This document shows, piece by piece, positions 1-64,000 of a stretch of 64,000 bases of DNA. The notes beneath the pieces were generated by a model. That model was not told the origin of the DNA and made no database searches. It saw nothing but the letters and a program-made list of their open reading frames with translations. Source of the stretch: Sipunculus nudus (lineage: Eukaryota; Annelida; Sipuncula; Golfingiida; Sipunculidae); contig CM049309.1 of NCBI GenBank assembly GCA_026874595.1, positions 53,356,079 to 53,420,078 on the forward strand. Direction: 5' to 3'. The stretch's first letter is position 1, and the number at the start of each line of letters is the position of its first letter. The translations under genes were made by a program, and so were the position numbers.

Positions 1-45
1 CCTCTACCCTTGATGGGATACCACCAGTCATCATACTGTAAATAC
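1..45 (-). CDS. Glycosidase-like gene, exon 7 (partial, runs off window)
   Basis: The acceptor TATTTTTCCAG ends at 46. The first G completes the Arg codon begun by exon 6, then YLQYDDWWYPIKGR follows. Paired acidic residues before WWY at the end of a hydrophobic strand resemble a glycosidase barrel motif. The next AG (37-36) would break the frame, so the upstream acceptor was chosen. The exon continues outside the window. Confidence 0.7.
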
Positions 46-3000
46 CTGGAAAAATACTGATCTGTGAACCAGGTGCCTGAAGAAATACTGACAGGTGAGG
101 CAGATACAATGAGAAATACTGACAGGTGAGGCAGATACATGGAGAATTACTGACAGGTGAGGCAGATACCTGGAGAAATGCTGATGGGTGAGGCAGACAC
201 CTGGAGAAATACTGATTGGTGAGGTGAGGCAGACCTGGAGAAATACTGATGGGTGAGGCAGACACCTGGAGAAATCTTGAAATGTGAAATGGATATGGAG
301 AGAAATACAGACAGATGAGAGAGATACCTTGAGAAATACCGAGGGGTGAATTAGATACCTTGAGTATAACTGACAGGTGCTATAAATACATGGAGAAATA
401 CTGAGAGGTTAGTTGCTTACCTTTTGTAATACTGAGAGGTTAGAGACATATGTGGAGAAATACTATCATGAAAACTGTAAGAGTGAAAGGTAAGATATAT
501 ACTAGGTAATAAAAACTGGAGAATACTGACAGGTGATTCAAATACCTAGATAAGTACTGATGGGTGAAGCCGATGCTTTGAGATATAATGTAGGCATAGA
601 TATATTGAGATGTACACTCAGGTCATGCACAACTCAAGCAAACTGGTGACAAAAAGCAAGAGACACACTGATTCATAAACTGAAAAAAATTGTCAACCAC
701 TGCAAATTACTGGAGATATACCTGATATTACAGATAAGGCATCTTTGACATGGTCTAAATGATGCTAATATGAAAAATAAGAATAATCAATTAAGTAATG
801 AAAAAAAACACTAAAGTTCAATTCTTGCAAAAGCCCAAGGTTTCAACTGTCACTTTTCTTTCAAATTATATGAAAAAATGTATCTATGCATATAAAATTT
901 GCATTTGAAAAAAATTCAACAAATTCAAATTTATATTTATGTTAAATTATTGTAATACAATTTGTAAGGGCAAAAGTCTACCTGTATGGAATTTTTTTCT
1001 TCATGGCATCATTATATATACCAAGTATTGTGTCTTCATAGTTCATGTCTGGTTCTGTCTTGTGGTAATAATAAGCCCCTAAAATACAGAAACATTTTTG
1101 CAGATATTTATATCTACCCCGACAATATTCTGTACAAAAATAATTATCTGACATTATTCTGCACACAGTATATCACTGTCTCTGGTTCTGCAAGTACTCT
1201 ATACTCTGCATATTATCATCTCCAACTTGAAGAATATATTGCTTGTACATTACAGAAATGATTACAATGCAAGTGTAGATCATGAACTTATTTCATAACA
1301 CATTGCCATATGTGCTCAGGCCATGCAATGTCCTATAAAAAGTCAGGTTTAATATATTGGCAAGGATCATCAGTTTGCACACTAATTATAAAATGTCTTT
1401 ATTCATTTCATTGAAGGATTGATTAATACACCATGGCAGTTTGATAATTGATTCAATTACCCTCATTTGTGTAATTATGCAGGCAGAAATAACAAGTTGT
1501 AAACTTAATGATTGAAGACATGTAAATAAGTTTATATATGAGTGAAGACAGGATGGCTTACAGATTCTCCAATGGTTCGAATGTCTAATGGTGCCTCAAA
1601 CCATTGTTAGTGTAGAAACATATGTAGGCAATTGCCCTTTCTGTTGTCTGTGTAGTAACTTATAAAGGGTATTGTTCTTACCATTGTCTGTGTAGTAACC
1701 TATGTAAGCTATTGTCCTTACCATTGTCTGTGTAGTAACATATGTAGACTATTGTCCTTACCATTGTCTGTGTAGTCACCTATAAAGGCTATTGTCCTTA
1801 CCATTGTCTGTGTAGTCACCTATGTAGGCTACTGTTCTAACAATTCTCTGTGTAGTAACCTATGTAGGCTATTGCTCTTACCATTGTCTGTGTAGTAACC
1901 TATGTAGGGTATTGTTCTTACCATTGTCTGTGTAGTAACCTATGTAGGGTATTGTTCTTACCATTGTCTGTGTAGTAACCTATGTAGGGTATTGTTCTTA
2001 CCATTGTCTGTGTAGTAACCTATGTAGGCTATTGTTCTTACCATTGTCTGTGTAGTAACCTATGTAGGCTATTGTCCTTACCATTGTCTGTGTAGTAACC
2101 TATGTAGGCTATTGCTCTTACCATTGTCTGTGTAGTAACCTATGTAGGGTATTGTTCTTACCATTGTCTGTGTAGTAACCTATGTACGGTATTGTTCTTA
2201 CCATTGTCTGTGTAGTAACCTATGTAGGGTATTGTTCTTACCATTGTCTGTGTAGTAACCTATGTAGGCTATTGTCCTTACCATTGTCTGTGTAGTAACC
2301 TATGTAGGGTATTGTTCTTACCATTGTCTGTGTAGTAACCTATGTAGGCTATTGTCCTTACCATTGTCTGTGTAGTAACCTATGTAGGCTTTGTCCTTAC
2401 CATTGTCTGTGTAGTAACCTATGTAGGGTATTGTTCTTACCATTGTCTGTGTAGTCACCTATAAAGGCTATTGTCCTTCTGTGTAGTCACCTATGTAGGC
2501 TACTGTTCTAACAATTCTCTGTGTAGTAACCTATGTAGGCTATTGCTCTTACCATTGTCTGTGTAGTAACCTATGTAGGGTATTGTTCTTACCATTGTCT
2601 GTGTAGTAACCTATGTAGGGTATTGTTCTTACCATTGTCTGTGTAGTACCCTATGTAGGCTATTGTCCTTACCATTGTCTGTGTAGTAACCTATGTAGAC
2701 TATTGTCCTTACCATTGTCTGTGTAGTAACCTATAAAGGCTATTGTCCTTACCATTGTCTAACAATTCTCTGTGTAGTAACCTATGTAGGCTATTGTTCT
2801 TACCATTGTCTGTGTAGTAACCTATGTAGGGTATTGTTCTTACCATTGTCTGTGTAGTTACCTATATAGGGTATTGTTCTTACCATTGTCTGTGTAAGAA
2901 CCAATGTAGACTATTCTTCTTACCATTGTCTGTGTAGTAACCTATGTAAACAGTTGTCCTTACCATTGTCTGTGTTGTAACCTATAAAGGCTATTGTCCT

Positions 3001-6000
3001 TACCATTGTCTGTGTAGTAACCTATGTAGACTATTGTGCTTACCATTGTCTGTGTAGTAATCTATGTAAGCTATTGTTCTTACCATTGTCTGTGTAGTAA
3101 CCTATTTAGGGTATTGTTCTTACCATTGTCTGTGTAATATCCTATGTAGGCTATTGTCCTTACCATTGTCTGTGTAGTAACCTATATAGGGTATTGTTCT
3201 TACCATTGTCTGTGTAATAACCAATGTAGACTATTGTTCTTACCATTGTCTGTGTAGTAACCTATGTAAGCAGTTGTCCTTACCATTGTCTGTGTTGTAA
3301 CCTATAAAGGCTATTGTCCTTACCATTGTCTAACAATTCTCTGTGTAGTAACCTATGTAGGCTATTGCTCTTACCATTGTCTGTATAGTAACCTATGTAG
3401 GGTATTGTTCTTACCATTGTCTGTGCAATAACCAATGTAGACTATTGTTCTTACCATTGTCTGTGTAGAAACCTATGTAAGCAGTTGTCCTTACCATTGT
3501 CTGTGTAGTCACCTATGTAGGGTATTGTTCTTACCATTGTCTGTGTAGTAACCAATGTAGACTATTGTTCTTACCATTGTCTGTGTAATAACCAATGTAG
3601 ACTATTGTTCTTACCATTGTCTGTGTAGTAACCAATGTAGACTATTGTTCTTACCATTGTCTGTGTAGTAACCAATGTAGACTATTGTTCTTACCATTGT
3701 CTGTGTAATAACCAATGTAGACTATTGTTCTTACCATTGTCTGTGTAGTAACCTATGTAAGCAGTTGTCCTTACCATTGTCTGTGTAGTAACCCATGTAG
3801 GGTATTGTTCTTACCATTGTCTGTGAAGTAACCTATGTAGGGTATTGTTCTTACCATTGTCTGTGTAATAACCAATGTAGACTATTGTTCTTACCATTGT
3901 CTGTGTAGTAACCTATGTAAGCAGTTGTCCTTACCATTGTCTGTGTAGTAACCTATAAAGGCTATTGTCCTTACCATTGTCTAACAATTCTCTGTGTAGT
4001 AACCTATGTAGGCTATTGTTCTTACCATTGTCTGTGTAGTAACCTATGTAGGGTATTGTTCTTACCATTGTCTGTGTAGTAACCTATATAGGGTATTGTT
4101 CTTACCATTGTCTGTGTAATAACCAATGTAGACTATTCTTCTTACCATTGTCTGTGTAGTAACCTATGTTAGCAGTTGTCCTTACCATTGTCTGTGTAGT
4201 AACCTATAAAGGCTATTGTCCTTACCATTGTCTAACAATTCTCTGTGTAGTAACCTATGTAGGCTATTGTTCTTACCATTGTCTGTGTAGTAACCTATGT
4301 AGGGTATTGTTCTTACCATTGTCTGTGTAGTAACCTATATAGGGTATTGTTCTTACCATTGTCTGTGTAATAACCAATGTAGACTATTCTTCTTACCATT
4401 GTCTGTGTAGTAACCTATGTAAGCAGTTGTCCTTACCATTGTCTGTGTTGTAAACTATAAAGGCTATTGTCCTTACCATTGTCTGTGTAGTAACCTATGT
4501 AGACTATTGTGCTTACCATTGTCTGTGTAGTAACCTATGTAAGCTATTGTTCTTACCATTGTCTGTGTAGTAACCTATTTAGGGTATTGTTCTTACCATT
4601 GTCTGTGTAATAACCTATGTAAGCTATTGTCCTTGCCATTGTCTGTGTAGTAATCTATGTAGGCTTTGTCCTTACCATTGTCTGTGTATTGACCTATAGA
4701 GGCTATTGGTCTTACCATTGTCTGTGTAGTAACCTATATAGGGTATTGTTCTTACCATTGTCTGTGTAATAACCAATGTAGACTATTGTTCTTACCATTG
4801 TCTGTGTAGTAACCTATGTAAGCAGTTGTCCTTACCATTGTCTGTGTTGTAACCTATAAAGGCTATTGTCCTTACCATTGTCTAACAATTCTCTGTGTAG
4901 TAACCTATGTAGGCTATTGTTCTTACCATTGTCTGTGTAGTAACCTATGTATTTATTTATTATAATATTGTGAAGGGTGGCCTGTACCAGAATAAGAATT
5001 CTGTTATAAGCAGGGCCCTCTTCCAAGATATACAAGATATTATAAACAATGGAACATGATAATAAAAATACATTAAAGTACATGTACAATGCGAAATATA
5101 AAAGACATAATGAGACTGTAAACTCATTACAAAGGAATGATAATATCATAAAATTAATAAAAGGGACGGTACTAACAGCGGTAAGAGCAATGATTACATC
5201 TAAAACAATTTCGTGCTGTGATAAGATTATGACATCATTGTAAAATCGAGAAGTACAAACGTGATAATTTTTTAAAATGCTGCAAATTAGAAGCAAACTT
5301 AATGTGTCGAGGAAGGGAGTTCCATAGAGTACTGCCTGCATAAAAAGAGGTAGCCTTGAAGGCTTCAATACGCGGTTTCGGAAGGATACAGTTTTTGTTT
5401 TCGGTTAACCGCGTCGAATAATTATGAATGCCCTTCGCCATATGAAAATTCTTACATAAATATGAAGGGGCTAAATCATTAATGCATTTATAGGTTAAAA
5501 TAGATAGGAGGTACAAATATCGCTGATCAATTGTCATTAAGCCTATTTCTTTCACTAAATCTAAACTTCTTTGAGTTGGGTCGTAATTTTTTGTTATTAT
5601 CCTAGCTGCACGACACTGCATTCGTTGGATTGCGGCACGGAATGTGCTGGGACAGCTGCCCCATACTGTTAGGCTATAATCTATTGAGGGTTGAACAAAG
5701 GCGTGATATATAGTGACTAAAAACTTCTGTGGTAGAAATTTGCTGAGCCGATGTAAAAGTCCAATTTTGCAACATAGCTTTTTAAAAACGGTAGAAGTGT
5801 GAGATTTCCATGTGAGATGGGCGTCAATGATCAAGCCAAGGTGAGAAAATTCATCGACATTCGGGACAATATCTTTATCGATAATTATTTGTAATGAATT
5901 TGATTGTTTGCGTTGCTTGGAACTCACAAGCATAGTAGCTGATTTTGTGGCGTTTGCAATTAGTTTGTTTTTATTAAGCCATTTAGTAACTTGGTCTACA

Positions 6001-9000
6001 GCAGCCTGTAACTTATGTTGTGCTGATTCGCGATTGATGCCGTCTGCGTATAGCGTGATGTCGTCAGCATAAATCGAGCATTTTGCGTCTGTTACATTAT
6101 CGGGCAAGTCATTAAGATATAGTAAGAAAAGAATTGGTCCAAGTACAGTGCCTTGTGGTACACCTGTATCGATGGTTTTCACCTCAGAATTATAGTTATT
6201 GAAGCAGACAAACTGCTTTCGGTCGTATAAATAATTATAAAACCAGGTGTGCGAATTTCCATTTACGCCATACTGTTTTAATTTAGCCAATAATATATCG
6301 TGATTTAGGGAATCAAAACCTTTTTTAAGGTCGAGAAAGCATATGGAGTTTACATGTCCGCAGTTCATAACTGTCAGCCAATTATCAACTATTCTATGTA
6401 ATGCAGTTTGGGTAGAGTTGTTTGCAAGAAAGGCAGTTTGTTCAGGAGATATCAATCGTTTGTGGTTTAAGTAATTAAGGAGATGACGTTTAATGTGCTT
6501 CTCTAAGATTTTAATCCCATGGCTAGTGATCGAAATTGGCCGGTAATTGTTAGTATCAGAAAGTTTCCCTTTACCCTTATAAATGGGTACCACCCTTGCA
6601 CACTTCCAGTCAGGAGGAACTATTCCTGTACTGAGTGATAAGTTAAGAATATGTGTCAGCGATGGCGCTAAGATGACCGCGGCCTCTCCAAGTAAAACCC
6701 CGGCATATTGAGGACATCAATTCCATGTTTATTCTTAAATGCGACTAGAAGTTTCACGACATCCTGTTGGCTCATTTGAGGGATTGAAAACCGAGAATCA
6801 GTAAAATCAGGTTGGTCCTGCACAACATCTTTGGTAAATGCTTTAGTTAAAGTTTTTCCAACTGAGGCAAAGAAGTCATTCAGGTCATCCGCAGTTAGAT
6901 CTGGACTATCTTGACCCCGTCTAACTGGAATGATCACGTGTTTTAAAGACTGCCAAATCTCCTTGGGAGATTTTGATGACTGTGCCTTGTGTCTATAATA
7001 GGAACGTTTCAGTTGACGGATCATGCAAGTGACCCGATTACGTAACCGCCTGAACTGTGCCCACAGCTGCGGATCATTATTTGACACAGCAGATTTACGA
7101 ATGCGTTCTCGGTTTTATATTAGACGCTGGATATCAGGTGACATCCAGGGATTGTGTCTATTATTTCTAACTCTAAACTTTCTAAAAGGTGCGTGTTTAT
7201 TACATATGGTCAGAAATTCATCACGCCATAGATTCCAGGCCGAGATGACATCATTTACATCGGGAAGACAGTGAAATGTTAATGATGACTGAATGGACCG
7301 CTTGAAGGCAAGGGGATCAAATTTCTTAAAGGACCTAACTCTCACAAATTTGGTTCCTTTTTGGCAACTGCCTCCTGAGAGCCGGGTAAAAATAATATGA
7401 TGATCGCTAAGTGACCACGGAATAACGCCGGATGATGAGTGAATACCGGGTGTATTTGTAAAAATCAAATCTATCGTACTGGATGAGGTTGCGGTGACTC
7501 GAGTTGGGGAGGTTATAAGTTGATGAAGGTTGTATGATGTGGCCATATTCACCAACTCAACATTTATAGACGCTTTGGGGTTATTAAAATCAATATTAAA
7601 ATCGCCTATGATCACTGTATGAACATGTTTAGCCATAGCAAGGCTAATGTTATCGAAGAGAAGTTGTAAATAACTTTTGTCAGAGTGAGGCGGTCTATAT
7701 ATACACCCGATCAGAGAGTTACGTCTGTTCCATTGAATTTGGACCCAGATTACTTCTAGATGATCATTAGAAATAAAAGGACATACGGTAGATTGCAAGG
7801 AACATTGTACATAAATGGCAACACCTCCACCATGTCTATTTCGGTCTTTTCGGTAGAGAGTATACCCCGGGATTTCGATTTCATGGGTTGCGATACTATC
7901 GTCCAACCAAGTCTCAGTGAGACATATTACATGGACCGAACCAACCTTTAAGAGGAGCACTAATTCGTCGAACTTGGGAGGAAGACTTCTTACATTTAAG
8001 TGGATTATAGTTAGGCCATTCTTCTTTCGGATACACTGTAGGAGTGTTTCAATTGAGGTACCATCATCATGCGTGTTTGAGGGAGGCACGTTTTGATAAT
8101 CGGTAATGAACCCGTCATTGTTGTGACCAGGTAAGTAACTCTCGTTGTAAGGGGTACTGTTCATGTTAATTCTATTACTGCTTGCTTGTGAAAATTTTTA
8201 AGAGAGGTTGCGATTTTGATTACATCACATATATTCGAACGGAATGCCTTTGAGCCTTTCTTGTTTAGATGGAGGTTGTCAGATTTTAGTGTAAATGGAC
8301 CAAGGTTATCATTCATTACCAGAGTCCATCCGTTTTTTTCAGCGTAGATTTCTAGTGCGGCATTCAGAAGTCTTATTCTTTTAGAGTATATCTTAGAGGG
8401 TCTGCTAATCACTGTGCTAATTGTGACGTGCTTAATACTAGGATTCTGTTTTATAATTGGCACAATCTTACGGAACTTACGAATGCTAGTGTCTGCATTT
8501 TCTTTGCTTACATGATTTGTACCGATGTGTATGAGGAGATGGTCAGATTTGACTTGCTTGATCCTATCAATAGCATGATCAAAAGTAAACACACTTGAGT
8601 CCACATGCACATTGACTTTGGTTTCCTCGGAGAGGTCAGAAGAGTTCAAGTTCTTTGTCATTGAGTCCCCCAGGACAGTTACGTAAGAGGATTGGCAGGG
8701 CCTTGTTTTGTGTTGCTTGTGTTCGTGTGAAGGCTTGGGCGTAGAGTTCCCTGATTTCTTCTGAGCTCTGTTTACATGGCATGTTGCTGGGTTTACACTG
8801 GAGTCGTTGTGTACTTCTGTGGAAGCGTCTGTGCTAGGATACGCGTTTACGTCTCGGAAGCTGATAGTTGAGGCTGTTACAGACGAATCTTCACTCGTTG
8901 GATTTGATAGTGTGGAGTTTAGAAGAGTAATGGGTGTACTGGTATTCAGCGTAGTCTGTGTTGCAGTGGTCTTGATTTTTGGAGTTGAGGGTGGATCATT

Positions 9001-12000
9001 TACTGGTGATGACGAAAGGCAGTTTGTTGTTACGTTACATTTGCATTGACAGCATCGTGTTGAGTTCGATGGAGTGGTACGTTCCATTAAGGCATATTAT
9101 GGGTTTGAAGGGCTATGTTTATCTAAATTAGCGACTCAAGGCGGGTAGCAAGGAGGTTGATTTTGTGTGGATAGTTTCTGCACGTTATACACGTCCAGAT
9201 GCCAAGAGTTCCACTATCCTCTCCTACACATACTGGATGGAACCAGCTCATACAGATGCAGCATCGAACCATAGATTCATCAGCATACTTGCGATCATAT
9301 ACACAGTCCTTAGAGCAATATGATTCTTCTTGATCTTTGGTTTCAAGGTTGCGTTTTGATTGCTCTTTAAATGATGTTCTTTTTTTTGTATTACGTGTCT
9401 GACGTTCACATGTAGCTTTATCGGGTGTTAGTTTATCACAGTTTGATTTTGTGTTCACCTCATTGTATGAATTAGGAGAGCAATGGGTGTTATCATTCAG
9501 CTCAGCGTGTGAAATAGGGGAGCAATGGGTGTTATCATTCAGCTCAGCGTGTGACATTACACTAATATCCAGAGGTGATGGAGGCGACGTAGAGGCTGGC
9601 GATAATGGAGAGTCTTGAGGTATTGATGAGTTTATTTCAGGTAATGGACTCATTGAGTTGGAATTTTGAGGGGTCTTCTGGAAAAGATCCCCCAGGATGT
9701 TGTCTGTTGTTGTTGACCCTTTGTTCACAATTGAGGATGAAGCGATGACCGCAACACTGGTTTCACTCAATCTGGTTTGTACTCTGTTGTTTATACCATT
9801 AGATATGAATAACGCTTTGCATGAAAGTACAGGTTTTGGTATTGACGGGATTATATTGGCAAGTTCTGCCTGGATTGCTGACTTGCATTTTGTTTTCCTG
9901 AATTTGTTTAGGTCACACTTCTTCATATTATGAACAGTGGTATTCCAGTTATTTGTGACGTCACTGATGGCTTGCTCGAGTTTTTCTTTTGTCGGCACAG
10001 GCAAGCTATCGAGCAGCATGTTAGATTGTTGAATCAGTTTGTCAGACATGATTTCTTTTGCGTATACACTAATATGAGTTCGATAAAACGTCTTAGTGAC
10101 TGTTTATAGGAAGATGAGAGAACAGGACGCGGGGTTTGTTTACAGTTTCCAGGGGCGACGTCTTGAATGTTATGATAGATAAACTTACTTTTCCGTCGCT
10201 GAAATATCACTCAAACATCCCCACAACACAGTATAGGGGAATGCATGGAATATCACAGTTTGTCTTCTAAAACATGTGCTTGTAAAATCCGTTTAAGAGC
10301 GTAAAATCCATTAAAATCCAAGTAAAAATGTGAGCACTATAACTTCTCTGCTCGCTCCTTCACGCATGCGCATTTGTCATTGATTGTAGGGTATTGTTCT
10401 TACCATTGTCTGTGTAATAACCAATGTAGACTATTGTTCTTACCATTGTCTGTGTAGTAACCTATGTAAGCAGTTGTCCTTATCATTGTCTGTGTAGTAA
10501 CCTATAAAGGCTATTGTCCTTACCATTGTCTAACAATTCTCTGTGTAGTAACCTATGTAGGCTATTGTTCTTACCATTGTCTGTGAAGTAACCTATGTAG
10601 GGTATTGTTCTTACCATTGTCTGTGTAGTAACCTATATAGGGTATTCTTCTTACCATTGTCTGTATAATAACCAATGTAGACTATTGTTCTTACCATTGT
10701 CTGTGTAGTAACCTATGTAAGCAGTTGTCCTTACCATTGTCTGTGTAGTAACCTATAAAGGCTATTGTCCTTACCATTGTCTAACAATTCTCTGTGTAGT
10801 AACCTATGTAAGCTATTGTCCTTACCATTGTCTGTGCAGTAACCTATGTAGGGTATTGTTCTTACCATTGTCTGTGTAATAACCAATGTAGACTATTGTT
10901 CTTACCATTGTCTGTGTAGTAACCTATAAAGGCTATTGTCCTTACCATTGTCTAACAATTCTCTGTGTAGTAACCTATGTAGGCTATTGTCCTTACCAAT
11001 TTCTGGGTAGTCACCTATGTAGGCTACTGTTCTAACAATTCTCTGTGTAGTAACCTATGTATGCTATTGTTCTTACCATTGTCTGTGTAGTAACCTATGT
11101 AGGGTATTGTTCTTACCATTGTCTGTGTAGTTACCTATATAGGGTATTGTTCTTACCATTGTTTGTGTAATAACCAATGTAGACTATTCTTCTTACCATT
11201 GTCTGTGTAGTAACCTATGTAAGCAGTTGTCCTTACCATTGTCTGTGTTGTAACCTATAAAGGCTATTGTCCTTACCATTGTCTGTGTAGTAACCTATGT
11301 AGACTATTGTCATTACCATTGTCTATGTAGTAACCTATGTAAGCTATTGTTCTTACCATTGTCTGTGTAGTAACCTATTTAGGGTATTGTTCTTTCCATT
11401 GTCTGTGTAATAACCTATGTAAGCTATTGTCCTTACCATTGTCTGTGTAGTAACCTATGTAGGCTTTGTCCTTACCATTGTCTGTGTATTGACCTATAAA
11501 GGCTATTGTTCTTACCATTGTCTGTGTAGTAACCTATGTAGGGTATTGTTCTTACCATTGTCTGTGTAGTAACCTATATAGGGTATTGTTCTTACCATTG
11601 TCTGTGTAATAACCAATGTAGACTATTGTTCTTACCATTGTCTGTGTAGTAACCTATGTAAGCAGTTGTCCTTACCATTGTCTGTGTTGTAACCTATAAA
11701 GGCTATGGTCCTTACCATTGTCTGTGTATTGACCTATGTAGGCTATTGTTCTAACAATTCTCTGTGTAGTAACCTATGTAGGGTATTGTTCTTACCATTG
11801 TCTGTGTAGTACTCTATGTAAGCTATTGTCCTTACCATTGTCTGTGTAGTAACCTATGTAGGCTATTGTTCTTACCATTGTCTGTTTAGTAACCTATTTA
11901 GGGTATTGTTCTTACCACTGTCTGTGTAATAACCTATGAAAGCTATTGTCCTTACCATTGTCTGTGCAGTAACCTATGTAGGCTTTGTCCTTACCATTGT

Positions 12001-15000
12001 CTGTGTATTGACCTATAAAGGCTATTGTCCTTACCATTGTCTGTGTATTGACCTATGAAGGCTGTTGTCCTTACCATTGTCTGTATAGTAACCTATGTAA
12101 GCTATCATCTTTACCATTGTCTATGTAGTGACCTATGTAGGCTATTGTCCTTACTATTGTCTGTGTAATAACCTATGTAGGCTATTGTTCTTACCATTGT
12201 CTGTGTAGTAACCTATGTAGGCTATCGTTGGATCATGATCCTTCATGTGAGGATCCTTGTTGTACCAGAATCGCATCAGTTCTCCCCAGGCAGACATAGC
12301 CTACAATCACATGAATGTTGACATTCATACATGCAGGTCTGATACAAGACCCTCAACACTGGTCCAGGAATAGTTAAACTACAGTCTGTCCATCCAAGGG
12401 ATGCCCATTGGATTTTGGAAATATTTATGAAAACAAAACCTAGTATTTCTGTCCAGTATGTAACAAGAGCATTATGAGCACTTAAGCAAATAAGAATATG
12501 ACATTTGAATCAACCTGATTAAATGTATACTTTTTCTTCATAAATGACAGCACAGGATGGTCTCTTTTTAGCTGATTATGTACTGTATCAAATTTATGGT
12601 ACCAAGTACTACTATCAGCCAATCACTGTCTGCCAAATATGGCCTTGGCCATGTCCCTTCAATCAACATGTCATAATAAAAGCTATCTGTCTTCTCAGAT
12701 GACAGCCAGAGGAAAGGTAATTTTAATACTTGTATTATATATATAATTTTGTTTATTTTATTATGAATAATATACTCACTTGATTCAGCCCTCTGTCTCC
12801 ATAGAATACAATGGTTTCATACAAGAACCCTTTTGGAAGTGCGTTGACATTACCCATGATGCCCCAGTTGACAGTGTTCATCTTCTGGTCATGTGACATG
12901 GAGGCAGCCATGAATTGGTTGAATGGTGAGATGATGATCACATGACCAAGCTTGTCAAACAGAACCACAGGCCCACCCTCTAAACCATCAGTAAACTTCA
13001 AATCTGGCTTCCATCTGTGTAAATAATTCACATACTGTTCACCATTTTATTGATAGCCTTGTTCAATGTGTTTTTGTTATTTAGATGGTCCCCCAACATG
13101 TTATAAACACATGGATATAAACAAAAAGAAAAGGACAGGACAGGATATGGTGACCTCTGATCCTTAACTGTGAGATTTATTTTAGATTTTAGATAAATTC
13201 CTAAACTTTTTATATGCACATTACAGGTAGTATCTCTCTTTGCTTTTATTGTATAGTTATCAATTTTGTAAACAGTTACTATAGAGAGGGTTTGCTAAAT
13301 TTAATGGAAATTGTTATTACTTAATCATTTGTAACCATGTTAAAAATCTGACCAAATGAGGGGGCATTAATCTGATTAATCCTCTGAGCAGTAAAGGGCT
13401 GAAACATTCTGATAAATCTATTAAACTTAAGGATTGGTTGCAGGGGATCAATATGGGGGGGGGGGGTATATATCCCCCCCACTTTTTGGCAAGGGGGGAT
13501 GGTCAATGTAATCCCCCCCCCCCAATATTCAGTGAATAATATTTATATATTTCAAATTAAATATATAAATAAATAGAATTATAGACTTTGGTTCCATTTA
13601 TGAGTTTACCAAGAAATATTTATATCTAAATGGTTTAGAATAAACATATCCCTTTTTTTAAACCTTATGATATATATATTTGATATGTGTCACACAGACA
13701 ATAACAGGTATATATAAATATATATATATATAATACATATATTATATATATATATATGTATTAACATGTCTGTTTTATTCAAATTTTGACTACCATCCAT
13801 GCTTGTCACCCCCCCCCCCCCCGACCCATGCCTGTCAACCCCCCCCCCCTTGCGACCCCCCCCTTTCAATATTTAAAATCCCTGCCCCCCATAATTTTAT
13901 TACCCTTACTTCTCAGTTTAAAATAAAACCAATTTGTCAGGGGAATGATTATGACTAAGATTTCTATCAGATATTTAATTATAAAGTTATAAAAAAAACA
14001 GTCAAAATTCCTGGCAACATTTTTTTATAGCATCTGTATGACAGGAGGAAACACAATGGGACCACAACATGACTTTAAGCATATAAAATGAATAGTTGCT
14101 AATTTTCAGGAGTATTACATGAAAACAAAACACTGGAAAAATACTATTGTAAAAATGGAATATAAAAGATACTCACTGACCAATCACCTTGGAATAATCA
14201 CCAATGAAATTCCCCCCTAAAGCCAGGTAGCCAATAGCATTGTGAGAATCTTCAACATGGAATGATGGGAAGGCTGACACCACTTTGTTTGGATCACCAA
14301 CAGCTGTGTTCCTGGCATCTGCACCTTCAATCATCTGCAAAGGGGTGCACAATGTTTGTTTTACTTATATTTTGTTTATAATAATTTAATTACATTTTTC
14401 CATACTTTTAGAAAACAAGGTCTACAGGCCTAATGCAAACCTGTGCACAGTTTGGGAGTGTGAATGGAGTATTTCTGTTTAAATTAAATATTGATCCTCT
14501 TATGTCCTGCATATCTACCTTAGTCATTATGATTTCAGCAAAATGGACATTTCGGACCTGCAAGGTTCGGACTAGGACATTTTTAAACTAAACTAGGATG
14601 TATCAGTCAGGATTTTTTGGATATGTTCTTCTTTGCCAGGGTAGATTATTTGGACAGATGAACGGACAATTTGGTAGCATGGTTTCTGAGAAGAACATTT
14701 TTTAATGTGTTTTGGCTTCTTCCCTATAAAATTTTAGAAAATGCAGTTAGCCAAGAAATAAGCAAAATCCAATAGAATTTTTAGATGACAAATTTTTTGC
14801 AAAAAATTTGGTGATGCTAGCTCCTGAGAAAGCTATGATGCACGACGGACGATGGAAGACTGACGACACCACACCATTGCAAAAAATCTCAGAGATTCAC
14901 TATAAATGCAATCCCAGGTTTTTTCAAACAGTTGAAAGATATAGTTCCAATAGTTCTAATCTGGGCACTCTGTGTCTAGACCATGTGTCTAGATGTCTAG

Positions 15001-18000
15001 ACACTGTGTCTAGACGTCTAGACATTGTGTCTAGACAAGGCAGAGCCAGGTCAGTTGCCATGGTGATGTCTGGACCCCACCTGGTTGTACTGAGTGACCT
15101 CTTGATTTGGCTGCTGAAACGCGGCATGTTGTCAAATCTGTTTTCAAACACAGAAAGCCTTTTTTTCAATTGGCTACACTTCTTTTTTAAAGCTGCATTT
15201 ACCCAATCTATTCTTATAAAACTAACAGAACCCTACCATAGAATAATTCTTGTAAAGTTTAAACCAATGAGCTTAACAGTTTTATCAAAAAACAATGTAT
15301 AAGCTAGAAAAGTCTAAATTACATTTTCACTTGTGAAAAACAGATCAATGTGGGTGGCGCCACCAATACCTCAATTTCAGATATGACTTATATGACAAAC
15401 ATTGACATAAAATTTGGTGATGATAGCTCCAGCTGTTTCTAAGATTTTAATTTTAGTGTCCTTTTTTTGACAGATGACTAAATTCAACCTCCTGTAACTC
15501 AGCCACAAATCAACAAACTGGAACCATTGAACAAACTGGAGAGAGATTGTTCCAGGGAACATTTCTGTGAAATATTGGACAATTTGGCTGGACAGTTTCG
15601 GAGAAGAAGATTTTTAAAGGGTTTTAAGCTTTTTCTCTATAAAATCTAAAGTAATGCAGATACCCAAATATAAGCTCTAGGGCACCAAGTTTCACATGTG
15701 ACTAACTCTTACATGTAATTTGGAGCTGCTAGCTCTGAAGGTTTCTGACTTACAGCCCTGGACGGCAGACAGCCAGCCCTGGACGGCAGACGGACGATGC
15801 CACGCCATTGCATAAGCTTACAGGTTCACTAAAAAGACTGTCTGGATTAGTAATTTTTATCAAGGGGCAACATATCACTAACATGCAAACAATTTTTAAC
15901 ATACAATAAGATTGTAATGTATATATAACAGTTAGTAAATATAAGCTGAAGAAAGATGTAGGCTGTTTGGCCTACATTTATTTATATATTCTATTTATAA
16001 ACAAATACATAATATTCTACTGCAGGAAATGGACACTTTTAAACTGGTTGTATTACTTTTTATTTGACACAATTCTTTAATCTGTCATATGATTAAAACT
16101 GGTTGGTACTTTAATCTGTTCACCTGTTCTTTGTGCTACTTCCTTAAAATCAATTAAGCTTACAAGTAATATTGGCAAAGGGGAAAAAAACATGTTTTAT
16201 ACATTAGCAACTTGAAATGCACAAAATATTTAATTTATGACCTATTAACATGTGCTAACGGTGTAGAGATTGCATATTGACCTTTTAGACTGCAGGCCTT
16301 AACACCTACAAAATATGGAATGACATGTATGTTACATGAGGGAGGTCATGTGGATCATTTAAAAGTGATTCAACTTTAATTGGTAGACATGGCAGATCAA
16401 TAAAATATTGATTTGGAGTTTTCCTGCTCATTTAGATAAGACTGGAGTGCAGGTGTTATTTTGTGAGGCTGTTTGTGAATTGAACACTGCAACATATCAT
16501 GACTTCATCTTCCGTTAAATTAAATACCCCTCCTCAGAGCAGCAGACTCTCCCATTCTTATTCGCTGCTTGAGTCATGTATGTTTACAGCTTGAGATATG
16601 TTTTCATTTTTTTTTACAAACTTGATACATGAACTAATTTTACTTTCACTAACTTAATGCTGCCTTTTATTCTTATTTTGCTTTCAACAAAAATTTAATC
16701 TTTATAAAAAAAATAAAAAATGTATGGACTGATGGTCACTATACTAGTAAGTGGTGAACTGCAGAACTTATTTGTCTGGGTATTTACCTGTGAAAACACA
16801 GCAACTGACTGGAGTTTATAACGACGTATGGAGCAGCCAGCTGTTGCCTGATGTAGCGAGTACCCGTATGTGACCTTATTCCAGTCTCCCAGCTTATCTG
16901 CTCCCTCAGAGCGCTCTGGTGGTCCCTGCAGCTTCAGGGAGCCATCAGCAGTTGTCTGTAACTTACCATCATTCTGAAAGAAGGTGGCAGCACTGTTTAG
17001 CCAAACCTGACCATCAACAGTGATTTTGTAGCTCCCATCTGGATTTGTAACAACATCAAATCCTGGCTGTGTACTGAGCACAGCAGTACAGACTCCCGCC
17101 ACTGAAAGAAAGAGATAAAAAGGTCAGAAATAATCATAATAATTTAAACTTGCATAGTTATGGATTATCTAATTACTTATACATGTATGTATTATATAAA
17201 AGAGGAGTACACATTTTATAATGCACTGGAACTTATCCTTTCTTGTATGTTTTTTCTCTGCTTGCTCTAACACTCTACATATAGTCAGAAGGGCAGGGAA
17301 AAAACTTAATTCTCTGTGTGATAACATCCATAAACACTGCAGCCCTGTTTCTCCTTCAGGTATATTACCTGGGAATATTTTTACCACAATAAAGATACAC
17401 TGCTAAACTCTGAGTATCTATAAACCAACATGGTTATAATCACTCTATGGCAGTGGTAATTATAATGCCTTTCCAGCCATCTCAGACAGGCAAAATTTCA
17501 TTTTGTACCAATCTGCTGGAAAGGTGAACACCTAATTGTTTTCTTCATTAATAGATGATAAGAAGTAACATTACAACACTAAAAAAAAAGCTTTTAGAGG
17601 TGGTATTCAACCGACGCCCTATATTTCCATATAAAACTGGTCCATAATTTCTTATAAAAGAAATATATAATTTCTTCATAAAATGAGTCTGTGTTCCCAA
17701 ATAACTTCGGTATGTAACTGAGTATGACACGGTAGATGCGAGAACGGAGGACTTATTAAACTTATTATCTATGAACTTGCAGGGAGCTGCAGAATTAGCG
17801 GAGAGTTTTCCAATGAAATGTACATTGCAAAATATGGGCAGGAAGGTGTTAAAATACTCCATAAATTCTCCAGGTCTATGCCAATTTTGCGAGATTCTCT
17901 TAACCGATTCTATTCAACCGATGCCAGGTGCTGCTGTTTAGGCCGTCCTTAAAAAATTCTTCGTTGGGGTTAACCCGGCTAGTCGAGTATTTGGATCTCA

Positions 18001-20016
18001 GCTGGAACTTTTTTTGGACTAGTCTGCAATTTTTTTTTTGGTATGATCTGCCCCAAGCGCCCCATGTTCCCATAAAATCTGCCTTCATGTGCTAGAAAAA
18101 CAGCCCCTTTATAGACCTTACATTCTAGATGCTCTTAAATTCCATTATGAAAGATATTACCAGACGTTGCCGATCGTTAAATTTGATCCTTAAAATTAGA
18201 CCATGTCTTTATACGTGGAAGGATCGTTACACTTGTGCGCAAGAGGAAAATACCTGCCGGAGAAACGCAGGTACAGTTTCACAGATAATTGCAAATTTCT
18301 TTGATAATTGTATATATTTGTCTGAACCGATTAATAATTGATCATCAGTCAGTTTGCTCAAACCGATGATCGATTATGTAAAAGGAACTGACTCCCACCA
18401 CTATTACACAGTGTCCATCTGTTTGTCTGCCTTGGGTTAAAATCACTCATATCTCTGCAGTGGTTTGACTAATTCACCTGAATTTCCGCATGCGTATACA
18501 TCCTGGATAGCTTTCTTGATTTTATGACAGGTGGCGCCACCTACATTCATGTTCATGCTGCAGACATCCATGCTTATATCTCTGGACTGGTTCGACGTAT
18601 CTTCCTGAAAATTTGCATGTGTATAGATCTCACATAGCTCTTTATCATATGCAAAATTGGTGGGGCCATCTGCAACCATTTTTGCACAGCGTCCATCTGT
18701 TTGTCTGCTGTGGGATAAAATCACTCATATCTCGGCAGTGGTTTGACATATCTGCCTAAAATTTGCAGATTTATACATCCTGGACAGCTTTCTTGATTTT
18801 ATGACAGGTGGTGCCACCTACATTCTAGTTTACCCTGCAGAAATCCAAGCTCATATCTCTGGAACCATTTGACCGATTGGGCCAAAATATTGCATGTGTA
18901 TAGATCACTCATAGCTCTTTATCATACACAAAATTTGAGGGGCCACCTGCATTTTTGCACAGCATGGGTCTGTTTGTCTGCCATTGGCTAAAATCACTCA
19001 TATCTCAGTAGTGGTTTGACTTATGCAGACACCCATGCTAATATGCAACACACCTCACGCTATTTCCCCTTGCAACTCAATCCATGCCTCACTTACCTGT
19101 TCCACTATGATTTGGCAGATACACGTAGTCGCTTGTTGTCTACATGATTCTAGTTAAAGGTTGGGCTCAAAGGCAAACACATTTCCATTTTAGTTTAGCT
19201 GACAATGGATATGCTCATCACATAATTTGCAAATTAAGAAAGAAAACATGAATATTAACCCTGGACACAAAAAAATTAACCTGCTGTTTGAAACTCAAAG
19301 AATCCCTAGGTGAAAATGAATATCCATAAAATGAAATGCCCATTATACAATCATCTGAGAGATAATCACCTTTCTAATTTAGGCAGATTTTCTATAAAAT
19401 CTTAAGTCAAATACAAATCCTGTTTTTAACAATGATCTAGCAGCATTTATACACTATGGCTTCAAAAGGAGAAATGATTCAATTGTATTTTAAAATCGGA
19501 GTACTAAGAAGGACTACTCAACACAAACTCTGGTTTTGTTATAATTTTGCAATAAGAATAGGCAAACTTTATATATTTTATTGGGAACTGTGTAATTGAC
19601 TCAGTACTTGACAATAGATGCATTTAACTGACAGCGTGAGTTTCCATTTACTGATAGAAGGTAAATTTAAGGCACCGTGCCACGGGTACGGAATGAATCA
19701 TAGTTTAGACCCGGCGATATTAATATATAAACTACCACTATCAATCTGCATGAACATAAAACCCGAAAACAACACGTACAGATTTAGAGGCTAAACTGTG
19801 TCAAGTGGTACAGCTGAAATTTCAGTCCGCACTATACCGCTCCAACTTGTTTAAGACTTAAGCTTTTTTCACATTTTCAGCCGTCTGTAACACGGATCCA
19901 TATTTACTGATTTTATTGTCTGCTTGCCGGATTTAACGAGATTGCACAAACAGAAAGTTTCGCTTAAGCTTACCCCACAAGAACTGGAAGTACCGGACAG
20001 CCATCCGGCCCATCAT
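1..20016 (-). CDS. Secreted glycosidase-like protein, seven exons, 3' part outside window
   Basis: Spliced gene reconstructed by reading exons and matching intron phases: 20016-19974, 17101-16788, 14334-14177, 13014-12780, 12300-12195, 1078-982, 45-1 (partial), giving 998 coding bases (about 332 residues) without a stop. All introns are GT..AG. The N terminus looks like a signal peptide: basic start MMGRMAVR, hydrophobic core FQFLWVAGVCTAVLST. A beta-rich region follows (exons 2-4). The last exons read DPTIAYIGYYTDNG, AYYYHK and then IPYRYLQYDDWWYP. A strand ending in QYDDWW after a YTDNG segment resembles the barrel strands of alpha-galactosidase-type (GH27/GH36/GH31-like) TIM barrels, so a secreted or lysosomal glycoside hydrolase is my inference; I do not recognise the family with certainty. 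Two introns carry minisatellites built from the gene's own splice junctions. The exon structure is seen directly; the function is tentative. Confidence 0.8.
46..600. repeat. 31-bp minisatellite containing the exon 7 3' splice site
   Basis: About 17 diverged copies of a roughly 31-bp unit (plus strand core GAAATACTGACAGGTGAGGC followed by AGATACCTGGA). On the gene's strand the unit reads CAGTATTTCTCCAG|GTATCT, which matches the true exon 7 acceptor CAGTATTTTTCCAG|GTATTT. Only some copies (near 170, 200, 235 and 265) keep the CCAG|GT form; others carry CATT or CATG there. Divergence rises away from the exon. Confidence 0.8.
601..981. other. Intron 6 remainder
   Basis: AT-rich unique sequence between the 31-bp array and exon 6; no other gene or repeat recognised. 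Confidence 0.5.
982..1078 (-). CDS. Glycosidase-like gene, exon 6
   Basis: The acceptor TCTGTATTTTAG ends at 1079 and the donor ACAG|GTAGAC begins at 981. The 97 bases run from phase 1 to phase 2. It encodes AYYYHKTEPDMNYEDT and ILGIYNDAMKKKIPY. It lies between two introns that both contain splice-junction minisatellites, so its inclusion depends on two unusual junctions. Confidence 0.8.
1592..4951. repeat. 40-bp minisatellite in intron 5, left block (about 80 copies)
   Basis: Tandem 40-bp unit with plus-strand core TTACCATTGTCTGTGTAGTA. On the gene's strand this is TACTACACAGACAATG|GTAA, the end of exon 5 plus the 5' splice site. Nearly every copy keeps CAATGGTAAG. Variants include a 51-bp unit with an AACAATTCTCT insertion and CCTATAAAGG or CCAATGTAGAC sub-types in recurring order, showing higher-order repeats. 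Copies at the left edge (1592-1680) are the most degenerate. The right edge is cut by a LINE at 4952. Confidence 0.95.
5235..8164 (-). pseudogene. LINE ORF2 (endonuclease plus reverse transcriptase), two disabling lesions
   Basis: It starts at ATG 8164. The APE-type endonuclease spans 8164-7118 with HLNVRSL, CLTETWLDD, IGDFNIDF and LSDHHIIF motifs. An in-frame TAA at 7117-7115 interrupts it, but the same frame resumes with SNNDPQLWAQFRRLRNR. A frameshift near 6690-6720 then moves the reading into the frame of 6593-5235, which carries the reverse transcriptase: LDLKKGFDSLNHDILLAK, GVPQGTVLGPILFLLYLNDL, SIYADDITLYA (catalytic YADD at about 6061-6073) and a C-terminal LWNSLPRHIKF segment usual in this clade. 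The stop at 5235 is followed by the 3' UTR. With only two lesions in about 2.9 kb, the copy is recent. Confidence 0.9.
8161..9087 (-). CDS. LINE ORF1b with SGNH/GDSL hydrolase domain
   Basis: 308 codons starting in a TAATG context at 9089-9085. A short Cys cluster (CCQCKC) lies at the N terminus, then a low-complexity Thr/Ser stretch, then an SGNH hydrolase fold: VLGDSMTKN near residue 140 (catalytic Ser), LIHIGTNH near 183, and DNLHLNKKG near 265 (Asp and His). Esterase domains of this type are known in ORF1 of CR1-group LINEs. The stop overlaps the ORF2 start as ATGA (8164-8161), which suggests coupled re-initiation. It is in a different frame from ORF1a, so the two may originally have been one protein or two coupled ones. 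Confidence 0.8.
   Translation of the reverse strand: MERTTPSNSTRCCQCKCNVTTNCLSSSPVNDPPSTPKIKTTATQTTLNTSTPITLLNSTLSNPTSEDSSVTASTISFRDVNAYPSTDASTEVHNDSSVNPATCHVNRAQKKSGNSTPKPSHEHKQHKTRPCQSSYVTVLGDSMTKNLNSSDLSEETKVNVHVDSSVFTFDHAIDRIKQVKSDHLLIHIGTNHVSKENADTSIRKFRKIVPIIKQNPSIKHVTISTVISRPSKIYSKRIRLLNAALEIYAEKNGWTLVMNDNLGPFTLKSDNLHLNKKGSKAFRSNICDVIKIATSLKNFHKQAVIELT
9123..10049 (-). CDS. LINE ORF1a with C-terminal PHD-like zinc finger
   Basis: 308 codons from ATG 10049, stop TAG at 9125-9123. The N-terminal half is polar and Ser/Pro-rich; a near-duplicated 20-residue block containing SHAELNDNTHCSP occurs twice in tandem. Around residues 245-300 a cysteine/histidine array (CSKDC, CCIC, FHPVC, WTCITC) fits a PHD-like C4HC3 finger. 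Such fingers in CR1-type ORF1 are thought to act in nucleic-acid or chromatin binding. The TAG is followed in the same frame, 12 codons on, by a TAA overlapping the next ATG, so the TAG may be a late mutation. Confidence 0.8.
   Translation of the reverse strand: MSDKLIQQSNMLLDSLPVPTKEKLEQAISDVTNNWNTTVHNMKKCDLNKFRKTKCKSAIQAELANIIPSIPKPVLSCKALFISNGINNRVQTRLSETSVAVIASSSIVNKGSTTTDNILGDLFQKTPQNSNSMSPLPEINSSIPQDSPLSPASTSPPSPLDISVMSHAELNDNTHCSPISHAELNDNTHCSPNSYNEVNTKSNCDKLTPDKATCERQTRNTKKRTSFKEQSKRNLETKDQEESYCSKDCVYDRKYADESMVRCCICMSWFHPVCVGEDSGTLGIWTCITCRNYPHKINLLATRLESLI
10050..10384 (-). promoter_or_regulatory. LINE 5' UTR / internal promoter region
   Basis: Untranslated leader of the retrotransposon, richer in CpG than the flanking array. 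Its 5' end carries a GCATGCGC palindrome (10362-10372), one base off the NRF1-type consensus. A promoter role is inferred from its position; LINEs of this type transcribe from internal 5' promoters. Confidence 0.5.
10385..12225. repeat. 40-bp minisatellite in intron 5, right block (about 45 copies)
   Basis: Continuation of the same array after the LINE, in register: removing 4952-10384 and one copy of TGTA restores an intact unit. It has the same 40- and 51-bp unit types as the left block. The last copy runs into exon 5, where ATAGCCTACATAGGTTACTA is coding sequence. About 125-130 copies in both blocks together. Confidence 0.95.
12195..12300 (-). CDS. Glycosidase-like gene, exon 5 (its 3' end seeds the 40-bp array)
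   Basis: The acceptor GTGATTGTAG ends at 12301. Codons begin AMSAWGELMRFWYNKD and end TIAYIGYYTDN plus one base; the donor is AATG|GTAAGA at 12194. The phase fits exon 6 exactly, giving DNGAYYYHK. The last 31 coding bases and the first nine intron bases are the unit of the minisatellite that fills the intron; this exon holds the copy nearest to unique coding sequence. Confidence 0.8.
12780..13014 (-). CDS. Glycosidase-like gene, exon 4
   Basis: The acceptor TTACACAG ends at 13015 and the donor CAA|GTGAGT begins at 12779. It has one base plus 78 codons (phase 2 in, phase 0 out). It encodes DGLEGGPVVLFDKLGHVIII, then SPFNQFMAASMSHDQK and GFLYETIVFYGDRGLNQ. The strongly amphipathic and beta-strand pattern is compatible with a domain packed against a TIM barrel. 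Confidence 0.85.
13080..14176. other. Intron 3 with poly-C/G tracts and AT microsatellite
   Basis: No coding signal. Homopolymer G runs (13455-13466) and C runs (13513-13523, 13808-13822, 13840-13849) are interspersed with a TA-rich microsatellite near 13700-13765. Such tracts are prone to length change and assembly error. Confidence 0.7.
14177..14334 (-). CDS. Glycosidase-like gene, exon 3
   Basis: The acceptor TTTGCAG ends at 14335 and the donor CA|GTGAGT begins at 14176. It has 52 codons plus two bases (phase 0 in, phase 2 out), starting MIEGADARNTAVGDPNKVVS and ending GDYSKVIG. The 158-base exon has no stop and joins exon 4 in frame to give VIGQWKPDL. Confidence 0.85.
14640..15850. repeat. 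Two diverged copies of a dispersed repeat (intron 2)
   Basis: Segments 14660-14900 and 15570-15830 align to each other in the same orientation. Shared marks are GACAATTTGG, a CCCTATAAAATTTTAGAA or CTCTATAAAATCTAAAG box, GGTGATGCTAGCTCCTGA or GGAGCTGCTAGCTCTGAA, and a GACGGACGATG then CCATTGCA end. This GACGGACGAT-ended type is common in bivalve genomes as far as I know. Between them, 14970-15036 is a short array of TCTAGA-containing units. Confidence 0.65.
16788..17101 (-). CDS. Glycosidase-like gene, exon 2
   Basis: The acceptor TTTCTTTCAG precedes 17101 and the donor CAG|GTAAAT follows 16788. The 314 bases take up phase 1 and end in phase 0. The encoded stretch includes STQPGFDVVTNPDGSYKI and TVDGQVWLNSAATFF, a polar beta-rich mature N terminus after the signal peptide. 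Codon use is clearly protein-like against AT-rich flanks. Confidence 0.85.
18400..19030. repeat. About 275-bp tandem repeat, roughly 2.3 copies (intron 1)
   Basis: The phrase TAAAATCACTCATATCTC recurs near 18437, 18716 and 18989, preceded each time by CTGTTTGTCTGC. The intervening GATTTTATGACAGGTGG (18519, 18795) is likewise repeated. A unit of about 275 bp repeated in tandem with 10-20% divergence explains the short ORF in this stretch. Confidence 0.75.
19974..20016 (-). CDS. Glycosidase-like gene, exon 1 (start and signal peptide)
   Basis: Begins at ATG 20016-20014 (tandem ATGATG) and encodes 14 codons plus one base. The donor is G|GTAAGC at 19973. The final G joins TG from exon 2 to make a Val codon inside the hydrophobic core, so the signal peptide is split between exons 1 and 2. 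A short first coding exon with a phase 1 donor is common in secreted animal proteins. Confidence 0.75.
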
Positions 20017-20044
20017 TCCTAATTCCTTTCTCTTTCTTTCCCAA

Positions 20045-20117
20045 CACATGTGCATTGAGCTGACAAAACAGCCAAGTCATATGACTTCACTCGTCAGGGG
20101 TTATCGTGTCACATGAC
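20045..20117 (-). promoter_or_regulatory. Proximal promoter with three E-box-like palindromes
   Basis: Within 100 bp upstream of the glycosidase-like ATG lie CACATGTG (20045-20052), the 14-bp perfect palindrome AAGTCATATGACTT (20074-20087) and GTCACATGAC (20108-20117). The last is one base from the CLEAR/M-box type site GTCACGTGAC bound by TFEB/MITF-family bHLH-zip factors in animals. This is the expected promoter position for the minus-strand gene. Binding is inferred only; the palindromes are seen directly. Confidence 0.45.
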
Positions 20118-20119
20118 GA

Positions 20120-22284
20120 AAGGTTAGGCATGGCGAGTAGGCTTACCCGATTGCCTACTGAGTCGGGTTGTCACGGCTAGCATGGAATGCACTCCCTTGA
20201 GCAGATACACACATACTGGTAAATAGCGATTGTCTCTGCGGAAAAAGCACTTAATATTTGTCATTAGCGCCAAAGATATTGAACTAAAAATAATGTAATA
20301 ACTACGATGATTTGCATGTTTCTCTAAATAAAACAGTCCAACCGTTCTTTATTTTTATCCATTCTTTTCAATGCGTTCCTATAGTGTCTGTGAAGAAAGT
20401 AAAATAATAACTCAGTGTTTAGGTAAAGCTGCGCAAAGCCCCCAGCAATTTAGTCTCTTGAAATTGTGCAAGAATGATTTGAATATGTTTTCTATGATTT
20501 GCTGGTTAGTTAGGGCAATCATTGGAAAAGGTCAAGACATAAAAAGGTCGGTTTCAATTTGGTGTCAATTTGGCCCCCCCCCCCCCCCCCCCCCCATCCC
20601 CGCCCCCCCCCCCCCCCCCCCCCCCCACCGTCAGGAAAAGGCCTTATATTGGCCTAGTTTGCATGATGTGGATAATTAGAGTACTACTAGCAGTAGAATT
20701 ATTGTTGTGTATGTCACAAATCTTTGATTTCCAGTAGAAATTTGCCGATTTTGAGCCCTAGCTTCTCGGACATCTCTTTCTAGAAAATAAATTTTGAACA
20801 TTTCGTTTTATGATGATGTACTTTTACCCGTTATTATCATAGTATCCCCTGATCATATGAAATTTTTATCTGAAATATATAATTTGGTAAAAATCCTCTT
20901 CCGCATTGATTAATGAAAAAAGTGCCTGAAAGTCCTTTTCGTCTAATTTTATTTTTTGTTTTTGTTTATTGACCTGCACATGTAAACAACAGATACGAGA
21001 ACACCCCCCCCCCCCCCCTTTAACCTCGATTAAGGCGTGGTTGAGAGGCGAGGCAGAACAACATTGAACCCCTCCTGAGATATGAGCCATTTATTTACTG
21101 CTGCTCCTTGTACTGGTTAGCTCTCCATCTCGCTTTACTTTAAGACTACAAACCTTTGTTTCCATAGTATTAGGCTCATATCGGCAAAAATGGGAATGGT
21201 GATTTAACGCAAGAAACTCTTAAAGGTTGTCTGAAAATTTCTAAACCTTTACCTACTTATATACCAGGTATATAAAATAAAAAAAAATGTATTATAATAA
21301 TTTCTCCTTCAGATTTTACGGATTCAGTTTTCTTCTAAAACCGGTAGCTTACTCCTGTGGGGACAAGTGGAATAATCGTGCACCTTGCGCTTTCAGTGGG
21401 ACAAAACATGAACATGGCATGCGCGCACATTTGTAGAGATGGGTTATAGCATTAATTAATAGAATCATATCTAGGCTGATGCTTAATGTATGTATGGCCT
21501 GTGTAAGAAAAAATTACATTGATTATATTTTCGTGATTCCATTTTCAACACTTGTTTAAGGTTCATACTCGTCTAAATATATAACAGCCACGTTTAAAAC
21601 AGAAACCTACAAGTACTAATCTTTTAACATTATACTGTTTAGCAAATGTCTGCATGGGGGAGGGAGCAATCATTTGTGGTTGTATGTTCTATTGAGGCAT
21701 TAGATGACAAAGTTTTGGCTGATTTTATCAGAGTTTTTTTAAGGCGCACCATGCAGACTAACAATATTCATTATAATCTATCGCAGTCCCTGCATATTCT
21801 AAGGACCTTCTAGAATCACGTATTAACACAGCCGATCAAATCCCTACAATTCCATTTGTTGCGAAACTTCAGTAGAACCACATGCCCCGTGCTTTACATA
21901 ACGATGTAAGTTATGGAACAGCAATCAAGCTGCGTGACCTTGTGTGGTATTGCTGCCAGAATAAGTGTCGCTTGAGGACTCTGTGAGTGATTATATATAG
22001 GTAATCACGACGTCACGTCAGTATGATGACCCTTACCATGTCCAGCGACTCTAGTGGTCAATATGCCAATCTTGGTGATCTGAACAAGTTTATGTACATG
22101 TTGATGTCTGGGCAACCTATCCAGTTTGTGAAAAAATAAATAAATCCTTGAATGTATTCTTGATATAAATGTATTGTGTTTGCACTTTGCTGGAGAAGGA
22201 GAGAGGAAGAGAATGAGAGAGAGCTATCAATGCAAACAGCCAACAAACAAAAGGTAAAAAAAAGTAACCTCCTTAGCGGAATAA

Positions 22285-22285
<1 letters not shown>
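20120..22285. other. Intergenic, no gene recognised
   Basis: Unique AT-rich sequence with poly-C runs at 20574-20595 and 20603-20626 (a proline-rich ORF there is an artefact of the run) and at 21003-21018. No coding exon supported. Confidence 0.5.
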
Positions 22286-22286
<1 letters not shown>

Positions 22287-22367
<81 letters not shown>

Positions 22368-22396
22368 ATATATACAGAGCGAGAGAGAGAGAGAGT
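22287..22396. repeat. (TA)n microsatellite followed by (GA)n
   Basis: Near-perfect TA repeat to about 22376, then a short GAGAGA tract. It causes several spurious Tyr-Ile ORFs. Confidence 0.95.
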
Positions 22397-22399
22397 GCA

Positions 22400-24770
22400 T
22401 GGAGCCTGTCTGAAACATCACCTGCCTATATTTAGACCCCTATTTAGTGATCCGTAGCTGACCTGTCTAAAAAGACCACCTGATAAGACCACTAATAAGA
22501 CCACCACATCATAATGTTTCATAATCCATATCTGGTTGACTTGGCGAGGAAAACTTTCTTCCCTTTTCTGGGATGATTATATGGTTTTATGTCCATCAGT
22601 CTACTTATCCCTTTTAAAATAATCACTTTCGAGAATTCCTATTTTTATTCATAGACCGAATCAAACTTCAAAGGTTAAAGATTTAATATTGCAACTCAAT
22701 ATGGCAATTTAATATGGCAATTCAATGTAATTTTCATGCTGATCATTCTTTCTACACATTATTATGAACATTATAACATTTTTATTTCAATATTATGTAT
22801 TTATGAATAAATAACACTGGTACTAGTGTGTCACAATCAGAAGCCAATTGATTGGTATAGTTATAAAAGCCTGTATATATCCAGCCACACTATACCCCAC
22901 GTCTGTGAGTAAGCAGCCTACAACCGATAATTGTCACTAATTGATTTTCCTATACAAGCTTTTTGTCTATATCATATGACATGGGAGCACCCCATGCTAA
23001 ATTACACAAAACGAGACCTGAATATGTGATATTTAGAAATTGCTCACTGCCTAATCCAACATTACAAACAACGAAAGCTATATAAATATTTATAAGCCAC
23101 CGAAAGACCATTGATGACACAGTGCAGTTTCTAATGTCCCGAGGATAAATGAGATCTAGCGTTAGCAGTAGATAATCACCCCTCTGTGGTTTATTGAGTT
23201 TCTTAGCGGGTTATACTTCGACTTACAAATACAGTTGGCCCAAGCCTTTTAATATCATATCAACAAACAAGGCCATCCCCTCGTGGGGTAAAGGCGCCGC
23301 AGTGCTCAGCGTGAAATACTCATCCGACGGCCGACTTTCAAGTGTTGCGCTAATAAGTAATGCGTCGGTCACCACAGATTTAATATCAGACGAACATAGT
23401 GTTTGGCGGGCTCGCCTCGAGTAAACAGGGCGTCCTACCAATACAATAGCCGTGGTGTACCTTTCTCTCAGTGGTGTCGTATAGAAATTGAATTTCTTCC
23501 CATATGCCCTGAACTCTCCACTTGTGGGCGACTTATAGTGACTTTTAACTATGTTTGTTGAAATAAGAATATTCATAACCGCCCAACTACTGTCAGTATT
23601 ATCCGCTAGGTGACCCATTGATTCGCTTCCCCGCGCCAGTCCATGGTGGCAATACATTAAAGACGTTCGATCGTTTCTATTTAGTTTCACAGGTCGAACA
23701 TAATGTAGGAGGACATAGCGTGTTTGTCTACGCTGATCAAGTACCACCGGTATACTGTTTAGAAGGGTAGTCTGACATTCGGAAAGCTAACATACACGAT
23801 CGAGACATTAAAAAATTAGACAGAAAAAAAAGATCCTTTTTATCTGTCTACTGGAAATATCATGTGACCAGGAGAGCTCCCTAAAATGCAAGTACTGTTA
23901 AAAACTGAATGATGGACGTTGCCATGACAATCAAGTGATCAGCTCGCAGCGTTTGTAGTGGTGCTACAAGCCGGTGTCACTCAAACCCAGCTGGAGTCTT
24001 CATCAACCGTTTGAGTCTTGTGTGATACGGGTCCGATGTATCAGTATCGACATATTTTCATCGGAGCACTGAATGACATTATATCCACCCATCGGTATGC
24101 ACAGGCCTTAAGATCTGATTACCAGGTCGAAGTGTGAAGACAGATAAACCATCATCGTTTAATCCGTCATAAGTGTCGGTATCATCACGCCTTTTTTATT
24201 AGTTATACAAGTGAACATCTATAAACAGGTGATGAACAATTCTGCCTCATGATTTGGTGATGTGGTAACCTTGTTATGTATGTTGATATAAGAAAGGCAC
24301 AGACTGACAGATACCGAGGTACCCAGGTACAGTTTACAGCCAGTATACATGAGTACTTCAGTGCGAACGTGTCCACCGGGACTGTGGAGAGCTTGATTAC
24401 GGTACAAACGTGTCCAACACCATCGTAAACTCTATAACGCTTTATGTTTAAGAGTCTTGTACTCTTTGTAACAAGGCACTTTTTCATTATAAGCTTATAT
24501 GTTAAACACTGCTCAACACACGGATTTACCCACAGATCTTTGTCTGGGCTGATATCATACTATTTCAATACCAGGAAGAACTTACATATTTATTTATTCT
24601 GATATTTAAGGTCCCCACTGGATGTGACCAGGGGATATGGAAGGGTCAGTGTTAGAGACAACCCTGCAATAGAAACAGCAAAGGTGATATACAACCAGGT
24701 GCTTGCTCAAATATCGCAAGGGCAGGATTTTGAACCATTTTCCCATGCTCCAAAGGTGATAAGTAGTTTG
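22400..24770. other. Intergenic, no supported gene
   Basis: A fragment resembling the TACAGTGGAACCTGT MITE family (GACCTGTCTAAAAAGACCAC, near 22460-22500) is present. A minus-strand open frame of 174 codons at 23223-23747 overlaps a plus-strand one and has no recognisable motif; not called. Confidence 0.4.
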
Positions 24771-24788
24771 TGAATACAAGGTACGATC

Positions 24789-25217
24789 ATGTTTGGCATG
24801 GATGAACAGACGCGGCAGGTCCGGTTTGAGGACATGCGCCTTCAAGCGCGGAACCGGAAGTTGTACCTAATGCATCGGGAACTGGATAAGCAATGTGAGA
24901 AAGAAGTGCGTCGTCATGAACACGACAGTCGCGTAGTGACAGCAGATATAAGGCGGCAGCAAAAACTGATGGAGCAGAAAAAAGTAGATCTGCAGAAACA
25001 ACAAAAACGTATTGAGGTGCAACGAAAACGCACACACACTCTATTAGCTCAAATGGACCGTTCTCACCAAACCTTTCATTTCCAGACAGAGAGAAGCCAC
25101 ACTGTGTTCAACTTCCAGAGGAACAGACCAGCGAATGATGACGTAGAACTACTCAGGGCAGTGGGTAAACTGGTTTTACCAAAAAGTATGAGAAAACGTC
25201 GAACGCAAAACAGCTAG
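24789..25217 (+). CDS. Uncharacterised 142-aa basic coiled-coil protein
   Basis: Single open frame. An in-frame TGA at 24771 and the first ATG at 24789 define the start (a second Met lies three codons on); the stop is TAG at 25215. Residues 10-95 are Arg/Lys/Glu/Gln-rich with heptad-like spacing (EKEVRRHEHDSR, IRRQQKLMEQKKVDLQKQQK), suggesting a long helix or coiled coil. Then comes SHQTFHFQTERSHTVFNFQ, and the C-terminal DDVELLRAVGKLVLPKSMRK motif. I do not recognise the family. The sequence after the stop holds decayed tandem copies of the C-terminal motif, which supports this being, or derived from, a real coding sequence. An intronless structure could mean a small single-exon gene, one exon of a larger gene, or a retrocopy. 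Confidence 0.5.
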   Translation: MFGMDEQTRQVRFEDMRLQARNRKLYLMHRELDKQCEKEVRRHEHDSRVVTADIRRQQKLMEQKKVDLQKQQKRIEVQRKRTHTLLAQMDRSHQTFHFQTERSHTVFNFQRNRPANDDVELLRAVGKLVLPKSMRKRRTQNS

Positions 25218-25251
25218 AAACGCGAAGTTCAAGTTACCAAGGATTATTTAT

Positions 25252-25665
25252 GATGATGTAGACCTGCACAGGACTGTTGGGAAACTGGTCTTACCTAAAA
25301 GAATGAGAAAACATCGAACGCAAATCGGGTGGAACGCCAAGGTAAAACTGATGAGGATTTTCATTCTGATGTAGAAGTTTTTCGGACATTTTGTAAAATG
25401 ATCTAAGCCGGACACGTGAGGAAACTTCATGCACAAAACAGAGACATTGTGTCTATATAAGTAAGGATGATTTACTACGATATAAGGAAACTTCATGCAC
25501 AAAACAGAGACATTGTGTCTATATAAGTAAGGATGATTTACTACGATATAAAACTATTCGGGGCAGTTAGTAAACTTGTTAAACCGAAAGGTATTAGAAA
25601 ACGTACCCAAAACCGCTTCATTGATAATATAGAACTGCTCAGGACAGTGGGAAGTCTGGTATGAA
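25252..25665 (+). pseudogene. Decayed tandem copies of the upstream ORF's C-terminal module
   Basis: Four degenerate copies of the module encoding DDVELLRAVGKLVLPKSMRK: DDVDLHRTVGKLVLPKRMRK from 25252, a broken copy from about 25365 (DVEVFRTF then a stop), DIKLFGAVSKLVKPKGIRK from 25545, and DNIELLRTVGSLV from 25623. The last two are in one frame, 78 bp (26 codons) apart; the earlier ones are out of frame with the intact ORF (115 and 113 bp offsets). Unit duplication followed by decay is the simplest reading. Confidence 0.6.
25421..25552. repeat. Exact 66-bp tandem duplication
   Basis: The segment beginning GAAACTTCATGCACAAAAC at 25421 recurs at 25487 with no difference seen over 66 bp. This is a very recent duplication, or a possible assembly artefact, inside the decaying module region. 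Confidence 0.9.
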
Positions 25666-25669
25666 TGTA

Positions 25670-27060
25670 TGCGTAAACTTCTTAAGCAAACAGCAAAAGA
25701 CTTTACGTTTAAGAAGTAACCTGCGTAAGTGCTGATGGTGAACTACTGAGATGAGTCGGTTAACTAAACTTCTCACACGACGGTTATACACTACAGTTGC
25801 TCCAGATCTCCTTCGTTTGAACCGTTGCTCTGTGTAGCAAGATTCTCTGGGTCTCATCACCAGGGCGCGCACAGGACAAACAGTTATAATCGACCAATGA
25901 GAGTGTGGTATCACATTAATCATGCCGCACCAAGTTTTAAACCCGCGACACCCCGCTCACGTCAAATTCTTGGCCCTTTGCCAGCCCTGGTGTTGAGACC
26001 CCGAACAACTTGCTAAACAGAGCAGCGGCGCAAACGAAGGCGATCTAGAATAACTGCAGCGTACAAAACGTGTATTGGTGAATCCCGATATGATTGTACC
26101 TAAGAGCACGTGTTTGAAAATGTGGTTCGCAGATGAGGCGGGAACAATCGGGTAACATGTTGTAAAAAGGAATTTTAATGTCAGTGATGTATGTAAATCT
26201 CCCAGAGCGCTGGGTGACCGGTCTTTCATTAAATAGGATAATACATATTTTTCTTCGAAACACTTGTGTAAGTACCTTACATAAACTACTGAAATGTTTA
26301 AAAATGATACGATAGTTCACAGAAACTTTCTTTTTGTCGGTTTTAAGTTTCAAGAGATTGAGCGGTCCTAGGTCATCATTTGACGGTTATTCTTGTTATT
26401 AAATATGATATTGCTTTTCATCTGTGAATTTTAAGAGCTATATCAATACAACTGAATATGACTAAATCTTAGCTCATATAAGAAAACTCTTCAACAAGCA
26501 ACGAACTTTGAAAAGTTCTGTTCGAGTTGAAATATAATAATCGTGTTTTGTGTAGATGTCTAAATGCGAGGGAAAAAAATTCAAAGGGTCGACCTAAATC
26601 TTCAGGTTATAAGGGAATTTCCGCAAAAGCACGCAGGAAAACTATAACTTTTGCTTTACAACCATGGTCCTCATGGGTATATAGCAAGCAGGGCATGTAA
26701 GATTTCTTTGTATAAATAAGTATCTACATAACACAAAAGGTAAACGACAACAGGGAGAGAGACAATAGGAAAGAAGCCTGTAGTATTTCAGTTCTAGTAA
26801 GTATCCGTTTTTGTGGAGATTTTGAAGATTTTTCGTCATTTGCGTATCATCTGAGAAACATTTGTACTTCAAATGCTTTATTTTTGAATATGTCATCAGT
26901 CTTATCCATGATGGACCTCAATATTAAAAATCTATAAAACCTGATGCATTTTTTTTTTCTTAATTATCCCTCAGCTCCATGTTTTTCATTGCGAGTACAC
27001 GCACCGTATCTGACAAGAATTCAATCACCATATTAATGTTCATAACATGATTTTATTAAC
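25670..27060. other. Intergenic, nothing recognised
   Basis: AT-rich unique sequence. The short open frames here lack motifs or splice context. Confidence 0.4.
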
Positions 27061-27065
27061 ATGAT

Positions 27066-27068
<3 letters not shown>

Positions 27069-27119
<51 letters not shown>
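27069..27119. repeat. (TA)n microsatellite at the 5' edge of a Penelope-like fragment
   Basis: Uninterrupted TA repeat. The retroelement coding sequence begins directly after it. Confidence 0.95.
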
Positions 27120-27124
<5 letters not shown>

Positions 27125-28113
27125 ACCATTGAAACTAACCTGACCTGCACAGATTTCTTAGACGTAACATTTGACCTCCAAAATGACATCTTCTACCCTT
27201 ACAGAAAACCGAACAATGACCCGCTATATATCCACGCACAATCCATTCACCCCCCAGCTATTATTAGGCAGATACCTATGATGATCAGCAAGCGTGTATT
27301 TGACAACTCCTGCAATGAAGAGCTATTTATGAAAGCCAAACCCATGTATGACAAAGCTTTAGCGAAAAGCGGGTTCTCAGAAAGCTTAAAATATGTTGAA
27401 CCTACAGTAATAAAACAAAAGAAACAGGAAAAGGAAAATAATATGGTTCAATCCCCCTACAGCCGTCATGTGAAAACCAACATTGGCAGACAATTCATGA
27501 AACTAGTTGACAAACACTTCCCTAAAAATCACAGGTACCACAGGTTATTCAACAGGAACAATTTGAAAATTAGCTATAGCTGTCTACCCAACATGTCTAA
27601 CCTGATCAGCAAACATAAATGAAGGTTTTAAATACTGACAATGTTGTGAATGTACCTCAAAAACAATGTAACTGCCGTAAAAAAGACGAATGTCCTATGA
27701 ATGGTCAGTGTCAGCTGAGATGCATTGTCTATAAGGCAACAGTTAGAACAGACAATGACGAGAAACACTACATAGGGTGTACTGAAGGTGATTTCAAGAC
27801 AAGATACAATAACCACAAGCAATCCTTTCGTAACAGATCCCACGCTAAAAATATTGAACTGTCTGAACACATTTGGTCACTAAAAGACAACAATATCAAT
27901 TACAATCTCTCCTGGGAAATATCTGCCAAGGCAGCACCTTACTCCTGTGGGACCAGGAAGTGTGATCTCTGCTTGTCTGAAAAGCTACTTATAGCAACGC
28001 CCCCCAGCCCCCCCCCCCCCCCCCCCCCCGGATCATTGTTGAACTCAAGAGCTGAAATTCTCTCTAAGTGCCGCCACCAAAACAAATTCACTCTGAAATG
28101 TTTTAAAATCTAG
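27120..28113 (+). mobile_element. Penelope-like retroelement, 5'-truncated (RT C-terminus plus GIY-YIG endonuclease)
   Basis: The reading enters in frame right after the TA repeat with FLDVTFDL and YPYRKPNNDPLYIHAQS, typical of the end of the Penelope-like RT domain. It continues through HPPAIIRQIPMMISKRV to a TGA at 27620. A frameshift, seen as an ATGA overlap at 27619, leads into the endonuclease half: a Cys cluster CNCRKKDECPMNGQC, then IVYKATV and HYIGCTEGDFKTRYNNHKQS (GIY-YIG with the catalytic Arg), then SEHIWSLKD and a terminal LLNSRAEILSKCRH. A poly-C tract (28008-28029) is embedded near the C terminus. Penelope-like elements encode RT and GIY-YIG in one ORF; this copy is truncated and frameshifted. 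Confidence 0.85.
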
Positions 28114-28240
28114 CATTCATACTAATTTCTACGTGCCCGCTCATCTCACCCCCCCCCCCCCCCCCCCCACCACGAGGATCCGCTGGGCAGACTCATCTGT
28201 TCAGGTGGTTGCTCTCTCACTGCTGGCTCGAAGAGTCCAT
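28114..28240 (+). other. Probable 3' UTR of the Penelope-like element with poly-C tract
   Basis: Sequence after the endonuclease stop, interrupted by a second C run (28149-28168). The boundary with host DNA is not visible. Confidence 0.4.
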
Positions 28241-28793
28241 TGGATGACAGGAAAGTTCTACTTTATCCTGGTCTAAGGGACTTTACGACCTTCAGCTGGG
28301 AGACCTGTACCACTTGGTATGAGTATAGTACATTTGCCTTTTATATTCCTTTTTATATTGTATATTTGCCTTTTGAATTGTATATTTTCATAGTATATGT
28401 GTATTGTATATTTATATCATATGTGTATACTACTGAAATGTCTCTGTACCCAGGACCCTATTAAATATCAGCTTACTTGCTAATGGGCTTCCTGGTAAAA
28501 TATCTTTGTATTAATTATAAACATTAAAACCACAATAAACCTCTGTGCCCTGTTATGTTCCAGAATCGCACGTGTACCCCGCCCAATCATATTGTGCCCC
28601 CGAGGACAATAGGATCAGTGTCAGTCATTAAATGTTCCCCCCAATACGCACAAAGCATAATCTCGTAATTTCGTACAGTCTCGGCTTTTCAAACCACGCC
28701 CCTTAGCTTCATTCTAACAACATTCACCTGATGATCGGGTCGCATCCCGTGAAACAGACTGCAGTGAATTTACAGTGTTGTTTTTCTTCAGAG

Positions 28794-28794
<1 letters not shown>

Positions 28795-28872
<78 letters not shown>
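28795..28872. repeat. (TA)n microsatellite
   Basis: About 39 TA units. Confidence 0.95.
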
Positions 28873-28873
<1 letters not shown>

Positions 28874-28879
28874 CAGTAA

Positions 28880-31735
28880 CCCGTAGCATAAACATATGCT
28901 AAACGCATGTATATAAAAAGATCGGTACACAGAGAGAAAACACTGGGAAAATACATATATGAGAGGAGTGGTGCTCTACTGTGTGCTTATTCTATATAGA
29001 TGTAAACTTGTCCTGTCCAGCATCCATTATCAAATATCCAAGGCTTTGTCACAGCTATCACCGCCAAATATTACACACACCGTGATCATATGAAATAAAT
29101 GTAACATCACTCCCTGACCCAACTGATATTTTCCACCCATTAAAAATAGTATTTTGCATAGACAGTGCAATAATCATTTTAATTTTGGAAAAGTTAAAAT
29201 GACGGTTTTGTTTGCTGAATATCATAATCCGTTAATATAAAATTGAAAATCCTTCCTTCATTGTACCTGTACATGTAAAGCCAGAGGAACAGAGCCGTTT
29301 CAAACCCATTTACACCATAAATGGTAATGTTTTGCCGGTGTGAATGCTCTATAAATGTTTAGGCCCACATCCAGAATGTGGCCAGTGACTGCTGTGCACG
29401 TGTCTGCATGTTGCTTCCTGTGTGAGATGTACATGCTCCGTGTCTTATTGCACCCAACGTGGATAAACTACCAACTAGTACCAAGCATGCAGCATTAGCA
29501 GTCTCGACAAAGTGTTCATGTGTATAAGAACAAACGAAACGTAAAGCCATACAAAAAAATATTGATCTATATATATGGATTCGCCGCTCTAATTTTTCGT
29601 GGATCAATTTTTTTTCATGCAAATGAAGACCAGGTCCTTTGTAATGCTGCTAATTTGTGTTATGGCACAAATTCCCTGGAATATATTTTAAGAAATGGAA
29701 AATGGACTAAATTTTGTATTGATCATATACACCATTTCAATCACTGGAGCAAAGTTTAGATTTTTCTCGGCAAGCTGGCAATATTCCACGCACTATGTCT
29801 CGGTCTGTAAAAAGAAAAAAAAATTCGATAGCTCTAACCATATTTTTCCAAGGAACAATAATTCTCTTTGTGTGGCCTTATATAAAAAGCGTGAGCTTAC
29901 TCGCATCGCTCAAAAAAAAAAAGTTTAGAAACCGTCTTGTGTGTTACAGTCTAAACTAATAGTCACACAACGAAGTCCTGCCTTCATTCGACTCAGTTGG
30001 GGACCTACATTCAGGAAAACAAGCCATTTTACCAGGCTCAAATAAACTAAAAAAAAACAATCACACACAATCCAGGTATATACACGAGGCAAAAGTAGCT
30101 GGTAAATTATATATTAGAATTTATTCTCATCCTGAATAAAGGAATATTTAATTAAAAATCGTTACACATAACAATATCTCATTTGGGAACCGTTTTGTTT
30201 AAATATACACATATAGCTACCGGCATTAAGAACCATATTGTGTTTTCCAAAACCTATACATCCCTACGCTTAAAATATATTCAAAAACGTGTAAATAAAT
30301 AATCAGTGAAACATGGACCGAAGTGCATATTCAAACACTAATATGAACATGAGCACAAAGAGTCTGATCAAGAGCTAACAAGGGCCCTTGGGCAATAATA
30401 CAGTACAATAATACAATAAAACAGTACCCCTTCCTCCCGGAATAATTACCACAAATTATATATGAAAGGAATCTGTCATGCATTATGCGTTTTTACCTGA
30501 CTTTGTTTTAAAAGGCACCTATCCAAATGACAGGTATGTTAAATTTATGTTTTCTCCTTCTGATATTCCAGTGTTTCGCTTCTGATATTCCAGTGTTTCG
30601 CTCTAAACTAATTTGGTTACTACTGTGCACCGGCGTAATCAGTGACGCAAAACATATCATAACGTGTATACTCCGTACAGCACAACTTTAAAAATCAAGA
30701 ATTTTCAACCGGTGTTCCCGCTGTGGTTCTTCTTTCGTGTTTCTTTTCCTTGTTTGGACGTTGTCGCGCATGCGCAAGATCGGACCTCTGGTCCCGGGTC
30801 TTTTATGAAAAATAGACATATACGTTGACTGCGTTTACTCACACAGAGAACCACAACAACGTATAAAGCTGGTGAAATGGAGATCAATGTGTTGGGAAGA
30901 TAGCTAAGAATCCTTTGTTTTCAACCACAATGAACCAATAGCGTGAGACAATACACATATTATTGCAAATGTTAATGTAGAGCTACCTTTAAGTGGCAGT
31001 GATGGGAACTTTGAAGGGTAACGTGTGCAAAACAGAAAATGGATTGTAGGTAGCGCCACCGGTCTTCTATATATACAAAACAGCTGTCCCAGAGGGCAAT
31101 CCGCAACCGACTCATGAGAATGGAGATACATGTATTAATCTTTTGAGAAAGCGCAAATAGGCCAATTCAATGTCAAGAATCACACTGGAGGTCATTATTA
31201 TAATCAAAACAGGTATCGTCTTCTGCCCCATATATGTGCACCTGCAAAATTTAACAAAATAAATAGATAAAATTCTTTTATTGCGCCCTGCAGAACTGAC
31301 TGCGGCGGTGGCGGGGCTGATGTTGGTTAACGGGTAGGCCTAATCACTGAAACCATATTAAAAAAACGACCTCCTGTTTGGGATATATAATTTTATATTA
31401 TACATATTTGCAACGTACAACCAGATACAGCCCGGTATTATATCTCTATTGAAGGCCAGATTTCTTATTAAGCTGACTCGGTGATTAACTCTGTTTTTAG
31501 AAGTGCATGGTTGCGGTGTATCCCTTTACATACGCGTGTGCGTTTGCTTTATCCCCTCGACACAACTATATGTGCTTAATTTCACACACGATATATACAT
31601 AATATTAATAAATATGCGCTCTCCAGTCAAATTAAGGTATAAAGGAAACTGATCTATCTATAAACGCACGAGTATATATAGGCTTAAAATTATTTGCTTT
31701 ATATTTCCTGGAGCAAACTTTTGAATATACCTATA
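28880..31735. other. Intergenic, no gene recognised; one NRF1-type palindrome
   Basis: Unique AT-rich sequence. A CpG-richer spot near 30700-30800 contains CGCGCATGCGCA at 30765-30776, an exact match to the NRF1 consensus, but no downstream coding exon was recognised on either strand. Confidence 0.4.
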
Positions 31736-31742
31736 GAGTGAT

Positions 31743-31875
31743 GCAGGTCTTGAGTGCAGACTTGGACTCGACTCATTTCTTTTTTTCAGGGACTCGGGCT
31801 TGAACTTGAGGGTCTTAAACTGAGAATTGTACTCAGACTCTGAGGTCAGGACTTGAGAAAGCAGGCAGTCCACCT
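31743..31875. repeat. Dispersed repeat fragment (GACTTGGACTC family)
   Basis: Shares CAGACTTGGACTCGACTC, TTTTTTCAGGGACTCGG and GTACTCAGACTC with copies at 38138-38725 and 58463-58885. A short open frame on the minus strand over it is not a gene. Confidence 0.7.
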
Positions 31876-31943
31876 CGTGAAAAAAAAGACAAACACTATA
31901 TCACGTAAGGCCTAACGTTCAGATTGTAAGATATATACTGTAA

Positions 31944-31948
<5 letters not shown>

Positions 31949-32006
<58 letters not shown>
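31949..32006. repeat. (TA)n microsatellite
   Basis: Uninterrupted TA repeat. Confidence 0.95.
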
Positions 32007-32009
<3 letters not shown>

Positions 32010-32879
32010 TATATTATACATATATATATAACTTGTGAACTGCTGGCAGAATATGATAAAAGATTTTACTGAGCGTTGTCTTTGCACAGAGAATGGAATG
32101 TAGGTCTAATTAAACATTACTTTTTTTACATTTACATAATAACTGACATGAAAAAAAAACCAAGACAAATTTAGCGTTTCTTGCTGTTATAAAATCCTCA
32201 TATATATGTCAAGGCCCAGATTGCGATCTGGACGGATCTTAGATCTGTCCAGCCCAAATTGCGATCGCAGTTCAGGCCGGCCCAAACTGCGATCGCAATC
32301 CGGGCTAGCCAGATCTTAGATCCGTCCAGCCTATATTGCAGTCGCAGTTTAGTCCGGTCCAGATTGCGATCTTGTCTTTCTTGCTTCAGGATCGCAATCT
32401 GGACTGGACAGATCTAAGATCTGTCCAGTCAAGATTGCGATCCTAAACTTGACCAGCCCATACTGCGATCCATGCGATCCAAGTGTTTCAGCTTGTTAAT
32501 TGATAGTTATTTTAAAATTAAAATAAAATTAAAGTACTGATTAAATATGTCAATATGTTTCACTAATAATATTAAGACTCGTGGCTGTATCAGCTGTCAC
32601 AAGACTATGTAAATAATCAAAATCTGTATTGCTGGTTCCTCAATTTATGTTAATAAAATTATACTTGCCCATCTCTAGTTTTCTCCTTGTATAATTTAAA
32701 AGGGTGTTCTTATGCTTGAGTTATTTTTTATTCTTATAATGGTTTCATATCTGAGATTGCTTTTAATTTTTTTTTACATTTTTTTAAATAAAAATATTTA
32801 AATATGATAAAAAATCAGATCTTAGACAAGTTCTCGTTATGATTTCTATAATGTTGATAATTGTCATAAGACTTTTGCT

Positions 32880-33737
32880 ATGTCTAGTGCTTAGATTGAT
32901 GTGAAAGTAGTCGAAAGTGAGTATAATAGTTTTATGTTTAAATATAAATTAAAGCCATAAAACCAGGTACTTATGATCATTGTGATCATACTTATGATCA
33001 ATTTGTGAAATTTGTAAATTCTGGATTCTCAAGAACTTTGTTTTGCTGAAACTGAATAAATACCAGACATGATAAGAATACTTTGCAAATATATTTGAAT
33101 GCGAATATGAATATATGTAGTGCTTCATAATTTCATGCATAAAAATAGGAATACAGGTATAAATGAAAGTATTTGAATACAAATGCAAATACTTTCAAAA
33201 TGTAATCATGAATGTATTCATGAATATATTCTATAATATTATTTTAACAATCATTTATTTTGCTTATATTATTAAAAGATCTTTTCATATGATGCTGTTA
33301 TTATTTTTAATTTAAATTATATTTGACACAATATTTGTTATTAATTTATAATAAATAGTTATATTATTTAAGTTTTATTATTGAGTAAGAATAACCAGTA
33401 ATTATTAAATAAAAGTTCTCATTTGTAAAAATCAAAATTACCATGACTGATAATGGACAGGTTTTTTTTCAAATAATTCTACTGCAATATAGATAAGGTT
33501 ATATGGCCAAGTCAAAACCTATGTGAAAACAGCACACCATTTCCAACTGTATAATATAAATGACATCAATCCTCTTCCCTGTCTCCAAGGATATTATCAT
33601 AATCTTACATAACTTGAGTTAAACATCATCAGCTCAAAATGCAGCTTATATTACCACACAAAACCTGCACTTGCCTACCTCCTCTTCCCAATCATATTTT
33701 GTGAGCATATAAAACCCATGGGTTCCTTGTTACCTTT
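32880..33737 (+). repeat. Dispersed repeat, GGGACCCATGGGTC family, copy 1
   Basis: Shares AGATTGATGTGAAAGTAGTC, GAATATGAATATATGTAGTG, AATCCTCTTCCCTGTCTCC and an ACCCATGGGTTCCTTGTT end with copies at 46294-46910 (inverted) and 50220-50958. Position-matched homology over more than 700 bp. Confidence 0.75.
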
Positions 33738-34138
33738 TTTTCAACAACCATGCAATACTAAATGAGTTGGTGAAACATCCCATGTTTCACTTCTGTGATA
33801 TGAAGGAGTGAAAATTGCCTTTCTGTATTATAATTGTATTTATTATGGGAAAATGGTACAATGCAATACCAAATGAGTTGGTAAAACAACCAATGTTTCA
33901 CTCCTGTGATCGTAAAAGCATGGATCGCAATATAGGCTGGTCAAGTTTAGGATCGCAATCTGGGCTGGACTGATCTTAGATCTGTCCAGACCAGATTGCG
34001 ATCCTGGAGCAAGAAAAGTCTGGGCCAGACTAAACTGCGATCGCAAACTAGGCTGGGCGGATCTAAGATCTAGCCAGCCTGGATTGCGATCGCAGTTTGG
34101 GCCGGCCTGAACTGCGATCGCAATTTGAGCTGGACAGA

Positions 34139-34602
34139 CACATACAAAACTTTCCTATGGGGGCTGCATGTGTTTGCCTATCACATGATCAGCTCATGAA
34201 TATGGCATGACCCAGCAGAGAACCAATAGGAGATAAGGACAAATGACATCACTCATAGACTTGTAACCTGCTCATGAGCTTATCACTAGCTGTCATGACA
34301 CATCAAGTTAACCCATATTAAAAGGCCTAAAGCCCTCATACACTTCTTATTGCCTCACCAAACCCTAACAACATATATTTTCAAATACTTTTTCAAATGA
34401 TTTTAATAAGTAGTTATAATATAATTTTTATTTTAGGATTTATTTATTTTTCATTATGTTTAAAATACAACTAATTTCAACTGAATTTGAAAATATTTTT
34501 AAAATGTTTAAGGTATATAATCTGTGTGTGTATTATATGGAAAATTCTATATCTCTTGTCATAGTTTATTTACACCTGTATCAATATTTTATTTAAATAT
34601 AT

Positions 34603-34634
<32 letters not shown>

Positions 34635-34764
34635 TATATATACATATTATATATATATATAACTTGAAAAATTAAACATGCTTTCAAATTATATATGTAT
34701 TGCTATATTAAAAGTGTTTTCCAGTGCACATATACAAGTATTTTAATTTTGTATATATGTATAT

Positions 34765-34831
<67 letters not shown>

Positions 34832-35085
34832 ATTTTGAGATATAATTCTTTATAATAATTATATTTTATTTTTTTCTTTATTCAAATATCAGCTATTTGA
34901 CTGAAATCACCATTATGTTCAGTTATACGTGCGTATTTGTTTAGAAAATATTTAAGTATACATTGTTTCATTTTTTAAGCATGGCCATATGTACAAGTGA
35001 TAATGTTAGCTAACTTTCAGATATGTAGGCCTATTAAGTATTTGTATTAGAATAATAATACTAGATACTTTTGTACCTCATTTGT

Positions 35086-35139
<54 letters not shown>

Positions 35140-35426
35140 AATAATTTTAATGACATTTCTAATGGTTTAAGCAAATTGTAAAATAATTTTAAAATGATTA
35201 TTGGTTCATACAGCTAAACCAATATTATTTTCCAAATACACATGAGTGTACATATGTTTTGTGTGTGTTATTATTTAATATTATCTTACAAATTTCATAT
35301 ATCATGTGTGTGTGTGTGCCAATATGTTGTGCATTTTTAATAATTTACTTTTTTTATATTTATAAATCACCTCTTAAATTAAACTGGTTTTGTTATGTAA
35401 CACTTGAGTAAGTACATAAAGGTGTG

Positions 35427-35499
<73 letters not shown>

Positions 35500-35583
35500 T
35501 TACAGACATATATTGTTTACATATTAATTGTATGTTATTTTTTATTTTTTGACATATAAAAGTTACATATTATATATATATAC

Positions 35584-35631
<48 letters not shown>

Positions 35632-36315
35632 TATTATACATTAATATTTAATAACAATATAATAAAAAATAATATAATATAGTACGATATAAGAATTAAA
35701 ATACTGTATATACCATTACATATATACTCTGATGTGTTTATATGCATAAGTATTGAAAAGCCTGAATTTAATGAACATGAAATGTGAAAATGTAACTTAA
35801 AAGCCCTTAAATCTCTGTAGATATAGCAGGACTAGACTGGTACCCTGCACAATTAATGATTGACAAAACCCTAGTTAAGCTATATAAATCATACAAAAAT
35901 AATTAAAAAATAACAATGGGCAACCTATTTACATATACTAGTGTGAAGGACAACACTTGTAGAATACGATTATTTATACTTTTTCTCCTGATGTGACCGG
36001 GATTGGCTGCTTTTAATCAGTGAAATGAAGCTTGTTGATGCTGACATGCCAACTCTGACATGAAGCGGCGTCATGAACAAGGGTTGAATTCTTCACTTTT
36101 TTTTCGCTAGTAACGATCTCTTACTGGTCATTTCACGTAAATAACCACTCAGGATATCATTAAATGTAACAGTTTGATGAAAAAAACTTTAATTAATTAA
36201 GATAAATACTCATTCTAACACTGAAGCGATCTTCGCCAACATGCACGCCGCCTAGTGGTAGAAGTTTGAAACGGCTAATTATGCGTGGGTAAATCTGCAC
36301 AGCATGTTTGATTGT
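34139..36315. mobile_element. 2.18-kb insertion within the fold-back element's right arm
   Basis: Flanked by GACAGA at 34133-34138 and 36316-36321; removing it restores a continuous inverted arm. Contents are very AT-rich with (TA)n tracts near 34588-34636, 34753-34826, 35092-35137, 35430-35497 and 35571-35627. No coding region is recognised. The class is unknown. Confidence 0.65.
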
Positions 36316-36354
36316 GACAGATCTAAGATCCGTCCAGATCGCGATCTGAGCCTT

Positions 36355-36356
<2 letters not shown>

Positions 36357-36442
<86 letters not shown>
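36357..36442. repeat. (TA)n microsatellite upstream of the dioxygenase gene
   Basis: About 43 TA units, lying at the outer end of the fold-back element and about 215 bp before the dioxygenase ATG. Confidence 0.95.
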
Positions 36443-36444
<2 letters not shown>

Positions 36445-36657
36445 ACTGTTTGGAGGCTATATATGATCTTGTGTGAAAGAGGTAGATAAAAGTACATCCG
36501 GCAATATGTCAACAAGGGAAGCCGGCTGGCATCAGGGGTTTGGGAAATCAATTTGTGTCAGGGAAAAAGTACAGTAGATGATCACATGTCATGCTTATTT
36601 AAGAAACCCACATTGTTTTCATGTCTACTTCTGAAGGCTGCATTAATCAGATCGTCA

Positions 36658-37042
36658 ATGGCTGCGTCGTTCTATCAGCTGACCCCGCTCAAGCTTGGAG
36701 CCGAGGTTCGCGGGGTGAAACTTTCTGAGGACGTACCCGCGGACGTTATTGAACAGATCCGACGTGACGTCACTAAACATCGAATCCTAGTGTTCCGTGA
36801 CCAGGGAGACATCAGTGGTGACCGGCAGGTGGAGATAGGTCGCTGGTTTGGGGAGCCTGAGTCCACTTTCTACAAGCATCACCGCTCCCCACATCCTGAC
36901 GTGTTCCGGGTGTCTAATGATGAGGAGGAGGGGTGTACCGGGGTCGGGAGGACCGGCTGGCACATTGATGGGTCCTTCCAACCCGCACCATTCAGTTATG
37001 CTCTCTATCATATAGTCCATGTACCAAAAAAAGGAGATACAG
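36658..37042 (+). CDS. Dioxygenase exon 1
   Basis: ATG 36658 has G at +4; the upstream in-frame ATG 36586 is an alternative. Carries the HxD iron ligands (codons at 36961 and 36967). The donor ACAG|GTAATT at 37043 leaves phase 1. Higher GC and CpG than the flanks, as expected of old coding sequence. Confidence 0.9.
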
Positions 37043-40000
37043 GTAATTGTAATCAGATCAGGTAATTAGTCTAAAGTTCCACGAATAATTGATGACTCAT
37101 AATTCATTATGAATATGTGTCAATGAATGAAATAAAATCAAAATAGCACATTCAGCATTTAATATAAGATTTTAACAGTCAAGTAAGATAAGACCTATTT
37201 AATAAAAGACTGAATTAGTAGAATAAAATAAACTTGGTAGGTCTACATATTTCTAATGAACATACACAGATGGTTATCCTGTATCTTTGATGACCATGGG
37301 TATAAATCAAACTTAAATGACCAAATAATACAAAGTAATTCATTTTAGTATGGTAAAAATAAATAAATAAAAAACTGCTGTACATAATAAATTCAAAGAC
37401 CCAGCTGCTGGGTATAATAAACATATTAAAATGTGCTTTAATATGTTGATTTGTGACAAAGACTGTAAATCATGACAGTCAGTATTCCTTGCATGGTAGT
37501 CATATAAACTAACAATTCCAATTAACAAAAATCAGTTTTTTTTCTTTCTTTACAATAATCTACATAAACTTTCTCCAGAACTTGATTACTGTTTTATAAA
37601 TATTTGAGGAGGAGAGGTTCCCTGTCTTAGTACAAGATGGGAAATATTTCTTTCTTTAAATACAGTGAAACCTGTGTTATGCGACCACCCATAGGACTGG
37701 TCAAAAGAGGTTTTAATTTACAGGTGGTCTTATTAGAAAGGTCAGTTATAACCAATGTGAATGCTTTCAGTACACCCAAGGAGGGTCTTAATAGACAGAT
37801 GGTCTTACAAGATAGGTGGTTTTTCAGACAGGTTCTACTGTAATATATAATTGCAGAAGCCCTATACAACCACGGTACCTGTATTAGTAAATTATATCAA
37901 TGTATTTAGTATCTCACCATCACCATTGATAATCATATGTAACTGTACTTGTGACCCCTGTACATCATGTATATGTCTGATTCAAGGGAAACATCCATAG
38001 TTTCAGCTACACGAAGTACAATGTTGTATACCAGTATATAACACAGAACTTTAAAATTTTATTGTTATGCCACCTTTTAGGTTTATATAACTAATCAAAT
38101 ATACTAATTATAATATTGCTTTTCCCCTATTTTTTATCAGTGATATAGAACTTGAGTTCAGACTTGGACTCAAATCAGTACATTCACTTTTTTCAGGGAC
38201 TTAGACCTGATGGTCCTGGACTCGGACTTCAACACTAAGTGACTTGTACTCAGACTGCCAGGTCAAGATTTAAAAAATTAGGCCCAGTCAATCTTGACTC
38301 CAGCAGGAAAAACATTGTCACCTTAGTTCTGATGATAAGATTGGAAAACACACCTTAAATGTTTACAAACTATTGACAGAACCTTAAACACAATAAGATT
38401 GGCCAATATTGAATTCCCTCCTGAATATCCAAATTGGATAGATCTCAAGCTAAACACTTGTGAAAAAAAGAAAGCATTGACTATACAAAAATGAACTTTT
38501 ATCTCAGATTTACATTTTGTTAATACATGTTCATATATGTAATATATTTGTTGTTGGGCTCAGATCCAGGCTTGTACTCAGTTTCAAAGAGACACAAACT
38601 TGAAGAACACAATGAGCTGTACTAGGACTCAGACCTAAAGTACTCAGACTTAGACTTGACCAGCCTGAATCTGGACTTGCACTCTTTTTCAGATAATGTG
38701 GACTTGACTACAACTTGCTTCAGATGTTAAGGCTCATTGAGTCCTCTAGTTGACATTGTTTTGTACATCTGATCTGACATTATCTCATATTACAGCCACA
38801 CATAAACTGACCTAGAGAGATCTTTCAGCTCTAACTGTATTAGACCGTAAGCCCTTAATACAATACTTGTTTGAATTACCTGATAGTCACTTGCGTATAT
38901 GGGTATCCTTGTAACTATTCAGCCCTGTCAGTCATGTTTCAATCATGTTTCTTCATATATCAGTGTGTATCACTAGAAAAATTAGACACATTTACCATGG
39001 TTTACAGCATTGTTTGTCTGATGGATGAATGTACACTTACTTTGAAAACAGAAATAATTAACATTTATATGACTACCTTGTTGATTTTTGCTCTGTTTTT
39101 GCTTTGCAGTGTTTGCCCCTTTGACAGAACTTATCGAAGGTCTGGATGAGCAAAAACGGGATCGCTGGGAAAGGTTATGGATGGTCAGTGATGCCCGAGC
39201 TGATCGTGTTCATCCTCTAATTTACCCACATCCCCTGACAGGACACCAGGTCAGTATACCTAACTAGAAAGTAGTCAGAGACATCATGTGCACCTCCACC
39301 TGGATCTTATTCAAACTTTACTGGTTTGGTGCATGCTACACAGAAAATCTGTCACCTGTGAACTCTGCACACTTAAACAAAGGCAGCCCTCAATAACAGT
39401 GAATCAAAAGACCTAGATTATCAAATTGCCCGATGGTAAAAATCTAAAAAAAAATTACATTTCATAATGACCTGGATTACCTCCAGACTGTAATGGATGC
39501 TCCAAGAGGTTTACCCAAACTTCCAATAAATTTCATCATAATCCATTCGTAACTTTTTGAGTAAAATAAATTGCTGTCAGACAAACCAATTAAGTAATAA
39601 CCAACAGTGATAAAAACATTTACAGTGGAACCTGTCTGAAAGACCACCTTATTAATAAGACCACATGTCTATAATGACCACCCTTGAGTGAACTGAAAGC
39701 TTTCGCATAAGGTAGGGTTCTCAGGCACTTTTTTTCTCAGAAATCAGTGTTTTTTACCTTTTTTTGTGTGTTTCAATAAAAATGTCATATGATCAGGGAA
39801 AAGCATGATAATTACAGATTTTTTTTGCTAAACAGGTAAAAGCACTACATAACAAAGGAAATCTAATCAAAATTATATTATTTTATCATCTTGAAAGAAA
39901 TGTCTGTGGGGCTTGATCTTAAAATTGGTAAGTTTCTATTGAAAATCAAAAGGAAAATTTTTGATGTGGGGGTGGGGGGGGGGGGGGGGTTAAATTGACA

Positions 40001-43000
40001 TGGGTAGTGCCTGAGAATCAAACCTTAATTTTTTTTGGCCTTTGTTAAAACTGACCTGGCTTATAAGACCATGGGTGGTCTTCTTACACAGGTTTCACTG
40101 TAAATATTCATTTTATAATATGACCTATGCTGTATGTAACCTTTGTTTTATCACAATTATTTACTAAGAAAGTAGTTTCTCTTACTACTTGCAATAGTAA
40201 CCCTAACCTGTGCCACCACCACTTGATGCTTTTGTAAAAAAAAAAAAAAAAACATGTCAACATTTTTTTTTCAAGGAAAAATGTTTTTAAAATTGTTCAG
40301 GTAAAATTGTTTTATCCTGTTAATATGTTTTTCTTTTACCTGTTTTCCAGTGTTATTTCTAGTCAACATATAATTTCAGACTATGTGCTTCCACCTTGGC
40401 ATGACTGAGGCTTTTATCTGGGACTACAAAACACCAAATGAGCGCTGGACTGACTGGCGAGAGACTGTGCAGATCTTGAAGGAAATACATCATGAGTTTG
40501 TCAAAGACAACAAAGCCATTCAGTATTCACATAAGGTAAAATCACTTTCGAAGATTGTATAGTTTTGCAGGCAGATGACAGATGTCAGCACATGTATAAC
40601 CTTATGGCTAAATTTACAGCATGCCAGCAGATGGCACCACAGTCTGAACTAAAGTACCATTAGGACTAGGATCTAGTTTTTTGAGTACCACATGATTGCC
40701 TATCCTTTATAATTAACATAACAGGCAGTGACACTTAAGACAGTTAGTCATATAAGTGGTTGCTGTAATCTGAATGATGAGTCTGAATGATGGCTCATAA
40801 TTGCCTTATGTTCCAAAAAGTTAGCCTTAAAACTGTCATTGTCAGGCTATAATTAAAGGGTACATGTAGTGAATTTCAATAATTAGCTGTTTAAAAAACC
40901 ACATATGATACTAGTGATTCCGTCAGGTTACGTTGTTAGTGAGTCTACAAAAAATTATAATACAGAGTCAGGTTTTGAATCCGTTGTAATTTGGATCATA
41001 TAGGACTGTATATAAGTGTTGGTAGTTACATAAATATAAATTAGGCTTGAACAAAATGTTAACAACATGAACCAGTGTCCCTAGGACGAGATGAATATAG
41101 TAGGGCACCAGAACCTGCATTGGTTGATAATTTATCATTAACTTGTATAAATATCCTTCAAAGAACCTGTCTGTTTTGGACATGTTTTAGAATCGAATAA
41201 CACTGACGAAATGTGTAAACCCCGGCATATTGCTAAATCTAGCAACAGCTGTGCTTGATGTTAGTCAGGCAGCATGGCTGACAATCAGCAAGTTGCAGTG
41301 AAATCTTACAACTACTGTTTGAATACAGCCATGACAATGTGCCATCTAAAGCAAAATTGAGCTGTAATGCTAGTGCATTTTTCAGGTTACACATGATTTA
41401 CAGTGGGCCAGTTCAGAGCTAAATAACTTCAGAGAGTCATAATTTCACATTTATCCTAACTGACAAAAATTATGCCAGTTATGCACCTCAGTACAGATCA
41501 GTGCTGTGTTCTAAGATATCAGTGACATAATCATAATTTGCTCTTAAAGTAACATTGTTAACTAGAGAGCAATCAGAGACTACACATGCACCTCCACCAA
41601 CATTCTAGATCAACAGATCACTGTACAGAAGAAATATGTGTCAAAACTCACCAGCTCTGCCTGCTAGAACAAAGCTTTTTTTATTAAGGTCACACCTGTG
41701 GACATTCACATGTTCAGAAAATAACTAAAATTTTGCCCCAACACCAGTGGATGTTGACCATCTTGCTTGATACATCTCACACTGCTAAAGAATCATTTTA
41801 ACCAAAAAGAATTATTATAGTGACCTCAATCTCCACATAACTTCATCAATATCTGTTCATAACCTTTCAGCTTGCCAAGTTGCTAAAAGACAAATCAACC
41901 AATTAACTAACCATGACAAATATAATACCTTTTTGCAGAATTATAATTGCCTGTTTTGAATACAGGCATGTGATCAAAACTGGTCACACAGCACAAGAAC
42001 TAAGATTTACATGCTGATAGATGTTTGAAACCTATTTATAGCATTATGATAAGATTTTGCTGGGTTTGTGTCAAGCCCCTAAATGTGTGCAAATTCTAAT
42101 GTATGTCAAGTTTTGTCTGACCCAAACACATTGTTACTGGTGTGACTGCAAGGCACACTTGATTTAATTCTGAAATCAAACAACAGATGGCAGCTACTGT
42201 GCTTACCAGCCAGGGTTGCAACACTCTGGGACATATGGATGGATCATGCATAATTGGTACAGGAAGAAAATAGCATGAATGAAAATGGTTCAAAGATAGT
42301 TAAAATTTGAAAAATCACAAAAGATTTGTCAAAATAATCCATTCATCCAAAAGCAGTGTGTACATGCCTCATTGGCATTTTTGCTTCATTATGACTTTTG
42401 TGAATTGTCTTTCATTGTAGGTGCACATAATAGTTTTTTTTTTTTCACGAGTTTCTCATTCAGTTTTAAAACTGACATTATGTATATGCATCATGCTGAA
42501 TACATGCAGCTCAATGGAAAGATGTATGTAGTATTTCACTCTAGCCCTTCACTGTTCAGATTTTTAGATTTTCCTTTTTGATTTATTTTACTCAGGTTTC
42601 TTTGTGTCTTACCAGAATTTATGCAGTAACCGGTATTACAGATTTGGTGTTTTTTTTTGGGTTAAGATAAATCTTAAGAACTGAAAACAAATATGAACTA
42701 GATTGAGTTTGTTTTGGCAAGGCAAAAATAGTTGCATCTTCCCTCCTAGCGACAGCTTGTCACCCCAAACGTCGATTTTAGGTGAACTGAAGACGATGGG
42801 GTGACAGTACAAGCTATTGGGTTTGCATCAATTCTAGTATGTGCAGATGTGCACGCCATTTCTGACACTACCTTTTCATCTTCTTCTCGAACTGTCATTT
42901 TCCTGAGTTAAGACGAAAAGTGACGTTATTCTGTTGGGGAAAATAATAATTATTACATCCATGGTTGACTTACGTGTATTCGTGCAGCAGTTTTTAATTC

Positions 43001-44891
43001 CGAGGCTGGTTTTACTCTAAAAACTCATCTCCACGTCTGTCAGCAGGAGAACCATAACTTCCAGTAGGGGATTTCCAAACGGCTATGTGTAAAACCCAGA
43101 AGACCGAAGTCGAAAGCAAGGACTTTTTTTAAAGCAATGATCGAAGCATAATTAAAATGCTACTACATCAATAGAAAGTACCTTTTTATGTTGGTGGAAA
43201 CATGGAAAAAAATAAAGGTTTTGATAATATTTTATACATGTGCCCCTATAAAAATCACCCTGATAATATCATAGAGACTTAAACAGAAAATTTGACAGAA
43301 CCAAAAAACGTCCAGTTAATGTTTTTACAAGTTGTTTCGAACAAAATATTTTATTTTTAATGTATAAATTGAAAAACCTTTTCCTCTTCCATTGACCAAA
43401 TAATTTCATCAGGATTATGAATCTCTTAGACTCTTATCTATTATGTAATACTTTATATACAAATTATATTTTACATTTCATGGTCCGGTTGCACACATTG
43501 ATTTATATATATATTATGTAAACAAAATTGTAATTTCTTATCGAGATCCTTGTAATCGTACAGTAATATGAAGTTGAAGGGAGCACATTCTGGTTAGATG
43601 CCCTTATCATGCACATATTATAACATTTGAGAGTGAAATCAGTTGCAAACATACTTTAATATATTAATAAATATCCATATATTTGAAGTTGAAATGTGAT
43701 GTTGAAACATCAGGAGTGAAATTATTATAATATAAATTTCGAGATTGATAAAGTTTGAAAGAAAGAGTGAAAAACTTGAAAAAGAATTAATTTTAGTTTT
43801 AAAAAAATATTTGCTTAAATTCACAAATCGATCAGATTTTATAATAACACATGTATTAGTATGTTAAATATTATCTGGACTGTTGTATCCTTTTTTTAAG
43901 ATATAAATTTAACATTTTTTTTTAAAATATCGTTGAACTCTAACATATTGAAAGACATTTCGTTTTGTATATGATACATGTATGTTTGTTCCAGCGATGA
44001 CCTACTGGGATATATTGAATTTTCATATTTGTTCAACGTATGGAAAATATATTACTATTTTTTATTTTGAATGACATCGTAATTTATAACTGTATTTTTA
44101 ATGCCGTATTAGGGTGTATTATACCATATTTATTATTCAGTGATGCATTCATAGAGGGCGCAAGCCCGTTCAGACCTAATATCTTTCATTTTATCGAGTT
44201 CTTTTCCCATTTTTTCCTAATTAATTTTCATTTCTTTTCCAGATTACTTTTTTTATTCCCTAGCAATTTCATTATTATATTTATTACTTTCCAATTCATA
44301 AATTGGTGATTTACTCCACTGAGAGAGCATCCAAATATATACTAGTATAATGAGAGAGGAAGTATTTCCGTTATCACACTTTTCTTGATAATAACACCGA
44401 CGAATCCCAATCCCCCCCCCCCCATCGCATTACCGTGCGAGTCATGCACGGTCTCCCCACAGACTGCTGAGCTCGGGTTGGGATCGACCGTAAAAAATTC
44501 TCACGGCTCCTCGGCTGATACTCAGACTCGCCCACTGTTCTGCTGTCCGAGCCTGTGCGCTCACAGATCACAAATGTCGGAAAAAAATGCAAAGATTGTC
44601 ATAAGACTTAATCATATCAAATATTTTACAACGAGTACTACATTTAAATACTAGGAGTGACATTTGCCAGTTATAAATGTATAGACGCGCATTTCATCAT
44701 AGACATTAACATGTTACGAACTTTTGAATATTTGGACTTTCCAGTTTATACCGTAATTTTATAGAAATATAAATATTAAAGCCCAACAACCTAAACTTTG
44801 AATACATTGTTCAAAAACATGTAGGAGAATAGATGCGGAACAGAAAATCAATCATAATCTTGAGATGGAGTGAAATATATTACGTGAAAAT

Positions 44892-44949
<58 letters not shown>

Positions 44950-47900
44950 TTTACAAATAAAAAAATTAAGAACTTATAGTTTTCCGATTATGTATCATGT
45001 ATTGTATTATACACTCATTAAAAGCAGAATCATGCATAAGCAATTTTAATATATGCATGCAACTATAATTATAATGAAACTGCATTTGGGCACAAGTTAA
45101 CCAGTGCGTCTCTGTGACTTCCGAGTTATACACATTGGATAACATCCAAGCACTTCTGACTGACTTCTGAGATGGCTTCCGAGCACAAAATCTTCCATAA
45201 CGTTCAGATTAAACAATGGATAACTATTATTCTTCACAGAATGATAAAAAAGATCTTATTCTATCGGGGGAAAACAAAACGGTATTGAATCATTAGCATT
45301 TTGTATATGCTTTAAACTGCTTTCGTTGGTTTCCGGCTTCCGACTTCCAAGTTTACATACACGACCGCGCCATGACACATTTAGTTTTGAATGAGAAGTA
45401 CCGCTTCACGTGAATCGGTGCCACAGTGATGAAAGGAGGTAATAAATGTAATTATTTTTGTGTAACAACATTTTTTCTTCGATATTAAGCACATATCATA
45501 CGACTATATAAGCCTGTGATGCCAAATAATACCAGACAGGAAATATTTTGATCCGACCCTTAGAATGGGCGTTCTGTTGTGACTGCCATCATGACTCCAG
45601 GCCCTATCACTGTATCAGTTTATTTCCAAAGGCCTGAGTGTCATGTTGTCATGGCTACTTCCCTCCCTATGGGCCTCTCATCCCCATATATCCCCTAAAT
45701 GGGGTTCACAAAAATCCTAGAGATCTGAAGATTTGACCTTGAAGATGGCCAAGGTCACTGTTTTTTTAACACATCCAAGATTGTGGAAGGGACAATTCAA
45801 GTATTGATTTTAAAAATTTTGTGTATCAAGTTTGAGGGAAAAATATGTGATACTTGAAGAAGTTATGGGGTTCACATTCTACTTCAACTTATTTGACCTT
45901 GAAGGTAATCAGTAATCATAATATCAGTATGTTTGACTCCTTTAATTATAGTGACTGTGACCCAAGGTGAAGGCTAGGGTACATGTTCACGCTATGTATG
46001 TACACTGTGCTTGTGTAAACACGTCATTACTACACAGGCAAACAATGATGACAGGATCTAGGAAGAAAAACTATCATGTAACCTCTTTTTAAGTTTGAGT
46101 TATAGCTGACATTTGACATATTAAAATGATGTGCTCATCCTAGCTCACCGAGGCCTTTGAAGCTGATTTCCCAGGTTAACATGGCTTGGCATTAGTCATT
46201 TATCAGTTATGGAGCAATCAACCTCAAAAACTATCCAAAGAGCTGTCACATAGCATGGTGTGCAGATATTGTGGCTGTTTATTCCTCACACTCAACAAGG
46301 GACCCATGGGTCAAGGCGCTCAGATGTTATATATGATAAAAAAATATGATTTTGAAATGAGGCACATGCTGGTTTTGTGTGGAAATAAATATAAGCTGTA
46401 TTATGAGTTGTTGGTGTTAGCTTATGTATGATTTTGATAGTTTCTTTGGAGACAGGGAAGAGATTGATATAATTTATCCTATTAACAAATGGAGTGCTAT
46501 TATCATACAGATTTTGACTTGGCCATATAACTGATAAGCAGCACATATAAGATGAGAGTTTAACTATTTATTAAAATTTAATAACAAATATTGTGCCAAA
46601 CATAATTTTTATTAAAAATAATAAGAGAATCATATGATTTTTTAAAAATAAAATATAACTGAAATGATTATTAAAATAATATTATATAATATATTCATGA
46701 ATGCATTCATGAATACATTTTGAAAGTATTTACATGATATTCAAATACTTTCATTTTTGATTTTTACCTGAATTCCCATTCTTATGCAAGAAATTTTATA
46801 ATGGAGTACATATTCATATTCGTATTCAAATACATTTGCAAAGTATTCGCACCATGTCTGGTATTTATTCAGTTTTAGCGAAACAATGATGTTGAGAATC
46901 CAGAATATAAACAAAGGACCCATGGGTCAAGGCGCCCAGCTTAAGTTTGAAATTTTTGCAAATGCAAATATGAAAATATTCTATTGTAATGTTTTTCATT
47001 TATATAAGCATATGATAAGCTAAGAGGAAAGGGGCCCTCCTACTTGGTTATAGTAAAGTTCTAAATATATAATTGCAAACTAATACTCTGACAAGACTGT
47101 CATGAAGAAAAACAGTAAAAGTTTTGAGATACTGTGATGCATATGAAAAATTTACAGGCAAGTGGACAGAATGGACAAATACCAAATTACCAAATTTCAC
47201 TTTCAAGGGAATAATGCATTTCAGTTTATATATACACCTATTTTTTTAGCATATCCACTTTTTCCATTAATAGTTTTTATCTGATTCATTTTTTTATTTA
47301 CAAGTGTTATAAATTTGTAATAAATAACTGAAAATATAAGTTAAAATATAGAATTCTAAGTTGCAATCATTATATATCCAGATTGTAGCTCATATTGGCT
47401 CATATTATGCATACACATATATTTTATTATTTTAAAATAAAATGTTTAAACTGAATTTAAAAGAAAATAATGCCACAACATGGCATCTACAAGATTATTC
47501 CTTGAATCCCTATTAAAAAGTTTTGCACATTGGAGTTTTCAGTACATGCTTAATTTTATTCACCAAAATAAAATAAAAGATTCAGTAAATTTGATAAAAA
47601 AAAACATCTTTTCAAATAAAGTATACACACTTTTGGTTGAATGAGGGACAAACAATTTCCTTATGCTAAATACAATCTCAGCTATAATTAATTACTGTAA
47701 TTAATAGTCAATTTCACACCTGGTGAAGTTTTACTCTTCAGAAGTAAAGCATTACTTATCTGATGAACATCCACACTTTCATAGCAATACATCACTTTGT
47801 GGGCACAATTAAATGTACACTTTAATCATTGTAACCCTGGTGGTACAATACAAAATCTAAAATACAGAAAATTATAACATTCATCTAGTTTATGCACCAG

Positions 47901-50900
47901 CTGGGGGGGGGGGGGGGTGCAGGGCAGAGGGGAAGCCTGCTAGTAGTGGCCAAGCTGAGCCAAGGCAAGGTGCCTGGGGTGGGTTACATAATGAAGGCTG
48001 TATTACTAGGTGGACCAGATGTAAACAACACTTGACATGGTGTATGAAAACTTGAATAAAAGTTACTTTTTTTAAACAATTCCTTTGAAATTTCAGATTT
48101 TAAAAGATTAAATCCTTATGTATATATGCTGTGAAAATTAAATCAACAGTGCTTACAGGGAAAAAACGTGCCATTGCCAAAGTTGGACAAAATTTAAGGT
48201 ATTGATTTTTTATTTATGCTAATAACTTGAAAAATTTGCAAAATTCAGATCTAATTTTGGGTAAACAATTGAATCTTGATTAAATAAAGTTATATTCCTG
48301 ATAAAAAGTCTCCAGCTTCAGCAATTCTCATGTTAAGTGAGCAAATATATTTCCTGATTTTTAGCTCAGCTTACTTTAAGTCATCTGAGCTATAGTCGTG
48401 GTCCACTGTCCGTCGTCCGTCTGTCCGTCTGTAAGACTGGCACGTTTTGACACCATTGGACCTACGAATCCTAAATTTGCCATACAGTTAGATGTCCCAA
48501 AAATCTCCTACCATGCCGAAAATTGGGTCAATATGACTTTGTTCCTTCGAGATATTAAGGAAAAACCTCAATTTTTTATTAGAAATCTATTTTCACACTT
48601 CAGGACTGCCTAATATCAAAACCACTCATCTGGTTTTCTTCATATTTATCATAAATATTCCTCTATATAGTTCCTATGTACATGCCAGAAATTAAGTCAG
48701 TATTATTTAATTTTAAAAAGTTATGGGCCCAAACATAATGGACTTTGTAAAAAAATCAGGAAAGATATTTGGTCACTTAAGACCAAAAGTGTTAAAGGTA
48801 GGGACAACTTTAACAACTTTAATTGATCAAAATTTAATAGTATACCAAAAATTAGATCAAAATCTGTTAAATTTTTCTAAATATTGGCAAAAATATAAAA
48901 TTGGTACCTTAAATTTTGCCCAAGTTTGACCATGGCACGTTTTTTTCCTGTAAGTACTGTGGATTTAATTTTCACAGCATGTTTTTGTTAGCATTTTGTC
49001 TGTTAACACCAAAAATTTGAAACCAGTTGTTCAAAAACTGTAGATTTTATTCACGTTTTCAAGCACCATGTCACATCAAATTTACATCAAGCTAGTGTTA
49101 TGCAGTTTGCTAGAGCTCAGCTCCCCAGCTTCAGCTCTAAGTTCCTTAAATTTAGCATACAGTTAGATGTCTCCAAAATCCCCTACCATGCCAAGAATAT
49201 TATCACTAGGACTTAATACCTTCGAAATATTTATGAAAAACTTCATTTTCCATTAAAAACCCATTGTTACACTGTAAGACTGCCTAATATCAAAACCACT
49301 GATCTGACTTTGATCATATATAATACACATATTTTTCTATACATTCTCTATGCACATGTCAGAAATGATGTCAGTATTGCGTAATTGTTTTAAGTTATGG
49401 GCCCAAACATAATGCACTTTGTAAAAAATTAAGAAATATATTTACTCCCTTAACAAGAGGATTGCTGAAGCTAGAGATTTTTTTTCAGGGATGTAACATT
49501 ATTTAATCAAGGTTCAATTGAATACAAAAAATTTATTAGTATAAATATAAAATCAGTACCTTAAATTTTGCCAAATTTTGACCATGGCACGTTTGTTTCC
49601 GGAGAGCACTGTTGATATAATTTTCATATCATGCACACATAAGGATTTCATCTTTGTAGTTTAGAAAGCTGAAAGAAATTGGCCATATATTGTAGCTTTT
49701 ATTAATGTTTATATGAGACCATGTCAGACCCAGGCTTAATCCAGCCCCTCTTCAGTCACCTGTATGTTGACCTTGTTGACCTTTCATCAGATTATGCATG
49801 CTTGAGCGAAGCATACACTGGGGCAGCAGGCAGCTAATGCCCAGCCACAGTTGATCAAGGTGTCCAACCCAACTCATCTAGTAGTTGTTTTGAAAAACAA
49901 CATAACAATAAACAATTAATTAATAATTTTGTATTGGTTTTTTATAACAAATTAAAGAAAAATTAATAGAAAAGGAATTTGTTAGTTGATGAGTAACAGA
50001 AGATTAACTTGCAGTTACTGATGATGTAAGAATCTTGTATGGATGGATAGAATGTCAATGTCAATGTTATTCCTAATAACACCATGCAGTCACCTGTGGT
50101 ATTTTTCAGTGAAATTTTAATGATAAAAAAATAAATCATATTATTCATTACTAATCATTAGGGATCATATGAAGGAAATTAATGATAGACAAAGATGCAG
50201 TTGATAATATTAATCTAGATTCCTACTGTGTCCAGTGTGTAGATTGATGTGAAAGTAGTCCAAAGAGAATATATTACATTTTTTTTTAATATAAACTAAA
50301 GCCATTAAACCAGGTACTTATGATCATTATTTAAATTTGTGAATTTTGTATATTCTGGATTCTCAACATCTTTGTTTGGCTAAAACTGAATAAATACTAG
50401 ACATGGTGCAAATGCTTTGAAAATATATTTGAATACGAATATGAATATGTAGTGCATTAAAAAATTTTATTGCATAAGAATGGGAATTCAGGTAAAAATG
50501 AAAGAATTTGAATACCAGTGCAGATACTTTCAAAATGTATTCATGAATGCATTCATGAATATATTCTATAATATTATTTCAATAATAATTTCAGTTATAT
50601 TTTATTTTAAAAAATCATATGATTTTCTTATTATTTTTTTAATAAAAATTATATTGGCACAATATTTGTTATTAAATTTTAATAAATAGTTAAACTCTTT
50701 TATAATATGTGCTGCTTATAAGTTATATGGCCAAGTCAAAATCTGTGTGACAATAGCACTCCATTTTTTAATAAAATAAATGAAATCAATCCTCTTCCCT
50801 GTCTCCAAAGATACTATCAAAATCATACATAAGCTACACACCGAAAACTCATAATAAAGTTATATTTATTACCACACAAAACAAGCATGTGCCTCTTTCC

Positions 50901-53900
50901 CAATCATATTTTTTAACATATATAACAGCTGAGCGCCGTGACCCATGGGTCCCTTGTTAAAAAATTGCATTATATTTGGGCCCATAACTTCATAATAATA
51001 CCCAATACTGACCTAATTTTAGGTATGTGCACAGAAAATGTATGGAAAAATATGAATACTAAATATGATCAAAAACAGTTCAGTGGTTTTGATATTAGGC
51101 AGCCTTGAAGTGTAACAATGGCTTTTTTATGGAAAACGGAGGTTTTTCCTTAATATCTTGAAGGAACAAAGTCCTAATGACCCAATTTTCGGTATGGTAG
51201 GAGATTTTGGGGACATCTAATGGTATGCAGAATTTTGGATTCGTAGGTCCAAGGGTTTTAAAACGTGCCCTGATAATGGACAGACGGACGGACGGACGGA
51301 CAAAGGACCACGACTATAGCTCAGATGACTTATAGTCAGCTGAGCTAAAAATCATACAAAGAGCTGTCACATAGCATGGTGTGCTGATATTGTGGCTGTT
51401 TAAACATCATCAAAAACAATTACAAAAAGCTGTCGCAGAGCATGGTGTGCTGATATTATGGCTGTTTATTCATCACTCTCAAAAATCATACAAAGGGTTG
51501 TCACATAGCATGGTGTGTTGATATTGTGGCTGTTTATTCCTCACTCTCAAAGATCATACACAGAGCTGTCATATAGCATGGTGTGCTGATATTGGGGCTG
51601 TTTATTCCTAACTCTCAAAAATCATACAAAGAGCTGTCACATAGCATGGTGTGCTGATATTGTGGCTGTTAATCATCATCAAAAACCATACAAAAAGCTG
51701 TCACAGAGCATGGTGTGCTGATATTGTGGCTGTTTATTCCTCACTCTCAAAAATCATACAAAGAGCTGTCATTTGGCATGGTGTGCTGATATTGTGGCTG
51801 TTTATTCCTCACTCTCAAAAATCATACAAAGAGCTGTCACAAAGTATGATGTGCTGATATTGTGGATGTTTAATCAATATAAAAAATCATCACCTTAAAA
51901 ACATCATACAAAGGGCTGTCACATAGCATGGTGTGCTGATCTTGTGGCTGTTTAATCATCACCCTAAAAACATCATACAAAGAGCTGTCACAGAGCATGG
52001 TTTGCTGATATTGTGGCTGTTTAATCATCACCCTAAAAACATCATACAAAGGGCTGTCACATAGCATGGTGTGCTGATATTGTGGCTGTTTATTCCTCAC
52101 TCTCAAAAATCATACAATGAGCTGTAAAATAGCATGGTGTGCTGATATTGGGGCTGTTTAATCATCATCCTCAAAAGCCATACAAAGAACTGTCACAGAG
52201 CATGGTGTGCTGATATTGTGGCTGTTCAATCATCACCCTAAAAACATCATACAAAGGGCTGTCACATGGCATGGTGTGCTGATATTGTGGCTGTTTAATC
52301 ATCATCCACTAAAACCTTACAAAGAACTGTCACAGAGCATGGTTTGCTGATATTGTGGCTGTTTAATCATCACCCGTAAACATCATACAAAGGGCTGTCA
52401 CATGGCATGGTGTGCTAATATTGTGGCTTTTTAATCATCATCCACTAAAACCATACAAAGAACTGTCACATAGCATGGTGCGCTGATCTTGTGGATGTTT
52501 AATCATCACCCTAAAAACATCATACAAAGAGCTGTCACAGAGCATGGTTTGCTGATATTGTGGCTGTTTAATCATCACCCTAAAAACATCATACAAAGGG
52601 CTGTCACCAGCCATGTGTAAAAATATATATAGTGATCTGTGTAACCCCCCCTCCCCCCCCCCCCCCTGATTAAAAGTAGCCATCTCCTCATGAACCCGAT
52701 ATGTTTCTCATGAAGTTTCAAATATTTAATTCATTTAGTTAATTCATTACATTTCCCATGAAAGATAAATAGAAACATTATAAGTCACAAATCTTTGACT
52801 TATGCTCAGAAATTCAGTGCCTTAAATATCCTTATTCAGAGAAGAGAATGCAGAACACCAGTTTTGAGACACCAGCCAGAAGACATTTTATGGGATCTGC
52901 CATCGTGTTGATTAAAACTATGTCAAACGGAAATAGCATTAAGCTGATTCTTTTTTTGTTAACCTCTAGCAGGAAAGCCTTGATGAAGACCAACTGCTCT
53001 GCTTTTTCAATGGGTGGAAATAACAGGACTGCCTTATGCTTAAGGTTGTTTGTCAGAGTTAATCCAATTACATGCTAATACTGGGGTAGGTTCTCCAGCA
53101 TTACATACTGACAGCTAGGTCATAAAAAGTCAATTAATGAAATAGGGTTTTGTGTATTTAAGGTGCTGTGTGTCAGATTAAGCGCAGTCTTTGACAGAGC
53201 TCATTAGGGAGCAAGCTCTGGTTTTCAGCATGACAATTTTTTAATATTTGATTTTTGCTCATTTCCGGACTAGGCAGTTTTATTTGAATTGGAGCCTTTT
53301 TCACAGTTTGTATAAAAGATTTCATCAACATGTAATTGACTTTTTCACAGTCCAGCCATAGATATTAATTTTTATGTTCCTGGTAACTGGAAATAATTAA
53401 TAAACCATTGCTGGCAGTGGTGTGTGGAGTAGGGGGTTGAGGGGGGAGGGGAGGGGGGGGGGGGTGGGGGGGAGATGGTTGGAGTGTGAGTGTAATAGCC
53501 CATAAATGCCAATAAACAAAAAATTCCGTTTAGGGGGGCATTGTGTTGACATTGAAGAACCTGGTGCATTTTGGCACACTTTTACATGGTTGTATTGTTA
53601 AATGTGTCTTAGGAGTTGTAAATATTCATAAAAAAAAAATTAGCTAATATTGGAATAAAAGGTAGAACAATCATTTTAGGCAAAAGGAGAACAATGGAGA
53701 AAATATTCTCACAAACACATCTGAAAATATCTTTTGGTCAAAATGTAAAAATTATCATATAATAGAAGAGACACAGCATGGAAGTAATTAAGGATTAAGT
53801 TCATTCATGTTCTCTCTTCCCTACTTTTTTTTCTTTGCAACAGAGGGGGGGGGGGGGGCTGTATGGTCGTGCAGTCTTTCCACCCCTGACAAGTGTAGAC

Positions 53901-56900
53901 ATTATAAGCTTCTCACTGGCCACATTAAGGTTAAACAAGGGACCCATAGGTCACTGTGCTCAGCTGAAGTTGACCTTGAAGAATAAAACCTAAAATAATA
54001 TCAAATGGAGATGAAGTGTGAGAGGAAGAGGTAATATAGGCCATAGTTGGTTTAAAAATTAATTGATTCGTATTGATGAGCAAGAAATTGTTGCAAATAA
54101 TATTTTGTGACCTAACCATGTGTTTCCTAATCTGTACTATTCCCATGTTCATTAATTGGCTTTTTGATTAACTGTTAACATTTCAGTAGTTTACACATTT
54201 GTTCAATTGAATGTATTTTTTATAATATATATTATTAAATATATGTATTTTTATTTTATTTTATGAAATGTATACAGTTGAAATATAACTATTGACCCAA
54301 GTCCACAGATGAAAGGACTTGGTGGTGGTGGTGTGTGTGTGTGGGGGGGGGGGTGTAGAATGATGGGAGTTACAACATATCTGTATTATTATAGTGTATA
54401 TACATAGGATTTTCACTTAATTCAACAATGCTTACATGATAAAAAAGTTCATTCATAGTTACTTAATATTTAAAAAAAAAGAATATATGTATAGGAAAAA
54501 TATATGAAGTTTCAATTATTTCTTAATTTATTTATTTTATCAAATTTTTTTAAGTGCCTAAAGGAAAAATTTCATAATTAATATATATTTAATGATAAAA
54601 GAGAGGTGATGGACACAGCTGATTACTTTGTTCCATTCTCCTAAGGCAAGAATATGTTTCAATAAGATCTTAATTTTCCTAATCCAATTATTTTTTCAAT
54701 TAAATAAATTTTATACATTTGCAATAAAACTAATGTCCCAAGTGCACAGGAATCAATGGCAGCAGGAGGGAGGGGGGGGGGGGGGGGGAGATGGTGGGAT
54801 TGAAAACACTTCTGCATATACATACAGGGCAAACAAAGCCTGAACTCCAATTCTGCTGAGGCAGGAAAATAATGAACAAATGTTTGTATTAGAACCTTAA
54901 TTTTTTATCACATCATTTTTTTTTTATTATAAGTTTATATTTTTATACATTTCCAATATAACATATATATCTGAATATAAAAGTTGATTCATAATTCTAA
55001 ATTGTATCATCATAAATCTCAATCTTGTCAGATAACACCACATCATGCATAAAAATGTTTATTTATTGTTTACCACAAAAATATATCTTTTAAATTTGCA
55101 CAACAATAAATATCTAAAAAAATAATTGATTTAGATTTCACAGTTTTAAATCGTGCCTTTATTTATCCATAATTTGCTTCATATTTTATAAATTTAAGTA
55201 TACTGATGGGTTAAATTTTATTTATTAAAATCATTAAGAGGAAAACTGATTAAATTAAAACTTTAAAATGCTACATTTACACAACATGGCATCTTCTGGA
55301 TTACATCTTGAATTACTTCTTCAAGGAAAGTTTATGTATATTGGAGTGGAAACAGCATTACAATTAAGGAGATACAGTGAAAACAATAACATTTGCATAA
55401 CACTTGATGAGTTGGTTTTTTTTAGCTCAGCTGACTATAAGTCATCTGAGCTATAGTTGTGGTCCATTGTCCGTCGTCCATCTGTCTGTCTGTAGATGTG
55501 GCACCTTTGAAACCGTAAGACCTAGGAATCCAAAATTCGGCATAATGTTAGATGTCCCCAAGCCGAAAACTGGGTCTTTGCGACTACGTTCCTTTGAGAA
55601 ATTAAGGAAAAACCTCAATTTTTTATTTAAAACCTATTTTCACACTTCAGGACTGCCTAATATCAAAACGACTCATCTGTTTTTCCTCATATTTACCATA
55701 AATATTCCTCCATATAGTTCCTATGTACATGCCAGAAATTATGTCTGTATTATATAATTTAAAAAAGTTATGGGCCCAAACATAATGCATTTTGTAAAAA
55801 ATCTGGAAAGATATTTGATCACTTAACACAAAACATGTTAAAGCTATGGACTTTTTTTCCAGTAATATAACTTTAATTAATCAAAATCAAAATGTATACC
55901 CAAAATTAGATCAAAATCTTTTAAATTTTTTAAAATATTTACAAAAATAAAAAATTGGTACCTTAAAATTTGCCTAAATTGACCATGGCAAGTTTTTTTC
56001 CTGCAAGTACTGTGGATTTAATTTTCACAGCATGTTTTTGTTAGCATTTTGTCTTTTAACACCAAAAATTTGAAACCAGTTGATCAAAAACTGTAGATTT
56101 TATTCAAGTTTTCAAACACCATGTAACATATTGTTTACAATCCTCTTCCCTGTCTCCAAAGATACTATCAAAATCATACATAAGCTAAACAACAACTCAT
56201 AATACAGCTTATATTTATTACCACACAAAACCAGCATGTGAATCATTTCTAAATCATTTTTTTATCATATATTACAGCTGAGCGCCGTGACCCATAGGTC
56301 CCTTGTTTGGGGGGGGGGGGGGGGAGGCTTGGGGTGGTGATTTGAGAATAACTTTACACCTGTCACAGAAGGGGATCTCCCACATTGACTGTAACAAATC
56401 AGAAACCCTGGCATAGCTGACTTCCAGTGACCTGGTGTGGGAAGCTGCAGCTGGACAAAGCAAATGACTACAAGAGAGCCTAAAAAAGAACAATAACTAG
56501 CCTAATTTTTCAACAAATTAAATACTGTGAATGCTGTGAAAACTAAATTAATAGTACTCACAGGAAAAAAACATGCCATGGTCAGTTGGGCAAAATTACG
56601 CTCCCGAGGCAGCGGAAATCTTGCGCTTCTAAAGAAGCTACTGATTTTCACGCTGCCAGCTTTGACCGTTTATGATATATTTAGACACCAGATGGCGGTT
56701 CGTTGTTCGCTGAAAAATATGTCCGTATGATGCGACAAGCAGCCAACCAGATGCCAATAAACAAACACTCGACAGGCATCCTGGCTCTGCCCATAGCTGC
56801 GCTTCAAGCGGTGCTTGATGAGTTTACGGTCGAATTTTAATTGCTCCCTCTGCATTCTCGCATCATCGATCGATTCGATTATGACATTATGACTGTGTTA

Positions 56901-58319
56901 GCATAGCCATGTATCTGTTGTCTGCAGAACTGAAACCAGCCAGCGAGGTGTGCAAGCAGCCTTTGTTGTTACGTTTCGTTTGAATTACAGCTCACCGGCC
57001 GGGCATCCTATGTGCCCAAGGCCCTGAGCAAACCACGTCTGGGGCAATTCTCTCTTAGCCTGTGGCCTGTTACCGGGGCGATGAGCTGTCAATCAAAAGG
57101 AAATGAACATTATTGGCTCCGTGTATTCCTCGCTTGGCAGTGTCTTCCAGCACAAAGTCTCACCTGATTGGACAAAAATACAGTGCTCCCCTCTGGTGGA
57201 GCAATTCAGGATACCAGGTCATAACAAACAGCGCTTACGATATAGGTACTAGGCCTATAGTTAAAGCACTGTGTAAAGAGCGGAGGGCAAAATTTAAGGT
57301 ACTGATTTTTATTGTTATGCTAATAACTTAAAAATTTACAAAATTCAGATCTAATTTTTGGGATACAATTGAATCTTAATTCAACAAAGTTATATATTTG
57401 GGAAAAAAGTCTCTAGTTTCAAAATTTCATTAATTGTGTTAATTGTTAAGTGAGTAAGTATTTTTCCTGAATTTTTACCAAGTCCATTATGTTCGGCATA
57501 AATATAGGAAATATATAGGAGATTACTTCTGGTAAATATTAAGAAAAACAGATAAGTGGTTTTGATATTAAGCAGTCCTGAAGTGTGATAACAGGTTTTT
57601 AATGGAAATTTGAGGTTTTTCCTAAATATCTTGAAGGAACAAAGTCATACTGACCCAGTCTTTTGTATGTAGGAGATTTTTTGGGGACATCTAATGGTAT
57701 GCCTAATTTTGAATTTGTAGGTCTTATGGTTTCAAAACGTGCCAGTCTAACGGACGGACGGAATGACAACGGACAATGGACCATGACTATAGCTCAGATG
57801 ACTTATAGTCAGATGACTTGTCAGCTGAGCTAAAAATGCACCATGCCTGTTAACAGGTGGTATCTAAGAAAATATTAGTTGTGTGGTAACATGCTTAACC
57901 CAGAAGAAATGGTATATTCCCCAGTATAAAGTAACAAAAACAGTCCATTGAGTGCCTGCATCAAGTAAATAAGTTTTATATTACTACAAGTTTTTGCAAC
58001 AGAATTCAATTTTATACCTTAAAGTCTATAATAGCGTAAAAAAATTAATTTGGTGCCATCTGAGATGATCTCTATGGATAAAAGGTGTAAAGTAAATATT
58101 GATTTGGGAGATTTAAATTCAGTTTCCATTTCTTTTCAGTGGACAAAGGGAGATTTCATCATATCAGACAACTTGGCTGTTGGTCACGAAGCCAGTCCAG
58201 AGACACAGCTGCCTAGAAGCGAAGTTGGACTCCGCGTGATGCACAGGACAACGATCAAAGGCATTCATCCTCCAAAGAAGTCACGCGACACCACCTCACA
58301 ACCAAAAGAGGAACTGTAG
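36658..58319 (+). CDS. TauD/TfdA-family Fe(II)/2-oxoglutarate-dependent dioxygenase, four exons
   Basis: Exons 36658-37042, 39110-39249, 40380-40535 and 58140-58319 join in frame to 286 residues, close to E. coli TauD length. Active-site residues are present: GWHIDGSF (His102, Asp104), VGHEA (His243) and VMHRTT (Arg263, matching the 2-oxoglutarate-binding Arg in the MHR of TauD). N-terminal FYQLTPLKLGAEVRGVKL and ILVFRDQGDIS are typical of the family, as is KKGDT before exon 2. The enzyme should hydroxylate a small substrate using O2 and 2-oxoglutarate; the substrate is not predictable. An upstream in-frame ATG at 36586 would add a basic, acid-free 24-residue leader that could be a mitochondrial presequence. 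Intron 3 is 17.6 kb and repeat-filled. The family is sure; the substrate is not. Confidence 0.9.
37661..37842. mobile_element. Tc1/mariner-like MITE, 182 bp
   Basis: Ends TACAGTGAAACCTGT and ACAGGTTCTACTGTA are inverted repeats bounded by TA, as in Tc1/mariner target sites. Lies in intron 1 of the dioxygenase. The inside is a diverged palindrome with GGTGGTCTTA motifs; no ORF. Confidence 0.75.
38138..38725. mobile_element. Dispersed element of the GACTTGGACTC family
   Basis: Clusters of ACTTGGACTC and GACTCAGAC-type motifs in both orientations at the two ends, with an unrelated centre. Resembles 58463-58885 and the fragment at 31743. Probably a non-autonomous element with inverted ends; class unknown. 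Confidence 0.5.
39110..39249 (+). CDS. Dioxygenase exon 2
   Basis: The acceptor TTTGCTTTGCAG ends at 39109 and the donor CCAG|GTCAGT follows 39249. It encodes VFAPLTELIEGLDEQKRDRW and ends HPLIYPHPLTGHQ, the family's substrate-side segment with the usual HP..HP.TG pattern. Confidence 0.9.
39264..39610. repeat. SINE-like dispersed repeat, copy 1
   Basis: Starts AACTAGAAAGTAGTCAGAGA, includes GCACCTCCACC, ends near ACAAACCAATTAAGTAATAA. Diverged counterpart at 41562-41910 in the same orientation. No pol III boxes or tRNA-like head confirmed. Confidence 0.55.
39621..40102. mobile_element. Tc1/mariner-like MITE, 482 bp
   Basis: Ends TACAGTGGAACCTGTCTGAA and CACAGGTTTCACTGTA are inverted and TA-bounded; AAGACCACC and GGTGGTCTT extend the inverted match. 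A poly-G tract (39966-39988) sits inside. Confidence 0.75.
40380..40535 (+). CDS. Dioxygenase exon 3
   Basis: The acceptor TATAATTTCAG ends at 40379 and the donor ATAAG|GTAAAA follows 40535. It has exactly 52 codons (phase 0 to 0), including CFHLGMTEAFIWDY and ETVQILKEIHHEFV. Confidence 0.9.
41562..41910. repeat. SINE-like dispersed repeat, copy 2
   Basis: Starts AACTAGAGAGCAATCAGAGA, includes GCACCTCCACC, ends near ACAAATCAACCAATTAACTA. Pairs with 39264-39610. Confidence 0.55.
42600..44890. other. Intron 3 of the dioxygenase, unique part
   Basis: AT-rich, no coding exon recognised. A CpG-richer patch at 44400-44580 has overlapping short ORFs on both strands without motifs. Confidence 0.4.
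44895..44945. repeat. (TA)n microsatellite
   Basis: About 25 TA units. Confidence 0.95.
46294..46910 (-). repeat. Dispersed repeat, GGGACCCATGGGTC family, copy 2
   Basis: Inverted copy of 50220-50958: starts AACAAGGGACCCATGGGTC and continues through GGAGACAGGGAAGAG to GAGAATCCAGAATAT. A second AAAGGACCCATGGGTC end follows at once (46911), so two members may lie head to tail. Confidence 0.75.
48126..48980. mobile_element. Fold-back element with about 230-bp inverted arms
   Basis: The left arm from 48126 (ATGCTGTGAAAATTAAATC) and right arm ending 48980 (GATTTAATTTTCACAGCAT) are reverse complements over about 230 bp. The core (48359-48745) opens with a near-palindrome TTTAGCTCAGCTTACTTTAA followed by GTCCGTCGTCCGTC. 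It lies in intron 3 of the dioxygenase. No transposase. Confidence 0.75.
49120..49640 (+). repeat. Partial second copy of the fold-back element
   Basis: Repeats the core (AGACTGCCTAATATCAAAAC) and right arm of the 48126-48980 element, with an AATTTTCATATCATG end near 49635. Confidence 0.65.
50220..50958 (+). repeat. Dispersed repeat, GGGACCCATGGGTC family, copy 3
   Basis: Ends CAGCTGAGCGCCGTGACCCA followed by TGGGTCCCTTGTT. Collinear with the copies at 32880 and (inverted) 46294; a short end fragment recurs at 56125-56308. Confidence 0.8.
50959..51351 (-). repeat. Inverted fold-back arm, AGCTCAG-ended
   Basis: Reverse complement of 48361-48740: runs from GCCCATAACTT to GGACGGACGGACGGACAAAG and ends GTCAGCTGAGCTAAAAA. 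Together with 48359 it encloses about 3 kb between inverted AGCTCAG termini. Confidence 0.75.
51350..52620. repeat. 65-bp tandem array, about 19 copies
   Basis: Unit core CATACAAAGAGCTGTCACAT then AGCATGGTGTGCTGATATTG and TGGCTGTTTAATCATCACC. A lone unit of the same sequence sits at 46215-46292, directly before the inserted repeats, so the array was probably split by them. Short ORFs over the array are artefacts. Confidence 0.9.
52640..55420. other. Dioxygenase intron 3, poly-G/C tracts, no gene
   Basis: Homopolymer tracts near 52646-52667, 53430-53472, 53846-53859 and 54770-54789. An AACAAGGGACCCATAGGTCA fragment at 53935 belongs to the GGGACCCATGGGTC family. No exon seen. Confidence 0.5.
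55422..56034 (+). mobile_element. Fold-back family copy, AGCTCAG end to CACAGCATG end
   Basis: Begins TTTAGCTCAGCTGACTATAA and GTCATCTGAGCTATAG with GTCCGTCGTCC; ends TTTAATTTTCACAGCATG. Same order as the right half of the 48126-48980 element. Confidence 0.7.
56527..57838. mobile_element. Fold-back family copy carrying a 687-bp insert
   Basis: Left end ATGCTGTGAAAACTAAATTA and right end GTCAGCTGAGCTAAAAAT. The left arm is split at GGGCAAAATT by CpG-rich unique sequence (56598-57284) and then resumes with TAAGGTACTGATTTTT, as in the other copies. Confidence 0.7.
56598..57284. mobile_element. CpG-rich insert with 10-bp target duplication
   Basis: Flanked on both sides by GGGCAAAATT (56588-56597, 57285-57294). 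Much richer in CG than anything nearby; no long ORF, poly(A) tail or extended inverted repeat. Termini share only CGCTC/GAGCG. Class unknown. Confidence 0.65.
58140..58319 (+). CDS. Dioxygenase exon 4 (C terminus and stop)
   Basis: The acceptor ATTTCTTTTCAG ends at 58139. It encodes WTKGDFIISDNLAVGHEAS with the distal iron-binding His, then GLRVMHRTTIKG with the 2-oxoglutarate Arg, a polar tail, and TAG at 58317. Joined across a 17.6-kb intron on frame and family order. Confidence 0.9.
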   Translation, partial: WTKGDFIISDNLAVGHEASPETQLPRSEVGLRVMHRTTIKGIHPPKKSRDTTSQPKEEL

Positions 58320-58462
58320 CATGTAGATTTTAGCAACTGACACTCTGCTGGTCAAACCAAGCGTTCATCCTTGCATGCTTCCTAAGGTTTTCATTTCATC
58401 GATCTAAGCTTAAGCTGTAAAATCTTAATTAAACTAATGAACATGGTATTTATCAGTGGTGT

Positions 58463-58885
58463 TGGACTTGAGTCTGAACTCAAGACTTAATGATCCTGGC
58501 ATTGGAAATGAAAAGGACTTGAAAAAACCTGGCCAAGTCCATCTTGACTCTAGGAGCAGGAAAAAAAGCTATGTCACTTACTATAGAGACTCGTACATGT
58601 GAGAACTAAAATAATATTACCAAAAAGGACTATATATATCATGCTGTAGCTCTGCATTTGGAGCTAAATATTAAAAAGCATGTGTAAATGAACATTAAAT
58701 ATACATCTCAAATTTCCATTTCCACATCAAATTCATTAAAGAGAGATTGTTACTGGACTCAGGACTTGAAACTCGTTCCAAATAACTTTGACTTGAAGGG
58801 GGACTTTGATTCAAATATCAATGAATGGACTTGAATTTGAGACTTGGACCTGGATGGTATGGACTCAACTACATCATTGGTGTTT
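58463..58885. mobile_element. GACTTGGACTC-family element in the 3' UTR
   Basis: Left end GTGGTGTTGGACTTGAGTCT and right end GGACTCAACTACATCATTGG are roughly inverted. Internal GACTTGAAAC and TGGACTTGAAT motifs match the copy at 38138. Confidence 0.5.
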
Positions 58886-59870
58886 ATCATTTATCACATT
58901 CATGGCTAAATCTTGTTGATTTTGGAGTATAGACTTGTCATTTGTCTGCTGTTAGTATTTTAGATCCTTGGAACTGGTCATGACAAATGGTCAAATTAAT
59001 CTAAGCAGTTCCTTGTACCTTTGTTATCACCAGAAACAGCGTCCATATTGAAACAAGATTTAAAATGCTAGTTTAATAATTATTGTCCAATGATCATTTG
59101 TCTGACACACCAAATACTTGTTATTCAGAAGAATGTTGTTGTTGCATGAACACTGTACATTGTTACATACAGACCTAGCTATTATTTTAAGTCAAAGAAA
59201 ATGTTTTGTTTTTTTTCAAGGTTTCAATTGATACTGCCTTGTAATCATACCAGACCAAACAAATATATTCAGTACAGGGATGGCAGGATAACACTACAAA
59301 GACTACATTAGTTCATATTTAATCCAAAATGTAATGCCCACACTAAGTTCTAAGCAGTATCAAAATGTATCTAACTCACCAGTTTAATGGTTGTTAAGGA
59401 CAGAGATATAATTTACAATGAAACTCTGCAAGACCCTTGGATGTAGTTACTAAGTCAGTCATAGAGAACTTATTTTATATAAAATTCACATTAAACTGGT
59501 GCTGTATTATTTAAATCTTTATGTTGAGAATGGCCATCATTGAATAAGCATTAACCGTAAGCAGTTAAGATTTTATAAACATTTCAGCTGGGTATATTGC
59601 TGTAGGAAGAAAATATATTAAACACTCATAGATACATGGTTACAAACATTGGGAACTAGCTGGTTCACTTAATTTTTACTTAGTGAGTTCAAGGCCCAAA
59701 ATGATATTGCATTCTTATTATTCTTTTTTATTTATAAATAGTAAAAACATGATCTCTTAAGTAATGATTATGATATTATTAATAAATTATATAAACTGTT
59801 ATCTATATATTGCTGATAACTTTTTTAATATAAATTTGTCATGTATTAACTGCTATCATGTTAGATTATA

Positions 59871-59876
59871 AATAAA
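59871..59876 (+). terminator. Polyadenylation signal AATAAA
   Basis: Canonical hexamer downstream of the dioxygenase stop, with GT-rich sequence after it. Confidence 0.5.
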
Positions 59877-59899
59877 ATATTACATACTCTCATTGTGTT

Positions 59900-62775
59900 T
59901 CATTGTGTACTTTTACTTTGGATAAATACCATGCGATGCATTTGGTTCTCTATATAAAACTTTTTCTCCTTTGTGTGTGTGTGTTTGTGAGGGGCAGAAG
60001 CAGGATAGAATTTAGGGACAACAGAACTATGGGACAATTGGTTAGGGCATTGTAGAAGTAAAGAACATATATGAACTCTCAGGCCACACACACAAAAAAG
60101 CCAACATGAAAATTAAAAGTGAAGTTTTATTAACCAAATATGGCAAAGTTATCTAGCACACTCCCTGGCTTCGGTAAAAGCTGGTCCACAACATGACATA
60201 TTACAGTTGCAAATGAAAGGAAAAAACACATTTGTTTTCGGCAAACACTGCACCCCAATATACCTTGAAACCTTGTGTATAAAACGTTACAAAGCCAGAG
60301 GGCACTGAAGCTACGATAGTCCGCACGGTGTTCAGGTTGTCAAGAGAACTACTACACATAAAGGGTAGTATTGAAATAATGTTGTGTAAAGGCCCAAGAG
60401 CATGGGCTATTATAATCTATAGAAAAAAATAAACTATAAGCTGCTGTATGACTAAAGTTCCTACTGTTAATTTATACAATGGAAGAATATTAGGAGTTTG
60501 GTTTCATTCAGTGATACAAAGCACTGCCATGGGAACAAACGACTAACTAGCCATCAAAAGAAGCCTCCATGTATCACCATTTCAAGAAATATCTTCATAT
60601 ATCTAAGTAACTCTTGTGTATATAAGTGTCCACCACACAGTGAATATTTAAATATCTAGGTAAATATATAAACCCCAAGAAACCTGACTTCGAGTAATCA
60701 GGAAGTTATCAACATCATTCACCCCATCTCTCCCCCTCCTCCCAGTCAACCTGCTGAAACAAGATTACTGGTACAACAAATTACAATCATAACAGTATAA
60801 TATAGTGCAGTTTCAAACCTGCAGGTCTCAGTACTTAATGGAATAAACCACATACCTTTCAATGTAATTTTTCAATTACAATGTAATTGGTGCCAGCACC
60901 AACCAAAAGAGACTTGACTTAAAACAAGAATCCTCCAATGAACTGTTCATCAGAGAGACAGATGCATGCAAAACAGAATTTTCTCAAGTCAATGTCACGG
61001 CTGGGTAGCACCATATGAAGGCAAATAACATCAAGCAATGTCACCTCATGTACAGTCTGTGACAGCTTATAACAGCAGCAGCAGCAATAATGCAGCACTG
61101 TTCCTCACAAAGAATGGTGCTGAACAGTATTTCACATAATTGTGCCCAACTGATTTAAAATTTGGTCAAAGCTGAAGCGAGACGTAGGTCCAAACATATT
61201 AAGTAAAATAATATTGGGCCAATCACTGAGACCTGTGACGTCCGTTATGTGTAACTTAAGAAATGTATTTATGAAGATGAAAAATTGATTCAATTGGACA
61301 TGGTTAGCTGTTTACAATATAGTTATAGCATAAATGGATTTAAAAGGTACTTTCTATTGCATTTCTACTGTATTAATACTGGTTCATGTCAGCTTGCAGT
61401 CCAAAACGCTTACCTAGAGGTTGAAAACCTACAGACTATAGCACTTCAACTGTGGTTAAGTTCTTGAAACTACAGATGTGTAAAATTCAAATGAATATTT
61501 GCAATGATTATCACAAGCAGTCACAATCCCAAGTACAGGATACTATATAATATAAAGATAAATTTCACAATATAAAATACTCTATAGAATTGCTGTGCTT
61601 ATCAACTATGACCATATAAAAGTTTACACTTTTAAAGAAAAGCTTTGAAGAATTTCATTTTGTTCTGTTTTTAACACTGATTGCTTATCATCAAGAAGAT
61701 AAACCCCATCTTCCTGGGAGCAAGGTCTCAAGTTCGGCTGAGAAGAGACCTTGCTTCAGGGACAACCTGAGCATGAATATATTCATTAATTATTTAACAA
61801 GAATATTGAACCAATCAGGCGGCTTGTATGTGGCCTGTCTATGCAGTGGGGAAAACTTTATTTAGATCAACCATCTGGCAATGAAGTAATGGAGAATCTG
61901 ACCAATCATATAAAGGGTTGTAAACCTTGTGAGTTTCCAGTGCATGTGCTCTTGTTGATAAGGTGTGTGAATTGTATTGACTTCTGTGCACTGTTTACTA
62001 TTATAACTAAAGATTTGATTATCTGTAATAATCTTGGCACCCTCAGATGGGAGCCTTTTCAAAATTCAGGATATAGCAGGCCAGGTCCCCTGAAGGTGTC
62101 TACTCAACCAAGCTTGAGACATTGTTCTCAGGATGAAATCCCAAAGAAGAACATGTGGTGGCCAAAGCAGAGGCACAACAAACAAGACAATTCTATGATT
62201 AATGTTGTACATTCAGGATTCAGGACAAATAGCTGTATATGAACACCAAAACTTTGAACTATAATTTTTATATTACACCAAACCTGTATTCACTTAAAAA
62301 AAAAAAAAACAAATTACAGTGTTTAATTTACTCTTGTAAAATTGTGTTCCAATCTTAAACAGTTGTTTGTTTGACTGAAGCGTAATAACTGTCCAGGATA
62401 AATCTATCCCTGTATTTCTAACTTCCGATATTTAACACTGATAAGCTTTTCAGGTTTTGAGAATGTTAATAATGAGAATGTTAATTATGACAAATGGTGG
62501 GGAACATGTCCAACACCATGGGGAAATTGTGACACATGACAAGTCTACTTAATATATTCATATACAGAAAAACAAAAGAACTTCACAAGTCTATTGTGTA
62601 TAAAATTCCATTGATGAAGGCAGCAAAGATTAGGGCTTCCAGCTTGGGAGCACAGTAGTAACAATTTCAAACCTTTAGTGATAAGCAGATTACTTGGTCT
62701 TCAGGCCTGCCTAAGGTAAAAGACCAGAAAAAAGGGTGAGCACTGAAAAAAAGAATTCTTTGAAATAAAGAATAA
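59900..62775. other. No gene recognised; possible minus-strand 3' UTR
   Basis: AT-rich. TTTATT at 60126-60131 would be an AATAAA for a convergent minus-strand transcript, but no coding exon is visible to the right. A perfect 11-bp hairpin lies at 61719-61755. The 133-codon frame at 61841-62242 has no support. Confidence 0.35.
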
Positions 62776-62779
62776 AACT

Positions 62780-63920
62780 AGATGTGTCGGAACGACACGA
62801 ATGCCCCCGCCTGGGGCAACTTAGAAACATTTGTTAAATTTTGAAAAATTGTTAAGTTCAGGAGGTGTCATATGGTCAAAAGTAGGTCAACAAGGGCAAA
62901 ATGCAAACTCGATCTGTAACGGGTCATTATCAAGCAACACACCAAAAATCAGGCCAGTATCTGCAGGCATTGTGAAAAAAAGTCCATACATGTGCATTTT
63001 CCATAAAAAATTCTGTCTTTCATTAAATTTGTTATGTTTAGGAGCCGTAAAACAATCAAAAGTAGGTCAACCGGGACAAAACGCGAACTCGATCTGTAAC
63101 TGTCATTATCTGCCAACATATAAAAAATCAGGTTGGTATCTGCAGGCACTGAGGAAAAAAAGTCTGTACATATGCATTTGTTATGAAAATTTCTATTTTT
63201 CATGAAATTTTCTATGTTCAGGAGCAGTCAAATGGTCAAAAGTAGGTCAACTGGGACAAAACGTGAACTCGATCTGTAACTGATCATTATCTGCCCACAC
63301 ACCAAAAATCAGGCCCATATCTGCAGGCACTGTGAAAAAAGTCCATACATGTGCACTTTTTTATGAAATTTCTATGTTAGAGCACCGTCAAATGGTCAAA
63401 AGTAGGTCAACTGGGACAAAACGTGAACTCGATCTGTAACTGGTCATTATCTGCCCACACATCACAAATCAGGCCAATATCTGCAGGTATTGCGAAAAAA
63501 AGTCTGTACATATGTATTTGTCATGAAAAGTTATATTTTTCATGAAATTTTCTATGTTCAGGAGCTTCAAAAGTAGGTCAACTGGGATGAAACGCGAACT
63601 CGATCTGTAACTGGTCAATATCTGCCCACACACCAAAAATCAGGCCAATATCTGCAGGCATTGCAAAAAAGTCCGTACATGTGTATTTGTCATGAAAATT
63701 TCTATTTTTCATGAAATTTTCTAAGGAGCCTTTAAACGGTCAAAAAGTAGGTCAACCGGGACGAAACGTGAACTCGTTCTGTAACTGGTCATTATCTGCC
63801 CACACACCAAAAATCAGGCCAATATCTCCAAGCATTGCGAAAAAAGTCCGTACAACTGTTTGATTTCGGAATGACGGACATGGGTTAAACTATATGCCCT
63901 TTGTGGCGGGGGCATAAAAA
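62780..63920. mobile_element. Tandem-repeat-bearing non-autonomous element (bivalve type)
   Basis: Left end GATGTGTCGGAACGACACGA (hairpin GTGTCG/CGACAC) then ATGCCCCCGCC; right end GGCGGGGGCATAAAA, so ATGCCCCCGCC is inverted at the two ends. Between lie six copies of a 160-180-bp unit with core GTCAAAAGTAGGTCAACTGG, CTCGATCTGTAACTGGTCAT and CAAAAATCAGGCC (starts near 62873, 63053, 63233, 63393, 63567, 63738). Mobile elements with GCCCCC hairpin ends and internal repeats of this size are familiar in bivalves, often classed as Helitron-like; the class here is inferred. Confidence 0.75.
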
Positions 63921-64000
63921 AGTAAAATTAGCAACAATTCCCATTTTTATCAAAGACTGTATAAAGATGTGCTACACTAACTACAAATGTGTATATATAT

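Follow-up and report, generated by a model that had tools for sequence, protein, structure and literature searches.

The locus raises the question of how a gene's own 5' splice site could be amplified into a tandem array within the intron that it opens, and of which copy would then be used as the donor. The gene concerned is conserved in animals and lies on the minus strand of the window (the whole 64,000-nucleotide stretch of Sipunculus nudus DNA that was analysed), and all features below are on that strand. Its closest named homologues were found in the gastropods Candidula (42 percent) and Biomphalaria (37 percent). Exon 2 (16788..17101, AGVCTAVLSTQPGF...) was placed by its AG/GT edges, in-frame joining and homologues, and exons 3 (14177..14334), 4 (12780..13014) and 6 (982..1078, GAYYYHKTEPDMNYEDTILGIYNDAMKKKIPYR) by exon joining and homologue alignment. 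Exon 7 is cut by the window edge, and its visible start (1..45) reads (R)YLQYDDWWYPIKGR, where homologue P0001 shows KYLQYDSWWYP. Exon 5 (12195..12300) ends with ...IAYIGYYTDN+G at the predicted true donor 12195/12194. This exon end, proposed in an earlier note on the sequence, was corroborated: the TDN|GAYYY place was ungapped in 15 of 15 aligned homologues, and an intron was present at the same position in five paralogues (partly read by eye). No Pfam family was obtained for the array-bearing gene at E 0.1, no solved structure was found for homologue P0001, and Rfam at gathering thresholds returned nothing in the window.

The array in intron 5 is the gene's own donor, amplified. Its 40-bp unit comprises the last 31 bases of exon 5 and nine intron bases, repeated head to tail; the unit, its phase and its minus-strand coordinates, as first described, were confirmed by exact matches and wrap-around parsing. 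Exact CAATGGTAAG occurred 113 times on the minus strand between 12199 and 1686 and 0 times on the plus strand. The parsing yielded 130 pieces in two blocks, 46 in the first (12225-10386), of which copy 1 (12225-12186) holds the predicted true exon end, and 84 in the second (4952-1560), of which the last ones are decayed. When donors were counted on the 125 well-aligned units (excluding five pieces, three broken and the last two decayed), GT was intact in 121, GTAAG in 115 and ATG|GTAAG in 112, in agreement with the earlier figure of about 125 copies that nearly all carry the donor. Some units are 51 bp long and carry an 11-bp insert like the ATT|GTTAG variant, and a higher-order period of six units was observed. 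The 20-mer CAATGGTAAGAACAATAGCC (at most 1 mismatch) had 81 matches in the 1.43-Gb genome, as against 0 for the reversed control, and the array is therefore not due to chance. Introner elements are dispersed introns with their own splice sites, present as near-identical copies in many genes; every one of the 81 matches was confined to the intron 5 array, by which it was ruled out that the unit is of dispersed or mobile origin.

The array had been said to fill intron 5. It does not: a LINE (a non-LTR retrotransposon, ~4953..10385) and ~480 bp upstream of exon 6 are not part of it. The LINE sits within one array unit, splitting the array into its two blocks, and is in sense orientation in the intron, with the 3' end AATAAATAAA. 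Its frames gave matches to RVT_1 (reverse transcriptase), endonuclease and GDSL (weak), the endonuclease/reverse transcriptase region being spread over several frames, and a likely TACA target duplication was recognised by eye.

Frame, strength and mutation pattern were then compared among the copies. All of the later donors parsed (126/126) run into a stop, and only from copy 1 does the frame stay open through exons 2-6 and on through those 45 bases of exon 7 that lie in the window. The predicted loss of frame after later copies was thus borne out, except that TAG, not TAA, is the stop that is reached first; it lies in copy 2, where the donor was read by eye as ATA|GTAAG. The supposed equivalence of the later donors mostly held, as their U1 pairing energy was no less favourable than that of the true donor in 114 of the 126. 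Copies 2 and 3 paired more weakly (-5.0 and -5.3 versus -8.0 kcal/mol for copy 1; chance 0.008), with the caveat that array edges may decay generally. Singleton mutations numbered 7 in 8 donor columns (0.88 per column) versus 13 in 24 exonic columns (0.54), and since recent mutations are as frequent in the donor as in the rest, the copies appear to be retained by descent. Total differences per unit-column were lower in donor columns (0.019 versus 0.081 elsewhere), which makes selection a further possible cause. Selection on donors within the array was nevertheless considered unsupported, since singletons are no scarcer there than in the other columns. The unit contains four AGs, and the three whose last base falls at column 4, 13 or 25 are in donor phase.

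Arrays were also found at 3' splice sites of the same gene. At exon 7, an acceptor array (42..572) consists of ~17 copies of a 31-bp 3' splice site, CTGCCTCACCTGTCAGTATTTCTCCAG|GTAT, the outer copies being weak; copy 1 (72-42) contains the predicted true acceptor, and AG is intact in 10 of the 17. Its wrap score over 42-410 was 420, compared with at most 23 in 50 shuffles. Nine decoy acceptors that have an AG were tested upstream of exon 7, and one of them (copy 6) was without a stop in the visible part of the exon. A further acceptor array was located at a later exon of the gene. The exon 7 array and the recurrence of such arrays across the genome were absent from the earlier note.

Other junction arrays were detected in paralogues, with TCACTCAG|GT intact in 40/40 copies in paralogue E and 3/3 in paralogue F. 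For the family counts, BLAST edges were taken as exon edges, and an array was scored as junction-crossing when it lay at most 12 bases from an edge and overlapped the exon by at least 3 bases; matches inside arrays and one weak gene C match were removed by hand, the LINE-internal array was removed, and the main array, although in two blocks, was treated as one. Across the six family genes, 8 of 23 arrays with a period of 10-100 cross a junction, versus 0.82 expected; among those with a period of 20-100 and 2.5 copies or more, 7 of 10 do so, versus 0.41 expected. With genes B and F set aside along with the intron 5 array, 5 of 16 crossed a junction (P 6.5e-5), and with periods up to 500, 5 of 20 (P 0.0035). 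At the place of the exon 5 junction itself, the five paralogues have an intron of ~0.27-2.4 kb, and no array was found at that junction. A chaperonin gene carries one junction array, that is, at 1 of ~98 chaperonin exon ends.

Genome-wide, the donor word in triple, CAGGTAAG, gave 822 matches versus 179 for the reversed word, and on contigs C1 and C2 (to 37.2 Mb) 14 loci versus 2 (by eye); the single word and its reverse were about equal (12 versus 9 in 228 kb). By extrapolation from C1, ~140 loci would be expected for this one exact donor word. Among the donor arrays that were fetched, 9/13 begin where an exon evidently ends, and five of these have some Pfam match; loci L086, L089 and L091 have no script-proposed acceptor, and L089 and L091 were assigned by Pfam and reading by eye. 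The acceptor word in triple, TTTTGCAG, showed no clear excess genome-wide (150 versus 115 reversed). Nor were nearby copies of 60-bp segments enriched at junctions (7/106) over random intron points (22/360), a comparison in which junction arrays were excluded from the control and one array could be counted once per base covered.

The claim that no amplified splice junction had been described proved wrong, and the interpretation offered at the outset is, overall, partly supported. At an exon end of human IFI6, a 12 bp unit reportedly occurs in some 26 copies. This splice-donor minisatellite (6-16, G1P3) was described by Turri et al. (1995 NAR 23:1854), and two downstream units are said to act as donors (PMC4526556). 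As in IFI6, each tandem unit here has a donor and the array starts where a coding exon ends; it differs in the 40 bp unit, the ~125 copies, the stops after later donors and the recurrence of arrays at further exon edges, 5' and 3'. Splice-donor minisatellites were therefore already known, and it is the recurrence at both kinds of exon edge that is the wider finding. A tandem array of dual-specific AGGT splice sites was described in UBC (Duan et al. 2024, PMC10809524), together with an 8.4-fold over-representation, in human genes, of introns as long as some multiple of a surrounding repeat. There, too, repeats carry splice sites, and expansions are proposed to be tolerated because splicing can remove them; the UBC units, however, are presented as 228-nt in-frame coding units with sites acting as donor, acceptor or neither (PMC10809524), whereas here the unit is the junction, its length of 40 is not divisible by 3, and TG|GT (CAATG|GTAAG), not AG|GT, is found in the main array. 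AGGT at the junction was seen in the exon 7, chaperonin, paralogue C and paralogue E arrays, and none of the unit lengths 40, 31, 44, 65, 70 and 64 is divisible by 3, whereas 60, the TRF period of the chaperonin array, is. In recursive splicing, an intron is removed stepwise via AG|GT sites. For the potato RdRp gene, intron gain through a tandem duplication was described (Ma et al. 2016, PMC4974935); that duplication likewise spans an intron-exon boundary, but it is described as single, carrying the 3' splice site and creating a new intron, whereas here amplification was repeated inside an existing one. TERT VNTR6-1, an intronic 38 bp VNTR in tens of copies, is said to alter splicing with NMD; the action described is by G-quadruplexes, and the unit is not described there as a splice site (PMC11830802). 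Two further parallels, a 150-bp block in one or two copies at an intron 5' end (PMC3045353) and a metallothionein gene with exon duplications and minisatellite-like repeats (PMC12783039), were considered from these accounts and set aside. Judged by titles and abstracts, no literature on splice-junction minisatellites genome-wide was recognised.

We consider it likely that minisatellites born at splice junctions, 5' or 3', recur in unrelated genes, with the exon-proximal copy used and the rest tolerated and kept by descent. The process would have started with a short tandem duplication spanning the exon 5/intron 5 junction, and the array may have grown by slippage and unequal exchange, as the six-unit period suggests. 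Each unit would then be a complete 5' splice site, of which the exon-proximal, first-transcribed copy is the predicted true donor, and the later, intronic copies would be removed together with the intron. Tolerance of such minisatellites would follow from the use of the exon-proximal copy alone. With competing strong donors in test systems, intron-proximal choice has been reported, which would count against copy 1. In human cells, Pol II-tethered U1 is described as remaining paired to the nascent 5' splice site (PMC8316553). Copy 1 could win through exon definition combined with U1 pairing to the donor that emerges first; rare use of a later copy would lead to a premature stop and probably to decay. 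The copies would be maintained by recent common descent.

Were these ordinary intronic minisatellites unrelated to splicing, a few of which overlap exon edges by accident, the unenriched duplication of junction segments, the single array among the chaperonin exon ends and the acceptor word without clear excess would be accounted for. That reading is unlikely in view of the junction-crossing arrays in the family, in the reduced sets as well, and of the genome-wide excess of the triple donor word while single words are about equal. Alternatively, the arrays may be functional and selected, the tandem donors recruiting extra U1 and preventing premature polyadenylation within a long intron or strengthening exon recognition. 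The few shared changes in donor columns, the strength of most later donors, the paralogue with 40/40 donors intact and the sense LINE ending in AATAAATAAA fit this proposal, which we regard as quite improbable because singletons are no rarer in donor than in exonic columns and the five paralogues have an intron at the same place with no array found at that junction. IFI6-like alternative splicing, in which several first copies are used or in-array splicing adds in-frame bits, would agree with the use of downstream units said of IFI6 (PMC4526556) and with the shared phase of three unit AGs. It is very improbable, given that a stop follows every later donor parsed, that the nearest rivals, copies 2 and 3, are weakened (unless array edges decay generally), and that the unit AGs have no pyrimidine tract evident by eye.

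Beyond the preferred reading of junction-born, tolerated arrays, a broader one is held only tentatively: a mutational or selective process may act on splice junctions, so that exon edges are a main birthplace of gene-linked minisatellites genome-wide, with single introns bearing up to ~125 near-equivalent donors and exon-proximal choice letting the arrays grow. To our knowledge, choice among equal splice sites has been studied mostly in built constructs of few copies. Genes in which near-identical donors or acceptors stand in a row, their number ranging from a few to 125, are natural tests of that choice, and from such tandem sites first-transcribed, exon-proximal or strongest-wins rules could be read from cDNA. 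If minisatellites arise preferentially at junctions, splicing would be tied to a mutation process; this would provide a route for intron growth, and annotation may misplace exon ends.

The gene of the window, gene A, lies on the minus strand, and its exons 2 (17101-16788), 3 (14334-14177), 4 (13014-12780), 5 (12300-12195) and 6 (1078-982), all with AG/GT edges, join into a single open frame of 302 residues; exon 7 starts at 45. No match was obtained when the product was searched against Pfam. A homology search gave 24 homologues, the best named ones being those of the gastropods Candidula and Biomphalaria, and the exon 5/6 junction (TDN|GAYYY) was ungapped in all 15 of them that were taken into the alignment. 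A search of the own genome gave 15 matches, which we grouped into six genes, namely gene A and five paralogues (B to F), and an intron splitting the same glycine codon was found at this place in all six (donors of genes B, C and F located by eye). Its length, taken from BLAST edges, was ∼11.1 kb in gene A versus ∼0.27 to 2.4 kb in the paralogues. Because the homologues are ungapped and the intron recurs at the same place in six genes, sequence comparison supports, by descent, the donor at 12195/12194 that the earlier note took as the true end of exon 5. Upstream of exon 2, a 277-280-bp satellite (18407-19024) was seen that is also present in two paralogue stretches (L033, 3720-5036; L034, 5974-7087; sameness judged by eye). 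An exon of a TauD-like dioxygenase gene lies at 36490-37065 on the plus strand (top identity 74-78% among the best 120 of 193 hits).

The 40-bp unit of the array in intron 5 consists of 31 exon bases followed by GTAAGAACA, which agrees with the claim that the end of exon 5 was amplified together with the first nine intron bases. The array was parsed into 130 pieces in two blocks, and donors were counted on 125 units, leaving out three broken pieces and the last two, which are decayed. GT was retained in 121/125 units, GTAAG in 115/125 and ATG|GTAAG in 112/125, so that nearly all copies do keep the donor; 64 distinct unit sequences were present. One unit is interrupted by a 5.4-kb LINE that runs in sense to the gene, shows matches to reverse transcriptase and endonuclease and weak ones to GDSL, and has a likely TACA target duplication. 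All 81 matches of a 20-base piece of the unit in the 1.43-Gb genome fell within this array.

U1 pairing, computed with RNAduplex, was at least as strong as that of the true donor in 114 of the 126 copies after copy 1 (the exon-proximal unit), in line with the proposal of many equivalent donors in a row. The frame was left open by copy 1 only, and each of the 126 later donors parsed leads to a stop, as had been predicted. Copies 2 and 3 were both among the 12 weak decoys (P 0.008 under random placement of weak copies), a pattern spotted after the fact for which decay at the array edge could account. Singleton changes numbered 7 in the 8 donor columns (-3 to +5) versus 13 in 24 exonic columns (-31 to -8), and total changes per unit-column were 0.019 versus 0.081, the totals being lower in the donor columns because of older, shared changes. 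We read the donor copies as retained by descent in a young array, on which weak selection may also act.

The acceptor of exon 7 is also repeated, as a tandem 31-bp minisatellite (42-572, minus strand) that scored far above shuffled sequence and whose unit comprises 27 intron bases (pyrimidine stretch and AG) and then GTAT. AG was retained in 10 of ∼17 copies, and a stop was met behind 8 of the 9 AG-bearing decoys tested; for copy 6, no stop occurred within the 45 exon 7 bases seen. Downstream of the window, the acceptor of the gene A exon beginning DWLDF is repeated as ten copies of a 44-bp unit (AG in 4/10). Gene C carries a donor array (70-bp unit, six copies parsed, GT in 6/6) and an acceptor array (65-bp unit, four copies, AG in 3/4), gene E repeats a 64-bp unit 40 times and keeps TCACTCAG|GT in 40/40, gene F has three copies of a unit as in gene E, and gene B has about two copies of 70 bp with shorter pieces. 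Since junction and unit are common to each pair, the arrays of B and C, and likewise those of E and F, are probably not independent. At the DWLDF exon or its equivalent (family on contigs C4, C5, C9 and C10), four of the six genes (B, C, E, F) bear a donor array and gene A an acceptor array. Beyond the donor of the DWLDF exon, a 19-bp tandem array (L009, 2531-2803; nearest row 25 bp away) was noted, with no exon sequence seen in it.

Within the six gene spans, 8 of 23 arrays of period 10-100 cross one of the 106 junctions, against an expectation of 0.82 for uniformly placed seeds (P 4e-7). When the main array and genes B and F are set aside, 5/16 cross (expected 0.49, P 6.5e-5), or 5/20 when periods up to 500 are taken (expected 1.21, P 0.0035). 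Ten arrays have a period of 20-100 and no fewer than 2.5 copies, and seven of these cross (expected 0.41). Speaking against such an excess, a nearby-copy test gave no difference between junctions (7/106) and random intron points (22/360), with junction arrays excluded from the random-point control and every array-covered base counted, so that long arrays weigh more. Chaperonin matches served as controls, 49 of 63 being used after 14 intron-less or nearly intron-less ones were dropped. With 250-bp flanks they contained four arrays of period at least 10 (TRF minimum score 50, then 40), and one of ∼98 exon ends bore an array, the acceptor array TTTCAG|GTATAACCTC of a CCT gene, fewer than in the family (1/98 versus 8/106, Fisher P 0.036). 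Another array (L050) lies inside a chaperonin match containing stop codons. When four longer chaperonin stretches with 19 exons were scanned, no array other than the CCT one had a period of 20-100 together with 2.5 copies or more. A 160-180-bp satellite of the window (62876-63854) recurs in chaperonin introns (L076, 4154-5418; L078, 2501-3887; sameness by eye). Nine stop-free GroEL-like frames of 547 aa with identical scores, on contigs C61, C62, C66, C72, C73, C75, C89 (twice) and C99, look like bacterial DNA (symbiont or contaminant) in the assembly.

Across the whole genome, the donor word CAGGTAAG in triple at a spacing of 23-53 gave 822 matches versus 179 for the reversed word. On contig C1 and on C2 to 37.22 Mb, the range reached by both ordered listings, 14 loci versus 2 were counted by eye (P 0.002; P 0.01 once the 12:9 ratio of the single words is applied). 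Thirteen of the 14 were fetched, and in nine the first copy was the end of an evident exon, the criteria being an acceptor, an open frame, Pfam and visual inspection. Among these nine, FancD2 (8.7e-7) and 3HCDH_N (1.5e-5) were above the Pfam curated cut-offs and ABC_membrane (3.4e-5), DOCK (1e-4) and PH (0.016) below them, with no Pfam match for four. The L086 array probably begins at an exon end, those of L079 and L082 continue past the edge of the fetched stretch, and L081 has a 300-base open frame in front with no clear exon. The acceptor word TTTTGCAG in triple gave 150 matches versus 115 for its reversed control, and an excess of acceptor arrays is therefore not demonstrated.

The earlier note knew of no described case, a statement that does not hold, as the human gene IFI6, with its donor minisatellite, is the closest precedent. 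PMC10809524 describes a tandem array of dual-specific sites in UBC and finds repeat-sized human introns to be over-represented; its authors argue that a repeat bearing splice sites is tolerated since splicing can remove it. The S. nudus case differs from IFI6 and UBC in unit, copy number and frame, and in its many loci in one genome; no description of junction minisatellites as a genome-wide class was found in the open-licence literature searched. The anatomy, the exon end by descent, the stops and the recurrence are demonstrated here, and we infer that the exon-proximal copy is the one used. In human cells, according to PMC8316553, the nascent 5' splice site remains paired with U1 snRNA tethered to Pol II. 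Such tethering would favour the donor copy made first, as would exon definition, and NMD would clear mis-spliced products. An acceptor array has its exon-proximal copy transcribed last, which would leave exon definition to account for donor and acceptor cases alike. Duplications crossing a junction would thus be nearly neutral and free to grow.
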